Source: Ceratodon purpureus (lineage: Eukaryota; Streptophyta; Bryopsida; Pseudoditrichales; Ditrichaceae). From it: a stretch of DNA of 64,000 nucleotides. Below are positions 1 to 64,000 of this stretch, in pieces (the first letter of the stretch is position 1; each line of letters opens with the position of its first letter). A program made the position numbers and the translations under genes. Location: NCBI GenBank assembly GCA_014871385.1, contig CM026421.1, positions 12,334,603 through 12,398,602 on the forward strand. The letters run 5' to 3'. The notes under the pieces are model-generated. The model searched no databases, was not told the origin of the DNA, and saw only the letters and a program-made list of their open reading frames with translations.

Positions 1-81
1 GCCTCTTGGTTAAATACGTAGGAACCGCAGACCCCATGATCGGTCCACCAGACTCCAGACAGGATCAAACCGCAATTAAAC
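1..81 (-). other. possible exon at left edge
   Basis: On the minus strand a GATGGTAG acceptor-like site at 82-90 is followed by a 27-codon open frame reaching the window edge and containing two Cys, two Trp and a Gly-Ser-Tyr stretch. The other two frames close quickly. It could be an internal exon of a gene lying mainly to the left. It does not join in phase with the signal-peptide exon at 940-1056 through the most obvious splice sites, so I do not link them. Very tentative. Confidence 0.2.
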
Positions 82-221
82 CTACCATCAACAATGTAAG
101 TTCACTTAGAATTGGATTACAGCAACAGTTCGCCACCCAAAAGACCTTAATCACAAGGCGAAACAGAACAAATTAAACAGCTGAAACTCCCCATATCTCT
201 CTCTCGCGCGCATCACCTAAC

Positions 222-300
222 AAACCCTAGCACACTCCCTACTCGTCAAAAACACTCTCACAGCAAAATCCAAGCGATCGCGTCTACTCGAAACCCTAAA
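222..300 (-). promoter_or_regulatory. two telo-box motifs (TAGGGTTT on the minus strand)
   Basis: AAACCCTAG at 222-230 and AAACCCTAAA at 291-300 are telo-box motifs, frequent in plant promoters and 5' leaders of growth-related genes. A CT/CG-rich leader-like stretch lies at 190-212. Together they suggest a minus-strand gene starting here and running off the left edge. No coding frame confirms it. Confidence 0.35.
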
Positions 301-624
301 CATCGTCCAAAAACGAACGCGCCTCCCTCCAAACATCGCTCCCGCAACTTGCACCTTACTACGCAGATCGCATGTAAGCAACAACAAGCGCAATTCGCCA
401 CCTAACACAAACTAGAATCTAGAATACCTGAAACTGCTCCCGCTTCCGGTAAACTCTGCAGTCACACGTACGCGCTCCACACCACGCGACACAAACTCCA
501 CCACAGAGAAACTCCCGCTCCAATGATTAACAAACCGAAGCAGAAGCGCGAAAGAGAGACGACAGATAGGAGAAACGGTGGTATGAGCAAAATGCAAGAG
601 GGCAGAGCAAGATGAGAGCGTCCA

Positions 625-711
625 AGTGAAAGCAAAGTGAGAGCAAAGTGAGAGCAAAGTGAGAGCAAAGTGAGAGCAAAGTGAGAGCAAAGTGAGAGCA
701 AAGTGAGAGCA
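625..711. repeat. 11-bp tandem repeat (AGTGAGAGCAA)n
   Basis: About eight consecutive copies of AGTGAGAGCAA, the first slightly diverged. Because 11 is not a multiple of 3, the repeat opens long frames on the minus strand that are not genes. The surrounding 301-870 holds no other feature I can support. Confidence 0.9.
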
Positions 712-939
712 GAGAGACGAATGAGCAACAATCAGCGCAAGGGGAGAAAACTAAATTCTAAACAGGAAACAGGAGTTCGCATCCGTCCGATCAGGACAAT
801 CTCAGTGACGGCTCACAACAATGAGCAAGAATAACCACGCCTCATCGTATTTGGTTCTCAACTGAAGGTTTAACTACTGGTTACGACGGAAGAGGCACAA
901 ATTCCAAACCAAAACATGGGCTACAGAAATTTTGTACAC

Positions 940-1056
940 CTTCAGCACACCAGTAACATAGCTGGGACTGGCCCCGTTGGTGTTGCAGCTCAAGGCATTC
1001 GCCCCTGCCAACATGGCCACCACCAGGGCCAGGAAGCACAAGATGATCTTCGCCAT
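940..1056 (-). CDS. first coding exon of a small secreted protein
   Basis: The ATG at 1056 sits in a strong context (CACCATGG) and opens 39 codons up to a GTGTAC splice donor at 939. Residues 1-22 form a classic signal peptide: a Lys near the start, a hydrophobic Leu/Val/Ala core and an Ala-x-Ala-like cleavage site before a Ser-Cys-Asn mature start. Reading through the donor would give a 60-residue product with an uninformative tail, so I prefer an intron, although the next exon is not identified. Upstream, a TATA box (1541-1549) and a non-coding exon ending in a strong GTGAGC donor give a coherent promoter-leader-start arrangement. Family unknown; the mature part has too few residues to classify. 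It should enter the secretory pathway. Confidence 0.6.
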
Positions 1057-1087
1057 GGTGACTGACTGGGAGTCCCTTCAAATCCCG

Positions 1088-1441
1088 CTATAAACAATGT
1101 CATGAAAACGTTAATATCAAGGTATATCCAAACTTCAATGAGAAAGCTTGAGGTATTACATTACACGTCAATAAAAATCTGTATTACAAGACATTGATTG
1201 AACTCTGTTTCCAATGATCATGTCGATCAACGTGCATGTGCATGTGAGTGCGGCTTGCTCCACATCGAAATAAAAACTCGAATCATACAGTCTGGTGTGT
1301 ACAAAGTGTTTATTGAACATTCAGGTCATATGATCAGTGCGAACAGGAAAAATAAATAGTCCCGACATCGAATGCAGTAGAATAACATGACATTGCATAT
1401 GCAAGTAGACCTGAGATAACAAAGCTTGACGAAGTGCTCAC
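1088..1441 (-). other. predicted 5' UTR intron of the secreted-protein gene
   Basis: Minus-strand donor CGCAG|GTGAGC at 1442/1441 and acceptor TTTATAG|CGGG at 1088/1087 would join a leader exon beginning about 30 bp downstream of the TATA box to the exon carrying the start codon. Length is 354 bp. Inferred from motifs only. Confidence 0.5.
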
Positions 1442-1540
1442 CTGCGGAGCAACTGAGGGCTTGAGGCAAAGATTAGCTCGTTCAGTTCAATGAGACTGAT
1501 AAGAGAGTAGGGAATGGTGTGTATTGGAGAGCGGAGCACC

Positions 1541-1549
1541 TATTATATA
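1541..1549 (-). promoter_or_regulatory. TATA box
   Basis: TATATAATA on the minus strand, about 30 bp upstream of the expected transcription start of the leader exon that ends at 1442. Its position fits the signal-peptide gene at 940-1056. Confidence 0.5.
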
Positions 1550-1555
1550 CACATG

Positions 1556-3060
1556 AGGAATCACATACATGTTTACAGCTAGGCTATGCGCCCCCTACAT
1601 TATTCGATTTATTAAATTGATTCTTCGTCACCATGACACCATGGATTCCGGTACAACGTTCAGTGTGGTACTGGCAGTCCAGACCTCTGATCAGGAGTCT
1701 GCATGGGAATTGGAAATGACCATCAGATCGTACCAGATGACTGGCCGATAGAAATAATGCAGCTTCAGCAGTGCCATAGATGCCGATCCATTTTCGAATA
1801 TTTCGTGTCAACAATTCTGGTAATTCTTCACCTCGAATAGATAAGGAGAAGCGTTACCAGCATTTTGGATGAGACGGTTAGCTGGTGATGTATTTTCCAT
1901 TCAATTTAGTCAAATAAACTTTTGAGTTGTAGCAAGGACGAAGATATTAGAAGAAACGGATTTGCCCTTCGGATTTTGGCTCCAGATCCAAATTTGTGCT
2001 TGTGATTGGCCTGCAGAAGTCTGCAACTGTATAACTCCACTGGCGATGTTAAAATCTTGAGCATGTAATTAAGCCAGTGATAGCAGTTTCTATCCCAAAG
2101 ACAAACATCTAAAAAGATACAGGTAGTATACTCAATTTAGCTGCCTCCAGATCTCAACATTACAATGCCATAGTCTCAGAATGTACTATGTTCTTGATCC
2201 ACCAAAATTTTCTTGCTACTAAGAAGTTGAGTTGGATGATATTGTGAGTGGCAGCTGGAGTGGAAATTCGAAATCCACCTTACAATAACATTCTGATCAC
2301 CAGCATAAATGGCAGTTCAAATAGCAAAATTGCAAATTAATCACTGAGACTGAAGGGTATAATTATATCATGTATCAATGTGAGGAGCTAGATGTACTGT
2401 ACTTAAATTATCTTGGTGAAGAAGGCGTGAACATGAGCTTCTACGAAATTTGATCGTTGCATGATTTTCGAATGTTTATGTAAATATGTGTCAACATGGC
2501 TAAATTCAGAACTTAGCACCCAGATTGAATACAAAGTATCTCAAGACCAATTTCATCTTCGTTGCAAATTATGCCACGAGACTCAACTTGGGTACATAGA
2601 TGAACCATTTAGCTTGGTCAATGAAACTGATTTCAAGAACAATCACCTAAATTTTGACTTACACAAATGTTTTAGCTGGGTTTGAATTCAACAGAGCTCT
2701 ATTCAACAAGATGCTAACAATGTAATCGATGAGGTGAGAAGGAGCTGACACAGCATACCAATCTTATCCCTGCACACCGAGATTGCAATGACAACCTGAT
2801 GACGTGATACTCTGTTTCATTTCCTGGAACCATAATTATGGCCTTTCCTGCACGATCCGACACAGATGCCTTTGTTAAATGCTTATTGTCTCTGTCCTCT
2901 TAGGCAGAGACTATGTGGAGACTTCCCCCATCAACTCAATCCGAAAGTCCAATGACCTATCTACAACCCTTTTCACATTTTGAAACGTGATAGCGTATAT
3001 TTTGTATCCGTTTTCACACTTTGGGGTGTGGCTCCGATGGGTGGTGACGTGGCAGTTTTC
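1556..3060. other. non-coding stretch, nothing recognised
   Basis: Mixed-composition DNA with only short uninformative open frames on both strands. No conserved motif, no long reading frame and no transposon ends seen. Confidence 0.6.
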
Positions 3061-3081
3061 ATGCAGTTGTATGAACAGTAT

Positions 3082-3208
3082 TCGCAGAGGCGAGGTCGTC
3101 GCAGAGGCGGGGGGTTGCGCTCCTCATCGCAGAGGCGGGGGTTGCGCTCCTCGTCGCAGAGGCGGGGGGTTGCGCTCCTCGTCGCAGAGGCGGGGGTTGC
3201 GCTCCTCG
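3082..3208. repeat. 27/28-bp GC-rich tandem repeat, 4.6 copies
   Basis: Units start at 3099, 3127, 3154 and 3182, each TCGCAGAGGCGGGGG(G)TTGCGCTCCTCR, preceded by a partial unit at 3082. Lengths alternate 28, 27, 28, 27 because of one G more or less in the G-run. It opens arginine-rich frames that I treat as artefacts of the repeat. Confidence 0.9.
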
Positions 3209-3209
3209 T

Positions 3210-5280
3210 CGTGTTGTGATTAGGTTAGCTTCGGCGGCGGATAACCCAGCTTCTACAGCTTCGTGCAGTGTGGGCCTTTCAAGTTTTTTTTTGCGTCGGC
3301 TTCAACTTCAACGAATTTTCATCGGCAGCGAAGGACGTTTGGTGGGGTTGGTCGTGACGGCCTGAGCGAGGAGCAAGGTGTCGGCTTCAGCAAGGAGCGG
3401 GGACCGGGCTGTGAGCTGCAGCGAGGAGCATCGCAAGGGGAATAAGTTTTGTGAGGTTTTTAGGTCACATGGTGTCAAGGCGGCGGCTACATCAACATTG
3501 CAGCTCGTGTATTGTTTTATTGTTTGTAGCTTGCTTGCAACAATCAGGCTCTTGCAGGTGCAGTATTAAGGATTAGGTGATTCTCACCTTGTTTTTTTAT
3601 TTTTTGTTTTGGGAAGGTGGAATTCCAGAGGGGTAGGAAGGAAGTGTGGAAGTTTGAAGGTGGAAGTGGGATGAGATTAGGGTACTGTTCATGGCAGGGG
3701 TGGTATTGGCGGCTCGTTGTGTGAGTTCATGTGTTGTGCCTGGTGGCAAAGGATGGGGGATTGCGGTATCTAACGGTTGTGTTTGATGTGCACAGTTACA
3801 GGTAATCACTGTGGGACGGAGAAAGGGAAGGAAGGAAATGGGGATACAGTACTGTACCTGCACCTGACATGTGTGCTGTAAGCTACATGGGTGACTTTCT
3901 ACCAGAGAGGTAACCTGATGTGAAAGAAATGAGTTATATTACAGTTTTGGCATTACTGTGTTAGTGAAAACTAGAATATCCTTAGCTGTGTTGTGTTGAA
4001 TTTGGGTGACCAAGGAGTATAGTTGAACATGAATGTTGAAGCTTATAGCACTTTGATAAGGGGAGTTGAATTATTCTGATGGCACACTGTGCAAGGATTG
4101 TTGAACAGTAATGGTTCCTTATGTGTTGGAGAGTAGCTCCGAACAGTCATCGACTCATCGTGTTGCTGCAGCATTCGACAGTTTGTGTGACATCCAATAA
4201 GGGACCGACCCACCTGGCCTGTCGTACTGAAAGTCGGCTGAATCAGAATCCAGATGTGACATTTCCACAGAATTCTACTTTTATTCTTTCAGTAAGCAGT
4301 AGTGTTGTGTCCGATTAGTTAAGTGTACATCCTGCTCGGCAGATGTGTCACAGATGTTGCTCGTCCAATGGAGGTATGGTCAATCATCATTCTAGTTGTG
4401 GCTATAACTGGAGGATTAGTTCTCGCTTCTCGAAGCTCGATCGCTATTTAAGCCCTACTGGTGCGCACTACTTCTTTCTGTTTCTCCTTTTGATGCTGCT
4501 TAGGAGCTGTTTGTTGTTTTAGTTCAAGGTATTTAGAACAGGACTGGAACTTAGTTCCAGACTAGTTATGATGAACAGGAAAGGAACTTGTTCCTGACCA
4601 GTACAGGAGGCCAGTAATGTGCTTCCAGGAATCAGTGAGTTTGTGCTCTCTTCCGGGTCGGGTAATTCCGGCCTGTTTTGCTTCCATGAGTTTATTTTAA
4701 CCCCGGTGGGGTATTCACAGTTACCCCAGGTCGCCTCCGACGCTTCCAATGGAGCAGGTTAGTTCTTGGCTCTAAGTTTCTTGTGTCTTGGTGTGTTTTT
4801 CTTGTCTGTAATCTGCTATTAGCATGTACTTAGAATTGCTAAGGAATTGTGTGTGATTGGAATTTAGTATTGAGGTAGTGTTTTGTCCAGTCTGTTTGTC
4901 CTCACTAGGATGTCATTGCAGGCAGTAGAGAGCATGCTATCACGTATTGAGAGTTTGTTGAAGTTTCTGGCATTTATTCGTTTCTGAAGGGAAACTCGTT
5001 TATAAGACATCCGCTGATATCAATACTTTCTTGACAAATTGGTGGAATATGTGTGATTAAATGTTAGCCACTCAGATAGCGCTGAAGAATCTATTTCCTC
5101 ATTTGCCTGATTCAGTCCTAATTTCAGAGCCTGCAAAAGCTGTTAGTTGTCCTTCAATTCTTTTTGAGATCTCACCTCATAACTTACATGACGCATGTGT
5201 TTTTACAGAACCCAGCTGCAGTGGCCAAGGTTTGATAGAGTTGGGAGGAGAAAACCACAATTTGCAGTCCGCAGTCTCTC
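3210..5280. other. non-coding stretch, possible TATA-type promoter near 4440
   Basis: No gene recognised. A CTATTTAAG motif near 4443 resembles a TATA box but no coding exon follows convincingly. The rest holds scattered short frames only. Confidence 0.5.
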
Positions 5281-5368
5281 ATCTACATCCTTTCATTCAT
5301 ATTTTATCATCTACATCTTTACATCTACATACTTTCATTCACAATTTATCATCTGCCTTTTTACATCT

Positions 5369-5515
5369 ACAGTTTTGCTTAAACAGTTTTGCTTAAACAG
5401 TTTCACTCCAACAGTTTTACTTACACAGTTTTGCTTAAACAGTTTTGCTTAAACAGTTTTGCTTAAACAGTTTTGCTTAAACAGTTTTGCTTAAACAGTT
5501 ACACTCAAACAGTTT
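5369..5515. repeat. 14-bp tandem repeat (AAACAGTTTTGCTT)n
   Basis: Roughly ten copies, perfect in the middle and decaying at both ends into related CACTCAAACAGTTT and CACTTAAACAATTT forms up to about 5570. A related CATCTACA/CATTCA-rich stretch precedes it at 5280-5368. Confidence 0.9.
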
Positions 5516-5570
5516 TTGCTCAAATTATTTCACTCAAACTATTTCACTTAAACAATTTTACTTACAGTAT

Positions 5571-7536
5571 TGCTTATATGATTTCATTTACCTAGTATTG
5601 TTTACGCGGTTTTGACAAGATGGCTTTGTTTGAATGATTTTACTTCAATGGTTGTTTTCATCTTAATTTAAAGTTGATGAAGTTTCTATTGAAGATTATT
5701 AAACCAAATGTGTTTCTGTTAAACAAATTTAGTTTTATTTGATGGAAATTATGAAGAAAAAATATCAAATTTTGTTATTCAATTCTAATTAATTTAATTT
5801 AGTATAAAAACATACAATGGCATTTTCAAAGATCATTAGAATTTTTAATTTTTTTTTTAAATCATCATTGTAACTATTTATATGCATTAAATTAAAAATA
5901 TAACTATCACTATTTATTAGTTAATAAACGCATACTATGTGTCTTTCCAAAAAAAAAAATAGTAATCTAAGACAATTGAATGGTAAATCAATTGATTGGA
6001 AAAGACAACTTTTTATTTATAACCATTAATTTTATCACTCTATTTGATATTATATAATAAATTTGACAACAAACAATTATTTTATAATGGTACATTGAAA
6101 CTAGAGTATTCCAAAAATTCAACTTTAGCTCAAAAGTCTACAGTAATTATAAGGCTATGACCTTGGAAAAAATAAACCTTCAACATTGAAGTGTATTTTT
6201 TTTAATTGCTTGACATCTCTACAAATTTTGGTGAATTTCTTTTTATTGTAAATAAACATTGATTATATTATAATGTAAGACATTAGGAATATCCAAAACA
6301 ACAAGGAAGTAAAATTTTATAAGATTATATACAGAAAAACGCAATACATTTTCAACAAAAATTTGAAATTATTCTTAATTTTTATCAGTCAAATCATTGT
6401 TTATCACATTTGGTAGAGGTGGAGTTGATTACATTTCATTTAAAAGAATAATATCTAAATGTTTATTGTAATTTTATTTCCAACAAAGCTTGAATGTAGT
6501 CTTAATTGAAAAATCTTGTAATATCGAAGGTCCAATAAAACATGCTCTTTTCATATCATTTGAAATCTACATATTACATTTTTCTAGAAAAAATTAGACC
6601 CTTTTATAAACATATTTTAGCCATCAATTAAAGCAAGTTTCTCACCATTCTATACAACTAATCATTATCAATAATAATAATAAATTTTTAGCAGTATTTT
6701 ATCAAAATGTTATTATCACCTAAAAGACCAAGTGTTTGTTCTAGAAATAATTGAGGTTCTACAGAAGTTCATACAACGTCAATTTTCAATGTGATTTTTT
6801 GAAAACGTTTGTAGACATAAGAAATTATAAGAGCTTTTAGTGCATGTAATTTATCGTTCCACTATAACTCCAAAAGAAAGAAGTTATGCTCTTTTAAGTC
6901 ATTTTTCGTCAACAATAGATGAACTCTAATTTCTTTGCCACATTCCTTTAGTACTTTGAGATTTTTTATACAAGCAACTAATATGATAAATTCTTTGTAG
7001 GCTTCAAAAAAGAAATATTTCAATAGTGAAATTATCTCCCTTTAAAAATCTTGAAAAATTTGCCACATTATTTTATTTTATTTTAAAATTTATATTTTTG
7101 TAAATTAACATCGTAGGAACTTGCCCAAAATTTTAATTGTTTGTGGAATGGACACTTGACTCTTTGTAGGTTATTGAGGACAGAGCCTCACGGTTCCACC
7201 GTTCTTGTCCAATTTCCAGACTGCAATCACGTACTTGTTTTAGACACATGACTAAAACTCCAAGTTCTGTAATACCGACGAAAATTTGAAATTTAAGATA
7301 GCAGCTCCAGAAACCGCTACTCTCGGAGCCATTCTGCTAGATGAATAGCAAAGTTGATGTGAAAATATATATAAAAAGTGAGAAAATAATTGAGATAAGA
7401 AAATTCAAAAAAAATTGGAATTATTTTGAATTTTTTTGTGAATTTTTATAAATCTTGACGCAAAGGTTCTAATTACTAATATTGAGCGGTTATCAAAGGC
7501 ATGGCTATGAGTAAGTAAACTATAAACCAAGGAGGA
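5571..7536. other. AT-rich non-coding DNA
   Basis: Very AT-rich with homopolymer runs and no reading frame of note. Probably decayed repetitive DNA; no element ends found. Confidence 0.6.
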
Positions 7537-7547
7537 TTGTTGATTTA

Positions 7548-7775
7548 AGCTACTAATCAAAATGTCGTTTTTGAATTCCTAGTGAGAAATGTTTTAGTGT
7601 TGCCAAATTTAAAAGCCTTCTTGAGAGCTCAAAAATTATTATTTTACCACAATTTCATGGTAAAATAATCATTTTTGAGCTCTCGGCCCGGGTCTAACAA
7701 AGTTGGCAATAGTGAAATTTTTCTCACCAGGAATTCGAAAACAATATGTTAATTGGTACCCCAATGTAATGCAAC
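7548..7775. mobile_element. hairpin (MITE-like) element with candidate 11-bp target duplication
   Basis: Two arms of about 85-100 bp are inverted copies: 7565-7648 matches the reverse complement of 7664-7750, sharing GAATTCCTRGTGAGAAA, a GTTGCCAA block and GAGAGCTCAAAAATKATTATTTTAC around a short loop. The direct repeat TTGTTGATTTA occurs at 7537-7547 and 7776-7786, just outside. A duplication of 9-11 bp would fit a Mutator-like (MULE) derivative. The arms do not reach the right flank perfectly (about 14 extra bases), so the exact ends are uncertain. Confidence 0.55.
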
Positions 7776-7786
7776 TTGTTGATTTA

Positions 7787-8540
7787 TACAATTGCAGTAA
7801 GATAATTAATTTGAAATTTTCTAAGAAAATATAATTTTTCTTTAGAAAAGATATAATCCATTTAAAAAAAATGTTTTTTTTTTTTTTTCCCCAAGTAAGT
7901 GCCTAAAAATATCTTCATATAGTTTTAAAATGCGGAATATGAATAAAAGTATATATTTTTTTCTTAAATTGCTTAAATATTTCATATTTTTCTTTTAGAA
8001 TCATTTAGGAATTAGAATTAGTATACTTTAATCTGAATTATTAGTGCTTCTAGGCTTAGCAATTTGTTTTTCTGAATAGTATGAGTTTTTAAATTATAAT
8101 TACAAATTACAAAGTATTAGAAATTTATTATATCCATCGTTTTAAAAGTGAAACTTAGTTCTATGTTAATGTAATAAGTAACTAATATTGAAAAATTGTT
8201 TATAGAGTAGAAAAACTTATTGTTATATAAATTATATTACTATGTTACATATTTAGTCTTTCTAAAATTCCACTGGCTTTTATGTATTCATTTTCATGCC
8301 CGGAGTGCGCATCTCTAATTGAAGCACCACAACAACTACAAAAGGTTAGTTGTATATTCTAGGTGAACCTTAGTTTGATTATTTGTGTGAAACGTTTATT
8401 GTCATCAATGTGTCTTTCCACTCTAACAAATATATTTGATTTGTGTGTAGGGAGATTCCTATAACTTTGCTTTTATGGGCCATTGGGATGGATTCTAAAA
8501 TGCGAGGACAAAGCAAAGAGATTGTCGATTACTTGAAATA
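7787..8540. other. AT-rich non-coding DNA
   Basis: Low-complexity AT-rich sequence with A and T runs. Nothing coding seen. Confidence 0.6.
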
Positions 8541-8543
8541 GTA

Positions 8544-9297
8544 GTGTTAAATACTGGTAAGGTCTCAGAATTGGGTCTAATCCCAATTCTCTTCATACCT
8601 GCTAATTCTGATAAGTTACTTAAATTTGCTAGTACACAAGTTCTTTCGGCTCTTTTAGAGCCAAGTATTCAAGAATTAGAAGAAAATCTTATTAATGGCT
8701 TTCATGTTTTCATACGCTTATCCTGAAAGCCTTATAAGTAAAAAGCATTTAAGAGATAGGGCTTGTGGATATATCATATTACACACTATTATGATGATAT
8801 TCACAAAGGACTATCATGCTCAATGCAAGATAAGGGGATTAAAGGATCGAGGATATTTCGGTTATAGGCATTATTTTACAAACTTAGAAGAAGAAGAATC
8901 ATGTGATCGTAAAGAAGTTTGTCATGATTTACTACTTCAAAGCTCTGAAAACATGCTAGCTACTCTAACTTCGTAGAGACAACTTAATTACAGCATGGAA
9001 AGAGATGAAGAAGAAAGAAGAGGAAGAATTTCAGGCTATTTCATCATTTGGCGGTTGAATCATTTACACGGCTTTGACTTATCACTAGATCTTGTACATG
9101 ACGTGATGCACAATTTGTCTCTGAATATATTGAAGAAATATGTAGCCTTGTTAGTGGCAACTATGAAGAAGACAGATCAGATTCTTGAGCTTGAAAAAAA
9201 TTTGGCAATGGTAACACGACATAGGGCTAAGGGATTGGGTGGAGGTTGGTCTAAAGTTAGAATAAAGTCATTTCAGACGGAACGACCAAATTACTAA
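8544..9297 (+). pseudogene. decayed transposase-like coding remnant
   Basis: Three short frames in different phases (8544-8726, 8695-8976, 8995-9297) read as fragments of one protein. They include a Tyr-Ala-Tyr-Pro stretch, then a block with FTKDYHAQCKIRGLKDRGY, and later a HGFDLSLDLVHDVMHNLSLN block. The last resembles the 'hydrophobic-DVMHxxxLN' motif of plant transposases of the En/Spm tnp2 kind and relatives. This comparison is from memory of motif style. The frame changes and AT-rich setting indicate a dead copy; no ends were found. Confidence is fair for a transposon-derived pseudogene, low for the family. Confidence 0.45.
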
Positions 9298-9889
9298 TTG
9301 AAATACTTTTTTTTAGGCTAACATTCGAGTGAAATTAGAGATACTTGGATGCTACTTAAATGATACTCATACAAGGTCCAAATGAATTTATATTTCAAAC
9401 TAATTGCATTTTCAAAATAGAAGATATTTATAGATTTTCTTGGAAAACCTTCCATTCAATGTGCAGGATATCATACAATGTTTGTATTTATTGTATGCAC
9501 TAGGCAACAAAAGCGGCTAATATTTATGTGGAAGATATATCTTGTGCTAATGTCATAAAATGGTTCTACAATCACTAATTGAAAACACACTGAGGAGACA
9601 CTAAACGGGGAGTTTTCCAAGATAACCAATACATATCTTGTATTTTTGAAAAAACAACCGATTTTATTTGGCCTGTTGTTTCATGACTAATTTGGCCATT
9701 CCATTAAACTAACCGCCGGATCTCCCCGTTCAGAGGAGTCACAGACGGGACCAAAGAGAGTCATCCGCCTCGATGATGTAAATGATCCAATCCGAAGCTG
9801 AAAACTTCATCGCCTACCCTTCCCTTCTAAGGCTCGCTCAGTAAGTTATGCTTTGCACTGGTTCTCACGCGGGAATTGGGATGAGAAGT

Positions 9890-10335
9890 GCTGCAACGAC
9901 GTTCAACTGCACTTGGTAGCTCGAAGGTGAGCTTCGGACTCGCACAAAGTTTTAGGGTTTAGTCGATTTCCCTTTTGTGGATCAGAATTCGGCGCTTCCA
10001 CAGTGTATTCACATGTGTTGCTTTCGGAGCTCCAACGTTTGTGTTTAGATTGTAGTTCTAGATAGAATCGCTCAGTAATGTCAGTCTGACGAGTTAATTT
10101 TCTTGCTCGATTCACAGCCTTATGGAGCTTACCTTGCGTAGTCACTTAAATGGGAGTGACGTTACGAAGAGGTTTTCTGTAGATTGGATTTGATGAGTAT
10201 TGTTGAGGTGATGGAAGTGCTGCGCTGACGTTGTACTGAGGTTTGTAGCTTGAAGGTGAAGTTTGAAGTTCGCAGAGATTTTTTAGGATTTAGGGTTTAG
10301 GGTTTTAGTGGATTTCCCTATTGTGGACCATTTGG
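9890..10335. repeat. direct duplication of a ~110-bp leader-like segment
   Basis: The segments 9890-9995 and 10215-10330 are diverged direct copies. Shared features in order are GAAGTGCTGC, GACGTT, GTAGCT(C/T)GAAGGTGA, a telo-box-like TTTAGGGTTTAG, and GATTTCCCT(A/T)TTGTGGA. The offset is about 325 bp. The telo-box and GC-richer composition suggest duplicated promoter or leader DNA of a plus-strand gene whose coding part is not recognisable here. Confidence 0.6.
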
Positions 10336-10874
10336 GGTGAACGATGTTCGGTTGTTGGGTTTGGTTGCTTTGGATTTTTGTTGCTTGTGATTATGGTGAT
10401 GTGAAGGTAATAGTGGTAGGAGGATTTGGGTGCAGTTTTGGGACGACTCAGGTTTCGAAGGTGGACTAAACTTGTGGTTTTGGTATGGTTGCATGATTGA
10501 TGTTTAGTTCGGGGCATTAGGCTCCGCATAGAGTGCGAAGGATGCTTCCCGTTGCTGCGATGGAACCGATCTGTGTCCAACTTATCTGCCGGAGAAATCA
10601 CCTCATGCATGATGGTGAAGCTTAAATATGTGACGCCATCATTGATCATCTCTTGCATCTTTGATAACTTCGTTGGATCGTGGCGCACTGGTCCATGCAC
10701 GTTGTAGGCAAACAATTTGATGCTTGAGGCTAAACGTTCTCGAATGAAATCTAAAACTTTTGTCCAGGTCCTTGGAGTAGAGATCAAGAGCAGTTCATGA
10801 GAAGGCATTGGCTTTGTGAACAAAAGGATGCAATCTTGAGCTTTTATAAAATTACACCATGAATGGCCATTCAT
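10305..10874 (-). CDS. hypothetical protein, doubtful
   Basis: A minus-strand open frame of about 190 codons from the ATG at 10874. The first 110 residues have a plausible globular composition (MPSHELLLISTPRTWTKV, later a KMQEMINDGVTYLSF stretch). The C-terminal third is low-complexity His/Thr/Asn-rich and overlaps the duplicated telo-box segment, which argues against real coding there. An exon of a larger or dead gene is as likely as an intact one. No family recognised. Confidence 0.25.
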   Translation of the reverse strand: MNGHSWCNFIKAQDCILLFTKPMPSHELLLISTPRTWTKVLDFIRERLASSIKLFAYNVHGPVRHDPTKLSKMQEMINDGVTYLSFTIMHEVISPADKLDTDRFHRSNGKHPSHSMRSLMPRTKHQSCNHTKTTSLVHLRNLSRPKTAPKSSYHYYLHITIITSNKNPKQPNPTTEHRSPQMVHNREIH

Positions 10875-10919
10875 CAACACAAAATAGATTTTGAATTTAG
10901 ATTCAAATTCAATCAAAAA

Positions 10920-12837
10920 AGATGTTGGAATGACATAGGAATTGAAAGAGATTCCAATTTTGCATTTGTTTTTTTTTTAATATTTTAATTTTCATTTAAA
11001 AGGTTCTAATAATTGATGATACATGTTTTAATAGAATTTAGTTTAAAGCTTCATAATTTGTATTGTAGACTTTTAATTATAGTATAAAGTAAGAGACTAC
11101 AAAATGAAGCCACCGTATTTCCAATTTAATAGAATCATCAATTGATTCCTCAAACACATGACAATCAGTAGTTTTATAATAAGATTGTTTTTAATAGTAG
11201 CCCTACATGAATCCAATCAAAAAAAAAATTTAAAATGTTTAAGATTGATTACACTTTATTTTAATATCTTTATCATAATTTATTTATAGGTTTTGAATTA
11301 TATCTATTAACCCCTAAAGTATTTGGCCATAAAATCCCAAATTCTGCATCAATTCTACCCTGTTTTAGTTCAAAGTAGAATTATGCAAATTTAAATGTAT
11401 TTAGGAGAATCTAACCGTAGGATCTAGTATCTAATTTGTACATGTATGTGTACACAAAATTTTAGACTGTAACTCTTCACCGTTTGGAAGATCATAAGGT
11501 TTGAACTTGAGTGAAAAGTTTTTTTTGGTCCTGCCAGGCAGGGACAGCCGGACTTCGGAGAGTAAAACAGTCCATTTTTGAAGATCGCATGGGTGGAGGC
11601 TCTTCAGTTTTGGATTCTAAAGTGAGTTGGGAGTATGCCCAAAAAATTTGAAGACAATACAACACACAAAAGCATTGGAAAACCACATTTCTAGTGACGG
11701 TAGTCAAATGAAATGCATATACACTGGTCTTTTTCCACACTACAAATGCCTAAGAAGATCATCAATTTTTGGGGATCCAAATGGTGTATACATGCATTTG
11801 TATGGAAAATAAATTGTAGAGGAAAAAAATCCAAAAAATAAATAAATCTAAAATAGATATGAATTTTACAGCATATACTGTGGTTTAGGAGGAGAAAATG
11901 GTGAAGGGAAAATGGGTGATGAAGGTGACCCAATCACTGTTGATCTGTCTTGACAGTTTTTATAAAACTTGAAACTTTGACTGAATATATCTCAAGATCC
12001 GTACGGTCAAAGTTTACAAAACTTTGCACGTAGACTAATTGGATGACTCTAAACAAGATCCTACGGTTGGATTTTTCAAAAAAACATTTAATAAAAATTA
12101 TGAAACAATTTCAGAAAGGATCATTTGGAAGTCACTGTAGACTTTCACAGATTTGGTACACCACTCCCATCGGCCACAAACCTGCCCGAGCTGCCCTGAA
12201 TTGAATTTTGATCTTTAAACACCAATTATTTCTTAACTACGGGCCCGATGGAAGTAAAATTTGGTCTTGCTAGAAAGATATGACAATTTCCCATGTTGTG
12301 CCAAAGTTAGAGCCACATCCGATAAAATTTGATTCATAGGGAGCCTGACCGGACCCTAAATCATACCAAAACTGTTGAGTTGATACTTTAGGGGTTAAGC
12401 CTCTTTTTCCAAATTCACCTAGACTCAATTCCAAAGGACTTATTCCATTTGCACTTTTAATGTTACATAAGAAAATGATGCATTTTATTGTATCATGTCC
12501 TTCCATGGCCTTTTAATTCAATTTTTTTTGTGTAAATTTATGTCTTAAAAACTTCTCAATCTCAAGCATTGTAATTGTTTAAGGCTTTCATGACCAATCA
12601 AACAAATATCAAACAGAATTAAGTAAGATTGGTGTAGAAATAGAAAAATCATAGGAAACAATGCGGAAGGACAAATGTATGTTGGATCTACAGGGATGCA
12701 TTTGGACTCTTAATGCGCCTACTAGAGCTTATTATACATGGCGATGAATTTCTCGAAACACTCAAAAATGTTCAAAATGCAACGCTCATGGTGTTGTTGG
12801 ATAGATCTTCAAAGTCTTCACAACATCAATTCCTCCC
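10920..12837. other. AT-rich DNA with a diverged inverted repeat
   Basis: No gene seen. AATCTAACCGTAGGATCT at 11408-11425 recurs inverted (with one mismatch) at 12057-12074. Weaker inverted similarity continues inward for about 100 bp on each side, so the interval 11408-12074 may be an old inverted-repeat element. Confidence 0.35.
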
Positions 12838-12953
12838 TTAGGGCCGGTTTATACACAGCCAGGGGCCGGCCCCAAGGCGGTCCCGATTTTGGGACCTTCC
12901 AGCCCCCAATCCGGACTAACCTTTGGGATCCAGCCCAAGGGGCATATAAACTC

Positions 12954-13213
12954 CTTAGGCCCAATTCTTAGGCCCAATTCTTAGGCCCAATTCTTAGGCC
13001 CAATTCTTAGGCCCAATTCTTAGGCCCAATTCTTAGGCCCAATTCTTAGGCCCAATTCTTAGGCCCAATTCTTAGGCCCAATTCTTAGGCCCAATTCTTA
13101 GGCCCAATTCTTAGGCCCAATTCTTAGGCCCAATTCTTAGGCCCAATTCTTAGGCCCAATTCTTAGGCCCAATTCTTAGGCCCAATTCTTAGGCCCAATT
13201 CTTAGGCCCAATT
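12954..13213. repeat. twenty tandem copies of CTTAGGCCCAATT
   Basis: An uninterrupted 13-bp array, 260 bp, essentially without mismatches, ending in degenerate copies TTGGGCCCATTACTTGGGCCCAG. Each unit contains TTA followed by GGCCCA, which is the element's own target-site-plus-terminus sequence. GGCCCA is also the core of the plant site II (TGGGCC) promoter motif bound by TCP factors. The near-perfect copies imply recent expansion or homogenisation. Confidence 0.95.
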
Positions 13214-14227
13214 CTTGGGCCCATTACTTGGGCCCAGTTTATAAATGATTTATGATTTCTAATGGTTTATAATTGTGAATTACGTTGTTTTTCTTGCTAG
13301 GTTGTGTGAATGTATGATGGAAAAATAATTCTATATTGAATTGTTAGTGTTCGGTTTCATCTTGAAGTGGTCAATGTGAAGTAAAAATTTGACATCTTTT
13401 CTTAGGACAACAATGAATTTCTTTGTACATAACACTTGAAAATAGAAGGTATTTTTAATTTTAAATTGTAATTAAAGACCTGGATTAAATTATTAAACAA
13501 ATTGTGCTTAATGTTTTTAGAACTTGAATCACTTTTTTTTTAATAAGCCTTTATTTTGAATTTTTTAATCTAACAATCTAAATATATAACATAGACCTAA
13601 ACATAACATAACATTACATCATAGAACTCCACATTAGTTTACATAACATAATACACTTTCACGTATTGCCATCGTCCACATAAGTTACAATCCAATCACA
13701 AATAGAGGAATCAGCTCGGAAACGCCACAAACTCAAGTCAATTTCCAAACCAATTTCAATCCAGCAGAACCTCATCAACATAAAACAGAAGCGAACTTCT
13801 TAAACCCAACCTCAGTGGCGTCTAACCTGTGGAGGAACCGTCATTTCTTCAGCTCTCAAAGCAACAACCTCGTCACCAAACTTCCTGTAACCAATTATGC
13901 TCTGCAACACCCGAGTTCAAACTCAAGACACTCAAAGGGTTTAGAATTTTAAGATCACAGAATTACGGTCTGCTGAAGTAAATTGAAATATGTTGCACAT
14001 ACTGTATAAACATTTGGAAGCGTCGAGATGATCGTAACCCACTTTTGCAAATTTCTCCATTCTCCCCGACGCACCTCCCGCCGCGGAATCGCCCGCGACG
14101 GTTGGGGCGCCGGGGTTTTCCCCAAAACCCCCCCCACGCCCAAAAGCCCGCGGGGCTAAAAAACCCGGGCAGGGGGGGTTACTTTTACAAGCCAGGCGGG
14201 CAGCCCGAAGATGGTAATCGCCGACGA

Positions 14228-14278
14228 GATTCAAACTCTCGACCTCCTCCGAGTTAATGAGAGCGACTACGACTACCA
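14228..14278 (-). other. tRNA-like Pol III promoter boxes (SINE-like)
   Basis: On the minus strand, TGGTAGTCGTAGTCG (14264-14278) resembles an A box, and GAGTTTGAATC (14228-14238) within GGTCGAGAGTTTGAATCTCG resembles the B box of tRNA-derived plant SINEs. Spacing is about 30 bp. The surrounding sequence does not fold into a convincing intact tRNA, so I call it a SINE-like remnant inside the Harbinger-like element. Confidence 0.35.
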
Positions 14279-14373
14279 GAATTGGATTCTGCCAGCCACT
14301 GATACCCAAGGTAATATCAATGAACACCTTTTAGGGCTGCCCTAATCTAAATGTTTGCAACGTGGGTTACGCC

Positions 14374-14497
14374 GGGTGAGCCCCCCGCAGGGCGGGCTCA
14401 CGCGATGGGAGCCACCTACGCCTCGGGCCGGGCTACCGCCCTTGCCCTACGGCTCGGGGCTCCCATCGCGTGAGCCCCCCCCTGCGGGGGCTCACCC
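14374..14497. repeat. GC-rich perfect-type hairpin, 40-bp arms
   Basis: Arms 14374-14413 and 14458-14497 are near-perfect inverted copies around a 44-base loop (shared CGCGATGGGAGCC against GGCTCCCATCGCG, and CGGGCTCACG-type blocks). It is far more GC-rich than the surroundings and lies within the Harbinger-like element. Confidence 0.9.
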
Positions 14498-14960
14498 TAT
14501 ACAAACAAGTGGGTGAAGAAGGTGAGGGTGAATTTGAGTTTAGGGCGGGCCGGCCCTCAATCAGGACCCATGTATAAACTGGGCCTTAGACTCGGTGCTC
14601 CTCCCTGAATCACGGTGAAAGGTCTCTTGCGGTTGGTTTCAGGTCCCCCTTCCCCAAAGGACCTGGCAGGTCTCCCTTCGTCTCTTCCGCTTGCTTGGGA
14701 ACTTGCGAAGACACGTACTGAGTCGACGAAGCCTGTCCAGTGTCCACCGTCACGGGATCCTTTGTTGCTGCTCACTCGCCAATCCGACTTACTCACGGAA
14801 CTCGCATTCGAGCATCTCGCACTCAAGCATCGCACCTGCACCTGCACCTGACCACCTGCACTTCCTATTCCTGCTTCTCATCCCCACCCTCTTTCCAAAG
14901 GTATCTACTCACGCTCATGCTCAATTCTCTTTCCTCTGTCACCTGCTACTGTCCGGGGTT

Positions 14961-14982
14961 TAGGGTTTGGGATTTAGGGTTT
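14961..14982 (+). promoter_or_regulatory. paired telo-boxes in the PPR gene leader
   Basis: TAGGGTTT at 14961-14968 and again at 14975-14982, 45-66 bp upstream of the PPR start codon. Telo-boxes are common in promoters and leaders of plant genes for organelle and translation functions. Confidence 0.5.
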
Positions 14983-15026
14983 GCATCTTCTGACTTCAGG
15001 AGGATTTTTCCTTTTCCGCGTCACAT

Positions 15027-17897
15027 ATGCTTCCCGTTGCTGTGAGGAGATGGCGTACGAGGTCCACGAAGCAGGTGACCCTTTCTACGTACCTCGATCA
15101 GCTTTCTGGTGCTCGTTACCTCAGTGGGTATGGTTCAGGGGTTATCTCTGGCATCACACCTTCAGCGACTGGGCAGGATGAGTGTATCAGTTGTGTTGGG
15201 TTGTCGAACGTCGTGGATGGAGTTTTTGGGACGCCCAATGGAACAACCAGGATTTTTTTGTTCTCCGGGTACAGAGGTTTCTCAACGAAGGTTGAGGTTT
15301 CGAGATTGGACGTTTCAGAGACTGCTGATCTGAAAGTAGTAATTCGTTCTGATACTGATAAAGTCAAGTTGCAAAGGATCAATGGGGTGATCAGGAGAAG
15401 AAAATGGGATGCCGAAATGGGGAAGCAGCTCGAGCGGCTCAAGTTCAAATTGAGTCCTGGCCTTGTGTGCGATGTGGTGATGAAACAGAAGGATCTCAGT
15501 CTTGCGAGATATTTTTTTACATGGGCGGGCCAACAGGAAGGATACAGTCATTCGATTGGGACGTACATTCTTATGATCAAACGACTTGCTGGGACTCAAG
15601 AGTCTGAACCAGTGAATCGATTACTTGTAAGCATGTGGAAGGAAGGACATAAGATCTCTGCACATCTAATTACCTCACTTCTACTTACTTATGGCAGGGC
15701 AAGCAATATATCCGGCGTTCTAGAGCTCTTTAATCAAATGAAGAGTTTTGGCTACAGTCCAAGCATAAATATGTGCAACTTTGTGCTTGATCTTCTTGTG
15801 AAGGGTGGCTTTCATCATAGTGCTACCATTGTTTTTGGGAAATTGGGGCAATTAGGAGTTACACCGGATGCTCAAACATTTCGCATTTTTGTACATGGGT
15901 TCAACAGACCTGGGAGGCTTCAGCTGGCAGTGGAACCAGTTCAGAGAATGATTCAGGCCGGTGTCAATCCGGGAGTTCAGACCTTCACAGTGTTGATCGA
16001 TGCACTTTCAAAATCTGGAAACGTTGACGAAGCCTGCAAAATCTTTGCAGGAATGAAAGGCCTTCCTTGTGTCCCGAATGTCGTGACCTATACTACTCTT
16101 GTCCACGGTCTTGCGAAGGCTGGCAGGCTAGAGGAAGCATGTGAAGTATTTATTGAAATGAAGGAGAATGATTGTTCTCCAGATGCGATTGCATATAATA
16201 CTCTTATTGATGGCCTCGGTAAAGCAGGTGAAGCAGACATGGCGTGTGGTCTCTTCAAGGAGATGAAGGAGAAAGGTTTAGTTCCTAATCTATGCACTTA
16301 CAATATCATGATTGCCGTCTTAGGTAAGGCAGGTCGTCAACCCGAAGCTTGGCAGATTTTTCAGGATTTGAAAGAGCAGGGAGCCGTCCCAGATGTTTTC
16401 ACCTACAACACCTTGATTGATGTTCTTGGAAAGGGTGGTCAAATGGATAAGGTTCTTAGAATTATCAAAGAAATGGTAGAGAAGAGGGTAGGTTCCAATA
16501 TCCCTCAGAACAGTACTGTGGGTCACGAGGCTGTTGTCGAGGAGGGAGACAAGATTGCGAAAGACCCTTCTCTGGGGTTCAAGTCGCTCAGCGAGATAAC
16601 TTATAACACTTTGATGTCTGCTTTTATGCAAAACGGACATGTGGATGAAGCTGTGAAACTGCTGGAGGTAATGAAGAAGCACGAGTGTGTTCCTACTGTG
16701 GTAACATACACTACACTGATCGATGGTTTAGGCAAGGCTGGAAAATTGGATGAGGCTGTTAGTCTACTACGAGAGATGGAGATTCAGGGTTGCAAACCCT
16801 CTGTGGTGACTTACAGCTCTCTCATGGCTTCCTTTGCGAGAAGGGATCAAGGAGAAGATTCTTTGAACCTTTTTGACGAAATGCTGAGGAAAGGGTGTGT
16901 TCCTGATGCGGCCACGTACAGTTTAGTGATAAATTGTTACTGCAAGGCCAATGATGTGGACAAAGCTCTTGAGATATTTGGGAGGATGAAAGAAGAGGCT
17001 TGGCAGCCTGCATTGGGGAATTATAAAACCTTACTTGATTCACTTGTTACGGACGACAAGATCGACGTGGCTTTGCAGATATTTAATGAGCTTGAAGGAG
17101 GTAGTTTAGTTCCTGATACATTCATTTATAATGTCATGGTAAATGGGCTTGTGAAGTCCAATCGCGTGGACGATGCCTGCAAGTTGGTGGATAGTATGAA
17201 GAGCCGGAACATATTGCCGGATCTGGTTACATACAGCTCTCTTCTTGATGGTCTTGGAAAAGCTGGAAGGCTTGAAGAGGCATTTAGTGTGTTCACAAAG
17301 ATGACAGAGGAGGGCTTTGAACCTGACGTCATAGCGTACACTTCACTCATGGATGTTCTGGGTAAAGGTGGTAAAATAAGTCATGCTCTTACGATTTTCA
17401 GGGCTATGGTAAAGAAGAAATGTGCTCCTGATGTTGTAGCTTATAGTTCTCTTATTGATTCTCTCGGGAAAGAGGGCAGAGTAGAGGAAGCCTACTATTT
17501 CTTTGAAGACTCTAAAAGGAAAGGCTGCACCCCAAATGTCAGTGTGTACAGTACTCTCATTGACAGTTTTGGCAAAAAAGGATTGGTGGATAGAGCCGTT
17601 GGACTTTATGAGGAGATGCAACGTACGCAATGCCCTCCTAACAATTTTACTTTCAACAGCCTCATCTCTGGATTTGTCAAAGCTGGCAAGCTGGACGTGG
17701 CTGAGAAGTTCTTCGAGGAGATGGAGCAGAAGGGTTGTATTCCAGATGTCGTAACTTACAATATACTTATAAATGGCTTCGACAAAATGGGTATGATCGA
17801 GGAGGCTGAGAATTATTTTAAAGAGATGAAGAAAAAGGGTTTAGATCCGGATCCTTATTTGACCAGCAAGCACATGGAGTACCTTCCCGTTGTATAA
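15027..17897 (+). CDS. P-class pentatricopeptide repeat protein, organelle RNA-binding
   Basis: An uninterrupted 956-codon gene. The N-terminus is rich in Arg, Ser and Thr with almost no acidic residues for the first 25 positions, as expected for a mitochondrial or plastid transit peptide. From about residue 170 to 940 I count 21 PPR motifs, nearly all exactly 35 residues, with the usual TYNTLIDGLGKAG core and a final Pro-Asp or Pro-Asn. A 31-residue insertion splits motifs 9 and 10. There is no E, DYW or SMR tail: it ends about 15 residues after the last motif, so it is a pure P-class protein. Such proteins bind one organelle transcript in sequence-specific fashion and protect, process or activate it. 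The start is the first ATG in the frame, 45 bp after a telo-box pair. Lack of introns is normal for P-class genes. The target RNA is unknown. Confidence 0.97.
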   Translation: MLPVAVRRWRTRSTKQVTLSTYLDQLSGARYLSGYGSGVISGITPSATGQDECISCVGLSNVVDGVFGTPNGTTRIFLFSGYRGFSTKVEVSRLDVSETADLKVVIRSDTDKVKLQRINGVIRRRKWDAEMGKQLERLKFKLSPGLVCDVVMKQKDLSLARYFFTWAGQQEGYSHSIGTYILMIKRLAGTQESEPVNRLLVSMWKEGHKISAHLITSLLLTYGRASNISGVLELFNQMKSFGYSPSINMCNFVLDLLVKGGFHHSATIVFGKLGQLGVTPDAQTFRIFVHGFNRPGRLQLAVEPVQRMIQAGVNPGVQTFTVLIDALSKSGNVDEACKIFAGMKGLPCVPNVVTYTTLVHGLAKAGRLEEACEVFIEMKENDCSPDAIAYNTLIDGLGKAGEADMACGLFKEMKEKGLVPNLCTYNIMIAVLGKAGRQPEAWQIFQDLKEQGAVPDVFTYNTLIDVLGKGGQMDKVLRIIKEMVEKRVGSNIPQNSTVGHEAVVEEGDKIAKDPSLGFKSLSEITYNTLMSAFMQNGHVDEAVKLLEVMKKHECVPTVVTYTTLIDGLGKAGKLDEAVSLLREMEIQGCKPSVVTYSSLMASFARRDQGEDSLNLFDEMLRKGCVPDAATYSLVINCYCKANDVDKALEIFGRMKEEAWQPALGNYKTLLDSLVTDDKIDVALQIFNELEGGSLVPDTFIYNVMVNGLVKSNRVDDACKLVDSMKSRNILPDLVTYSSLLDGLGKAGRLEEAFSVFTKMTEEGFEPDVIAYTSLMDVLGKGGKISHALTIFRAMVKKKCAPDVVAYSSLIDSLGKEGRVEEAYYFFEDSKRKGCTPNVSVYSTLIDSFGKKGLVDRAVGLYEEMQRTQCPPNNFTFNSLISGFVKAGKLDVAEKFFEEMEQKGCIPDVVTYNILINGFDKMGMIEEAENYFKEMKKKGLDPDPYLTSKHMEYLPVV

Positions 17898-17899
17898 AA

Positions 17900-19912
17900 G
17901 TGGTTTAAATTGAAAGTCATGTTTCCAGTCCATGGATGGTTGTACAGGCAATAAAGGAAGACGATCGTATGTTCCAACATATTTTATTGTGTGGTTTTGA
18001 AAGTTGTGGAATCAAACATAGTGGCCAGGGTCTGCTGAATTAAGGTTGGTTGTGTTTAAACCGCCAACTTAGGCATTCTGACCCATTTTTGGCATGAGAA
18101 CGAGAGTATGATTGCATCAAAGTATGTTTTCATGAGGATTGCAAAACTTTGCAACGTGTGTTTCAGATTTGTCAATTTTGTATAAAATTCGATATAGGAA
18201 AGGAACCCCATCTTTGATTCCCTAGTTTTCTATGGCAAAACCTTGGCATTCCTAGTTTTTGCCCATGAGCAAATTTGAAACCACCAACTACATGTTGTAG
18301 ATTCAGCCAATAAGGGGACCACAAAACGAGCTCCTACATTGGAAAGGCTCTATTATGAGTGGGATTGAATTCTCCATATGTGTATTTTACTAAATAACCT
18401 ATTCACTAAAACCTTTATTGATTAAATAATAAATTTCTATTTTTTCAATTAATTGTTGGAGTAGCCATATGGTCGCTTTTCCTTCAAGCCCTTCGAGTAT
18501 TAAAGCCACCTTAGATACTTCAAAGTATCACAAGGCTCATTCTTGTCTTTCTTCAATCTTCGCGCGTTCACTAGGTAGTGATCATCCAAAATTCCAAGCG
18601 TGTATTCAATTTGCCTCTTCTTAGCATCATACTTTGTAATGAAATGTGCAACTATTATCCTTCTTTGTATGCATAGAAACAAAGATAACAAGGAGGATGT
18701 AGTTGATTTGTGTAGTGCTTCTACACTCTATGCTTCTTTATTGTCTAAAAACCTTTCAAGTAAAGTTTGCTTCATTTTCTACGACTCACATTTGCATAGT
18801 GGAGCACACATTCGCATTATCTTGGTTGTAGAGATGCCTTCTTTGAGGATGTATCAAGAATTTATGTTTGAACCACTATTTTTAGATTGTGACATCTTGA
18901 TTTTTACAACTACGCTCTTGGATTTTGTAATGCCGTCATTTGCTTTAATTACTTATGCTACTTTTCAAGTGAAAGGTATAGCAAATTATGTTGCCAACGG
19001 TCAGCAAATTTAGTTCGTACCACAAGGATCTGCTTGGAATGTGACATGGCACCCTACCTACCTAATTTTTTTCCTAGCAGCCACTGTCAAGTCATTGCTA
19101 TTGAAAGTCTTCTATTGCCTTCCCTATGTTGCCTTCCCTATGTTGCCTTCCCTTTTATCACAAACTTGTCCATTAGAAACTGTTTGGAGTCACTAGAAGG
19201 CCTTTGCTGGGCAGTTGCGGGTCGAGGTGAGGTACTGCACTGTGGACCGAGCGGAGTCATCACACATGGTGCCAACTTGTAAGGCCAGTGGACTTTGCCG
19301 AGGGTTGTGGCCAATAGAAGGCTGAGCAGCCACATTCAAACGTGGACATCCTTACAAACTCAGCCTGAGTAGGATGGAATATTGTAATTCGATATATGCA
19401 TTTGGCGTACAAACTAGGTACATGTGCACAGCCGGTAGTGGAGACGGCAATTCATTTTTAAAAGGGAACGTCGAATATGTTAATGGTAGAGCGCTGGGCA
19501 CATTCAGCATCGATGGAGACATTCATGGCGGGAGGCACGCTGACTCTGCCGCGAAGGCATGTGACTAAGCCTAATCCGAGTTTTCATGTCGAGCAGATTT
19601 TGAGTGATGTGGTGGTGGACGCTAGTAGTAGCTTCAGACTGATTTCTGGTTATTAGTGTTCATGTGAACTTAAGTGAGGTAATTGCGATCGCGGTGTGCT
19701 GAAGTAGAGGCTAAGACTGGTATACTCTGCTGCCGCGAAGTTGTTATTTCAAAATTGGTGGCCCGTTGGTTAGTGCTGCTGCGAAGGAATGCGTTCATCT
19801 TCTCTCTGTTGAGTGAGGTAGTTTGGAAAGCAAATATAACTGAGGCACATTTGTTTCGTTCAGAGGTCGGGGTTGTCGACAATTTCGGGGAGTTTATATT
19901 TAAACCTGTAGA
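17900..19912. other. 3' flank of the PPR gene and upstream DNA of the next gene
   Basis: AT-rich to about 19000, with short frames on both strands (a 137-codon plus-strand frame at 18600-19013 is hydrophobic and unconvincing, and is opposed by a minus-strand frame at 18500-18691). From about 19380 the composition becomes more GC-rich and is probably promoter and leader of the gene at 19913. A short repeat CCTTCCCTATGTTG occurs twice near 19120-19145. Confidence 0.5.
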
Positions 19913-21264
19913 ATGCTGAGTGTAGTCATGAATCAGGCGATCGACGTCGAGGTGGTTCAACCTGCAGCGGAAGTTCAAAGTGTAGTTCTGTTCAACTCCC
20001 AAGATAGTCATGGAAGATGGATTCCTATGCGGGTTGAGGTTGGGTCCTGGGTTGCTTTGAAGGCCGCGAATCGCGGGCCTTGGGCTCGAGATGCCCGCAC
20101 TCATGGGGATGAGTCTTTTGCTGGTGCTTGGAAAGCGGAGGTTCTACGCTTCAGGTGGACTTCGTCGATGCGGCGTGGGAGGCATGTGATAAAGCTGGAC
20201 GCAATCCAGGTCCGTCATGCATATCAACGCCGACAGCTGCATCTCGACCCTCTTGCCTCTGCCTCTGAGCCACGGGCATGTAACCTTTTGTATGCCTCCT
20301 ATTGGGACGACTGGGTGCCTCCATCTTCCATTCTAGATGTGATTCTAGTTGTGCACCACGAGGTTGGGGAGGTTGGTCGCAACGGGAGGAGCCACAAGCA
20401 GTTGCTTGAGAATGGGACTTTCTTTTTGAAAGCTGTGTATGTCCCAAAGTCCGGCGAGGAGTTGTATGGGAGCTTGGAACCTCTGCCACTCCCAGAGCTC
20501 ACTGATGCCGCGTGGCCCGTCCCAGACATGCATACCTCCGAAGCATTCCGTCTCAAGTTGGCAATGGACATTTCTGCAGCAATGAAGGGCGGGACAGGCA
20601 GCAAGGTAGCACGAGTCCAGTGGTTTATGCCCATTCATGTAATGGCAGATTTGTTCGGGGTAGCTGATGATATCCGCCGCACTCGTGCGATGTACATTTT
20701 CAACGAGCCTTCGGAGAGGCTCCTAGCCAGTCTAATGGACGTCGGATGGGACGAGAAGTGGCAGGTTGGGCGTGACATCGTGAAGACCGTAGTCAGCCAT
20801 GGAAGCATCAAGTTCCGTTTTCACGTTGCTCGCAATACGTTGTACATGACATTTTGTTATGTAAGGTTTAGGTGCGAGGGAGGACAGAACTGGGTGGCGA
20901 TGGATCAGGTGCTCATACCGGACATGGTGAGATGCACTGTTGTATTGAGGGACGAGGTTCTACCGGTGTTTGAGGTGGGTAAGTCGTGGCCAGTGGCGCA
21001 CATACGGGAGGAGATTGCGATTGTGCTATCGCGGGATAACATCCCCGAATCTTACGACCTGGTTGTTGAGTACATGGGTCAGCGGGACAGAAAGGTGCGT
21101 GGAGCTTCTTGAAATCTGCATGCTGAAAACGGAGGTAGAAGACTCTTAGAAAGGAATGATTGATAAATTTTTCTGACCATTCGGTGATGCTATTGTGGCA
21201 GATTAATCGCCGACTCGAAGCAACCACCGAAATTGGAGCCGTTTGCCCCCTGACGGTAGAGTGA
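19913..21264 (+). CDS. protein with BAH-like N-terminal half and ubiquitin-like C-terminus
   Basis: Exon 1 is 19913-21094. A donor AAAG|GTGCGT at 21095 and acceptor TGTGGCAG at 21201 join in phase to exon 2 (21202-21264), giving 414 residues; without splicing the frame would end at 21112 with an unrelated tail. Residues about 38-200 (Val-Gly-Ser-Trp-Val-Ala-Leu start, an 'AWKAEVLRF' strand, then ASYWDDWVPPSSILD) resemble a BAH-type chromatin domain in layout. Residues about 330-410 (VVLRDEVLPVFEVGKSW, AHIREEIAIVL, then YDLVVEYMGQRDRK and INRRLEATTEIGAVCPLTVE) follow the strand-strand-helix-strand order of a ubiquitin fold. The spliced exon 2 supplies the last strand, which supports the intron. 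It does not end in Gly-Gly, so it is not a conjugated modifier. An alternative start is the second ATG at residue 6. Both domain calls are by eye; the family is unknown to me. Confidence 0.75.
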
Positions 21265-22800
21265 AGATGGTGCCACGCTGATGCTACCGCAAAGGATTAG
21301 AGCGAGCTGTTTTTAGCATGGTTTACGTCGTCGCCGTCCAAAGCGCAGATGCTTGGTCTTTACAGGATTAGTTTATTGAGTATCCAATTTTTGGTGAATG
21401 TTTGAAACATTTAGTGTCAAGCGCCTTGAAAAATGACTACGGAATACAGTGCCCCTAAGCTCTTTTTCGACGGATCCAATTTTGTACGGCTATTATTATT
21501 TGGAATATACTTACTTGAAATCCACATTGTTGAGAGTAGTTCTCATCTTCAATGTTGTTCTTTAGCCAGTCTTGCATGGATTCACTTGGATGTTGTTGAT
21601 TGCTGAGCGGGACGTAGGAGAGATTCAGCTTTAACGTTGAAACAAGAGTCTCAGTAGGAGTGTTCCAGGGTGTTCTGCTGAAGTGCCAGCTGGAATCGCA
21701 TTTGTGACCGTCAGTGCCTTAAGCTCTTTTGTTGTGAATCTTGAGCTTCAAACTATGTTATAACCATCAATACGATTAATCTTGTTAAATCACGCCCTGC
21801 GTACATTCTAACATGTTGTTCAGTGGCGTCGAATATTTAGAACTTCAGCAGAGATGTTTCAGCTCAGGGAGAGTAATATAATATGAAAATATAGAAAGAA
21901 TAAATCCTCTTATTTGGTACTCTGTGAAAGTCAGTTCAATTTATAAAGGGTGTGTATAAAATATTTATTAATTATGTCTGATTAATCATTTTTTTAGGAT
22001 AATATGATGTTTGAAATTTTGATAATTGTGGATGCTAAATAAGAGACCTATAAATTAGTTTATATTATATTACTCAAATACTATTATTAGAACATATGGT
22101 TTTCGATATCAAGAATATTTTTTCCAGATGCTGAGTTAGTAGTCTAATTTTACAATTTTTTTAAGCCAAACCATACAGGATAATATCAAATCAATTGGCG
22201 TATGCATAAAAGTTTTATTTATTTCAGTTTATAAAAGGGAATGCTACTGTTTGATTTTATTATGATTTATAAAATAAAATTTATTTTATTAAAGGAGTGA
22301 AATATAAACTGCTAATTACTGCAGAAATTATTCAGAAATCCTGCAGTTGGTAAAATCACCCATATCTCTGACTAATAGTAAACATTGTGCTCACAAAATG
22401 GAGTGATTGTTGTAGATACAAATTAGTGAAGGTACAGAAATGCAAGAACCTCTGAACTAGCCAGATTCAATTCTATAATCCTTTCACTTCTGATATGTTT
22501 TCATTAAGTCCAAAGTGCTTCCAATTTGATATGCTGCCACTACTAATATATTTTGAATTTTGATATTCTGTAAATACTGATATGTTTTCATTTTGATATC
22601 ATTAGAATTTTTTTTCTAAGTCTTTGATTATCCAATTTTGATTTTGAAAATTGCTTTCAAATTTTTTTTGTTCTATATTTTGGTTAGTTTCATCCAACAT
22701 TTATTCTTGGATTGATATTTCTGAACTGCTAATTACAAAATTCAAGTACAATCTCAATTTTCGAGCTTTTTACACGATTTTTTCCAATTTCCATGTTTGA
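21265..22800. other. AT-rich intergenic DNA
   Basis: No gene seen. GATATGYTTTCA-type blocks at 22490-22610 recur in inverted orientation near 31330-31410, evidence of a dispersed repeat family. Confidence 0.5.
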
Positions 22801-22833
22801 ACTTCATTTTTATAAATTAGGGATTTCAAAAAC

Positions 22834-23700
22834 TACACGTCATCATGAACAACAAATTTTTTTTAATACTTGAAATTGAACTAAATAATAGGATAGTAGA
22901 GGTAAGTTGCCTTATATACCATTGAGCATCCATCATCAGTTAGACATTTATAAGAAAATAATAATTATCGTATGTTCTCAAATTGTTATTCACCTTAAAA
23001 ATAGTAGATACATCTTAGTGGTGAAAAGAGATTATGTCTTATTTGTTTTTATTCCCTTCTTTATTCCCTTCTTTATTCCCTTTATCTTTCTTCTTCTCTC
23101 CCTCTTTTCTCTCCTTCATCGGTCTTCTTGTACCCCTCTCGACCTCCGTTGTTCTTGATGACGTAGAATTTGTAGGATGTTAAATAATAAAGAGATAAAA
23201 GAAGGGACATAACGATTATAGAACATTTTTCAGTTTTATTTTATTTTTATTTTTTATTCTCTTCTTCTTTCTTCTACCTCTCAGTTTCTCTTCATCTTTC
23301 TTTAGTTCCTTCCTTTTTTTTTCTTTTTTTTTATTTAAAATTCTCTTCTTCTTTCTTGTAGCTTCCATTTCCCTTCATCTTTATCCTCTTCATATTTCTT
23401 TATTCTCTTCATCTTTCTTTATTTCCTTCGTCCTTTATTTGTTTTTTTATTCCCTTCATCTTCTTTATTCTCTTCATCTCTCTTTACTCCCTTCATATTT
23501 CCTTATTTTCTTATTTTCTTATTTTCTTTTCTTTTTTATTTTTTTTATTTTTTATTTTTTTATTTTAGTTCCCTTCTTCTTTCTTATATTCTCCATTTAC
23601 CTTGAGTATTTATTCCCTTGTTATTTCTTCTACCCTCCATTTTCCTTCATATTCCTTTATTTCCCTCCTCCCTTTTTTTTTAAATAATTTTTTAAATTCT
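22834..23700. repeat. polypyrimidine-rich repeat with a conserved GATGACGT motif
   Basis: From 23041 the plus strand is almost pure C/T for about 650 bp (CTTCTTTCTT and TTCATCTTTCTTTATT units). Embedded at 23147-23180 is TTGTTCTTGATGACGTAGAA followed by TTTGTAGGATGTT. An inverted, diverged copy of the same motif lies at 22834-22858. Two further copies, in the inverted orientation relative to 23147, lie at 31995-32035 and 32290-32325 beside a purine-rich tract. Confidence 0.7.
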
Positions 23701-24163
23701 CTTCTTCTTTCTAACTAATAGTTTATAATGTTCAGATGGACACACGCAACATGTACAAAAGAGGACCAAGTTTATGCATTCCGAAAGCATCTCTAAATTT
23801 TCAGACAGTAAAAACAATTAAGTAAAATGCTTCGTAAAACCAAAGGAGACGGACTGGACAGAACCTTTAGAAGGAAGATCAGGATTTCAAAAGTAATGGC
23901 CATTGAATAAAAAGATCAACAAGCACTAGTTCGTCTTAACCCGTAAACAAAAAGAATAATCGAGGATCATTTGTTCGTTTAGATTGCATTTACAATAGTT
24001 CAAAACTGAATCTGGAAGATTTGGATCCGAGGGTCAATCTATTGTAGTTCCAAGAGCTACGTGCTGTAGTAGAATGTGTGGATCAACATTGACATTGCTT
24101 CTGCGGACGCATGCACAGAATCCAGCAGCAAGACGTTTGCTTGAGCACATAGATAAGATCGTT

Positions 24164-25636
24164 TCACGCATCATAGGGGAAGGCTGCCACACGCTTCAAT
24201 TCCGCTAGAGTTCCATTAAGCAGTGGGCGCTGCTCCTCATTAACCTTCCCATCCCACTGCGCCACCCACGCCGGATCTAGCTGGGTCTCACAGAAGGGGC
24301 AGACGTGACGGTCGGAGTCAATGAGATCTGCCACGCAAGTGCCATGGAGGAGGCACCCACAGGATCCCAACACTGCCGCCCTTGCTACAAAACCTTTGGA
24401 GCAGATAGGACACCATTCGTTTAGGACTATAGGTTGAACTGCCGGTAAAGACTGTCGGCGTGCGTAAGGTTCCGGCAGCGGACGTGGGCGCAAAATCAGA
24501 TTCTCCTGCTTAGCTTTCTTCAAGGCGGCCTCAGCTGCATCGCGTGTAACTCTGGTGGAGTCAGAATCTGCGATGGCCATGGTGAGCGGTCCACTCTCTC
24601 CTTCGAGTAACCGTATCGTCTCGCGCGCGTCCATCAATCCTTCCTGCACAGCAACTAACTGAACGGTCAGCGCCCGCACCACCTCCACTTGGGCCTTGTA
24701 CTCTGCTGCCGTCCCTGCGCGGAAAAGTTGCCGCTGCTCCACCAAAGCTGCTGCGCTCCGTGCTTCCAAATCAAGGATCTCGTCATCTGTGCACCTGCTC
24801 AGCACAGCCAGTGCGTCAGCACGTTGACTTTCTACCACTCGCTGGGCCTCAATGGCGGTATCATGGGCAGATTGTGCCGCATCGCGGGCCCTCTGTGCTG
24901 CATCAACTACTCGCGGCGTGCAACGAATGAAGGTCGACCCCAGGGAGAGGCCCTTGATTATGTCGCACAGGCCTTCAACCTGACGACGCAAGGCAACGGG
25001 ACCAAGCTTGCGAGGATTTTTTGATGCTGTTGCAAGGCGCCGACTACGACGTCCTTGAGCTTCGGCGACCCAGTTCACATCCAAGCTCCACACGAAAGTT
25101 GCGTAAGCGGCCTTCAGGAAACGCATCGAGTAGTAAGCATTGTCGGGGCGGTGACCGTAGACCCGATAGTTATGCGTGGAGAAGAGTCGTGCCTGCTCTC
25201 TGTTGGTGCAGTTCAAGATCTCATAGCGATTTGGTTGCATGCCTGGCCTCCAAACCTCTTTTATATCCGCCTCCAAGATGTGGGGATACGCCTTGCCGAC
25301 CTCGTCTACCATAGGCCCCGAGTCACACAAGCCCACCTTGTTGTGGAAGAAGTCGTCATCGTACTCCGCATTGCGGCCTGCAAGCGCTGGAGCTGCGGCA
25401 AACATGGCGTCCTGTAGAGGGCCAGGGATTCCCGACAGGTTGAATGGCTCAAGCCACTCAGAGTTTCCAACCTCGTGCGCCAACGCAACTTCCGCCAAGT
25501 CCACGTCCTGCATTTGAGAAGATGGACCCGATCGCTCTCCTTCTTCGTCGCTGCAGTCTGATTCAGCGCCTCCAGATCGACGTCGCTGCTTGGATGGTGT
25601 GCTACCGCCACGAGACTTTCGTTTCTTAAACACCAT
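24164..25636 (-). CDS. C4HC3 RING-like protein, copy 1 of a local family
   Basis: 490 codons, one coding exon, ATG at 25636 directly after a splice acceptor (TACAG|GG, 25643/25642). Order of parts: basic, Ser-rich nuclear-type N-terminus (residues 1-25, KKRKSR and KQRRR clusters); a conserved globular block about 50-240, with LAHEVGNSEW, NYRVYGHRPDNAYYSMRFLKAA and VNWVAEAQGRRSRR; a coiled-coil-like Ala/Gln/Arg-rich middle about 245-380; then a zinc-binding finger at 409-449 with ligands C-x2-C-x13-C-x-C-x2-H-x2-C-x11-C-x2-C, followed by a conserved WVAQWDG. The ligand order C4HC3 is that of RING-CH fingers, so ubiquitin-ligase activity is plausible but unproven. It is a tandem paralogue of the gene at 28476-29948 and related to the one at 37658. 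No homologue outside this window comes to mind. Confidence 0.85.
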   Translation of the reverse strand: MVFKKRKSRGGSTPSKQRRRSGGAESDCSDEEGERSGPSSQMQDVDLAEVALAHEVGNSEWLEPFNLSGIPGPLQDAMFAAAPALAGRNAEYDDDFFHNKVGLCDSGPMVDEVGKAYPHILEADIKEVWRPGMQPNRYEILNCTNREQARLFSTHNYRVYGHRPDNAYYSMRFLKAAYATFVWSLDVNWVAEAQGRRSRRLATASKNPRKLGPVALRRQVEGLCDIIKGLSLGSTFIRCTPRVVDAAQRARDAAQSAHDTAIEAQRVVESQRADALAVLSRCTDDEILDLEARSAAALVEQRQLFRAGTAAEYKAQVEVVRALTVQLVAVQEGLMDARETIRLLEGESGPLTMAIADSDSTRVTRDAAEAALKKAKQENLILRPRPLPEPYARRQSLPAVQPIVLNEWCPICSKGFVARAAVLGSCGCLLHGTCVADLIDSDRHVCPFCETQLDPAWVAQWDGKVNEEQRPLLNGTLAELKRVAAFPYDA

Positions 25637-25642
25637 TTTTCC

Positions 25643-25845
25643 CTGTACCAGAGAAGCAGATGAAGCTCATGTTAGTTAGGAGGAGAACCAGGACCATAAA
25701 AAAACCAACGACATATGTACTGAATGGAAGTTGGAACTACACATTGCAACAAGGGAGTGTAGGAATTACCGGCACAGAGAGTCTTGGCTGAAGCAAATTG
25801 GGAGCTATTGCAATAGACGAAGACGAAGACGAAGACGATGGATAC
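25643..25845 (-). other. predicted 5' UTR intron of RING-like copy 1
   Basis: Minus-strand donor TTGAG|GTATCC (25846/25845) and acceptor GTACAG|GG (25643/25642), 203 bp. The acceptor lies 6 bp before the start codon. The paralogue at 28476 has an equivalent 206-bp intron, which supports both. Confidence 0.6.
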
Positions 25846-25919
25846 CTCAATGCGCAGCCATTGCGCCCAGTCAGGATGTCTCATCTCTGGGCGAGAAAGT
25901 CATGGAATGGCAATGACTA

Positions 25920-28475
25920 GGTAGAGTAATGAGTTTCTAGGGATGTTCAGGGTGATCCCCTTTAGTTTTAGTAGCGGTAATGATTTTAGAGTTTACGTTT
26001 TGATCAAGCCGCCTTCTACATGCATAGATGTCTATCCTTCCATTTAATTCAGAGTGGATGTGCATGGTTGAGCCAGCCTAGTTCTTAAGTACTTAATTCC
26101 TATAATGTCACCCAAAGTAGCAATGCGGTTTGTGCTAGAGTATGATGCAAGGACTCGTACAGCAGTATACAGTTTAACCAGGGGGTCTCCTCGTGGGAAC
26201 TGAGTGACATGAAATTAGTAGATTTGATATCCTGGAGCAAAGCATAATAATGAAAGTAACACCCAACTCAAATTAAATGCAATTGCTGAAAGGAAACTCT
26301 TTATTTGTAGGAATATGTGAATAAACTTAAAAGACGGATGTGAGCCAGGTGACAATGGCACATCCGGTGGAAGCATGGATGAGAAATCTTTCGTGTTTTG
26401 GGCGTTGACTCAAACTGGGCATGGACGAATACAGTTAACGAGAACATGAAATATGGTTGCATGGATGATGGCGGGATGGAATATGCCCATTGTCTAGAAT
26501 AGCAGCGAAATGAAAAAGGACAGACGAACTTAGAGTTAAGGAAGCGGGCCTAGGTTCATAGGAACTGAGAGCGGGTACATTTCATCAGCAGTACATTGTT
26601 TCTAAGGCGCATACTGTTTGTAGATGATTTCAAGTTGCCACGACATTGGAATTCAGATTTCAAATGGTTCATTAACAACAAGTAATTAAAAATATTATAA
26701 AGAAAAAAAATTTAAAATTGCAGTTGAATTACAGTACTAGATTGGCTGATAAATAGAATATTTCTTCAAGTAGTAAGAAGATATAGAGTCAAGGATGATA
26801 CCATACTTTCCACAATAAAAAATGAAATAATAATTACAAAAATAGAAAACACGTGTGATGATGAGCGTTGGCTAACAACTAGAATATTTTAGAATTTCCT
26901 AATTGACCAGAAGGCTGGTTAAGTTTACTTTAATGTCAAACAAATAAAGGGCGGATGAAGCAAGAAGAATGGATAGTGTCAAGGATGACGTCATAAGGCC
27001 TGAAGTAATTTCAAAATGATTTTTTGAAAAAAAGGTGGATCTGAAGTAAGAAGACAATGTATAGTAATAAGGGTGACATCATACTTCTCATAGTAATTTT
27101 AGAATAATTATAATAAAAAAATAAAATTTAAAAGAATTTTAAAAACGAACTAAAATAACTAGCACAATTGAATTTCTCCACTGACTCTTGAGGTAGTAAA
27201 GTTTCTTCAAGTAGTAATATAGGGAGGTAGCACGAGAAGGAGATATAGAGTCAAGGATGACATCATACTCCCAATAGTATTGTGGAAATAATAATTAAAA
27301 ATAAATAAAAATAAATAAGTAAAAAAAACACGTGTGATATTTAGCATAGGCTAGCAAATTAAAAAAAAGGGAAACACTTAATATTTAGGAAAATCAACAA
27401 ATGAGTATTTGGCTTATGATTTTGGATTCCATTTTATTGCAAACATGTTTGGAGATTAAAGTCCAGAGTATTCGCTTCTTTGTTTTTTGATTAAAATTGA
27501 AATTAAAATTAAAGTCTGATCCACGTAGTATTAGTTTTTTATTCATATGCTAATATAGAAATTAAACCCATAGTATTTGTTTTCTTAAATCTAATCCCCT
27601 ATTCATTCTCCGCTCTGAACTTAATCCATCTACTTCTCCGAAAATGCTACCACATCGACTGAACTACAACTTCTGCTCTAAAAAACAAAATAAAAACTAC
27701 AACTTATCCCGCACTGAGATCTACCATATTGGCAGCATGCAAGGAAGGTAAGAGAGCAAACTCCACCAACCACTAACATATGAAAACGGCAGGAGATTAG
27801 CTTCAAGCATGCAAGTGCATTCTGTCGCTCAAAGCACAATAACAAGCAGTCTTATGGAACTCCAAATCAACAAGTGCTACCACATCGATTGAAATACAAC
27901 TCCTCAGACACTGAAATCTACCGTACTGGCAACATGCAAGTAGGGTCACAAAGCGGAAACCATATACCAAGGACACAATATATTCTAAGCACATGGAGAG
28001 TAACTTCAAACAAGCACGGTTAAGGAACTCGAGGTCGACAAATGAATTCCACCCCACCAACTAGATTAAGGTAAGAATCAAATTCAGAGGATGACGGCAG
28101 CTCAAAGATGCTATTTGGTATACAAGTTATAACTGTGTTTATTGACCGGATAAAAGTTTATAAGACTAGTCCACTGTAGAGCGTGGGTAAAGTTCGACAA
28201 TGCTTCAAATGTTAAATCAGTCCGAAGAAGCAATGCACTGGCTTCATCTGAGATTAGCCGGTTCTATCCTAATTTTTCTTTTTGCGCACAAAGAGGCAAC
28301 CAGAGGACCCCGACTATGCACATGCCACAAACCACATCCAATGGTATCCAAAAATGCAAACATCTGGGACCAAAAAAGATCACACTATCCACAGCAACTT
28401 GCCCTGCTAACAAAAAGCTAAGATGCATCCAAAATTCTGGATTCGCGTCGAAGGAGCTGAAGCAGAGACCGCGGC
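25920..28475. other. spacer between the two RING-like paralogues, with degenerate repeats
   Basis: No gene seen. From about 26690 to 27360 a degenerate unit (AAGAAGATATAGAGTCAAGG, then ATGACATCATACT, often ending near AAACACGTGTGAT) recurs near 26770, 26955, 27045 and 27230. From 27640 to 28060 there is a direct duplication with an offset of about 235 bp, sharing GCTACCACATCGAYTGAA and ATCTACCRTAYTGGCARCATG. Confidence 0.55.
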
Positions 28476-29948
28476 TCAGGGGCAGTTGCCGAAAATTGAC
28501 GCGGACGCAATGTCCTTCAGCTTCGCAATGGTCGCTTCGACTGCGGCTTCGTGGTTCTCCTTCACGGTGCCGTCCCATTGAGCCACCCACGCTGCCTCGA
28601 ACTCCTTTTCGCAATTAGGGCACCAGTACGTTCCTTCATCGATCATCTCCGCAACACAGAGGCTGTGGAAAAGGCACCCACAGGAAGCTAAAATGGCAGC
28701 TTTTGCAACGAAACCTCTGCTGCAGATGGGACAAACTTCGTTGCCGCCGTTTTCGATGGAGGGGACAGACTGAGCAACCGGGTAATCGAAAAGGGGACGC
28801 GGACGCAACACCAAATGACCGCGTTTGGTAATCTTCAGGGCAGCTTGCGCAGCGGCGAGGTCTGACTTCGCATTGGCGTGATCAGCTTTGGCTTGGGCGA
28901 GGGGGCCCGTCTCCTCCAGGAGGGTGCGGATAGTGTCGCGTGCGCACATCTGCTGCTCCTGCAACTCTGCGAGCTGCATTGCCAAATTCCGCGCCACTTC
29001 AGCCTGCGCCTTGTAAGCCGCCGCTGTCCCGATTTTGAACAAGCTCTTCTGCAAGGTCGCCGCGGCGTTCCATTCTGCTTCCAGCTTCGCCAATCGATCG
29101 TCCGAGAGGGTGTTGACATCGTCCACTGCTTTCCGGTGTTGTCGCTCCAGATCGCGTAGTGCCCCTGCTTTCGCCACCTCCGCCGCTGCCGCAATCTCCA
29201 AGTTCTTCTCTGCTTCCTGCACAGGCGAGAGAGACGACCGGCTCGAGGATGCATCACCTGCCAAATCCACAACAATCTTACAGAGCCCCTCCACTTGCCG
29301 ACGTAGTGCAATTGGCCCCAGCTTTCGGGGGTTCTTCGTCGCGCTAGCCAAGCGCCTAGACCGACGTCCTTGCGCTTCCGCGACCCAGTTGACATCCTTC
29401 CCATGGACAAACGTAGCGAAAGCCGCCTTCAGAAAACGCATTGCGAAATAAGCATTGTCTGGCCTGTTTCCGTAGACGCGGTAGTTGTGCTGGGAGAATA
29501 ACTTCGCCTGGTCTTTGTCGGTGCACTGCGCGATCTCATAGCGGTTTGGATGCGCTCCAGCTCGCCATATCCGCTTGATGTCGTCGTCGAGGATCTCCGG
29601 GTAGACCTTCGGCACTTCATCCACCGTCGGACCTCGGTCGCAGAGTCCCACTTTCTCGTGGAAGAAAGCGTCATCGTATTCGGCGTCGCGACCTCGAAGT
29701 ACTGGCGCCGCGGCAAGCAACGTCTCGCGCAGCTCCTCTGGGATACCTGTGAGGTCGAAAGGAATGTCGAACTCGGAGTTACCGACCTCGTGCGCCAGCG
29801 CGATTTCCGCGGAGTCGATGTCAATGCCCTCCCAAAACGAGCCAGCGTTGTGCTCCTCTTCTCTAGAATCTGTAGCCGCTTCCATAGACGCAGCCTTCTT
29901 CGCAGGGGTGTTGGAGGGACCGGACTTCCTCTTCCTCTGTTGCACCAT
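28476..29948 (-). CDS. C4HC3 RING-like protein, copy 2 of a local family
   Basis: 490 codons from the ATG at 29948, exactly the length of copy 1; the frame is open further upstream only through a leader exon and a non-ATG codon, so I start at MVQQRKRKSG, 17 bp after a splice acceptor. Same architecture as copy 1: Lys/Arg-rich N-terminus, conserved block with ALAHEVGNSEFDIPFDL, HNYRVYGNRPDNAYFAMRF and VNWVAEAQGRRSRR, a longer Ala/Glu/Lys coiled coil (about 245-380), and the finger at residues 406-446 with identical ligand spacing, then WVAQWDG. The finger and the conserved block are more alike between copies than the coiled coil, the pattern expected when both proteins are still under selection. 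Tandem, same strand, about 2.8 kb apart. Confidence 0.85.
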   Translation of the reverse strand: MVQQRKRKSGPSNTPAKKAASMEAATDSREEEHNAGSFWEGIDIDSAEIALAHEVGNSEFDIPFDLTGIPEELRETLLAAAPVLRGRDAEYDDAFFHEKVGLCDRGPTVDEVPKVYPEILDDDIKRIWRAGAHPNRYEIAQCTDKDQAKLFSQHNYRVYGNRPDNAYFAMRFLKAAFATFVHGKDVNWVAEAQGRRSRRLASATKNPRKLGPIALRRQVEGLCKIVVDLAGDASSSRSSLSPVQEAEKNLEIAAAAEVAKAGALRDLERQHRKAVDDVNTLSDDRLAKLEAEWNAAATLQKSLFKIGTAAAYKAQAEVARNLAMQLAELQEQQMCARDTIRTLLEETGPLAQAKADHANAKSDLAAAQAALKITKRGHLVLRPRPLFDYPVAQSVPSIENGGNEVCPICSRGFVAKAAILASCGCLFHSLCVAEMIDEGTYWCPNCEKEFEAAWVAQWDGTVKENHEAAVEATIAKLKDIASASIFGNCP

Positions 29949-29964
29949 TGCGGCGGTACGTTCC

Positions 29965-30170
29965 CTGAGTAAACAACACCGGGTGATGGCAACATGCAAT
30001 TGGTACGAGTACTTTAACAAAAAGCAGAATACTATGCACAATGCAGTAAACACGTGAAAGCAAACAAAGGGCAAGGCAACTGACAGCAACTAGAAGACAC
30101 TGCGGTGATGAAAACAAGTGCGGGAGTGGTGGGAGTTGAGCGTGGTCTACACTGAAGTGTAGAGTAGTAC
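29965..30170 (-). other. predicted 5' UTR intron of RING-like copy 2
   Basis: Minus-strand donor CAAGAG|GTACTAC (30171/30170) and acceptor TTTACTCAG|GG (29965/29964), 206 bp, matching in place and size the 203-bp leader intron of copy 1. Confidence 0.6.
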
Positions 30171-30199
30171 CTCTTGGCATGAAGCTTCATGATGCTCGA

Positions 30200-31720
30200 T
30201 TAGGAGAGGATGCGTACAACAACCGATAATTTAATGCATGTTGAGGTTGGGACAACAAGTGCTAATTGTATGTGGGGTGATTTTCTGTAGAGATATTGGA
30301 ATGATTACAACGTCCGAGTTGATAGTTTGCTACAACAAGCCGTTCAGTGCTGCAAGTTATCAATTCTGCTTGGTGATGACAGGGCTGTAATCATACTCAT
30401 CAGTTACAAGGTGGGCACATTTCACATATGGCCTTTGTCTTCCTGATCTATGTCCTTTCGCATTCACGTGTCCAGTCAAAATGAAACTCTCACTCACGTC
30501 TAGTAGTGGAAAGCAGTTATTATAAAGCTTGAGAAAATAAGAAATGGAGATATCCGAGTACATAAAAGTTCACTGAGTCTGACTGCTTGGGCCCTATGAT
30601 ACTGATAAATTTGTAGCGTCCCATGTATGAAAGTTCATGTATGTTCGCTCAGCACTTCTTATTCATGATTAAAAAGTGAAGAAGTGTTGTTGAAACACAA
30701 TAATTCTCAGAAATTCTAATATTAAGTCCAAGAGCTGAATATATCCATGAAATAAAGGATTAGTTATCCAAAAATAAGAATTGAAACCTAAAATATCGAA
30801 AAAGAAAACCTAAAATTTTAATTACACAGTCAAGAATCATCGCTTCAAGCAAGGCCCAAGTAACCAGAAACTGTCCCAAAAATTTGGGACCGTATCAAAG
30901 TTGGCACAATGTAACTATTGAAAGCATATCAGCACGCAGACCACATTACAGCATGTCGATTTTGCAAACAAATAAAAATAGAATTCGCATGTGAACACTC
31001 CCTAGGGTTTAATTTGTATATTAGCATTGAACTGCGTCTTGTACGAAGACGTATGTTTTTTCCAATTCAAAGTAACAAATACATGAAGTTTAACTACAAA
31101 TCTGTGCGTGAGCAGCTAATACGAAGGCCGAAAATAAGAAATGAAATTTACTTTCAGAATCAAAAACGTTAGAATATCAACAAATAAATAAATTATCAAC
31201 AAGTCAGACCTAATGCAGTCGACTTTAAAAAAGAGGAATGAGCAGGGTCGAAATTAAATAACCAAGGGTGCTGAGAAATAAAAAGCATATAAAAAATTCC
31301 TTTCAATTTTGATATTGAAATACCTCTCAAAATTGAGAGCACCTCGGCTTTGACAGCATATCAAGATTGAAAGCATATTAGATTGAGCATCATCATATCA
31401 AAATTAAAGAGATATCGGAATTGAACTTGGATGTGAACATGTTTTTCATTCAGTGATGATAATTGAGTTCATTCCGTGATGATGATTGTGTTTTTTGAAT
31501 TCAAAACTTCAAATAGTTGAGATTCAAACACACAATTTGGAAAAAAATTCAGGTGGGAACCCCAGACAACGACAATGTAATTCACATTCACAATTAATAA
31601 TGCAAAAATAACAATTCAAAAAATTAGAACCTTGCCGCAATAAAAAATGCCGCAATAAAAAATGAAGTAAAAATAGAACATAAAAAAATTAGAGAATTAG
31701 ATATCCAATGTCCACTATAA
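30200..31720. other. AT-rich intergenic DNA
   Basis: Likely promoter of RING-like copy 2 at its left end, then AT-rich DNA without a gene. GATATGCTTTCAA-like blocks at 31330-31410 are inverted relatives of those near 22490-22610. Confidence 0.5.
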
Positions 31721-31729
31721 TAGAGGTAG

Positions 31730-32340
31730 AAGAGTGAGAGGGAGAGAGATAAGAATAAAGAGGAGGGAGAGGGAGAGGGGGGGGGGGGGGGGGGGGGGGG
31801 GGAAGAGAATAAAGATGGAGAGATTAAAAAAAAAATTGGGAGGTAAGGTGGGGATAAAGATAGATGAAGGGAACTGAGAAAATGAATGGAATTAAAATTA
31901 AATAAAATTAAAAAGAAAAAGAAAAAGAAAAAGAAAAAGAAAAAAATATGTTGCGTAACTGTTATATTATTTATTTATTTTTTAATTATTTTGATATGCT
32001 ATGAATTCCACGTCACAAAGAACAAGGGAGGGAGAGCGGGTGGAAGAAGAAATATGAAGGCGAGGGAGATGGAGAGGTATAGAAGAAGACAACTGGTAGG
32101 AAATGAGCTAAAAAATCGTGATAGAAGAAGAAAGCTTGAACTGTTAAAAAAAGATGAAGGAAATAAATAAAGATGAAAGGAATGTTCATATAGGAGGTAT
32201 AAGAAAGAAGAATCAATTTTTTTCTTTTTTTAAAATACAATAATAAAATATCTCCTATAACTAGATATCCCTTTTCTAATATTTTAATTTTTCAATATCC
32301 TACAAATTCCACGTCATCAAGAACAAGAGAAGGCAGGAAC
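31730..32340. repeat. purine-rich repeat with poly(G) run and two GATGACGT-type motifs
   Basis: A GA-rich tract with an uninterrupted run of 26 G at 31777-31802, an (AAAAAG)n stretch near 31910-31945, and two copies of a motif of the form ATTCCACGTCAHCAAGAACAA at about 32007-32027 and 32308-32328. It is the inverted counterpart of the pyrimidine-rich repeat at 22834-23700. Confidence 0.7.
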
Positions 32341-32541
32341 AGACGAGGAAAGGGACACAAAATTCCCTTCTTTTCATAATAAATTAATTTGGAAATTCCA
32401 ATTTATTTCTCTAGCTTGATTGATACTATTTGAAACTACTATATAATAGTTATACTTTATAAATCTACTTTGAAGGTCCCATTAAATTCTCTTAATCCTA
32501 GATTTTGAATACATGAAGAATATAAACATATATTGTTTTAA

Positions 32542-32543
<2 letters not shown>

Positions 32544-32604
<61 letters not shown>

Positions 32605-32605
32605 G
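32544..32605. repeat. (TA)n microsatellite
   Basis: About 28 uninterrupted TA units at 32544-32600. A second run lies at 32757-32806 and a third at 33511-33592, each near imperfect ATGTATA-type repeats (32900-33020). Confidence 0.95.
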
Positions 32606-32754
32606 GGTGTGTAATTACACCTACTATACATGTATTCAAATTTATTTATTCAACTATATGTGTTTGACTACTGATGCGTATACTATCTATCAAAATGAAT
32701 TTATATATGAAAGATGTGTATATATATACACACGTATTATATGTTTATTTTTAA

Positions 32755-32756
<2 letters not shown>

Positions 32757-32811
<55 letters not shown>

Positions 32812-33020
32812 TACATATATTTATACATATATATAAATGTATATATGTATGTCTATATATAAATATATCATATATCCCTTCTTTAATTTTTTACTTTTTC
32901 ATTACAGTAATGTATAATAGTAATGTATGATGTACAACAATAATGTATAAAAATAGTGTATAACAGTAATGTATGATGTATAACAATAATGGATGATGTA
33001 TTACAGTAATGTATAACAAA
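32757..33020. repeat. (TA)n microsatellite and GTAATGTAT imperfect repeats
   Basis: An uninterrupted TA run (32757-32804), then TATACATA-type units, then about nine imperfect copies of AACARTAATGTATGATGTAT-like units to 33020. Open frames through here are artefacts of the repeat. Confidence 0.85.
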
Positions 33021-33507
33021 AGTATCGTGAGCCTAGATTTTGATACTTGTAATCTATATACATCACCATTAAGTTTTTTTTTAAGAAAAACTTATGTTCA
33101 GTTATAAAAACAAATAAGACCTAATTCCTTTTTGCCACTAAAATGTATCCACTATATTAAGGAGGTGATATTTTCACAACATGCAATAATTATGACTTTA
33201 TTCTAAATGTCTATCCGATGATGGATGTCCGACGGTATATAAGGCAACCTAACTCTACAGTTCCATTATTTGGTTGCTGGAAAATATTATTACAAATCTA
33301 GAGATAGGCTTCTTTGTAGGTGGCATTAGATGAACGGAAGTGACCTTTGCGATTACTTGTTTATTCCATGGTTCCCAGTGCTTCCAATATGACTAAAATT
33401 AACAATCAGAAGGTTACAACACAATAAATAATATAAAATTCTTGGTTGTTCTGTACATGTGCTCTTTATCTTTCATATGTTTTGAATTCAACAAAGTTTT
33501 AATTAGA

Positions 33508-33510
<3 letters not shown>

Positions 33511-33585
<75 letters not shown>

Positions 33586-33592
33586 ATATATA
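33511..33592. repeat. (TA)n microsatellite
   Basis: About 40 TA units with one interruption at 33571. It opens Tyr/Ile-repeat frames on both strands, which I reject as genes. Confidence 0.95.
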
Positions 33593-33599
33593 TGTTTGT

Positions 33600-35560
33600 A
33601 TATGTGTTTACTTTTTCTTTTTCTTTTGGTAGAGTCAACTGAAACCATTTATTCCACCACAAGAGGAGAAATAACAAAGTGCTACCGCGAAGCCAAGTAG
33701 GCATTTCTGGATTGTTTCGTTTTGTCACTTTATCATAATCACACCATAGTGAGTATCTATGAGATGCTATCAAATATAAAATTACGTAGCACTCATTATA
33801 GTTGCCAAATATGGCATCCTGTGTCTATTTAAAAAAATTGGATCTTATGGTGGTGCATGTATGGATTAATTTTTTTTATAAAAAGAAACATGGATAAAGC
33901 CGAATGTCTTTGTAGCTTGAATTTCCCAATTTTCCTATAACAGGGTTCAAAGAATATTGTTACTTTGACGCCCACCAAAAGTGAAGAACCAGGTAAAATG
34001 GTTACTATGGGCGTGTAAAATGTTTATTCCTTGACCCTACTAGAGGATGCTGAAATCAAAGAAAGTTCCTGCATGCGATCGATCACGAATCACCCGGCAG
34101 TCACGGTCATTGAGCCGTAGACTTCGATGGTGGACCACGTAGTGCTGAATGCAGGCTCCCATGCTTCAAGCCCAAGGGGCACTGTACTCGAATCGGCGGA
34201 GTGCTGCACATGTCCCATCGCGCCGGCATCTGTTCACTCCCACTCCGTTGCTGTAATCATCAACTAAACGCCCCCACTATGTTTCTAACAGTCCAGTCAC
34301 TTTCACGGATCAGTATTTGCCCCCCGAATCCAATTCAACTAGTTAATGGATATTTAATTTCTAACTTGGTACAGCAAGCAGTCGATTGGAATTTACACCT
34401 GCCTTGTACCACGGTCTGAATCAACATTATCCAGTCCTCCAGTTTGAGCCGCCATACTTTGGCTGGTACAATTGTAACAATATTCTTGAAAGTCAAAGGC
34501 TCCTCACAACTAACGAATCAACCAAGCTCACTCAATCGTCAACCGTGTATCCATCCACTGTTACCAACATTTCGCAAAATGTGCATTTCTTTGAGAATCA
34601 GAAGCGTACTGAAGCCTACAAACTAAACATAGGTATCGCCGATGCCTATTACCACATAAATACTCTTTCCCTATAGTTCAATTTTTTTATGTTTGGATCA
34701 TTGAACCCTGGCATATTGGTGGGATTTGCACGCATCATGGCGCAAAAATAAATATGTTTTTATTTGTCAAAGTAAGTATTTTATATAATGCACAAGTACA
34801 TGTAGGTCATATCCAAAAGTGGTACCAAAATGTGTCCGAGTTGATGTATCGAATGATTGTTTCTCAGGATTTTGTGTAATTAGGACAAAACTTACTTTTT
34901 CAACCAAAATACCTATTAAAAACTTTTAATATTCTTCAACACGAATGAATTTTTTTGGTTTGATTGCTGTAAGTGAAACCACATTTGGCATTCTCATAAT
35001 TAACTTTATTTCGAAGATGGACATCTTTGACACACTTGCACGAGCTGAAATTAGCTTAATTGTGCCCAGACCACCTAGTTACTATAGCGAACAAAGTTGC
35101 AAGTCGCAATCATTGACTAATTATTCTTTTACTTATTTATTATTTTATACACTAAATAATTAAATTAAATTATTTTTACGATAAATATCATGTTGACAAA
35201 TATTATGTTTATAGTATGCGGATATTCGCTTTTAGACAGTCAAGTATTCCACTTCTGATTTTCTAAATATACTAAACTAATTTGTTTGACGGGACTTTGA
35301 ATCATTTTTAAAAAAACAGTTTTAAACAAATGACTAATCAAATATTACTTGTCCGTCAATTATTGTTTTGAATTTTATTTATTGTCATCATTACTTCAAG
35401 GTGTCACAGTTGTGGCTAAATGTATTTAGATGAAGAGGCATCATAAAGAACATCTGGACTAGTGAATTTTGTTTGGTTGTTCTCTTTTTTCTGTTGAATG
35501 ACTTTCAACATTACCATGAAACCGTAAAGGTTCGATTTTGATAGACTACTGGTCACCTAG
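33600..35560. other. AT-rich intergenic DNA, nothing recognised
   Basis: A somewhat GC-richer patch at 34060-34400 carries short frames without recognisable motifs. No element ends or RNA genes seen. Confidence 0.5.
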
Positions 35561-35573
35561 ATCCACCATCCTA

Positions 35574-36566
35574 GGGAGGCAACTCACTTATTATGAGCAT
35601 GGCTGTGCGGCAGAATAAGTCAATCTTTAGACTTGTTATTCCATTTTTAGTAAATAGAATCTTATTATGCTTTATTCTAACTTGTACGATATAAAATTCT
35701 ACAACTCAACAAAGTCTAGCACACGAATACGTCATAGAAATTCAAAATATACATATATACAACTATCTTATATAAAATAGTAAGTTACAGTCAAGTACAT
35801 GTATGCATTACCATTTTCTTGAATTTAAAGTCATAACTAACTTTTTTTATAATTAAAGCTTTCCAATTTGAGTATTAGTTTGAAATTATAAAACTAATAA
35901 GTCGAAAACAGAAAGTACAAAACTTGGGGCTCCAACAGCTGATGCTCGGCCCCAGCAGCTGTTGCCGGAGGCCCTAGCAACTTTTGCCGGACACCCCAAA
36001 CACTAACTTGGATTACTTGGGCAACAATGAATTCTGATATTAGAATAATTAATAGACGATGCCATACGCCAAACTTTTGTCTGTTAAATTTATAAGTACT
36101 TAAAGGAAGTAGCAAATTCATCCTAATTTAAAACTTCGCCAAATGTGCTTAACCCCACATACAATATTGAAAAAAATATAAAGAATCATTATATTGCATA
36201 GTCTTTTGGCAATGTACTAAAAAAACAAACTAGCTATATAGATGTGTGTGAAGAACCTCATTATGCATTTATTATGCCTTTATTACTTTTTCTTTTATGT
36301 TCATAATAAAATTTAAAACATGTCTCCAAATTTAAGGACCTTCTTGTCCTTACACCCGTGATAATAAAACATCTTATTTTACACTTATTATATGTCATAT
36401 CTAATTATAGATAAGCAACTCTGAAACACACAATACATATTCTGAAAGCTCTCAATGTCTACTTTCTAATGAATTATATATCATCATAATCAGAAGTGAT
36501 AAAGTCATAGTATTTTGTAAAATAAGACATAATAAATCTGCTTATAATAACCACGAGTTGCCTCCC
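35574..36566. mobile_element. possible inverted-repeat element, 12-bp perfect termini
   Basis: GGGAGGCAACTC at 35574-35585 is perfectly inverted at 36555-36566. Immediately inside, TTATTATGAGCA on the left matches TTATTATAAGCA on the right in the same inverted sense. The 993-bp interior has no gene. No clear target duplication was found, so this is tentative. Confidence 0.35.
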
Positions 36567-37477
36567 CGGGGCTTGGGTCTAGAGTGGAATCTTCGAAGAT
36601 TAATAAGTTCTGCATTGTAACTCCTAATGCTCTAAAATTTGTGCCTTCAGAAAGCTACCTTTGAGTGGTACATGTTTTAAAAATTTCACAAAATAATAAA
36701 TTTATGAAATATTATTGTAGCGGACCTTTAAGTGCCAGAACCACAATACGGTCTCAAGGGCCTTTAGAGGTTAAACACAAAGAACCCAATAACGGTACGG
36801 AGTATATTCCTAAAATCAAGGGTAAAATACATGCAGAAGTATGGTATCCCGTAAGCAATTTTCCCTCCAAAATACATCCAAACTTGAAAACGTACACCTT
36901 GCATTAATTAAGTTCAGCTCTCTGGATCTTGGCAATTCAGAGGCAAGTTTAGTTCCGGATATTATATCTTATTTCTATATTCTGGTTATAGACTTATGCT
37001 GGATTATCTGATTCCATATTAATAATATGGCATGTATTAATATTTTCCTCTGAAATCCGACTTACTAAATAGTTTTACTAAATTTCCGTCAATCTTTCTA
37101 CGCTGTACCATACGGCAGTACAACATAATAAAGGGGGATGGAGCTGTAGAATGAGGCACTCACTCGTGTTGGGGGTGGTACTTTAAAATCTGCTCCCGCC
37201 AGATTATAGATCATTTGCATTCTTGCAAAGTCAGAGCATCTGCCGGGCTACGGGCCTTCATAAGCTGCTCTAGACATGAACTTCAGAGTGTGCTATAACA
37301 TGACTGTGCTCTGTTAGCTTTGTTGATCTTTTCATGTGGGTGCCGTCTGTGGTGGGATCTTTGTAGTTTCGAACCAGAGCGGAACGTAAGCAATCGCGTG
37401 CATGTCTAGGTGAGGGGCTCTAAATTCACATTCGATACGTATCAACAGCGCTGTCGAAGAAGCTCAGTCAATCGCAG

Positions 37478-37647
37478 GTACTTTCTATTATTGTTTGTAT
37501 CGAGTCGATTACCATATGCATGCGAAGGTGACGTCTCCTTCCCTCCCACTCATTCTTGATGTTGTTGTATCAAATATTACGTGATTTTACTGATCTCTAT
37601 ATTTCCCCTATACATCATCGCTGACTTCGGTGTTTTTATTGACTCAG
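37478..37647 (+). other. predicted 5' UTR intron of RING-like copy 3
   Basis: Donor AATCGCAG|GTACTTTC (37477/37478) and acceptor TTGACTCAG|CTTG (37647/37648), 170 bp. The start codon follows 10 bp after the acceptor, the same layout as in the two tandem paralogues. Confidence 0.6.
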
Positions 37648-37657
37648 CTTGAAGAGA

Positions 37658-39637
37658 ATGACGAGCAAGGCGAGGTTGAATGTTGTTCGCCAGACACAAC
37701 CTACTGATGATCATGCACAGCAGATAACCAATGGTGATCATGCACAACAGATGACCATGTGGCAGAAGCCCTTCGACCTGGGTAAACTGCCGCCGACGGT
37801 CACGACCGAGCTGACGAAGCGGACACCTTTACTTCTGGGGTCGGACATGGCGACCTACTCCAAGAACTTCTTCAGAACGATTGGAGGACTCTGTGCCTCT
37901 GGAATTGCTGTGGAGAACCTGGGTAAGGAGGACCATGGAGTCCCAATGGATGATTTGGTGGCCACATATCCACTAAATCGACACGGGAACCGTCATTCCA
38001 TGAAGCTTATGGAGGATCGCGCTGCAGTCACTGAGGCACTGGACATGTACCAGCGAGTTTATGGAGGCACGCAACCTCACAACGGTGAGTTCGGTACTGC
38101 ATTTATCCGGGGGCTTGTATTGACATTCCAGCGTTCCACGAAGGTCGATTGGGCCAAACACGCTGCAGACTTCGCGAAGAAACTGCTGGAGAACCCGCCG
38201 CTGAATCCGCAGAAGCAAGCGCCACCGTGTCTAAGAGAGCAGATTCAGGAGATTATAAATGTTTTCTGCCACTACTTACGCATGGCCTACGCTGATAGGG
38301 ATGCATCTGTATTAGAGATGAGGCAGCACAACTTACCGGTTAAGCCTGCTGATTTCCCCACCCGACACCCACGAATATCTGAGGTGGTGAGCCCTGTTAA
38401 GCAGCCACAGTCTGAAGAGATCTTGCAGAAAGTGCGTCAGCCACATCCGAAGGAGAGCCTAACGCCAGTGCGACAGCCACGCAGCGCGGGTCGAGTCCAG
38501 ACTGCCAGCCGAACCCAGTCGCCTGGATGGTTGCCACCAAAGAAGGAAGAAGCACATCCTGTGGAGAAATTGAAGCAGAGGAGGTCGAAGATGGAGTCGC
38601 AATGGGAGGCCGATATGAAGAACCTACGTGAGGCCGAATCTGAGCTCCAGATTCTGAACACTTACAAGCATGAGCTCGACTTGTCCGAGGAGGCGAACTG
38701 GGAGAGTATGGTGGCAATCCGCGCGAGGAAGAAGCTTCAAGGATTGTCACCAGCACAGCTATGCACGCTTGAGGAGGAGTTGCGATCGAAGACGGCAGCG
38801 GCGAGCTCCATCTCTAAGGAAGCTACATCGCTGGACAAGCAGGTGGTCGACTTACGTGAACGAATTACACTCATTCGGAGGACCACACTCGAACTGCAGG
38901 ATGCGCTCGGGGTTATTAGTGCCGAGATAGACGTTAGCATTTTACAGAACAGTAAGATCAGTCCGAAGCAGGTTTTGACCAGGCTGCCGGTGACCCTTGC
39001 TGTTCCATGCAAACTCGAGGCTGGGCTTCCTTGCGTTCTCTGTGGTCGCTTCTGGGTGGAAAATGCAATTGTCTGTCTCCCGTGTAGATGTTTACTCCAC
39101 CCTGTGTGCATGCTGAAGGTGGCGTTGTCGCCGATTCCGCGATGTCCCTTCTGCAGCCATGTGCCAGGTGAGCTATGGCGTGCTCAATGGGGATACACAC
39201 CTAGTAGCGAGGAGTTGCTCACCGCCGCCATAGGTGCTTGTATTGCAGGTATGGATGCTGCCGGGTGGATGAAGCCCCTTGATGCATCTTCCGCGCGGGC
39301 CAGGGTGGAATATATGCAGCATGGCTTGGGTAGCCAAGAATCCGTGGCGAAACCAAAGCGTGCTTTGACAATGGACCGCGAGAGCCACAACCAGCCTCCT
39401 CAGAAACGAGCACATTTGGAGATCCCCGCAACTGAGCCAGTCGTCTTGGACCTTCCTTCAATTATGGAAGAGGTAAATGCCATTGGGATATCCGCAGCAC
39501 AGGAAGCATCGGCTGTAGCGACGCTGCAGGAGACTTATTCCCTAGGTAACGAAATGTCCCAGGAGGTGTCCGGCGCAATGTTGCAAGAAGCGTTTTCCGC
39601 GGCTGCAGCACCTGAAACCACCGGCCTCACCGACTGA
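37658..39637 (+). CDS. C4HC3 RING-like protein, diverged third member
   Basis: 659 codons from the ATG at 37658 (a TTG three codons earlier is not a likely start). The N-terminal block aligns with the tandem copies: PFDLGKLPPTVTTELTKRTP against PFDLTGIPEELRETLL, a GGLCASG against GLCDRG, and YQRVYGGTQPHNGEFGTAFI with VDWAKHA against YRVYGNRPDNAYF with VNWVAEA. A Gln/Pro/Ser-rich linker (about 230-305) precedes a coiled coil (about 310-440). The finger runs from residue 459 to about 499 with the identical spacing C-x2-C-x13-C-x-C-x2-H-x2-C-x11-C-x2-C, then WRAQWG. A 150-residue C-terminal tail with Ala/Glu-rich low complexity is unique to this copy. Opposite strand to the tandem pair and much more diverged, so an older duplication. 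Role unknown; ligase activity is inference from the finger. Confidence 0.85.
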   Translation: MTSKARLNVVRQTQPTDDHAQQITNGDHAQQMTMWQKPFDLGKLPPTVTTELTKRTPLLLGSDMATYSKNFFRTIGGLCASGIAVENLGKEDHGVPMDDLVATYPLNRHGNRHSMKLMEDRAAVTEALDMYQRVYGGTQPHNGEFGTAFIRGLVLTFQRSTKVDWAKHAADFAKKLLENPPLNPQKQAPPCLREQIQEIINVFCHYLRMAYADRDASVLEMRQHNLPVKPADFPTRHPRISEVVSPVKQPQSEEILQKVRQPHPKESLTPVRQPRSAGRVQTASRTQSPGWLPPKKEEAHPVEKLKQRRSKMESQWEADMKNLREAESELQILNTYKHELDLSEEANWESMVAIRARKKLQGLSPAQLCTLEEELRSKTAAASSISKEATSLDKQVVDLRERITLIRRTTLELQDALGVISAEIDVSILQNSKISPKQVLTRLPVTLAVPCKLEAGLPCVLCGRFWVENAIVCLPCRCLLHPVCMLKVALSPIPRCPFCSHVPGELWRAQWGYTPSSEELLTAAIGACIAGMDAAGWMKPLDASSARARVEYMQHGLGSQESVAKPKRALTMDRESHNQPPQKRAHLEIPATEPVVLDLPSIMEEVNAIGISAAQEASAVATLQETYSLGNEMSQEVSGAMLQEAFSAAAAPETTGLTD

Positions 39638-39639
39638 GA

Positions 39640-41160
39640 TTCCCTCTCGAAGTACTTCAGATCTCCTCAATACTCTGAGATGGTAGCGGTTATTATACAG
39701 CTGATTTTGATTTGTACTTAGGAGGTGCCGATTCGGTTCGTATTTTGGAGACGTGCCAGTTTTTTGGATATCCAAGAACAATAGCCCTGGATTTTGAACA
39801 GCCATTTTTGTTTAAATAAATATATAAAGCGTAATAAAATATATATTATTATATCATTGTGTAACTCGTCGCATATGTGCACTGAACACCTCGTTCTTTA
39901 CTAGTGTAGATCCTACCCCCTAAACCGAAGCAGCTGTACTAATACAGTCGCTTTGATCAGATTACACTTCTCGCTTTGATCAGATTACACTTCTAAGTTC
40001 AGTTCAGAACCAATCAAGTACCTAAATCTGCTTCTCTAATCTTGGTAAAATAGAACCTCATAATAAGAAGTGGACATGAAAGTTCAGAAATCTAATTCTG
40101 GAAAATCACAACCTCTGAAGTTCCAACAAGCGGTTATCCACTATCCTCAATATCAACACTTTAAGGCATCCAATTGCCCCTTGAATGCTAAACACTGTCT
40201 CTCCTAGTTTATGTCAGAAGCACCTCACCACTACTCTGCAGTTTCTGTAGATGTTGCCAAATACTCTTGCAGCCTCATATTTGCATCCATTAGTTCTAAA
40301 GAATGAAGAATAAATTATCCAGGAATCCACTCTTTCCCACTGAAATTTTTAATGCCAACCACACTATTTGAAGAAAGAGTAGTTTACTTTGATGTGAACC
40401 TGAAACATAATAATTCATCCGCCCATTTCTCATCCATCCTTAAAAGAATTGAGAAATGTTGAAGTTTCTTTAAATTTTAGTGATTATGGATATTTTTTTC
40501 CACCTTGCCTTACTTCCATTTTTTTTTTTATTTGATTTTTTATTCGGTTTAGTCCGGGATGCACACTATTTGAGGGGCAAGATTAGTTCTGTTTGATGTG
40601 AACGTGCAACTTTATTTTTCATCTATGCATTTATCATTCATCCTTAAAAGATTAGTTCACTTTGAAGTTTCATTTAAATTTCAATGGTTATAGATATTGT
40701 TATTCACCTTACCTTGCTTCAATTTTTATTTATTTTTTATTTTTCATTGGGTTTAGTCCAGGATGCACACTATTTGAGGGAAGAGATTAATGCAGTTTGA
40801 TGTGAACCTAAAAAACTATTTTCCATCCATCCATTTGTCATCCATCCTCAAACGATTAGTTCTCTATGAGTTTTTTTAATTTTTTTACTAATTATAGATA
40901 TTGTCCGAGGACACTGTACTATTGAATGGATTCAAAGCAGTATGAGAACAGGACAACATATGGCATACGAATTGTCAACATTTGAAAGCTTCTAAAATGA
41001 AACTCATTGAATTCTTAGTTTCACAATTTGGGGCCATAATAGTTTGTTTCAACACTTTGAGAGAACGGCTGGAAAATAAAAAGTTCCGGGTCTCTATATG
41101 CCAATCCAAACAAAACCACCCTGACTCTATGCACATTCCGTTCGGAATCTCACTGCTCTC
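39640..41160. other. intergenic DNA with tandem repeats
   Basis: CGCTTTGATCAGATTACACTTC is directly repeated at about 39949-39992. From 40359 to about 40905 there are three diverged tandem copies of a roughly 203-bp unit, each beginning near CACACTATTTGA and containing TTTGATGTGAACNTG and CATCCATCCTYAAA. No gene seen. Confidence 0.7.
40359..40905. repeat. three tandem copies of a ~203-bp unit
   Basis: The anchor GATGCACACTATTTGAGG recurs at 40558 and 40762, with an older copy at 40359. Copies differ by small indels in their T-runs. No coding potential. Confidence 0.75.
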
Positions 41161-41164
41161 CCAA

Positions 41165-44100
41165 CTATTCCTCGCGGTTACACACTCCCTCCCGAAAAAG
41201 GCCATATTGACGGCCGACAGGAGTCGAGATCCCATCGCCACAACTTGCATTCGCTGGCAATCCCTCGTCGCCCTCCTGAGACTCAACATACTGCGAGCCC
41301 ACCCGTTCGCGCCCCTCTCGCCATGCTCCACATGCTGCTGCCGCATCGGAAGCCCACCACGCATCGCGACGCCTAGCGGCTGCAGATATAACTTCTGGAT
41401 CTGGCGCGGGTTGAATATCTTCCCTGGCCCTCTTTTCCACCTTCGCTTCGTACCGATGTTGAATGTTGCGATACCAGAACTGATATTGTTGCACTACAAT
41501 GCTCACCCTTTTTTTTGTACCCCCATGCTGAGAGTGATATTGTGTACTGGCCTTTGCAGCATGATGAGACTTCTCCATACCTTGGCAACTCCACACTGAC
41601 AAACTACCGAACTTCTCCACAAACCAGGGGCTGTGTTTGACCAGCACGTGCTGCGCATTATCACAAGCATGTTCAATGCATATAAATACGTTAAGTTCGT
41701 TAGGGATTCCTTTTCGCAAGCACGTCAGCAAAGCAAAACCACTTGTAAGGAAGCACCTGAAGCTAACATTGAGTAAGGGGACTCACAATGTAATGAGTGA
41801 CGTGGGTTTCTCCGAAGGCTGCAATGAATGCCTTTCCAAATGCATCCATTCGGACTCTGCAGCAACGACGCTGTTCCTCCGACAACACCAACCCCCTAAA
41901 ATACGGCAGCAAATCCTCTAGTGTTTCCCACACTCGCCAACGTTTCACCCTTGCAGCACCTCCCTCGAGGTTGTTGAATTCGGACATGCACACGTCTTTC
42001 CACGCTCTGTCTAGATTAGACCAGGAGCTCTCTTCGAAGAGTTTGCTTGCTACAGCCCCACTAAGACTTGGCTTTGTCACAACATTTCCAGTCTTACCAC
42101 TGCGCTTGATGTCCTGCTTGAGCACGCAATTGCCCTTCTCTACACCAATGGCTGACAATGATTTCTCCATTTTCTCTATTGCTTCAGTCTTTCTACTATC
42201 ATCCTGCATATTCCATATAAATTGCATGTGCAGATGAAGAATTTTTTCAGTGATTCTCACCAAAGCATGTAACGTGCATATGTGAGTCCTTGATAGAGGA
42301 ATTGGCAATATCGGCTTCCAACGAGGATGCGTGCTGACATCGCACGGTTCTGCTGCAATCCTTGTGGCAAATAGTCCACCTTGCCAAGCCCCCTTTCCCC
42401 GCCCCCTTGCGTGCCTCTCCGCCTCTGCAGATGTGCATGTCACCGAACGCTCATGAATCTGCTCGCAATAAATACAGTTCATTTTCGATGAAGGGCCGTG
42501 CGCGAGGCCATTCATGCATTTTATGGTTTTCATGTCCGCACTTAAGTGCCATTCAACCGCAAAGCTACCTCGACCAGGCACCTCCAATACCTGGCCATCA
42601 CTCTGTGCTTTAATAACCTCAGGGTATTTGGTCTGCTGAAAAACCCAATCAAGAATCTCATACGACTCCTTACCCACCTGAAAGCATCCAACAGGCCAAA
42701 TCTCCTGTTCTGATTGGACAGAAAAATATCGCTGATCGTCCTTCTGAATTGCAGGGTCCAGTGCTCGATTCATAAGCGTAAGGCTAACGGGCTCATACTT
42801 TGCACCCTGAATTATCTCTGCTTCATCTAGCTTAAGCACAAAAATCAGAGGTCCATTGTTGCATTCTGCAAGCATCCACCCAACAACCGGATAAGTAAAA
42901 TGATTGTATGAACCAGTAATTATACTCTGAATCTCCTCCAATCCTATCAGAATGTGCCTGAAACCACTGGTAATTACCTTCGACAGTGATGTCATAAAAT
43001 AACACCATAGAGCGTTGCACAACCTCCAATTCAGCAAAGAGGTTGTTCTTGCTGTCAAGAATGACCTCTTTTGCTGGCCGCACAACCCTCTTGCCTTGCC
43101 GCACTTCTGGGACATCACGTTGACCCTCTATGTGATAATAATCTCCAATGAATTGCGGCAGGTTCTCGTTCATCTGTTTCCTCAATCCTGCCAACTTGTA
43201 AGGCGACGGAAGTACAGAACCATGTAATCCTGGAGCCACTAGACCGATCCTATTCTTCATAGTCTTGTAAATTCCGGTGTACCCTCTATGCGTCACAAAC
43301 GATCCGTCAACAGTACCGAGCATGACCTCCTTGGTGAGCACATCTTGGATCTTCTTGAAGACCGCTTGTGTGACAGCCATGGTGGCCTGATTCATCTGCG
43401 GCTGTTCCACCAGTGCTTTGGCCTCCCCCCGCGAAAGAATGCTCGCAATTACGGGTGCAGTTTTTTGATGCGAAGATCCCTCACCCCCTAGCCTCTTCTT
43501 CTTCCCCAATTGCTTGTTACTCTGCTGTACACGATGTAGCACCTCTGGTAGAATCTGATGGCGCAATTGTGTTGTCCTGCGTTTGAAATATCCAGAACCA
43601 CTCCTCAAGTCGGTGATGTTCTTCATGATCCTTCTATGAACACGTTGACGCCAGCCAGCCGGAGTTTCGACCATGCGTTTCAACTTCTCCTCAAGTTTGC
43701 TCAATTTAGTTCTAGTCACACCCAATTCCTCTTCAATGACTACCGACCTCCCCCGCTCATCACTCAATCTAGCAATACACACAACGTTCTCTGCCAAAGT
43801 CAACCTCATATGGGAGCACACGCTCTCCAATCTATTGACCTCATGCTGTAACCGTTGTTGCTCATGCGTACCCAAAGCTGCTGCAGATGCCATCAATCGA
43901 GCCTCTTCCTGTAACTGGCCTCGATGCGCCTGTAAACGAACCAATTCCTCCTGCAGATGGGACAATTCTTTCTCCAACGAAATAATGCAGGTCTGCAAAG
44001 CCACTGTTGTGTGCAATTGATCGACACCAAGAGCTGCTGTGTCTCTCAAACGCCGGGTGTATCCCAACAGCCCCTCTTCACCGTGACATATAAACTGGAG

Positions 44101-44339
44101 GAGCTGCTTCAAATTTCTAAATGTGGGTGCACACTTCGTTGCGGGATCCTCGGATACAGTGCTCCATCTATCCAAAGATCGATGTGAGTTTCCCTTCTAA
44201 CTCTCCTCTCTGCGAAGCTGGCTCTACTAGCCTGGTCATCTAATCGGGTACCTCTTCGGACAAGAGGAAGGTACCTTGCATCCATATGTATTTGAGGAAT
44301 GAATCCTCCTGTGGTGTTCGTGACATCCCGAAGTGCCAT
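41165..44339 (-). CDS. transposase-like protein, three or more exons
   Basis: I assemble exons on the minus strand as: upstream to 42978; 42865-41787; 41650-41165 (stop). Intron 42977-42866 (112 bp, G|GTAATT to TTGCAG) is phase 1 and intron 41786-41651 (136 bp, GTGAGT to GCGCAG) phase 0; both restore the frame exactly. The first assigned exon is open from about 44175, and a second open frame (ATG at 44339) probably supplies the N-terminus through another splice or a frameshift I cannot place. About 920 residues. Order: long coiled coil (Leu/Glu/Gln-rich), a basic linker, then a region with FVLKLDEAEI, VEWHLSADMKTIKCMNGL, MNCIYCEQ, and near the end FVEKFGSLSVWSCQGMEKSHH. These fit a widespread, poorly named repeat-encoded family with 'GDYK', 'CxYC' and 'QGxEK' motifs and candidate acidic residues in the LDEAE, SADMK and GMEK blocks. 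The family match is from memory. No terminal repeats found. Confidence 0.65.
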
Positions 44340-44901
44340 GCTGAAGCAGCCTATTCAACCAGAGATCACCGCATACTCTTCCTAGACTTCATAAACGACC
44401 AACTGGACCCAGCTTCCATTTCCCGCCGCTCCACGTACTCTGCCAGCAATAGCACTCCCGCCCTTATCTCCACGCATCTCCACGCTGTCAAGTTCAGATC
44501 ACTTTGGCGCCAACACGAAATGCATTAAACTTTTGATAAAAACACAACCTGTACACTCAGATTCACATAAAATATGGATGATGGAAGGACTATGCACTCA
44601 TCAGTCAACGCTTCCATACCATGTGGCTGGGTGCCACATCGAGACCCCCCCTTGGCATTATTCGCCATGCTGTGCGAAAAGTGATCCCCGTGGCAACGCC
44701 AGGACAGTCCCGCCACTTGAGTTCTGGGCATGGAGAGAGACCGCTGCAAGCTACCCGGGAGTGCAAATGCACCGCTGGACAGGTGCCCGGCCGGAAATAA
44801 CGCACGGCCAAGCTGCCCGCACTCGCCCTTAGAGGGCCTTTTACAGACTCCAAACTTGTTCTAATGAATATGGTTGTCTTACATAGATTGACTAGAATAT
44901 T
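44340..44901. other. upstream flank of the transposase-like gene
   Basis: GC-richer than the AT-rich DNA to its right, with overlapping short frames on both strands. It may hold the promoter and leader of the transposase-like gene. No conserved motif seen. Confidence 0.4.
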
Positions 44902-47900
44902 AAAAGTAATATCTTGACAAAGAATTTGTGGTTCCCTGTGATCAGGAGAAGATTTTCAAGACCACAATAATAATTGGCATTGTATGAATCTATCCAAAAT
45001 CCCAATTGTTCATTGAAATAGTCAAAAAAATACTAAGATTTGGATTATTTTGATATTTCCAAAAATATATCAACTTATTACAAAAATAATATTGCATGTC
45101 AAATCTTCCAATATATTTTCATTTTTTTGAGTTTCTTTTGCCAATAATTTATTCAATTAAGTTCAATTTAAAAGCCAACTGACAAAAATTGTACATGAAT
45201 TGCTAAACGCAAAAAGATGATTTTTATGATTTTAAAGGTTTAAAGGCATTCAAAAAATACTCATCCATCTATTCATTTTCACTAGTTTTCTTGTGTTGCC
45301 TACAGCTCAGCTTAAGGCTTCCAACTAGAGGGTAGGAATCCCAACTCAACTAAATTGACTAATGTGCGTTAATCTCGCTACAAAGTAAATGAGAAGTAAA
45401 ATACCAAAATGAACCTCAAAAATAGACATGATGGAGGAATTGAAAGACTTCAATTTTCACCAACCAATGTTTTGGTACATGAAGTCCAACATCATAGACC
45501 ACTATTTGTGTGAGTAGGCACATGTACTACAAAGATTCTTGCATGGAATACATAATTGGTTGTTGTGAAATATGCTAAGTGCGGTAGTCAAGTTCTGTCT
45601 AGTGGAATATTGGTGCTATTACAAGGCACCGATGCAGAATTTTGACGAAAATACCCATCTCTACTCAAAAGGTTGATGATACCTTGATGATAATTTGACA
45701 ATATATGGCTGATACTAATGTGATACTCGTGTGATACATGGATGATTTTTATTTTTTCGAACCGGAAAATATCCTAAGACATTCAAGTTCCACCGGTTGG
45801 ACATCAATTTTGGTGGCTGATATGGAACTAACTGCAAATTCTCTCTGAACATTGATAACATTAGATTTGAAGATTAATGCAACTGATGTCATGACTTTTT
45901 GATAAAAATTGAATTAGTTATGGTTCTTAGATGTATCAGAACAAACATCATTAGATGATATCATTATCCATCTATTCAAAATTCAACCATTTTTTATTAT
46001 TGTGTGAAAAATTAATTTGATTCTATACAAATACCACCATGTATTAAAAATATTACCAGCACATGATTTTTGTCATAAAATAAAAAATATTTGTTCATTT
46101 ATTCATTACTACCACTTTTTCATCCTAATTACACTATAATTAAGCTCATAGCCACCATCTTGCATCCGTTGTCACCAATGACTTGAGTCTACTGGTTGAT
46201 GAATGTGCTATTGGTAGTTGTAGACATTTTGGATAGATAATGCTCATCGTGGTTATAGAATGGTTTATTTAAATAAAGGACCAATGCCACAAAGATTTGT
46301 AAAAGATAAAAAATAAAAAAATAAAAAATTAACTAATTAATAGACTTTGCCCTTTAAGAAGACCAACGTGAATAAGATGTTTCTTTTTATACCACTAAAC
46401 CTATATCTAAAGGACATATGTTAGTCTAACGGAACATCTATCCTACCACTATGTAATGAGAGGCAATTGCTTTGAGTGCTAACAAAATAAAGTCATTTTA
46501 TCTACTAAAAATCTTTAGATATTTATTTCTTTAATTTCTTCATTTTTTAAATGACATTACGTGCTGAATTCTCTTCTATTTTATAAATAAGGTTAATCAT
46601 CATAAATCAATTAGAAGATATACCTCTAATAGAACTACTATAACATACACTAAACTCACAACCTTTTATTAACATTTTATGCATCTTATAGGCAATAATT
46701 AATAAATGGAGCAGAGCTAAAGAAAATGATGATCTCTAATGCTATCCTTTTTTGTGTTCTTGTTTAGCCCCAATTTCTTTGTGATTCCTAATTTAATCAA
46801 CTTCTATTTGTTTCATTATTTTTTATTAATTGAGGTACATGCTCTAATGTCATGGCTTATATAGTGCAATAATGTAGAGTAAATTATGTCAATTTTTATC
46901 AAGCTCATAAAGTATTCGACAAAAATATTAATAAATAAATAAAACAAATTAAAATAACATAAAATTTGGTCTTTACTAAAAGGCAAGCATGAATTAAGTG
47001 TTGTTTATTTAACACCTTGTCATAGTGTTTTGATGACAATAATAACAAAGACAAAAGATTTTTCCATATAAGTATAATTTTGAAATGGTTACTTGTTTGA
47101 AGCATATGTATTTCACCTTGAGTTCACATATTGTTTTCAATTAGTATCAAATTTCATAATTGATGTGGTCAATATTATGAAAAGAGAATGATGAACTTTC
47201 ATTGATAAATTAAATCTTCCTGAGATAATTGTATTTATAATAGATAGTGAAAGTTTGATTTACCTTATATTTGAGTCTAAGTTATTGTATATTATATACT
47301 ACATTTGTCATATTGTCTAAGTTGTATCCTCACTTTGATAGTAGGATGGAAATTTCATGTTTTCTGCTTTAGTTACATTGCATTAAGATCACATATTAAG
47401 GTAGAATGCCCATAAACCAATGACCTCAGTGACCAACCAGTAGACCACCCTTCAAACTGCCCATGCTCTAAATCTTTTTTTGCTCTTGTCATGTATGATA
47501 TTTGGAATTACAGAATATTATATTTTACTATTTAAAGATATTTGATTGAATTAATTGGATAAATTCCCTCACTCATTGATTCATGGTTTAAAGCTTAACC
47601 ATGACCAACAACTAGTAAAAGGATAGGCTATTGATCAGTTTAAGGTCCTCCAGACTTTTGACTTAAAACATTTGTAGTAAATTCATTTTTGCTATATAAT
47701 TCTCGAATTTTTTGTATTCACTTTCCTTCATGTTTTCCCATGAAAGAAAAATTACAAATTATACATAGGAAAACCACAACCATATTGAATTCCTTAAGTT
47801 CACGGTTTAAAGGCATTCTACCTAACAAAAGTGTAACACTCTGCCAAACCAAAGGTGTCACTAGCCAACAACTTGCGCCTCCAGCCAACAACTTGCGCCT

Positions 47901-49812
47901 CCAGCCGACAATTTGCGCCTCCAGAGTAGATATCATGTGCATCAGGGGTGTATACCAAGTCATTTTCCACAAGAAAATGGCAGGCTCCGTCACATGTTGC
48001 AATGTTTAGCACCTTAATGTTACCAATGTTGTCATAGCATTCGTAGCTGCAGAGCAAATGAACATTACAAGAGGTGACGAAGCATGCCATTTCCATGTAG
48101 AAAATGACCTAGTGTTCACCCCGAACGTCCATGGATTCAACCAACCTATGCTAAAGTCCAATGAAGTGACCATGAGCGCCCATCACAGAACAGTACGCAG
48201 TCTGATACAAACTTAGCTTAGAAACATGAAAATACTGGACATTCAACTACAGGAACTACTGAAGAAGCAAATTAGTGAAGATATAGAAATCAATTAAGAA
48301 GCAAATCAGTGAAGGTACTGAAGCCCATCAGTGACATGGAATAGAGCAGAGTTGAAGTGCGGACAAGGGCAATGGATTGTTGAGATTCTAGTTGTGGAAG
48401 TGCAACTCTTTATACTCCACAATGTTTCATAGGCCCCTTGCCCAAACAGATGCTTGCCTTGTCCGAGCGGCCTACCATCCAAAACTAGTGACGTAGTGGA
48501 GCGTGAAATATCGTCAACCTCGACAACGATGGCTCATCAGCACGGTCACCATGGCCACGAGGCCACAAGGCCAGGTAGCAAGTGGGCCAACCCAAGATCC
48601 TTTTTCCTCAACCTCAGCTCCAGAGCGGTGATGGCTACGCATATCAACTTCACAAGCAATATTCTCCTCCGACCATCATGTAAGTGGCTTTTGTGTAAGA
48701 CTCAAGTTCACGCTAAATTCTAATGCCTTAACACCTAGTACATCCTTGAACAAACCACATCTATCCTTGTATCTACAATTCCACATCACCTACATCTTTA
48801 AACAAACCACATCAACTCTGGTATCCACAACTCCTGAACACCTACATTCTAAAACAAACCACATCTACTATAGTATCCTTAATTCCAACTCTAGAAATCC
48901 AAATCATAAGAGATGTGTCATTGCTTTATCAAACCATATTTACCTCCATTATATGTGAATTGATCTATGTGCAGCCCTACTAGCCCTACTGTGACTCGAC
49001 CACTCTTGCTTTAAGAACGTCATTGAAAGCATGTGTTTTGCTTGACAATTCATAAATGAAGATAGTACAAAAGCTTGAGTTTGGTACAACGGCTGAGGGG
49101 ACCACAGGTGTTATATATAAAGACGAATTGATATTTCCAATATTTTAGAGAAGTCCTACAGTTGTACTTGACCACATTTTTCTCATGTGAAGACATATTG
49201 AGAGTCCAAGACTATTATAGTCGAGAAGACCCCATGTACCAAAACATTGGTTGGTGAAAATTGAAGTCCTTTAATTCCACCATCATGTCTATTTTTGAGG
49301 GTCATTTTGGTATTTTACTTCTCATTTACTTTGTAGCGAGATTAACGCACATTAGTCAATTTAGTCGAGTTGGGATTCCTACCCTCTAGTTGGAAGCCTT
49401 AAGCTGAGCTGTAGGCAACACAAGAAAACTAGTGAAAATGAATAGATGGATGAGTATTTTTTGAATGCCTTTAAACCTTTAAAATCATAAAAATCATCTT
49501 TTTGGGTTTAGCAATTCATGTACAATTTTTGTCAGTTGGCTTTTAAATTGAACTTAATTGAATAAATTATTGGCAAAAGAAACTCAAAAAAATGAAAATA
49601 TATTGGAAGATTTGACATGCAATATTATTTTTGTAATAAGTTGATATATTTTTGGAAATATCAAAATAATCCAAATCTTCGTATTTTTTTTGACTATTTC
49701 AATGAACAATTGGGATTTTGGATAGATTCATATAGTGCCAATTATTATTGTGAACTTGAAAAATTCTTGTGATCACTAGAAACTACAAAACCTTTGTCAA
49801 AATATTACTTTT
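44902..49812. mobile_element. 4.9-kb segment with 580-bp inverted repeats
   Basis: The left arm 44902-45481 matches the reverse complement of the right arm 49233-49812 over its whole length, with scattered mismatches and small indels. Both arms are AT-rich and contain, for example, GCTCAGCTTAAGGCTTCCAA and its inverse. The 3.75-kb interior has no transposase or other recognisable gene. Long arms suit a Mutator-like element without its gene, or two head-to-head copies of one repeat. I could not fix a target duplication at the outer ends. Confidence 0.75.
47863..47922. repeat. three copies of a 20-bp unit (AGCCAACAACTTGCGCCTCC)
   Basis: Units at 47863, 47883 and 47903, the third with two changes. 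It lies inside the 4.9-kb inverted-repeat segment. Confidence 0.9.
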
Positions 49813-52200
49813 ATTTTTATTTTCATTGGACCTCTAAAGGATGTTTTTGTTCCTCCAAGTCATTCTTCATTAGTAAAGGCCAAAATTTCTGCTACACCCC
49901 TCTTCTACCCGTTGTATTTATTAACAAGTAACTAACATAATTACTTTTGGGACTATCAAAAATAAAATTCTCATCATACTGCAAAAATTTTAGTATGAAA
50001 ATTGTCAAAGGTATGTTTATTCCGATCATTATCCATGTGATCGAAAAAAAGTTAGAAAACACATCTCCTTGGGGTAATGAATCACGTCAAATTTTTACAA
50101 GCTAACACTAGTGAAAACCATGCCCGTAGTGACCATAAGAGGTTACCAGTATGGCATGACCATTCTCACTAGATAATTTAACTGGCCTTGTTCCCTTTAA
50201 CTTGACTGACCGCAACTATGTCTATGCCAAATCAATCAGTCAACTGATTTCCATTAGATGCATTCGTTTTGTGCTATGTAATGTTGCAACATCTAACCAA
50301 CTGGGACTTCAAGACTTCTTCTAGACGTCCTAGCTTTTTACAATGCCTTCTTCCTTTCAAGTGGATACACCATTTTTCTTTTGTTAGATTCATCATTACT
50401 TCTAATAAAACTGAATTTTCAAATTGTTGTCATGTCAATGTTTCGGTTCTGAATGATGACACATGATACTCTGCACTTCAAATTAAAAAAGATTTTTTAA
50501 TTTTTTGAAATTTTTTTTGAGGCAACAAATTGAATCGGATTTTGTCATGAATCCTATGGGCTTGTAGTGTACAAAGTCACTATTAATGACAAGTTATTAT
50601 TTGGTTCTACCAATGATGTATTTATCCAGTAATCATACAAATTTGAAGGAGCATATCACTGAATCAAATTGTAAGTTGGAGATATTTCATAAGTAAATAC
50701 AATAAATTAATCTATGGAAGAGATTATCACATGATATACCATGCAAAAAATACAACATGGTATGTTGTTAGCTACATTCTAACATAATACACAACATGGT
50801 TGAAAACCAAAGATATAAAAATTATATAGACTTTTGAAAACATATTCACTCCTCAATAGATTTGTAAAGTTGATTTTCGTTTTGTATTCAAAATGCCTTG
50901 TAGTAGCCCAAAATTACTTAGAACAATAAAAAATGACCAAAAATCATTTAATCTAAATTCAATTGGATGTCTTCTTATCTCTTTTATCATTACTGCTATT
51001 TCTGAACGACCATGTTGACATATTTCTAGTCTTTATGATATGGCATTCATAGACCTATGAATGAAGTGTCGGCCTTGTTCCTCATGGACTTTGTCATGAG
51101 TGATGGATGCATGTCATGGATTCTTTCTATTTTGAAATGATTTCTTTACATAGGTGTTCAAGATGACATTTTTTAGAGTGCATGGGTCATAATGCATAGG
51201 TAGAAATATAGGCTGATGTGCACAAATGTAGACCACATGGTCTGTTAGACAAGAAAAGTTGATAGAAACAAAAAGATTGTCATAAAAAAATTATTGTTTT
51301 AAGAAATAATCATTCATCTTTGACGGGTGGAATACATACAAAATATGCTCCTATACAATTATATATATTTCGTACAAAGATAAATAAAGTATAAATGGAA
51401 TACAACAACTTTCATCCAAAATCAATCAAGACATATTGTATACAAGACAACATATATGATATGAGATAGTGTATACAATTCAAATACAATACAATAACAC
51501 AATCTTGGAATTTGGATAAATGAGCTTCGAGAAGATGGTTGTAATAGTCCGATTCGGATGAGTAATTGTCAATCATACGAAGCTATTATGAAATGCATTA
51601 TGGATTCCAAACTATCTCAGGTTTTGGTGGTTAACAAAAACTACCTTGGGCTTGTGATTGCTTGAGAGACTTCGCCATGCCGATGAAAGTATGTTGATGC
51701 ACGAGGGATTTTGGGTTGTTGAAGACACAAGTTTTATTGGAAATATTAAGAACCGCAGCAACATCAACTTGAAGTGTTTATTATGGAAGAGCTCAAAGTG
51801 CTTTGTGAAGTTTGACCTTCACCCTTTGGAGCTTCATTCATGCCAAGTGAAGAGGTGGATTACAATACCAATTTACATGATTTTATTGTTTATTCTCTCA
51901 TGGTGGAAATAACTATTAAAGATTTACGGGTGCGGTTTCTTGAACCTGAGTCAAGTTCATCTATTTATTATGAAGCATTGTGTTATCATGTTCTAAACAT
52001 GTGTGACATTCTTTATGAGCAGAATCTTGACATAAGTGTACATTGAAGGACTCTTCCTCTTAGTTTTGAAAGGGGTGCATCACTTGTTGATGGTCCAACA
52101 TTGCACTTAACTCCACAAACATTGAAAATTGATAATAAGGAGTCCATTGATATTTATGATTTTACACCACATGATTCGGGGTGGTGTGAGGTCGGAGGGG
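49813..52200. other. AT-rich DNA with broken open frames
   Basis: Between 51658 and 52170 adjacent frames in different phases (including one with VRFLEPESSSSIYYEAL and LYEQNLDISVH) read as a decayed coding sequence of unknown origin. Otherwise nothing is recognised. Confidence 0.35.
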
Positions 52201-52388
52201 TTAGTCCGTGGCGGCAGGGAGTTAGTGGGATGGAGGCGTTTCTGAATTCACCGTCTGGAGCTTGTTCGGTGCCTTTCTTGGTTTTTCTGCTCCTGTGATT
52301 GAGTTGCGGGTTCGTGGACGTGACATTAACGCATGTGAGAATTGATTTTGTGGCGGTTCTCAGGTTAGTGAGAGCAAGCGCAGGAATC

Positions 52389-52610
52389 ATGATCGAGGTG
52401 GTGCTTAACGACAGGCTGGGGAAGAAGGTTCGCGTGAAGTGCAACCAGGATGACACGATTGGGGATCTGAAGAAGCTGGTGGCCGCGCAGACTGGAACGC
52501 GGCCGGAGAAGATCCGTATCCAGAAGTGGTAAAAAATTTACAAGGACCACATCACGTTGGGTGACTACGAAATTCACGATGGCATGGGCCTGGAGCTCTA
52601 TTATAATTAA
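52389..52610 (+). pseudogene. UBL5: UBL5/Hub1 ubiquitin-like gene with an in-frame stop
   Basis: Translation from the ATG at 52389 begins [19 protein letters not shown] and, ignoring one stop, ends in the family's Tyr-Tyr-Asn at 52599-52607, with the terminator TAA at 52608-52610. That is 73 codons, exactly the length of UBL5. UBL5/Hub1 is a non-conjugated ubiquitin-like protein (C-terminal di-tyrosine instead of Gly-Gly) that binds spliceosome proteins and supports pre-mRNA splicing. Codon 48, a conserved Tyr, is TAA (52530-52532); a single C or T to A change explains it. Every other codon stays in frame and family-like, so the break is recent or a sequence error. A CTCAG acceptor-like site at 52359-52363 suggests the usual leader intron, arguing against a retrocopy. 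As it stands the product is 47 residues. Confidence 0.85.
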
Positions 52611-52614
52611 GGAG

Positions 52615-53760
52615 AGCGAGGTATTATAACTAAGGAGCAAGGTGTGGAGTAGCGGTTGAGATGGGTTGAAATAAGCTTCCCTTGCTCTACTTTTAGTAGC
52701 TGCGAGACTTATTAGGGTTTGATATTATCAATCGTGTTTCTTGTAGAAATTCATGTGCACGGAACGCTTAGTAGAATTGCAGAGACCTTAGGTTTTTAGC
52801 TTTGAAACTTCTGGATCTCAGCCCTCTGAACATACAGCTGTATAACACTGATATATGTGAGCTTATATTTTTTTGTATACTCTGTTTACTTGGCCCTGAA
52901 GTTGTGACTTGTAGGATCATTTTTAGAAGGATATATATTGCGAATCCTATAATATTCAACCCACGGCATGATTTTTTCACTTCAATCGACATCGTTGGTA
53001 GTTCGTTTAGTGTCTACTTTGACTTGTGCTTATTTCTCTTATTGACGTATGTTCATCTTTTTAAATCATAAGGTAACCTGATGTTTGTTTTATTTGTTCG
53101 CTGCGAGTGGTTTATTGACGAGATGATTGAGAAGTATAGTTAATTTCGAATTCCTTAACTCAGCCGATGGCTCTGAAATTGAGTAGTGGCCGTGTATATT
53201 ATGGCTGTTGTGAGGGCAGTACTCTCCCAGCTTCACAATTTACCATCCACGGTCTCTGGCCGATGCCTTGCTTTTGCAGGCCTCCCTGTTACCCAGGTCC
53301 CATATCTGCCCTTGAGCGCGTGCAACTTCAACATACATGCTGATGGTTTATGACTCTTGCAATGATGAACACTCAGTATCATCGATATGTAGCAACACTT
53401 CACATGCATAATATACCGTCATTTTGCAGATGACTTGGAAACTTCAAGAAGGGATGTTTACAAATTGGTTGTCGTTTTCATGTCCCAAGCCGAATCCTGA
53501 AGGTCTTTGGAAATATGAATGGAAGAAACACGAATCGTGCTCTGGGATGGATCGACCCGCTTACTTTGAGACAGCAATTGCCCTGCATACCAATATCCTC
53601 GAAGCTTTCCGTCTTGAGGTGTGCTTCAGCTACCCTAACTCTTTACAAGTGCTGTAGCTAGAACAACTAAATACTCAACACACACGGAAGCACCCCTCAA
53701 ATAATTAGACGTCCAGATGAAGGTAGAATCTGAAACGCATCGACAGGCTCCTAATTTATT
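52615..53760. other. downstream of UBL5, nothing coding recognised
   Basis: Mixed-composition DNA. Short frames at 52802-53071 and 53424-53657 show no motif. The left part may be UBL5 3' UTR, the right part 3' flank of the GNAT gene. Confidence 0.5.
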
Positions 53761-53761
53761 T

Positions 53762-55838
<2,077 letters not shown>

Positions 55839-58168
55839 ATGATACGCTTAACAAGGAGACAGTGGCTTCAGCAGAGAATCTCTCGTAGCATCGTCCGTGA
55901 CTTTGGTGTGGCTAGCTCTAGAGGCGAAGAACCGTCTTCTGTCTCTGTTAATGGATGGGATCGTTTTTTATTGGATGTTGATGTTTTCATTCAACAATCC
56001 GATGACACTTCTCAAGTATGCGCTCCATTTGATGAGGATAACCTGGACTTCTTTAACATAAGCGAAAGCAAAGCGTGTTATAATTTCAATCTGGTCCTAA
56101 CAAACGTCGGTCGCGCGCTTGGGTATACGCTGGACATGCAAGATAATGTGCGGTCGATCAGTTTTTCGCGTTCTGACGAGAATGCTAGCCGGCAAGCTGA
56201 GAGGATGGCAACTTCATCTAGGCAGTCAGCCGATTTCGGAGTGTCTGAGTTTGATAAACCGCCTTTTTTGGTGGTAGAGATGAAGAGGCCAGCTGTGTTT
56301 AGGAGATCTGCGACAGCGGATATACCTTACATTTGTGAAGCTTTGGAAGAGACTACTAAGGCTTATCCTTCCCCTGCGGCTCGTCTAGCGGTTGAGCCTC
56401 TTTACCAACTCTACAGATACATGAAGGCCATGAATTTGGCATATGGGATTATTTCCTCCTTTGACTTGACGTTTTTCGTCGAACGTGAAGGTGAAGGGGA
56501 ACTTGGCGAAATATTACTCATTTCTGAAGGCATATCCAACACCAGTTCCAAATTCCTAGCTGCAGTGGCCTACATGGTGGATAAAGCGATGAACTATCCA
56601 AAACAGTTCAAGAGCGCCCCAGGTAAGAAGCACGGTATAAGCCTTTCTCAATCTAATATGTTGATCATGATAGTTATTGAGCATGTTAGAAAATTGGTAC
56701 TAATGTATTTATGTTTTGTAGCTCAAGGGGGCAGTTCACAGGCCTCTGCTCTTGGAATTCCAGAGAGCAAGGGCTCTCAAGGTAATAGCACTGATCATAA
56801 AGGGAAGAAACCAGATCGTAGTGGGCACACGCACCGTATGAGGACTCGGTAAGTCATACAACCATTTCGTTTGTAAAGTACCCTCCACTTTCTACCTGCC
56901 TCTGAATCTGAACGGATCATTTCGGTAAGTTATACAACCATGTCATACAACCATGTCATACAACCATGTCATACGTAGTGTCTGAGATCCCTGTTATAGA
57001 ACAAGGGAGTTCATTCATATAATGTAGTACCATTTATATGAATATTCCTTTTACAAACATGATCCTGTGTTTTGGTACATGTAATTTTATTGGGGCTTCT
57101 TTGTTGCTGAGCATTTCTTATATCACACATCAGGCCTGATAGGTAAAGAAAGTAAATAGTTGTGGCAGTGGTCTTCATGTGGCTTGGTCAAGTATTCCAT
57201 GTTCCATGGTTATTTCCTCTTTCCGTAGTGAGTTACAGAAAATGTCCTTTGATACAATTTCGGCTATGTTTCTTTACAGGAGCTCTGGACCTCCCGAACC
57301 TCCCGATAGTTTGAGGGACACTCCAGCCGAACTTCTGCACTTGGCATCGAGTCCCTTCGCTACAGGTTGGAGTGGTAACATTGTTCGAGGCACATATGAT
57401 GGTCAGCGAATTGTTGTCAAACTCGCGCCCACTGGTTCGGACCGAGCAGAGGTGAGAGGAGATTCATCTTTGTAAGCCAATTTCTTTTTTGATGAAACCC
57501 ATCTTTTTGAAAGTTTTGGATGTATTCATTCCATTGTTGTAATTTTTGGTTTCTTCAGGCTCTCTTGACAGAGGTTGCGGCCTATCACAAGTTGAAGGAG
57601 TATTGGGGCAAGTTTGTACCAAAGCTTGTTTCGTATGGAACTACTGCTGGGGGAAGGGTTGTGTACATTGCAACTGAGTATATCAATGGTTTTGAGATTG
57701 GAATTGGTAAGTTCTTTTCTAAGCTTGCTTTTTTGTGAATTTCTCAATATATAGGTTTGCTTTTTGCTTATTGTCTACTACTCACTAAACATGCTCTTTT
57801 ATTGCTCAAGAGCGTAGAGGTCTTATTGTGTATGTTGTACTTGAGTACTTCCACATTTTGAACATGGGTTTGCAGGAACATTGTCCCAAGATGTGGTGAA
57901 GGAGATATTTGATGCCCTTACCGTTGTGCACCAGTGTGGGATTCTTCATGGCGACATTCGGGCTTCTAATATCATAGTCATGGAGGGATGGGAGGTAGGT
58001 GTTCGATTGATTGATTTTGGGTTTGCTCGCCCCATCATTAGCAGTGAGGATTGCATGAGAGAACAAGCACAGCTGGAGCGCTTGTTGGGTGAGTACACTT
58101 GCTCCAATGTTGAGGGAACTCGCAACTCTCAACTTGGACAAATTCAGGCATGCACAGCTGCATCGTGA
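55839..58168 (+). CDS. restriction-endonuclease-like domain fused to a protein kinase
   Basis: Five exons with consistent phases: 55839-56622, 56722-56848, 57280-57451, 57559-57706, 57876-58168; about 507 residues. The N-terminal half has a PD-(D/E)xK-nuclease-like core: hydrophobic PPFLVVEMKRP with Glu147-x-Lys149, then EPLYQLYRYMKAM and a strand-rich YGIISSFDLTFFVE. The C-terminal half is a eukaryotic-type kinase: Gly-loop-like GWSGNIVRG, Lys351 in VVKLAP, Glu in LLTEVAAY, catalytic HGDIRASN (His435-Gly-Asp437), and metal-binding DFG at 457. The His-Gly-Asp replaces His-Arg-Asp. This pairing is known from the Crinkler/CR-type effector proteins of oomycetes, fungi and some plants; membership is inference. 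A strong GTGAGT donor at 58089 suggests a slightly different end (stop near 58220). Confidence 0.75.
56928..56974 (+). repeat. 13-bp tandem repeat (TGTCATACAACCA) in an intron
   Basis: Three and a half copies inside intron 2 of the nuclease-kinase gene, next to a duplicate of that gene's own splice-donor context. Confidence 0.9.
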
Positions 58169-58224
58169 GAAGCCACACATGTTCTATCGGAGAGAGGAGT
58201 GAAATGACAGCATCTCTGCGGAAG

Positions 58225-59655
58225 TGAAGAAGACAACCGGGCACGTGAGTGGATGATATTCATATGTTTTGGATGATCGTTCGTTGGCGAGGTGTTGGAT
58301 GGATGATGTTTGCTCCTCAAACGAACAGGTGGGTCGGTGGTTTCTGTTGATGGAATCCCCGAATTCATGTGCGGAATTCATGTGGATCTTGTGCGGAGCA
58401 ATGCCATAAGCTATCGCGGGTCCTTGAGTGTATGATAAGGGATGCATTCGAAACTGTCGACGACTCCGCATTTGAGTTTGCCGACATTCACGTTCCAGAG
58501 AAGTATGCCGAATTGGCGTGAGACGAGGGGAACTCTGCAACTCTAAGCTGGAAACTTCGGAGACAAAATCCTCCTGCAAACCTCATCTGATTTCAAGACA
58601 AACAGTACACAAACTGATCTGCAGACCCAGCGCACACTCGAGTCTGATCTCCGGCAGATTGCAGAAACCTCGTCACAAGAATATCATTGGCACTTAGAGC
58701 TGAGGCTAATAGCAGTGAGAATGTTTTTTGAAATCATGAACCGAAAGCCTACTTATATACCCCAAACGCAATTGATGATGAGCTCCTTTACTACAAATGA
58801 CAATCATTCTTGAACAGTAGAGAATATGGGAAAGCTAAGAAGGGACTGATTGTATATAAACACATACCTGGATTCACATGCCCCATCTCGCATTAGAATC
58901 GTACTTGCTCAAGATTGGCAGCATGCAGCTCCTTCACCATTACAACTAAATCTTTGAACAGCTCGCAAGAAAGTTTGCTCCTCCACCATATTCAACACAG
59001 CAACGTAAAACTTGCCTTGGATCATCAAAAACCTTAGTATTAAGCATGCATCAATAGATATCTTGGCAACACTGTTACCAGTACAAGTGCCTGGCATCAA
59101 TCAGCTTGAAAGCACTTACACGTGGTAGAGTAAGAAGTATTAGGTGAGATCGAAGCGAACCAGCTAAATCTGCTGAGATTTGTAAAACAACGTATTAAAC
59201 ACGACTGAAACAAGGGAATTGCTGTTGAAATCCTTCTTCACTGAACAAAGAGGATGACAACTCACTGGTAGCAAAGTCGACGCTTTTGATTCCTATTTTG
59301 AGAGAGACTGAGGAGTCAGCAACGACACAACAACAGACAAGATTAAGCGATCCTTTCCACATACATTTTCAGTGAGTCAAATGTGATAACTTCACAATCA
59401 AAAGCGTCCGGTTCGCTACCAGTAACTAGAGCGATGAAGTCTTCGATGCGAAATGGAGATTATCGAAGCCTTAAGATACATACAACAGTTAGTGTTACTA
59501 CGGAAGTTCAGGTTTGCAAGTATGAAAATGTACCTTAAGAATATGAACACAATGCACCGGCAGTCGTTGAATAAAGAAGCAACTCAGTACCGAACGCAGA
59601 CAGGGGTGGAGTTTGGGGGGTTTGTGAGTAAGAAGAGTGCCGGTCTCGGCGGGGT
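58225..59655. other. spacer between the nuclease-kinase and EDR2-like genes
   Basis: Probably 3' UTR to about 58600, then non-coding DNA and leader of the EDR2-like gene. Short frames here lack motifs. Confidence 0.5.
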
Positions 59656-59658
59656 TTG

Positions 59659-62600
59659 ATGATGGTTAAGATGGCGTCGTACCAGCAACTCGAGGATTCG
59701 TCATGCCCTCCTTCTCCTTCTTCTCCGCGTATGAAGAAGAGGGGGTGCGGGGCTTGTGGCGGCATTTCGGGCGCACGGTGGCTGAGCAAGTCCTTCAAGG
59801 AGAAGAGGAATGGTATAATTAAACGTAAACCAGAAGGGCAGAGACGTAGTAGCAGGAAGCGAGGTCGGGAAGCCGAAGTGGAGGTGGAGGCGGAGACTGG
59901 GTTGAGGAGAGAATTAAGCATGGGCTCCGACGGGGAGAGTGACAGGGGAGTGCCTGCATATGCAGGATGGGTATATCACGTCGGGACAACTTCTTTGGGT
60001 TCCCGATTCTGCACTGACCGGTTCCAGGTCATTAAGGGGAAATACGTGACCATGTTCAAGCGCAATCCTGTCGAGAATCCTCGAGCTGTACGTTCCGCTT
60101 CTCGTTTTACACCGCACCTGCCTTTATATTCTTTATGCAACGCTCACACATCATTTGTCCGCATCAAAGCGCCCGTGTCAGGAAAAAAGTTTGGGATAAT
60201 TTCTTGACTACTGAACCGTCATGCGATTGTCATTCTAAGATCGAAATCTCTTCCATGCTCGATAGATGTTTTAGAGTGTCCACGCGTGCGTTGATTTAGC
60301 GTGCCCAAGTAGACATAATTTCAAAAGTTTTTGCTGATTAATCACACATTGGCCTTTGTAAAATTAGAATTTAGAAACGCAGACGGTTTCATTGTTACTA
60401 ACACTACTCAGCGTCCTTTTGGATTTCGGCTTTTCAGATGCCTATCAGAAGCGGGGTTGTTGGAACTCATTTGATGGTGGAAGAATTGGGACGCCAAATT
60501 TATCACGGGAGGGTATGCTTTTGAGGCATTTGTTTCGTGCTTGAATATCATTTTGTGGTCTATGATAAGGATGTACTAGGAGAGGTTAAGTTGCAAATTA
60601 CAAGAAAGTTTGCTACCTCCTTTTTGGGCCTTCATTCATTCTCTTTTGGTCGATGACGTGAAATGATTATTTGCAGGCTTTGTATGTCCTTCGGATTTTC
60701 AATCGCTTGGACCACAGCAGGCAAGGAAAGGTAAATAGTTGGCATGAATCCAATACAGCACATTACTTTTGAAATGTTTACAGACATCTATTCGGCTTGT
60801 TTGAATTTCATTCAGGATACAACCTTGTTTAAAGTTTACAAACTTTTTCGCTAAATCATCTGCTGGTTTCTGCTGGGCAGTTCGCTTGTAATACTGCCGA
60901 GGAAGTCGAAAAGTGGATATCTGCTTTCAAGCATGCCAAGGAAGAGGTGACTAATTACTGCCTCGTCACTTGTACACCTTACGCTCTCCCTTGCCTCGTC
61001 GTTGACTCTTTTGGAAAGCAATTGACCCATCGGTTAAAAATTGATCTTTGGCATTTGTTGGCAAATCTGTTTTATCTCCCCAGGCTGATTTCTCTAGTGG
61101 GCGAATTGGTAGCGGCCGCAGAATCATCAACGCTGAGGATGAGTAAGCAAAAATGACTTGACCGGATTTGTTTTGGGTTAGTATTGGATATGTACTTGGA
61201 TGCAACTTAATTAGTGCTAACAGATAGAATTTTTCATACATAAAATCGAGAATTGAACTACCACTAGATTACATTTACTGATTCTGCAATTCCTTACAGA
61301 TTTGACATAAATGGGCCTCGCACACATCCAAGGTCGGTCACAAGGGGCATTGGCAAGCTCATTACTATTGGCAGAGGTAATTCTACAATTCTGTAGCTAT
61401 TTTTTGCCCAATGATTTGAGAGCTTGTCTTCAGTAAGCGTGGTTGGTCTTGAATGAAAGGGTGGTACTATATGCGTAAGATCTCAACGTAGTTCTGAATG
61501 ACTGCATTTAATTCCTAAAAATGGTAATCTCTCTGGGAACAGGGCCAGTTGCTTGTTTTTATGTCTTGGAATTCTTAGCAGTGGGTAGTCGGGGCATGTG
61601 CATGTGCTTGTATTCTGCGGAATCACTTGAATCGCAAATTTCAAGCATTCTCATTCTTGTATTGGGGATCTCGTGGGCAAGCAGGTCTTCGAATTTTTGA
61701 AGATATCACAGCCTCCAAGGTGATTCGAGCTTCTGCTTTTGGAATGCTGCCTTATTTTATGCACATATGGCATTAAACTGAGTCTTCTTGACTGAGGTGT
61801 ACATCATCTTGACTGATGCCTATTCTTCATGATTTCAGGCAGAGAAAGGCACAATAATGAAAGCAGTCGGTGTGATTGAAGCCAAGCCGGAGACAATTTT
61901 TGAGCAGATTATGAGCTTGGACAGTTCTCTTCGATACCAGTAAGTCATTGACTTTCATGTTATTAATTTCGGTGGTTATGTCAAGATTAGACATAATGGT
62001 TTACAAAAGAGTATCTTTGAATGTAGCTGGTCTGAAGGCCTGAGTTCAAAAACAATGTTGGGAGTAACCCATATTTTTTATTTGTTGGTAGTGTGAACCC
62101 GAGATTCTGTGCCTACACTCGCAATAATTGTGGTACCACGCCTATTTTCAAATAATCGAGTTGCTTATCTAGGAAGAGGTTGACAGGCTAGCAAAGAAGT
62201 TCAAGGGGTTCTCTTGGTCAAGAGGGGCATGCTTTGCGATCAGTAAGCTTATAGCCATTACTTGCTCGTGCTCTGCAGGTGGGATGTACTGACCGGTAAG
62301 TTGGAGCTCGTTGAGCAAGTTGATGGCCATTCAGACATCGTGTATGGCTCATTTGACCCCAAGTATTTCAAGAGGTATGTACTGAAGCTTACTCATTGTG
62401 CTTCTAGAATGATAATGAGCGCTTCTCGTCAGAGTCTTGGTTGAGGTTCATGCAACTACTTTTAGGAAATGGAAGCCATGATCTTCGAATTCCAAGGATT
62501 ACTTATATTTCTAGAAATCATCTGGCTTGGGTTTTTAGCATTCTGTTCTCTGACTTTGTTGTTAAGGCCGATTCTTTGTCTAAAATGTTGTTGGGTGTGA

Positions 62601-63710
62601 ATATTTTTGGGCTTGCCACTATTTAGTGCTGCCATAACAAGGATAGATGCTATAACGGCGGAATTGTATTGTACAGGTTTCACGGCAAGCGAGACTTCCT
62701 CTTTTCACGGTACTGGCGACGCGATCAGGATGGATCTTACTGTGAGCACCTTTTCTTGATTAACAATATAGTACTGAAAATATCAATTTGCGTTATGTTA
62801 TGTCGTCTCTGAAGTTATTCTTGAATCATATTCAGAGAACACTTTTTTCTGAGAGATGATGATTAGTGCTGGACTCTGTGCTTAGCAGATGCCATTCCGG
62901 GTGAAAGTAGTTCTGAATGAAGTATTTATCTGTTTGTTACAGCAATTTCACAGGTCTCAACCACTCACAAGAGTCGACCAGCCAAACCTGGCTTCCAACG
63001 GATTGACTTGAGTCGTAAGTCATTCATTCTTAATTATTCTCATGCGGACCATTTTGAAGGAGCAAGGACATGGAATTAGTTCTACTTGGGCTGTTCAGAA
63101 CGTCATGCGGTTAGGAACGTATCAGGATATTTGCCTTGTGCATGTGATGTCTAATTGAGGAAATCATTGTTCTGGTGTGCAGCGGGTATCTGGGAGATTA
63201 CACCCTTACCACCTCGGCCTGATGGAACTCCTCGGTCAATGGTAACACAAGTCGTCGAGGTGAAGTCCACAGGATGGGGCCGATGGAAGCGATGCCATTA
63301 CTCAAAGTTTCACAAGACGATTCCGTACATTCTGCTCTGCCGCATTGCAGGTAGGCTATTGTTTGTGGAGGTTGGATTTCCATTGATTGTATGAGTTGGA
63401 GGTGATGTGACTTGATCAAGGAAATTGCTTACTTTTTGGTATTTGCAATTTAGGTTTGAGGGAACTTCTTGGAGCAAGTCCCGACCTCAATACTTTGGAA
63501 GCTCAAGCTAGAATGAAGCTGCTGAAAGGGGCGAAGAAGGTGCTAGAGATAGCTGACCCAGTGTTAGAGTCACCGATCCTGATGAAATCTCCTAGGGAAT
63601 CGGCCATGCTTGAGTCACAAGAAGAGTTCTATGATGCGATTATGGCTGACGATCCTGACGAAGAAGAGGAGGACGAGAGTGAAGAAAATGCACTGGTCAA
63701 CACACATCAG
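59659..63710 (+). CDS. EDR2-like protein (PH and START domains), 3' end beyond the window
   Basis: Thirteen exons with in-phase GT-AG joins: 59659-60087, 60438-60512, 60677-60730, 60881-60946, 61084-61142, 61300-61376, 61685-61719, 61839-61939, 62279-62374, 62677-62741, 62943-63014, 63183-63350, 63454-63710. The start is ATG 59659; ATG 59671 (MASYQQLED) has a better context. A basic low-complexity N-terminus is followed by a PH domain (AGWVYHVGTTSLGSRF to EEVEKWISAFKHA) and a START domain (GLRIFEDI, then WDVLTGKLELVEQVDGHSDI, YGSFDPKYFKR, KRDFLFSRYWRRDQDGSY, STGWGRWKRCHYSKF). The final exon is acidic (DDPDEEEEDESEE). The plant EDR2 family adds a DUF1336 domain, which must lie to the right. 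These proteins bind phosphoinositides and lipids at endomembranes and dampen defence cell death in Arabidopsis; that role here is by homology. Confidence 0.93.
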
Positions 63711-64000
63711 GTATGCATATTGGTTGTGTTTTCCCAGATTCTGACAGTTGCAGATCTTAAAATGTTACAAACGCCTTTAGCTTTAGTAACAGAAAGCTGA
63801 TGACAACGACTACAGCGCTGAAAATCACATGTGAAGCTATCACTCTTTGGCTATGAATATGGCTCAGTAGCTATGATATTATTCTTAATTATATCCTAAA
63901 CCCAATCTGCTAAGTGGAAACATGTTCAGGTAGCATATTTTGCTTGAATTGCACTGTCCTTCGTTTGTTTGGATACCAGTTGCTAAGAATCAACCCGGTC
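63711..64000 (+). other. intron of the EDR2-like gene, truncated by window
   Basis: Begins with the donor CATCAG|GTATGC at 63711. No acceptor with a matching continuation is seen before the window ends. Confidence 0.6.

Follow-up and report, generated by a model that had tools for sequence, protein, structure and literature searches.

We have found that three genes encoding a moss family of finger proteins, designated A, B and C, very probably belong to a giant DNA transposon of the cut-and-paste kind that encodes a DDE-type transposase of its own. In the window, by which we mean the entire 64-kb stretch of DNA analysed here, a single terminal-inverted-repeat DNA transposon of 25.7 kb encloses all three, and the placement of the family inside a dispersed transposon argues for a mobile-element toolkit rather than an ordinary local gene cluster. 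At the level of sequence, our observations establish an element bounded by terminal inverted repeats, its dispersal in many copies, a recurring gene order with the transposase, a RING-type finger, a coiled coil and purifying selection. The features are listed by window coordinates, strand, identity and basis:

19171..44866, no strand: whole transposon, 25,696 bp, CATTAGAA...TTCTAATG (shared right end, inverted-repeat search, junctions of other copies)
19171..19221, (+): left terminal inverted repeat, about 51 bp, imperfect (alignment with right end)
19913..21112, (+): ORF D, element gene, 399 aa (ORF list)
24164..25636, (-): gene A, B-type RING/coiled-coil protein, 490 aa (intact ORF; 99% copy on contig C6)
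24290..24412, (-): finger of gene A (pattern search)
28476..29948, (-): gene B, B-type RING/coiled-coil protein, 490 aa (intact ORF)
28611..28733, (-): finger of gene B (pattern search)
28818..29225, (-): coiled coil of gene B, residues 242-377 (AlphaFold2 model, pLDDT about 90)
37658..39637, (+): gene C, C-type RING/coiled-coil protein, 659 aa (intact ORF)
39032..39154, (+): finger of gene C (pattern search)
41330..41653, (-): transposase last block, HVLVKH..VWSCQGMEKSHH, with second H(4)H and proposed catalytic E (motif reading)
41772..42875, (-): transposase core block, KLDEAE (D1), SADMKTI (D2), CIYC (C(2)C), HICTLH (H(4)H) (motif reading; residue roles proposed)
42940..44196, (-): N-terminal region of the transposase, encoded by its first block (77% identity with the C12 copy)
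44816..44866, (-): right terminal inverted repeat (shared right end, inverted-repeat search, junctions, end alignment)

The ends of the element are inverted, sharp and set in different flanks, as expected of a terminal-inverted-repeat DNA transposon. Seventeen of the 47 matches to a C12 probe, the window included, ended at the same base or 2-3 bases beyond it, and all 15 right junctions that were read, drawn from those 17 (of which one is the window and one was left out), carried the motif TTCT[AC]ATG next to 14 different flanks. The left end was located by the inverted-repeat search; the start in common with the C12 copy lies at window position 19174, and CATTAGAA was present at each of the 5 left junctions read. 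In the C12 copy, all 30 readable bases were identical between the terminal repeats. The window copy and a copy at 38.6 Mb of contig C6 were 99.2-99.5% identical in stretches around A and C and differed in their flanks on both sides, and the C12 and C4 copies were 99.65% identical across 4,869 bp, with different right flanks. It should be noted that no target-site duplication was found in 4 of the 5 elements for which both junctions were read, the fifth having only a 2-bp AT match, and that this counts against the transposon reading. ORF D gave nothing above chance in Pfam; the C12 copy has a frame-broken homologue at the corresponding position. Gene B is flanked by a 23-nt inverted repeat (27547/31005) that resembled the ends of a small element; it had no target-site duplication and no extension, was absent elsewhere in the window, and was set aside as chance.

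The transposase was compared with C12 throughout its first block and, in four other copies, over the last 23-32 residues of that block only. By eye, we observed C(2)C and H(3-4)H motifs between the second D and the last E in 8 copies (the window, C12 and L083-L088), the D, D, E assignment being our own reading of the motifs. The L083 transposase has a stop just ahead of the proposed E. According to PMC12730594, the CMCT clade comprises EnSpm/CACTA, Mirage, Chapaev, Transib, Plavaka, ESTA and Lanisha, and is marked by 5'-CA..TG-3' termini in most cases, by C(2)C and H(3-4)H between the second D and last E, and by target-site duplications of 2 to 5 bp. The termini of our element, CATTAG..CTAATG, fit this end pattern and, as far as motifs read by eye can tell, the transposase shows the CACTA/Transib/RAG-like CMCT signature. 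Searches of Pfam and PDB sequences returned no transposase match for it and no link to RAG1 or CACTA. Lanisha, a proposed cut-and-paste superfamily similar to EnSpm (Maumus, McDaniel and Carey 2020, Repbase Rep. 20:2521, cited in PMC12730594), is the likeliest name for the element, going by motifs and termini. The CMCT-type motifs and CA..TG termini agree with Lanisha as described, whereas target-site duplications were not found in our element. Two of its namers, Carey and Maumus, are also among the authors of the Ceratodon genome preprint (listed in PMC8000587).

The initial annotation had described three genes sharing an N-terminal block, a coiled coil and a finger, and we found the three as intact ORFs at the coordinates and on the strands listed above. 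They represent two paralogous types in the host genome, B-type (A and B) and C-type (C). By BLASTP, A and B were 54% identical across 482 aa, and A and C could be aligned in the N-terminal block (26%, E 1e-16) and the finger (38%, E 3e-8). The coiled coil of B was predicted with high confidence by AlphaFold2. The N-termini of A and B are rich in Lys and Arg and appear NLS-like.

We searched the 362-Mb moss assembly, taken to be that of Ceratodon purpureus and with one contig of 110.5 Mb, and the matches listed comprised at least 87 B-type loci and at least 64 C-type loci, many with stops, and at least 107 transposase-core matches of 59-100% identity. These counts are lower bounds from the best candidates scored (67 of 1842 for C-type, 87 of 2361 for B-type and 107 of 1066 for the transposase). 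Identity to gene B was about 74, 54 and 50% in the B-type lineages, and identity to gene C was about 74, 50 and 32% in the C-type lineages. Neighbouring B- and C-type genes were on opposite strands in 52 of 52 pairs, found at 40 of the 64 C-type loci listed; at 24 of the 64, no listed B-type gene lay within 20 kb. Both a B-type gene and a transposase match (T) were near 34 of these 64 loci, in the arrangements B- C+ T- (18), T+ B- C+ B- (10) and T+ B- C+ (3), and more rarely B- B- C+ T- (2) and T+ C+ B- (1). Among the transposase matches listed, 59 of 107 were no more than 20 kb from a listed B or C gene, as compared with a mean of 2.3 and a maximum of 8 upon random placement (500 trials, with some contigs at assumed length); the other 48 had none near. 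The element is scattered through the moss genome, and above all on its huge sex chromosome: contig C6, which is 30.5% of the assembly, held 45/64 C-type, 70/87 B-type and 78/107 transposase matches among those listed, shares that refer to best-scored candidates only and to mutually dependent copies. The family had been taken to be local, a view that is not supported, as copies are dispersed with the transposon, on other contigs and in different flanks. At a C1 locus with a transposase of 59% identity, the N-terminal block was present (E 2.5e-34) and no finger was seen within the 7.5 kb that were read; some lineages may therefore lack the finger.

The finger is a RING with RING-H2 spacing that has Cys and His at ligands 4 and 5 (C4HC3). 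The spacing C-x2-C-x13-C-x-C-x2-H-x2-C-x11-C-x2-C, claimed to be identical in the three genes, indeed occurred three times in the six-frame translation of the 64-kb window, once per gene, and was followed by W-x-A-Q-W in A, B and C; a looser RING pattern retrieved the same three fingers and no others. Across a wider set of genome loci this spacing was nearly general: 39 of 48 loose-pattern matches (among them genes A and C of the window and a C12 gene that was counted twice) were exact, and of the 9 inexact ones 7 had x12 for x11 in the last loop, 1 had x14 in the first loop and 1 had Tyr for His. All eight ligands, in the cross-brace spacing of the RING superfamily, were kept at 46 of 55 loci, the remaining 9 lacking one or two (two more loci, at which the match fell short of the finger, were left out; the window's own genes are counted, and one C12 gene is counted twice). 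This count is a less biased measure of conservation than our RING alignment, in which ligand invariance is partly circular because the rows were chosen by the loose RING pattern. Ligand 5 was His at 53 of the 55 loci and ligand 4 was Cys at every one, and nowhere did we find the paired His residues of RING-H2; the proposal that the finger differs from the plant RING-HC and RING-H2 types is borne out, though RING-H2 spacing fits. RING-v or RING-CH fingers, of the MARCH type, have the ligand order C4HC3. The likeness to RING-CH that had been suggested stands as to this order but fails as to spacing, ligands 4 and 5 being separated by two residues here and by seven under the RING-v rule (PMC6118397).

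The initial annotation named no family with this layout; the finger does, all the same, have relatives. The B finger matched Pirh2 (4.7e-5), many other RING domains and RNF4 (3.4e-6, an entry with two tandem RINGs), whereas two ligand-preserving shuffles of it matched no RING (best E 0.028 and 1.9); together these results indicate a similarity beyond ligand spacing. Also listed in that search, at 4.4e-5, was a PRDM9 chain of C2H2 fingers, although no stretch of it passed. For A and B, all Pfam RING models stayed below their cut-offs: with zf-RING_2 the two scored 19.6 and 20.0 bits against 27.3. With that model 13 of 28 family members matched at E up to 0.01, and gene C matched none of the Pfam RING models at E up to 10. 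A structure model built with 3 sequences left the finger unresolved; with 28 sequences, block-mean pLDDT in the finger region was 65-84, with strands at 418-420 and 426-428 and a helix at 429-438. The VIA-align structure comparison was dominated by coiled coils (span 238-385) and was uninformative on the finger and N-terminal block. No relatives were found in IMG/VR (with full alignment or finger) or in prokaryote genomes, and PHROGs gave no convincing match. Active RING E3 ligases usually carry an Arg or Lys linchpin after ligand 8. Across 30 distinct fingers neither residue was present at this site, which was occupied by S in 11, E in 8, N in 4, D, A and G in 2 each and Q in 1; this speaks against ordinary E3 activity. 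Bre1 has a coiled coil ahead of a C-terminal RING; Bre1-like ligases (PDB 8t3t, 4r7e) gave weak profile matches, at RING level or little more, and the family finger differs from theirs in its Cys ligand 4, His ligand 5 and lack of a basic linchpin.

Selection between element lineages was purifying: dN/dS was 0.12-0.18 in 7 comparisons (bootstrap limits 0.08-0.23; dS 1.05-1.46). The A-B value was unusable, dS being saturated. Four pairs of recent copies gave 0.24-0.56 with wide limits that in one pair reach above 1, higher values that are as expected of decaying copies. In all four C-type comparisons of distinct lineages the finger was the most constrained part (pN/pS 0.05, 0.10, 0.10 and 0.16). 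Selection on the finger beside a drifting coiled coil had been proposed. The zinc ligands are kept and the coil does change faster (A-B identity 40%), but the purifying selection is not specific to the finger, and between A and B the N-terminal block (72%) is more conserved than the finger (63%).

In our reading, the element encodes, beside a transposase with RAG/CACTA-like motifs, two diverged types of RING/coiled-coil protein, B-type (-) and C-type (+), as well as ORF D. Bre1-type and BRCA1/BARD1-type proteins are RING dimers; the two RING types may pair similarly, through coiled coil and RING, and may act in the nucleus, as the NLS-like N-termini of A and B suggest, presumably serving the element in trans. 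They could form a ubiquitin ligase that targets the transposase complex or host silencing, or else bind DNA as a RING-scaffolded partner of the transposase; we regard ligase activity as a prediction with somewhat less than an even chance. It is possible, if doubtful, that the proteins are TnpA-like and bind the element's ends or subterminal repeats as partners of the transposase, the RING being a structural dimer module devoid of ligase activity. CACTA elements likewise encode a second, TnpA-like protein, and such a role would suit the A-B conservation of the N-terminal block over the finger, the N-terminal-block gene seen without a finger beside the 59% transposase, and the missing linchpin in 30 of 30 fingers; yet the constraint on the C-type finger perhaps exceeds the needs of a bare dimer module. 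It is distinctly improbable that the RING genes are passengers captured from the host with no role for the element: gene number and arrangement do vary between lineages, and 48 of the 107 listed transposase matches have no listed RING gene near, but selection between lineages is purifying and the strand arrangement is constant in the 52 pairs, across diverged B-type and C-type lineages. A host gene cluster formed by local tandem duplication, the frame of the initial annotation, is scarcely credible despite the tandem, same-strand order of A and B, since all three genes are enclosed by element ends and near-identical copies with different flanks occur on other contigs.

Our reading of A, B and C as transposon genes places a plant RING family that had looked like an orphan in a mobile-element system and thereby accounts for its abundance; counts of host E3 ligases could include such genes by mistake. 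In our literature search, within which the Lanisha Repbase report and the Ceratodon genome paper did not fall, we found no paper on RING genes in such elements. According to PMC4411706, which in 2015 stated that the RING was in no other known transposable element, the RING of RAG1 has ubiquitin ligase activity and the Chapaev/RAG1 RING is fused to the transposase, beside a Chapa domain; Chapaev/RAG1 belongs to the same broad CMCT clade (PMC12730594) and is RING-associated as here, whereas in our element the RING/coiled-coil genes, two or three in number, stand apart from the transposase and use a different ligand set. Provided that the clade assignment is correct, this would be a second setting, besides Chapaev/RAG1, for a RING beside a CMCT transposase. 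We consider it unlikely, though worth stating, that the separate, oppositely oriented RING/coiled-coil pair belongs to the selected core of giant RAG/CACTA-like transposons throughout a plant lineage of such elements, amplified on the moss sex chromosome, and is the unfused counterpart of the RAG1/Chapaev RING; were this so, ubiquitin-type control would be rooted deeper in the transposase clade than has been thought. The recently moved copies (99.65% identity) provide material for studying the spread of giant transposons and their accumulation on UV sex chromosomes.

The three ORFs reported in the initial annotation were intact at the coordinates it had assigned, and they lie, together with a transposase, within a DNA transposon with terminal inverted repeats:

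19171-44866: element
24164-25636 (- strand): RING/coiled-coil gene A
28476-29948 (- strand): RING/coiled-coil gene B
37658-39637 (+ strand): RING/coiled-coil gene C
42940-44196 (- strand): first transposase block
41772-42875 and 41330-41653 (- strand): further transposase blocks

A and B are 54% identical, and A and C are related in the common N-terminal block (26% identity, E 1e-16) and in the finger (38%, E 3e-8). The proteins are laid out as a basic tail (A and B), the N-terminal block, a coiled coil (predicted at about 136 residues in B), the RING and then W-x-A-Q-W. The finger spacing given in the initial annotation, C-x2-C-x13-C-x-C-x2-H-x2-C-x11-C-x2-C, occurred three times in six frames of the 64 kb, each time within A, B or C. 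By eye, a CAG|GGAA stretch stands shortly 5' of the ATG in both A and B (upstream of 25636 and 29948), and could be a candidate acceptor of a 5'-UTR intron.

Judged by its sequence, the finger of A, B and C is a RING. Pfam RING_2 matched A and B below threshold (E about 1e-3), and a Pfam search with C alone gave no RING match. A three-finger profile matched RING structures in the PDB, namely Pirh2 (1.1e-5) and RNF4 (7e-6 for a tandem entry whose two RINGs individually reach about 0.03), and the finger of B alone matched Pirh2 (4.7e-5) and the RNF4 tandem (3.4e-6). Neither of two ligand-preserving shuffles of the B finger matched a RING; the best E was 0.028, to a PHD finger, in one and 1.9 in the other. 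The spacing is RING-H2-like, yet Cys occupies ligand position 4 and His position 5. RING-v fingers have the C4HC3 ligand order, and to that extent the initial description of a RING-CH-like finger holds. It does not extend to the spacing, since ligands 4 and 5 are separated by two residues here and by seven in RING-v (available part of PMC6118397). The two-residue separation, with Cys and His at these positions, places the ligand set outside the seven plant types as we understand that part of the same source, in agreement with the proposal that the finger is unlike common plant RINGs. All eight ligands are present at 46 of the 55 loci counted, and ligands 3, 4 and 6 at all 55.

The element ends were located with a 10-kb probe surrounding the C-type gene (a paralogue like C) of the copy on contig C12. 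Among the probe matches listed, 17 of 47 stopped at a common right end, between query positions 8125 and 8128, which is base 44866 in the window; an inverted-repeat search located its inverse at 19171, and similarity to the C12 copy starts at 19174. All 15 right-end junctions fetched from these 17 matches carry TTCT[AC]ATG, and CATTAGAA begins all five further left ends fetched. Among the 15 right flanks one pair looks the same, leaving 14 different flanks; on the left, the flank of the C12 copy consists of N and was unusable. In the window copy about 51 bp of the inverted repeats can be aligned, and in the C12 copy the repeats are identical at 30/30 readable bases. No target-site duplication was found at four of the five elements with both junctions read, and the fifth has AT on both sides.

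Element lengths computed from junctions
Window copy: 25,696 bp
C6:38.6 Mb copy: 26,542 bp
C4 copy: 23,907 bp
C6:60.6 Mb copy: 23,959 bp
C13 copy: 21,974 bp

The window copy is 99.2-99.5% identical to the C6:38.6 Mb copy (fetched parts), and the C12 copy 99.65% identical to the C4 copy over 4,869 bp. The flanks nevertheless differ in both pairs, a combination that favours transposition over segmental duplication as their origin.

The window is C1:12334603-12398602 in the assembly. DNA matches to gene A lie at 46 places, among those listed in the genome search, and those to gene B at 87 loci or more; gene C has at least 84 matches, which we merged into at least 64 loci. The assembly comprises 362,488,568 bases in 151 contigs, of which C6 holds 110,524,308 (30.5%). 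These figures agree with those in the portion of PMC8000587 at hand for the Ceratodon purpureus U and V, each exceeding 100 Mb and making up roughly 30% of a genome of 360 Mb, and we infer that C6 is the sex chromosome.

Paired B-type (like A and B) and C-type neighbours are on opposite strands in 52/52 cases, at 40 of at least 64 C-type loci, and both occur with the transposase (T) at 34 of at least 64:

B- C+ T-: 18 loci
T+ B- C+ B-: 10 loci
T+ B- C+: 3 loci
B- B- C+ T-: 2 loci (the type seen in the window)
T+ C+ B-: 1 locus

Among the transposase matches listed, 59 of 107 have a listed B or C gene within 20 kb, against at most 8 of 107 in 500 trials of random placement (18 Mb assumed for contigs without an entered length). 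The other 48 have no B or C gene among those listed nearby, and may be truncated, accompanied by genes too diverged to be listed, or without such genes. A 7.5-kb stretch adjoining a transposase that is among the most diverged (59% identity, C1:13.09 Mb) carries an N-block gene (E 2.5e-34 against the C-type):

L089:4416-5201 (- strand): N-block of the family

No finger was found in this 7.5 kb, so the N-block may be older or more general than the finger in these elements.

The first transposase block is 77% identical to the C12 copy, the sole full-length comparison; the further blocks were compared in eight copies, and identity to the C12 copy is 54-96% in the other seven. We read their motifs KLDEAE, [SAT]ADMKTI, CIYC, H[IM]CTLH, a second H-x4-H and QGMEKSHH as putative D, D, C(2)C, H(4)H and E; the L083 copy has a stop in place of the Q directly before the proposed E. 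Pfam and PDB sequence searches matched no transposase. The C(2)C and H(4)H motifs as read here agree with the C(2)C and H(3-4)H of the CMCT clade (EnSpm/CACTA, Mirage, Chapaev, Transib, Plavaka, ESTA and Lanisha; PMC12730594). Within it, the proposed superfamily Lanisha is the likeliest name: it was described by Maumus, McDaniel and Carey, and the reference list of PMC8000587 credits the Ceratodon genome preprint to authors who include Carey and Maumus.

Between element lineages, dN/dS was 0.12-0.18 (bootstrap 0.08-0.23) in seven comparisons at dS 1.05-1.46 and 69-76% protein identity. At dS about 2, two more comparisons yielded 0.17 and 0.21; a further one was saturated. The values for four pairs of near-identical copies, 0.24-0.56 with broad limits, fit the expectation for copies that decay after insertion. 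In C-type genes the finger has the lowest pN/pS (0.05-0.16) in four of four comparisons of distinct lineages; in B-type genes at dS 1.25-1.46 the N-block was lowest in three of four and equal to the finger in one; in the more distant B-type comparison, B-L070, the finger fell below the N-block.

Other features in and around the elements were as follows:

12876-13304: tandem array, 13-nt unit
14994-17897: pentatricopeptide-repeat gene, intact, with 20 stretches matching PPR_2; lies to the left of the element and probably belongs to the host
40375-40855: 204-bp repeat within the element, present as two copies plus the beginning of another, located between the transposase and gene C
45024-45486 and 49228-49690: 463-nt inverted repeat whose arms are 98% complementary and separated by 3.7 kb, immediately to the right of the element; resembles another mobile element or a pair of solo repeats in inverted orientation
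55782-56852: 356-aa ORF (HSDR_N_2 below threshold, E 8e-4)
L041:8928-9938 (- strand): protein-kinase-like ORF (by eye), directly outside the C12 copy; DNA resembling this region is also on C11

The RING/coiled-coil genes quite probably serve the element in some role. Two co-carried paralogues of one architecture, B-type and C-type, suggest that the proteins would form a hetero-oligomer. We propose ubiquitin ligase activity tentatively: the type of finger makes it plausible, but the linchpin Arg/Lys is missing from 30/30 distinct fingers, which counts against it. According to the available text of PMC4411706, RING fingers are fused to the transposase in two Chapaev subgroups and in RAG1, and no other transposable elements then known encoded a RING. 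In contrast to these fusions, the RING genes here are separate, and if the clade assignment is right, these elements would be an unfused counterpart of the Chapaev and RAG1 fusions.
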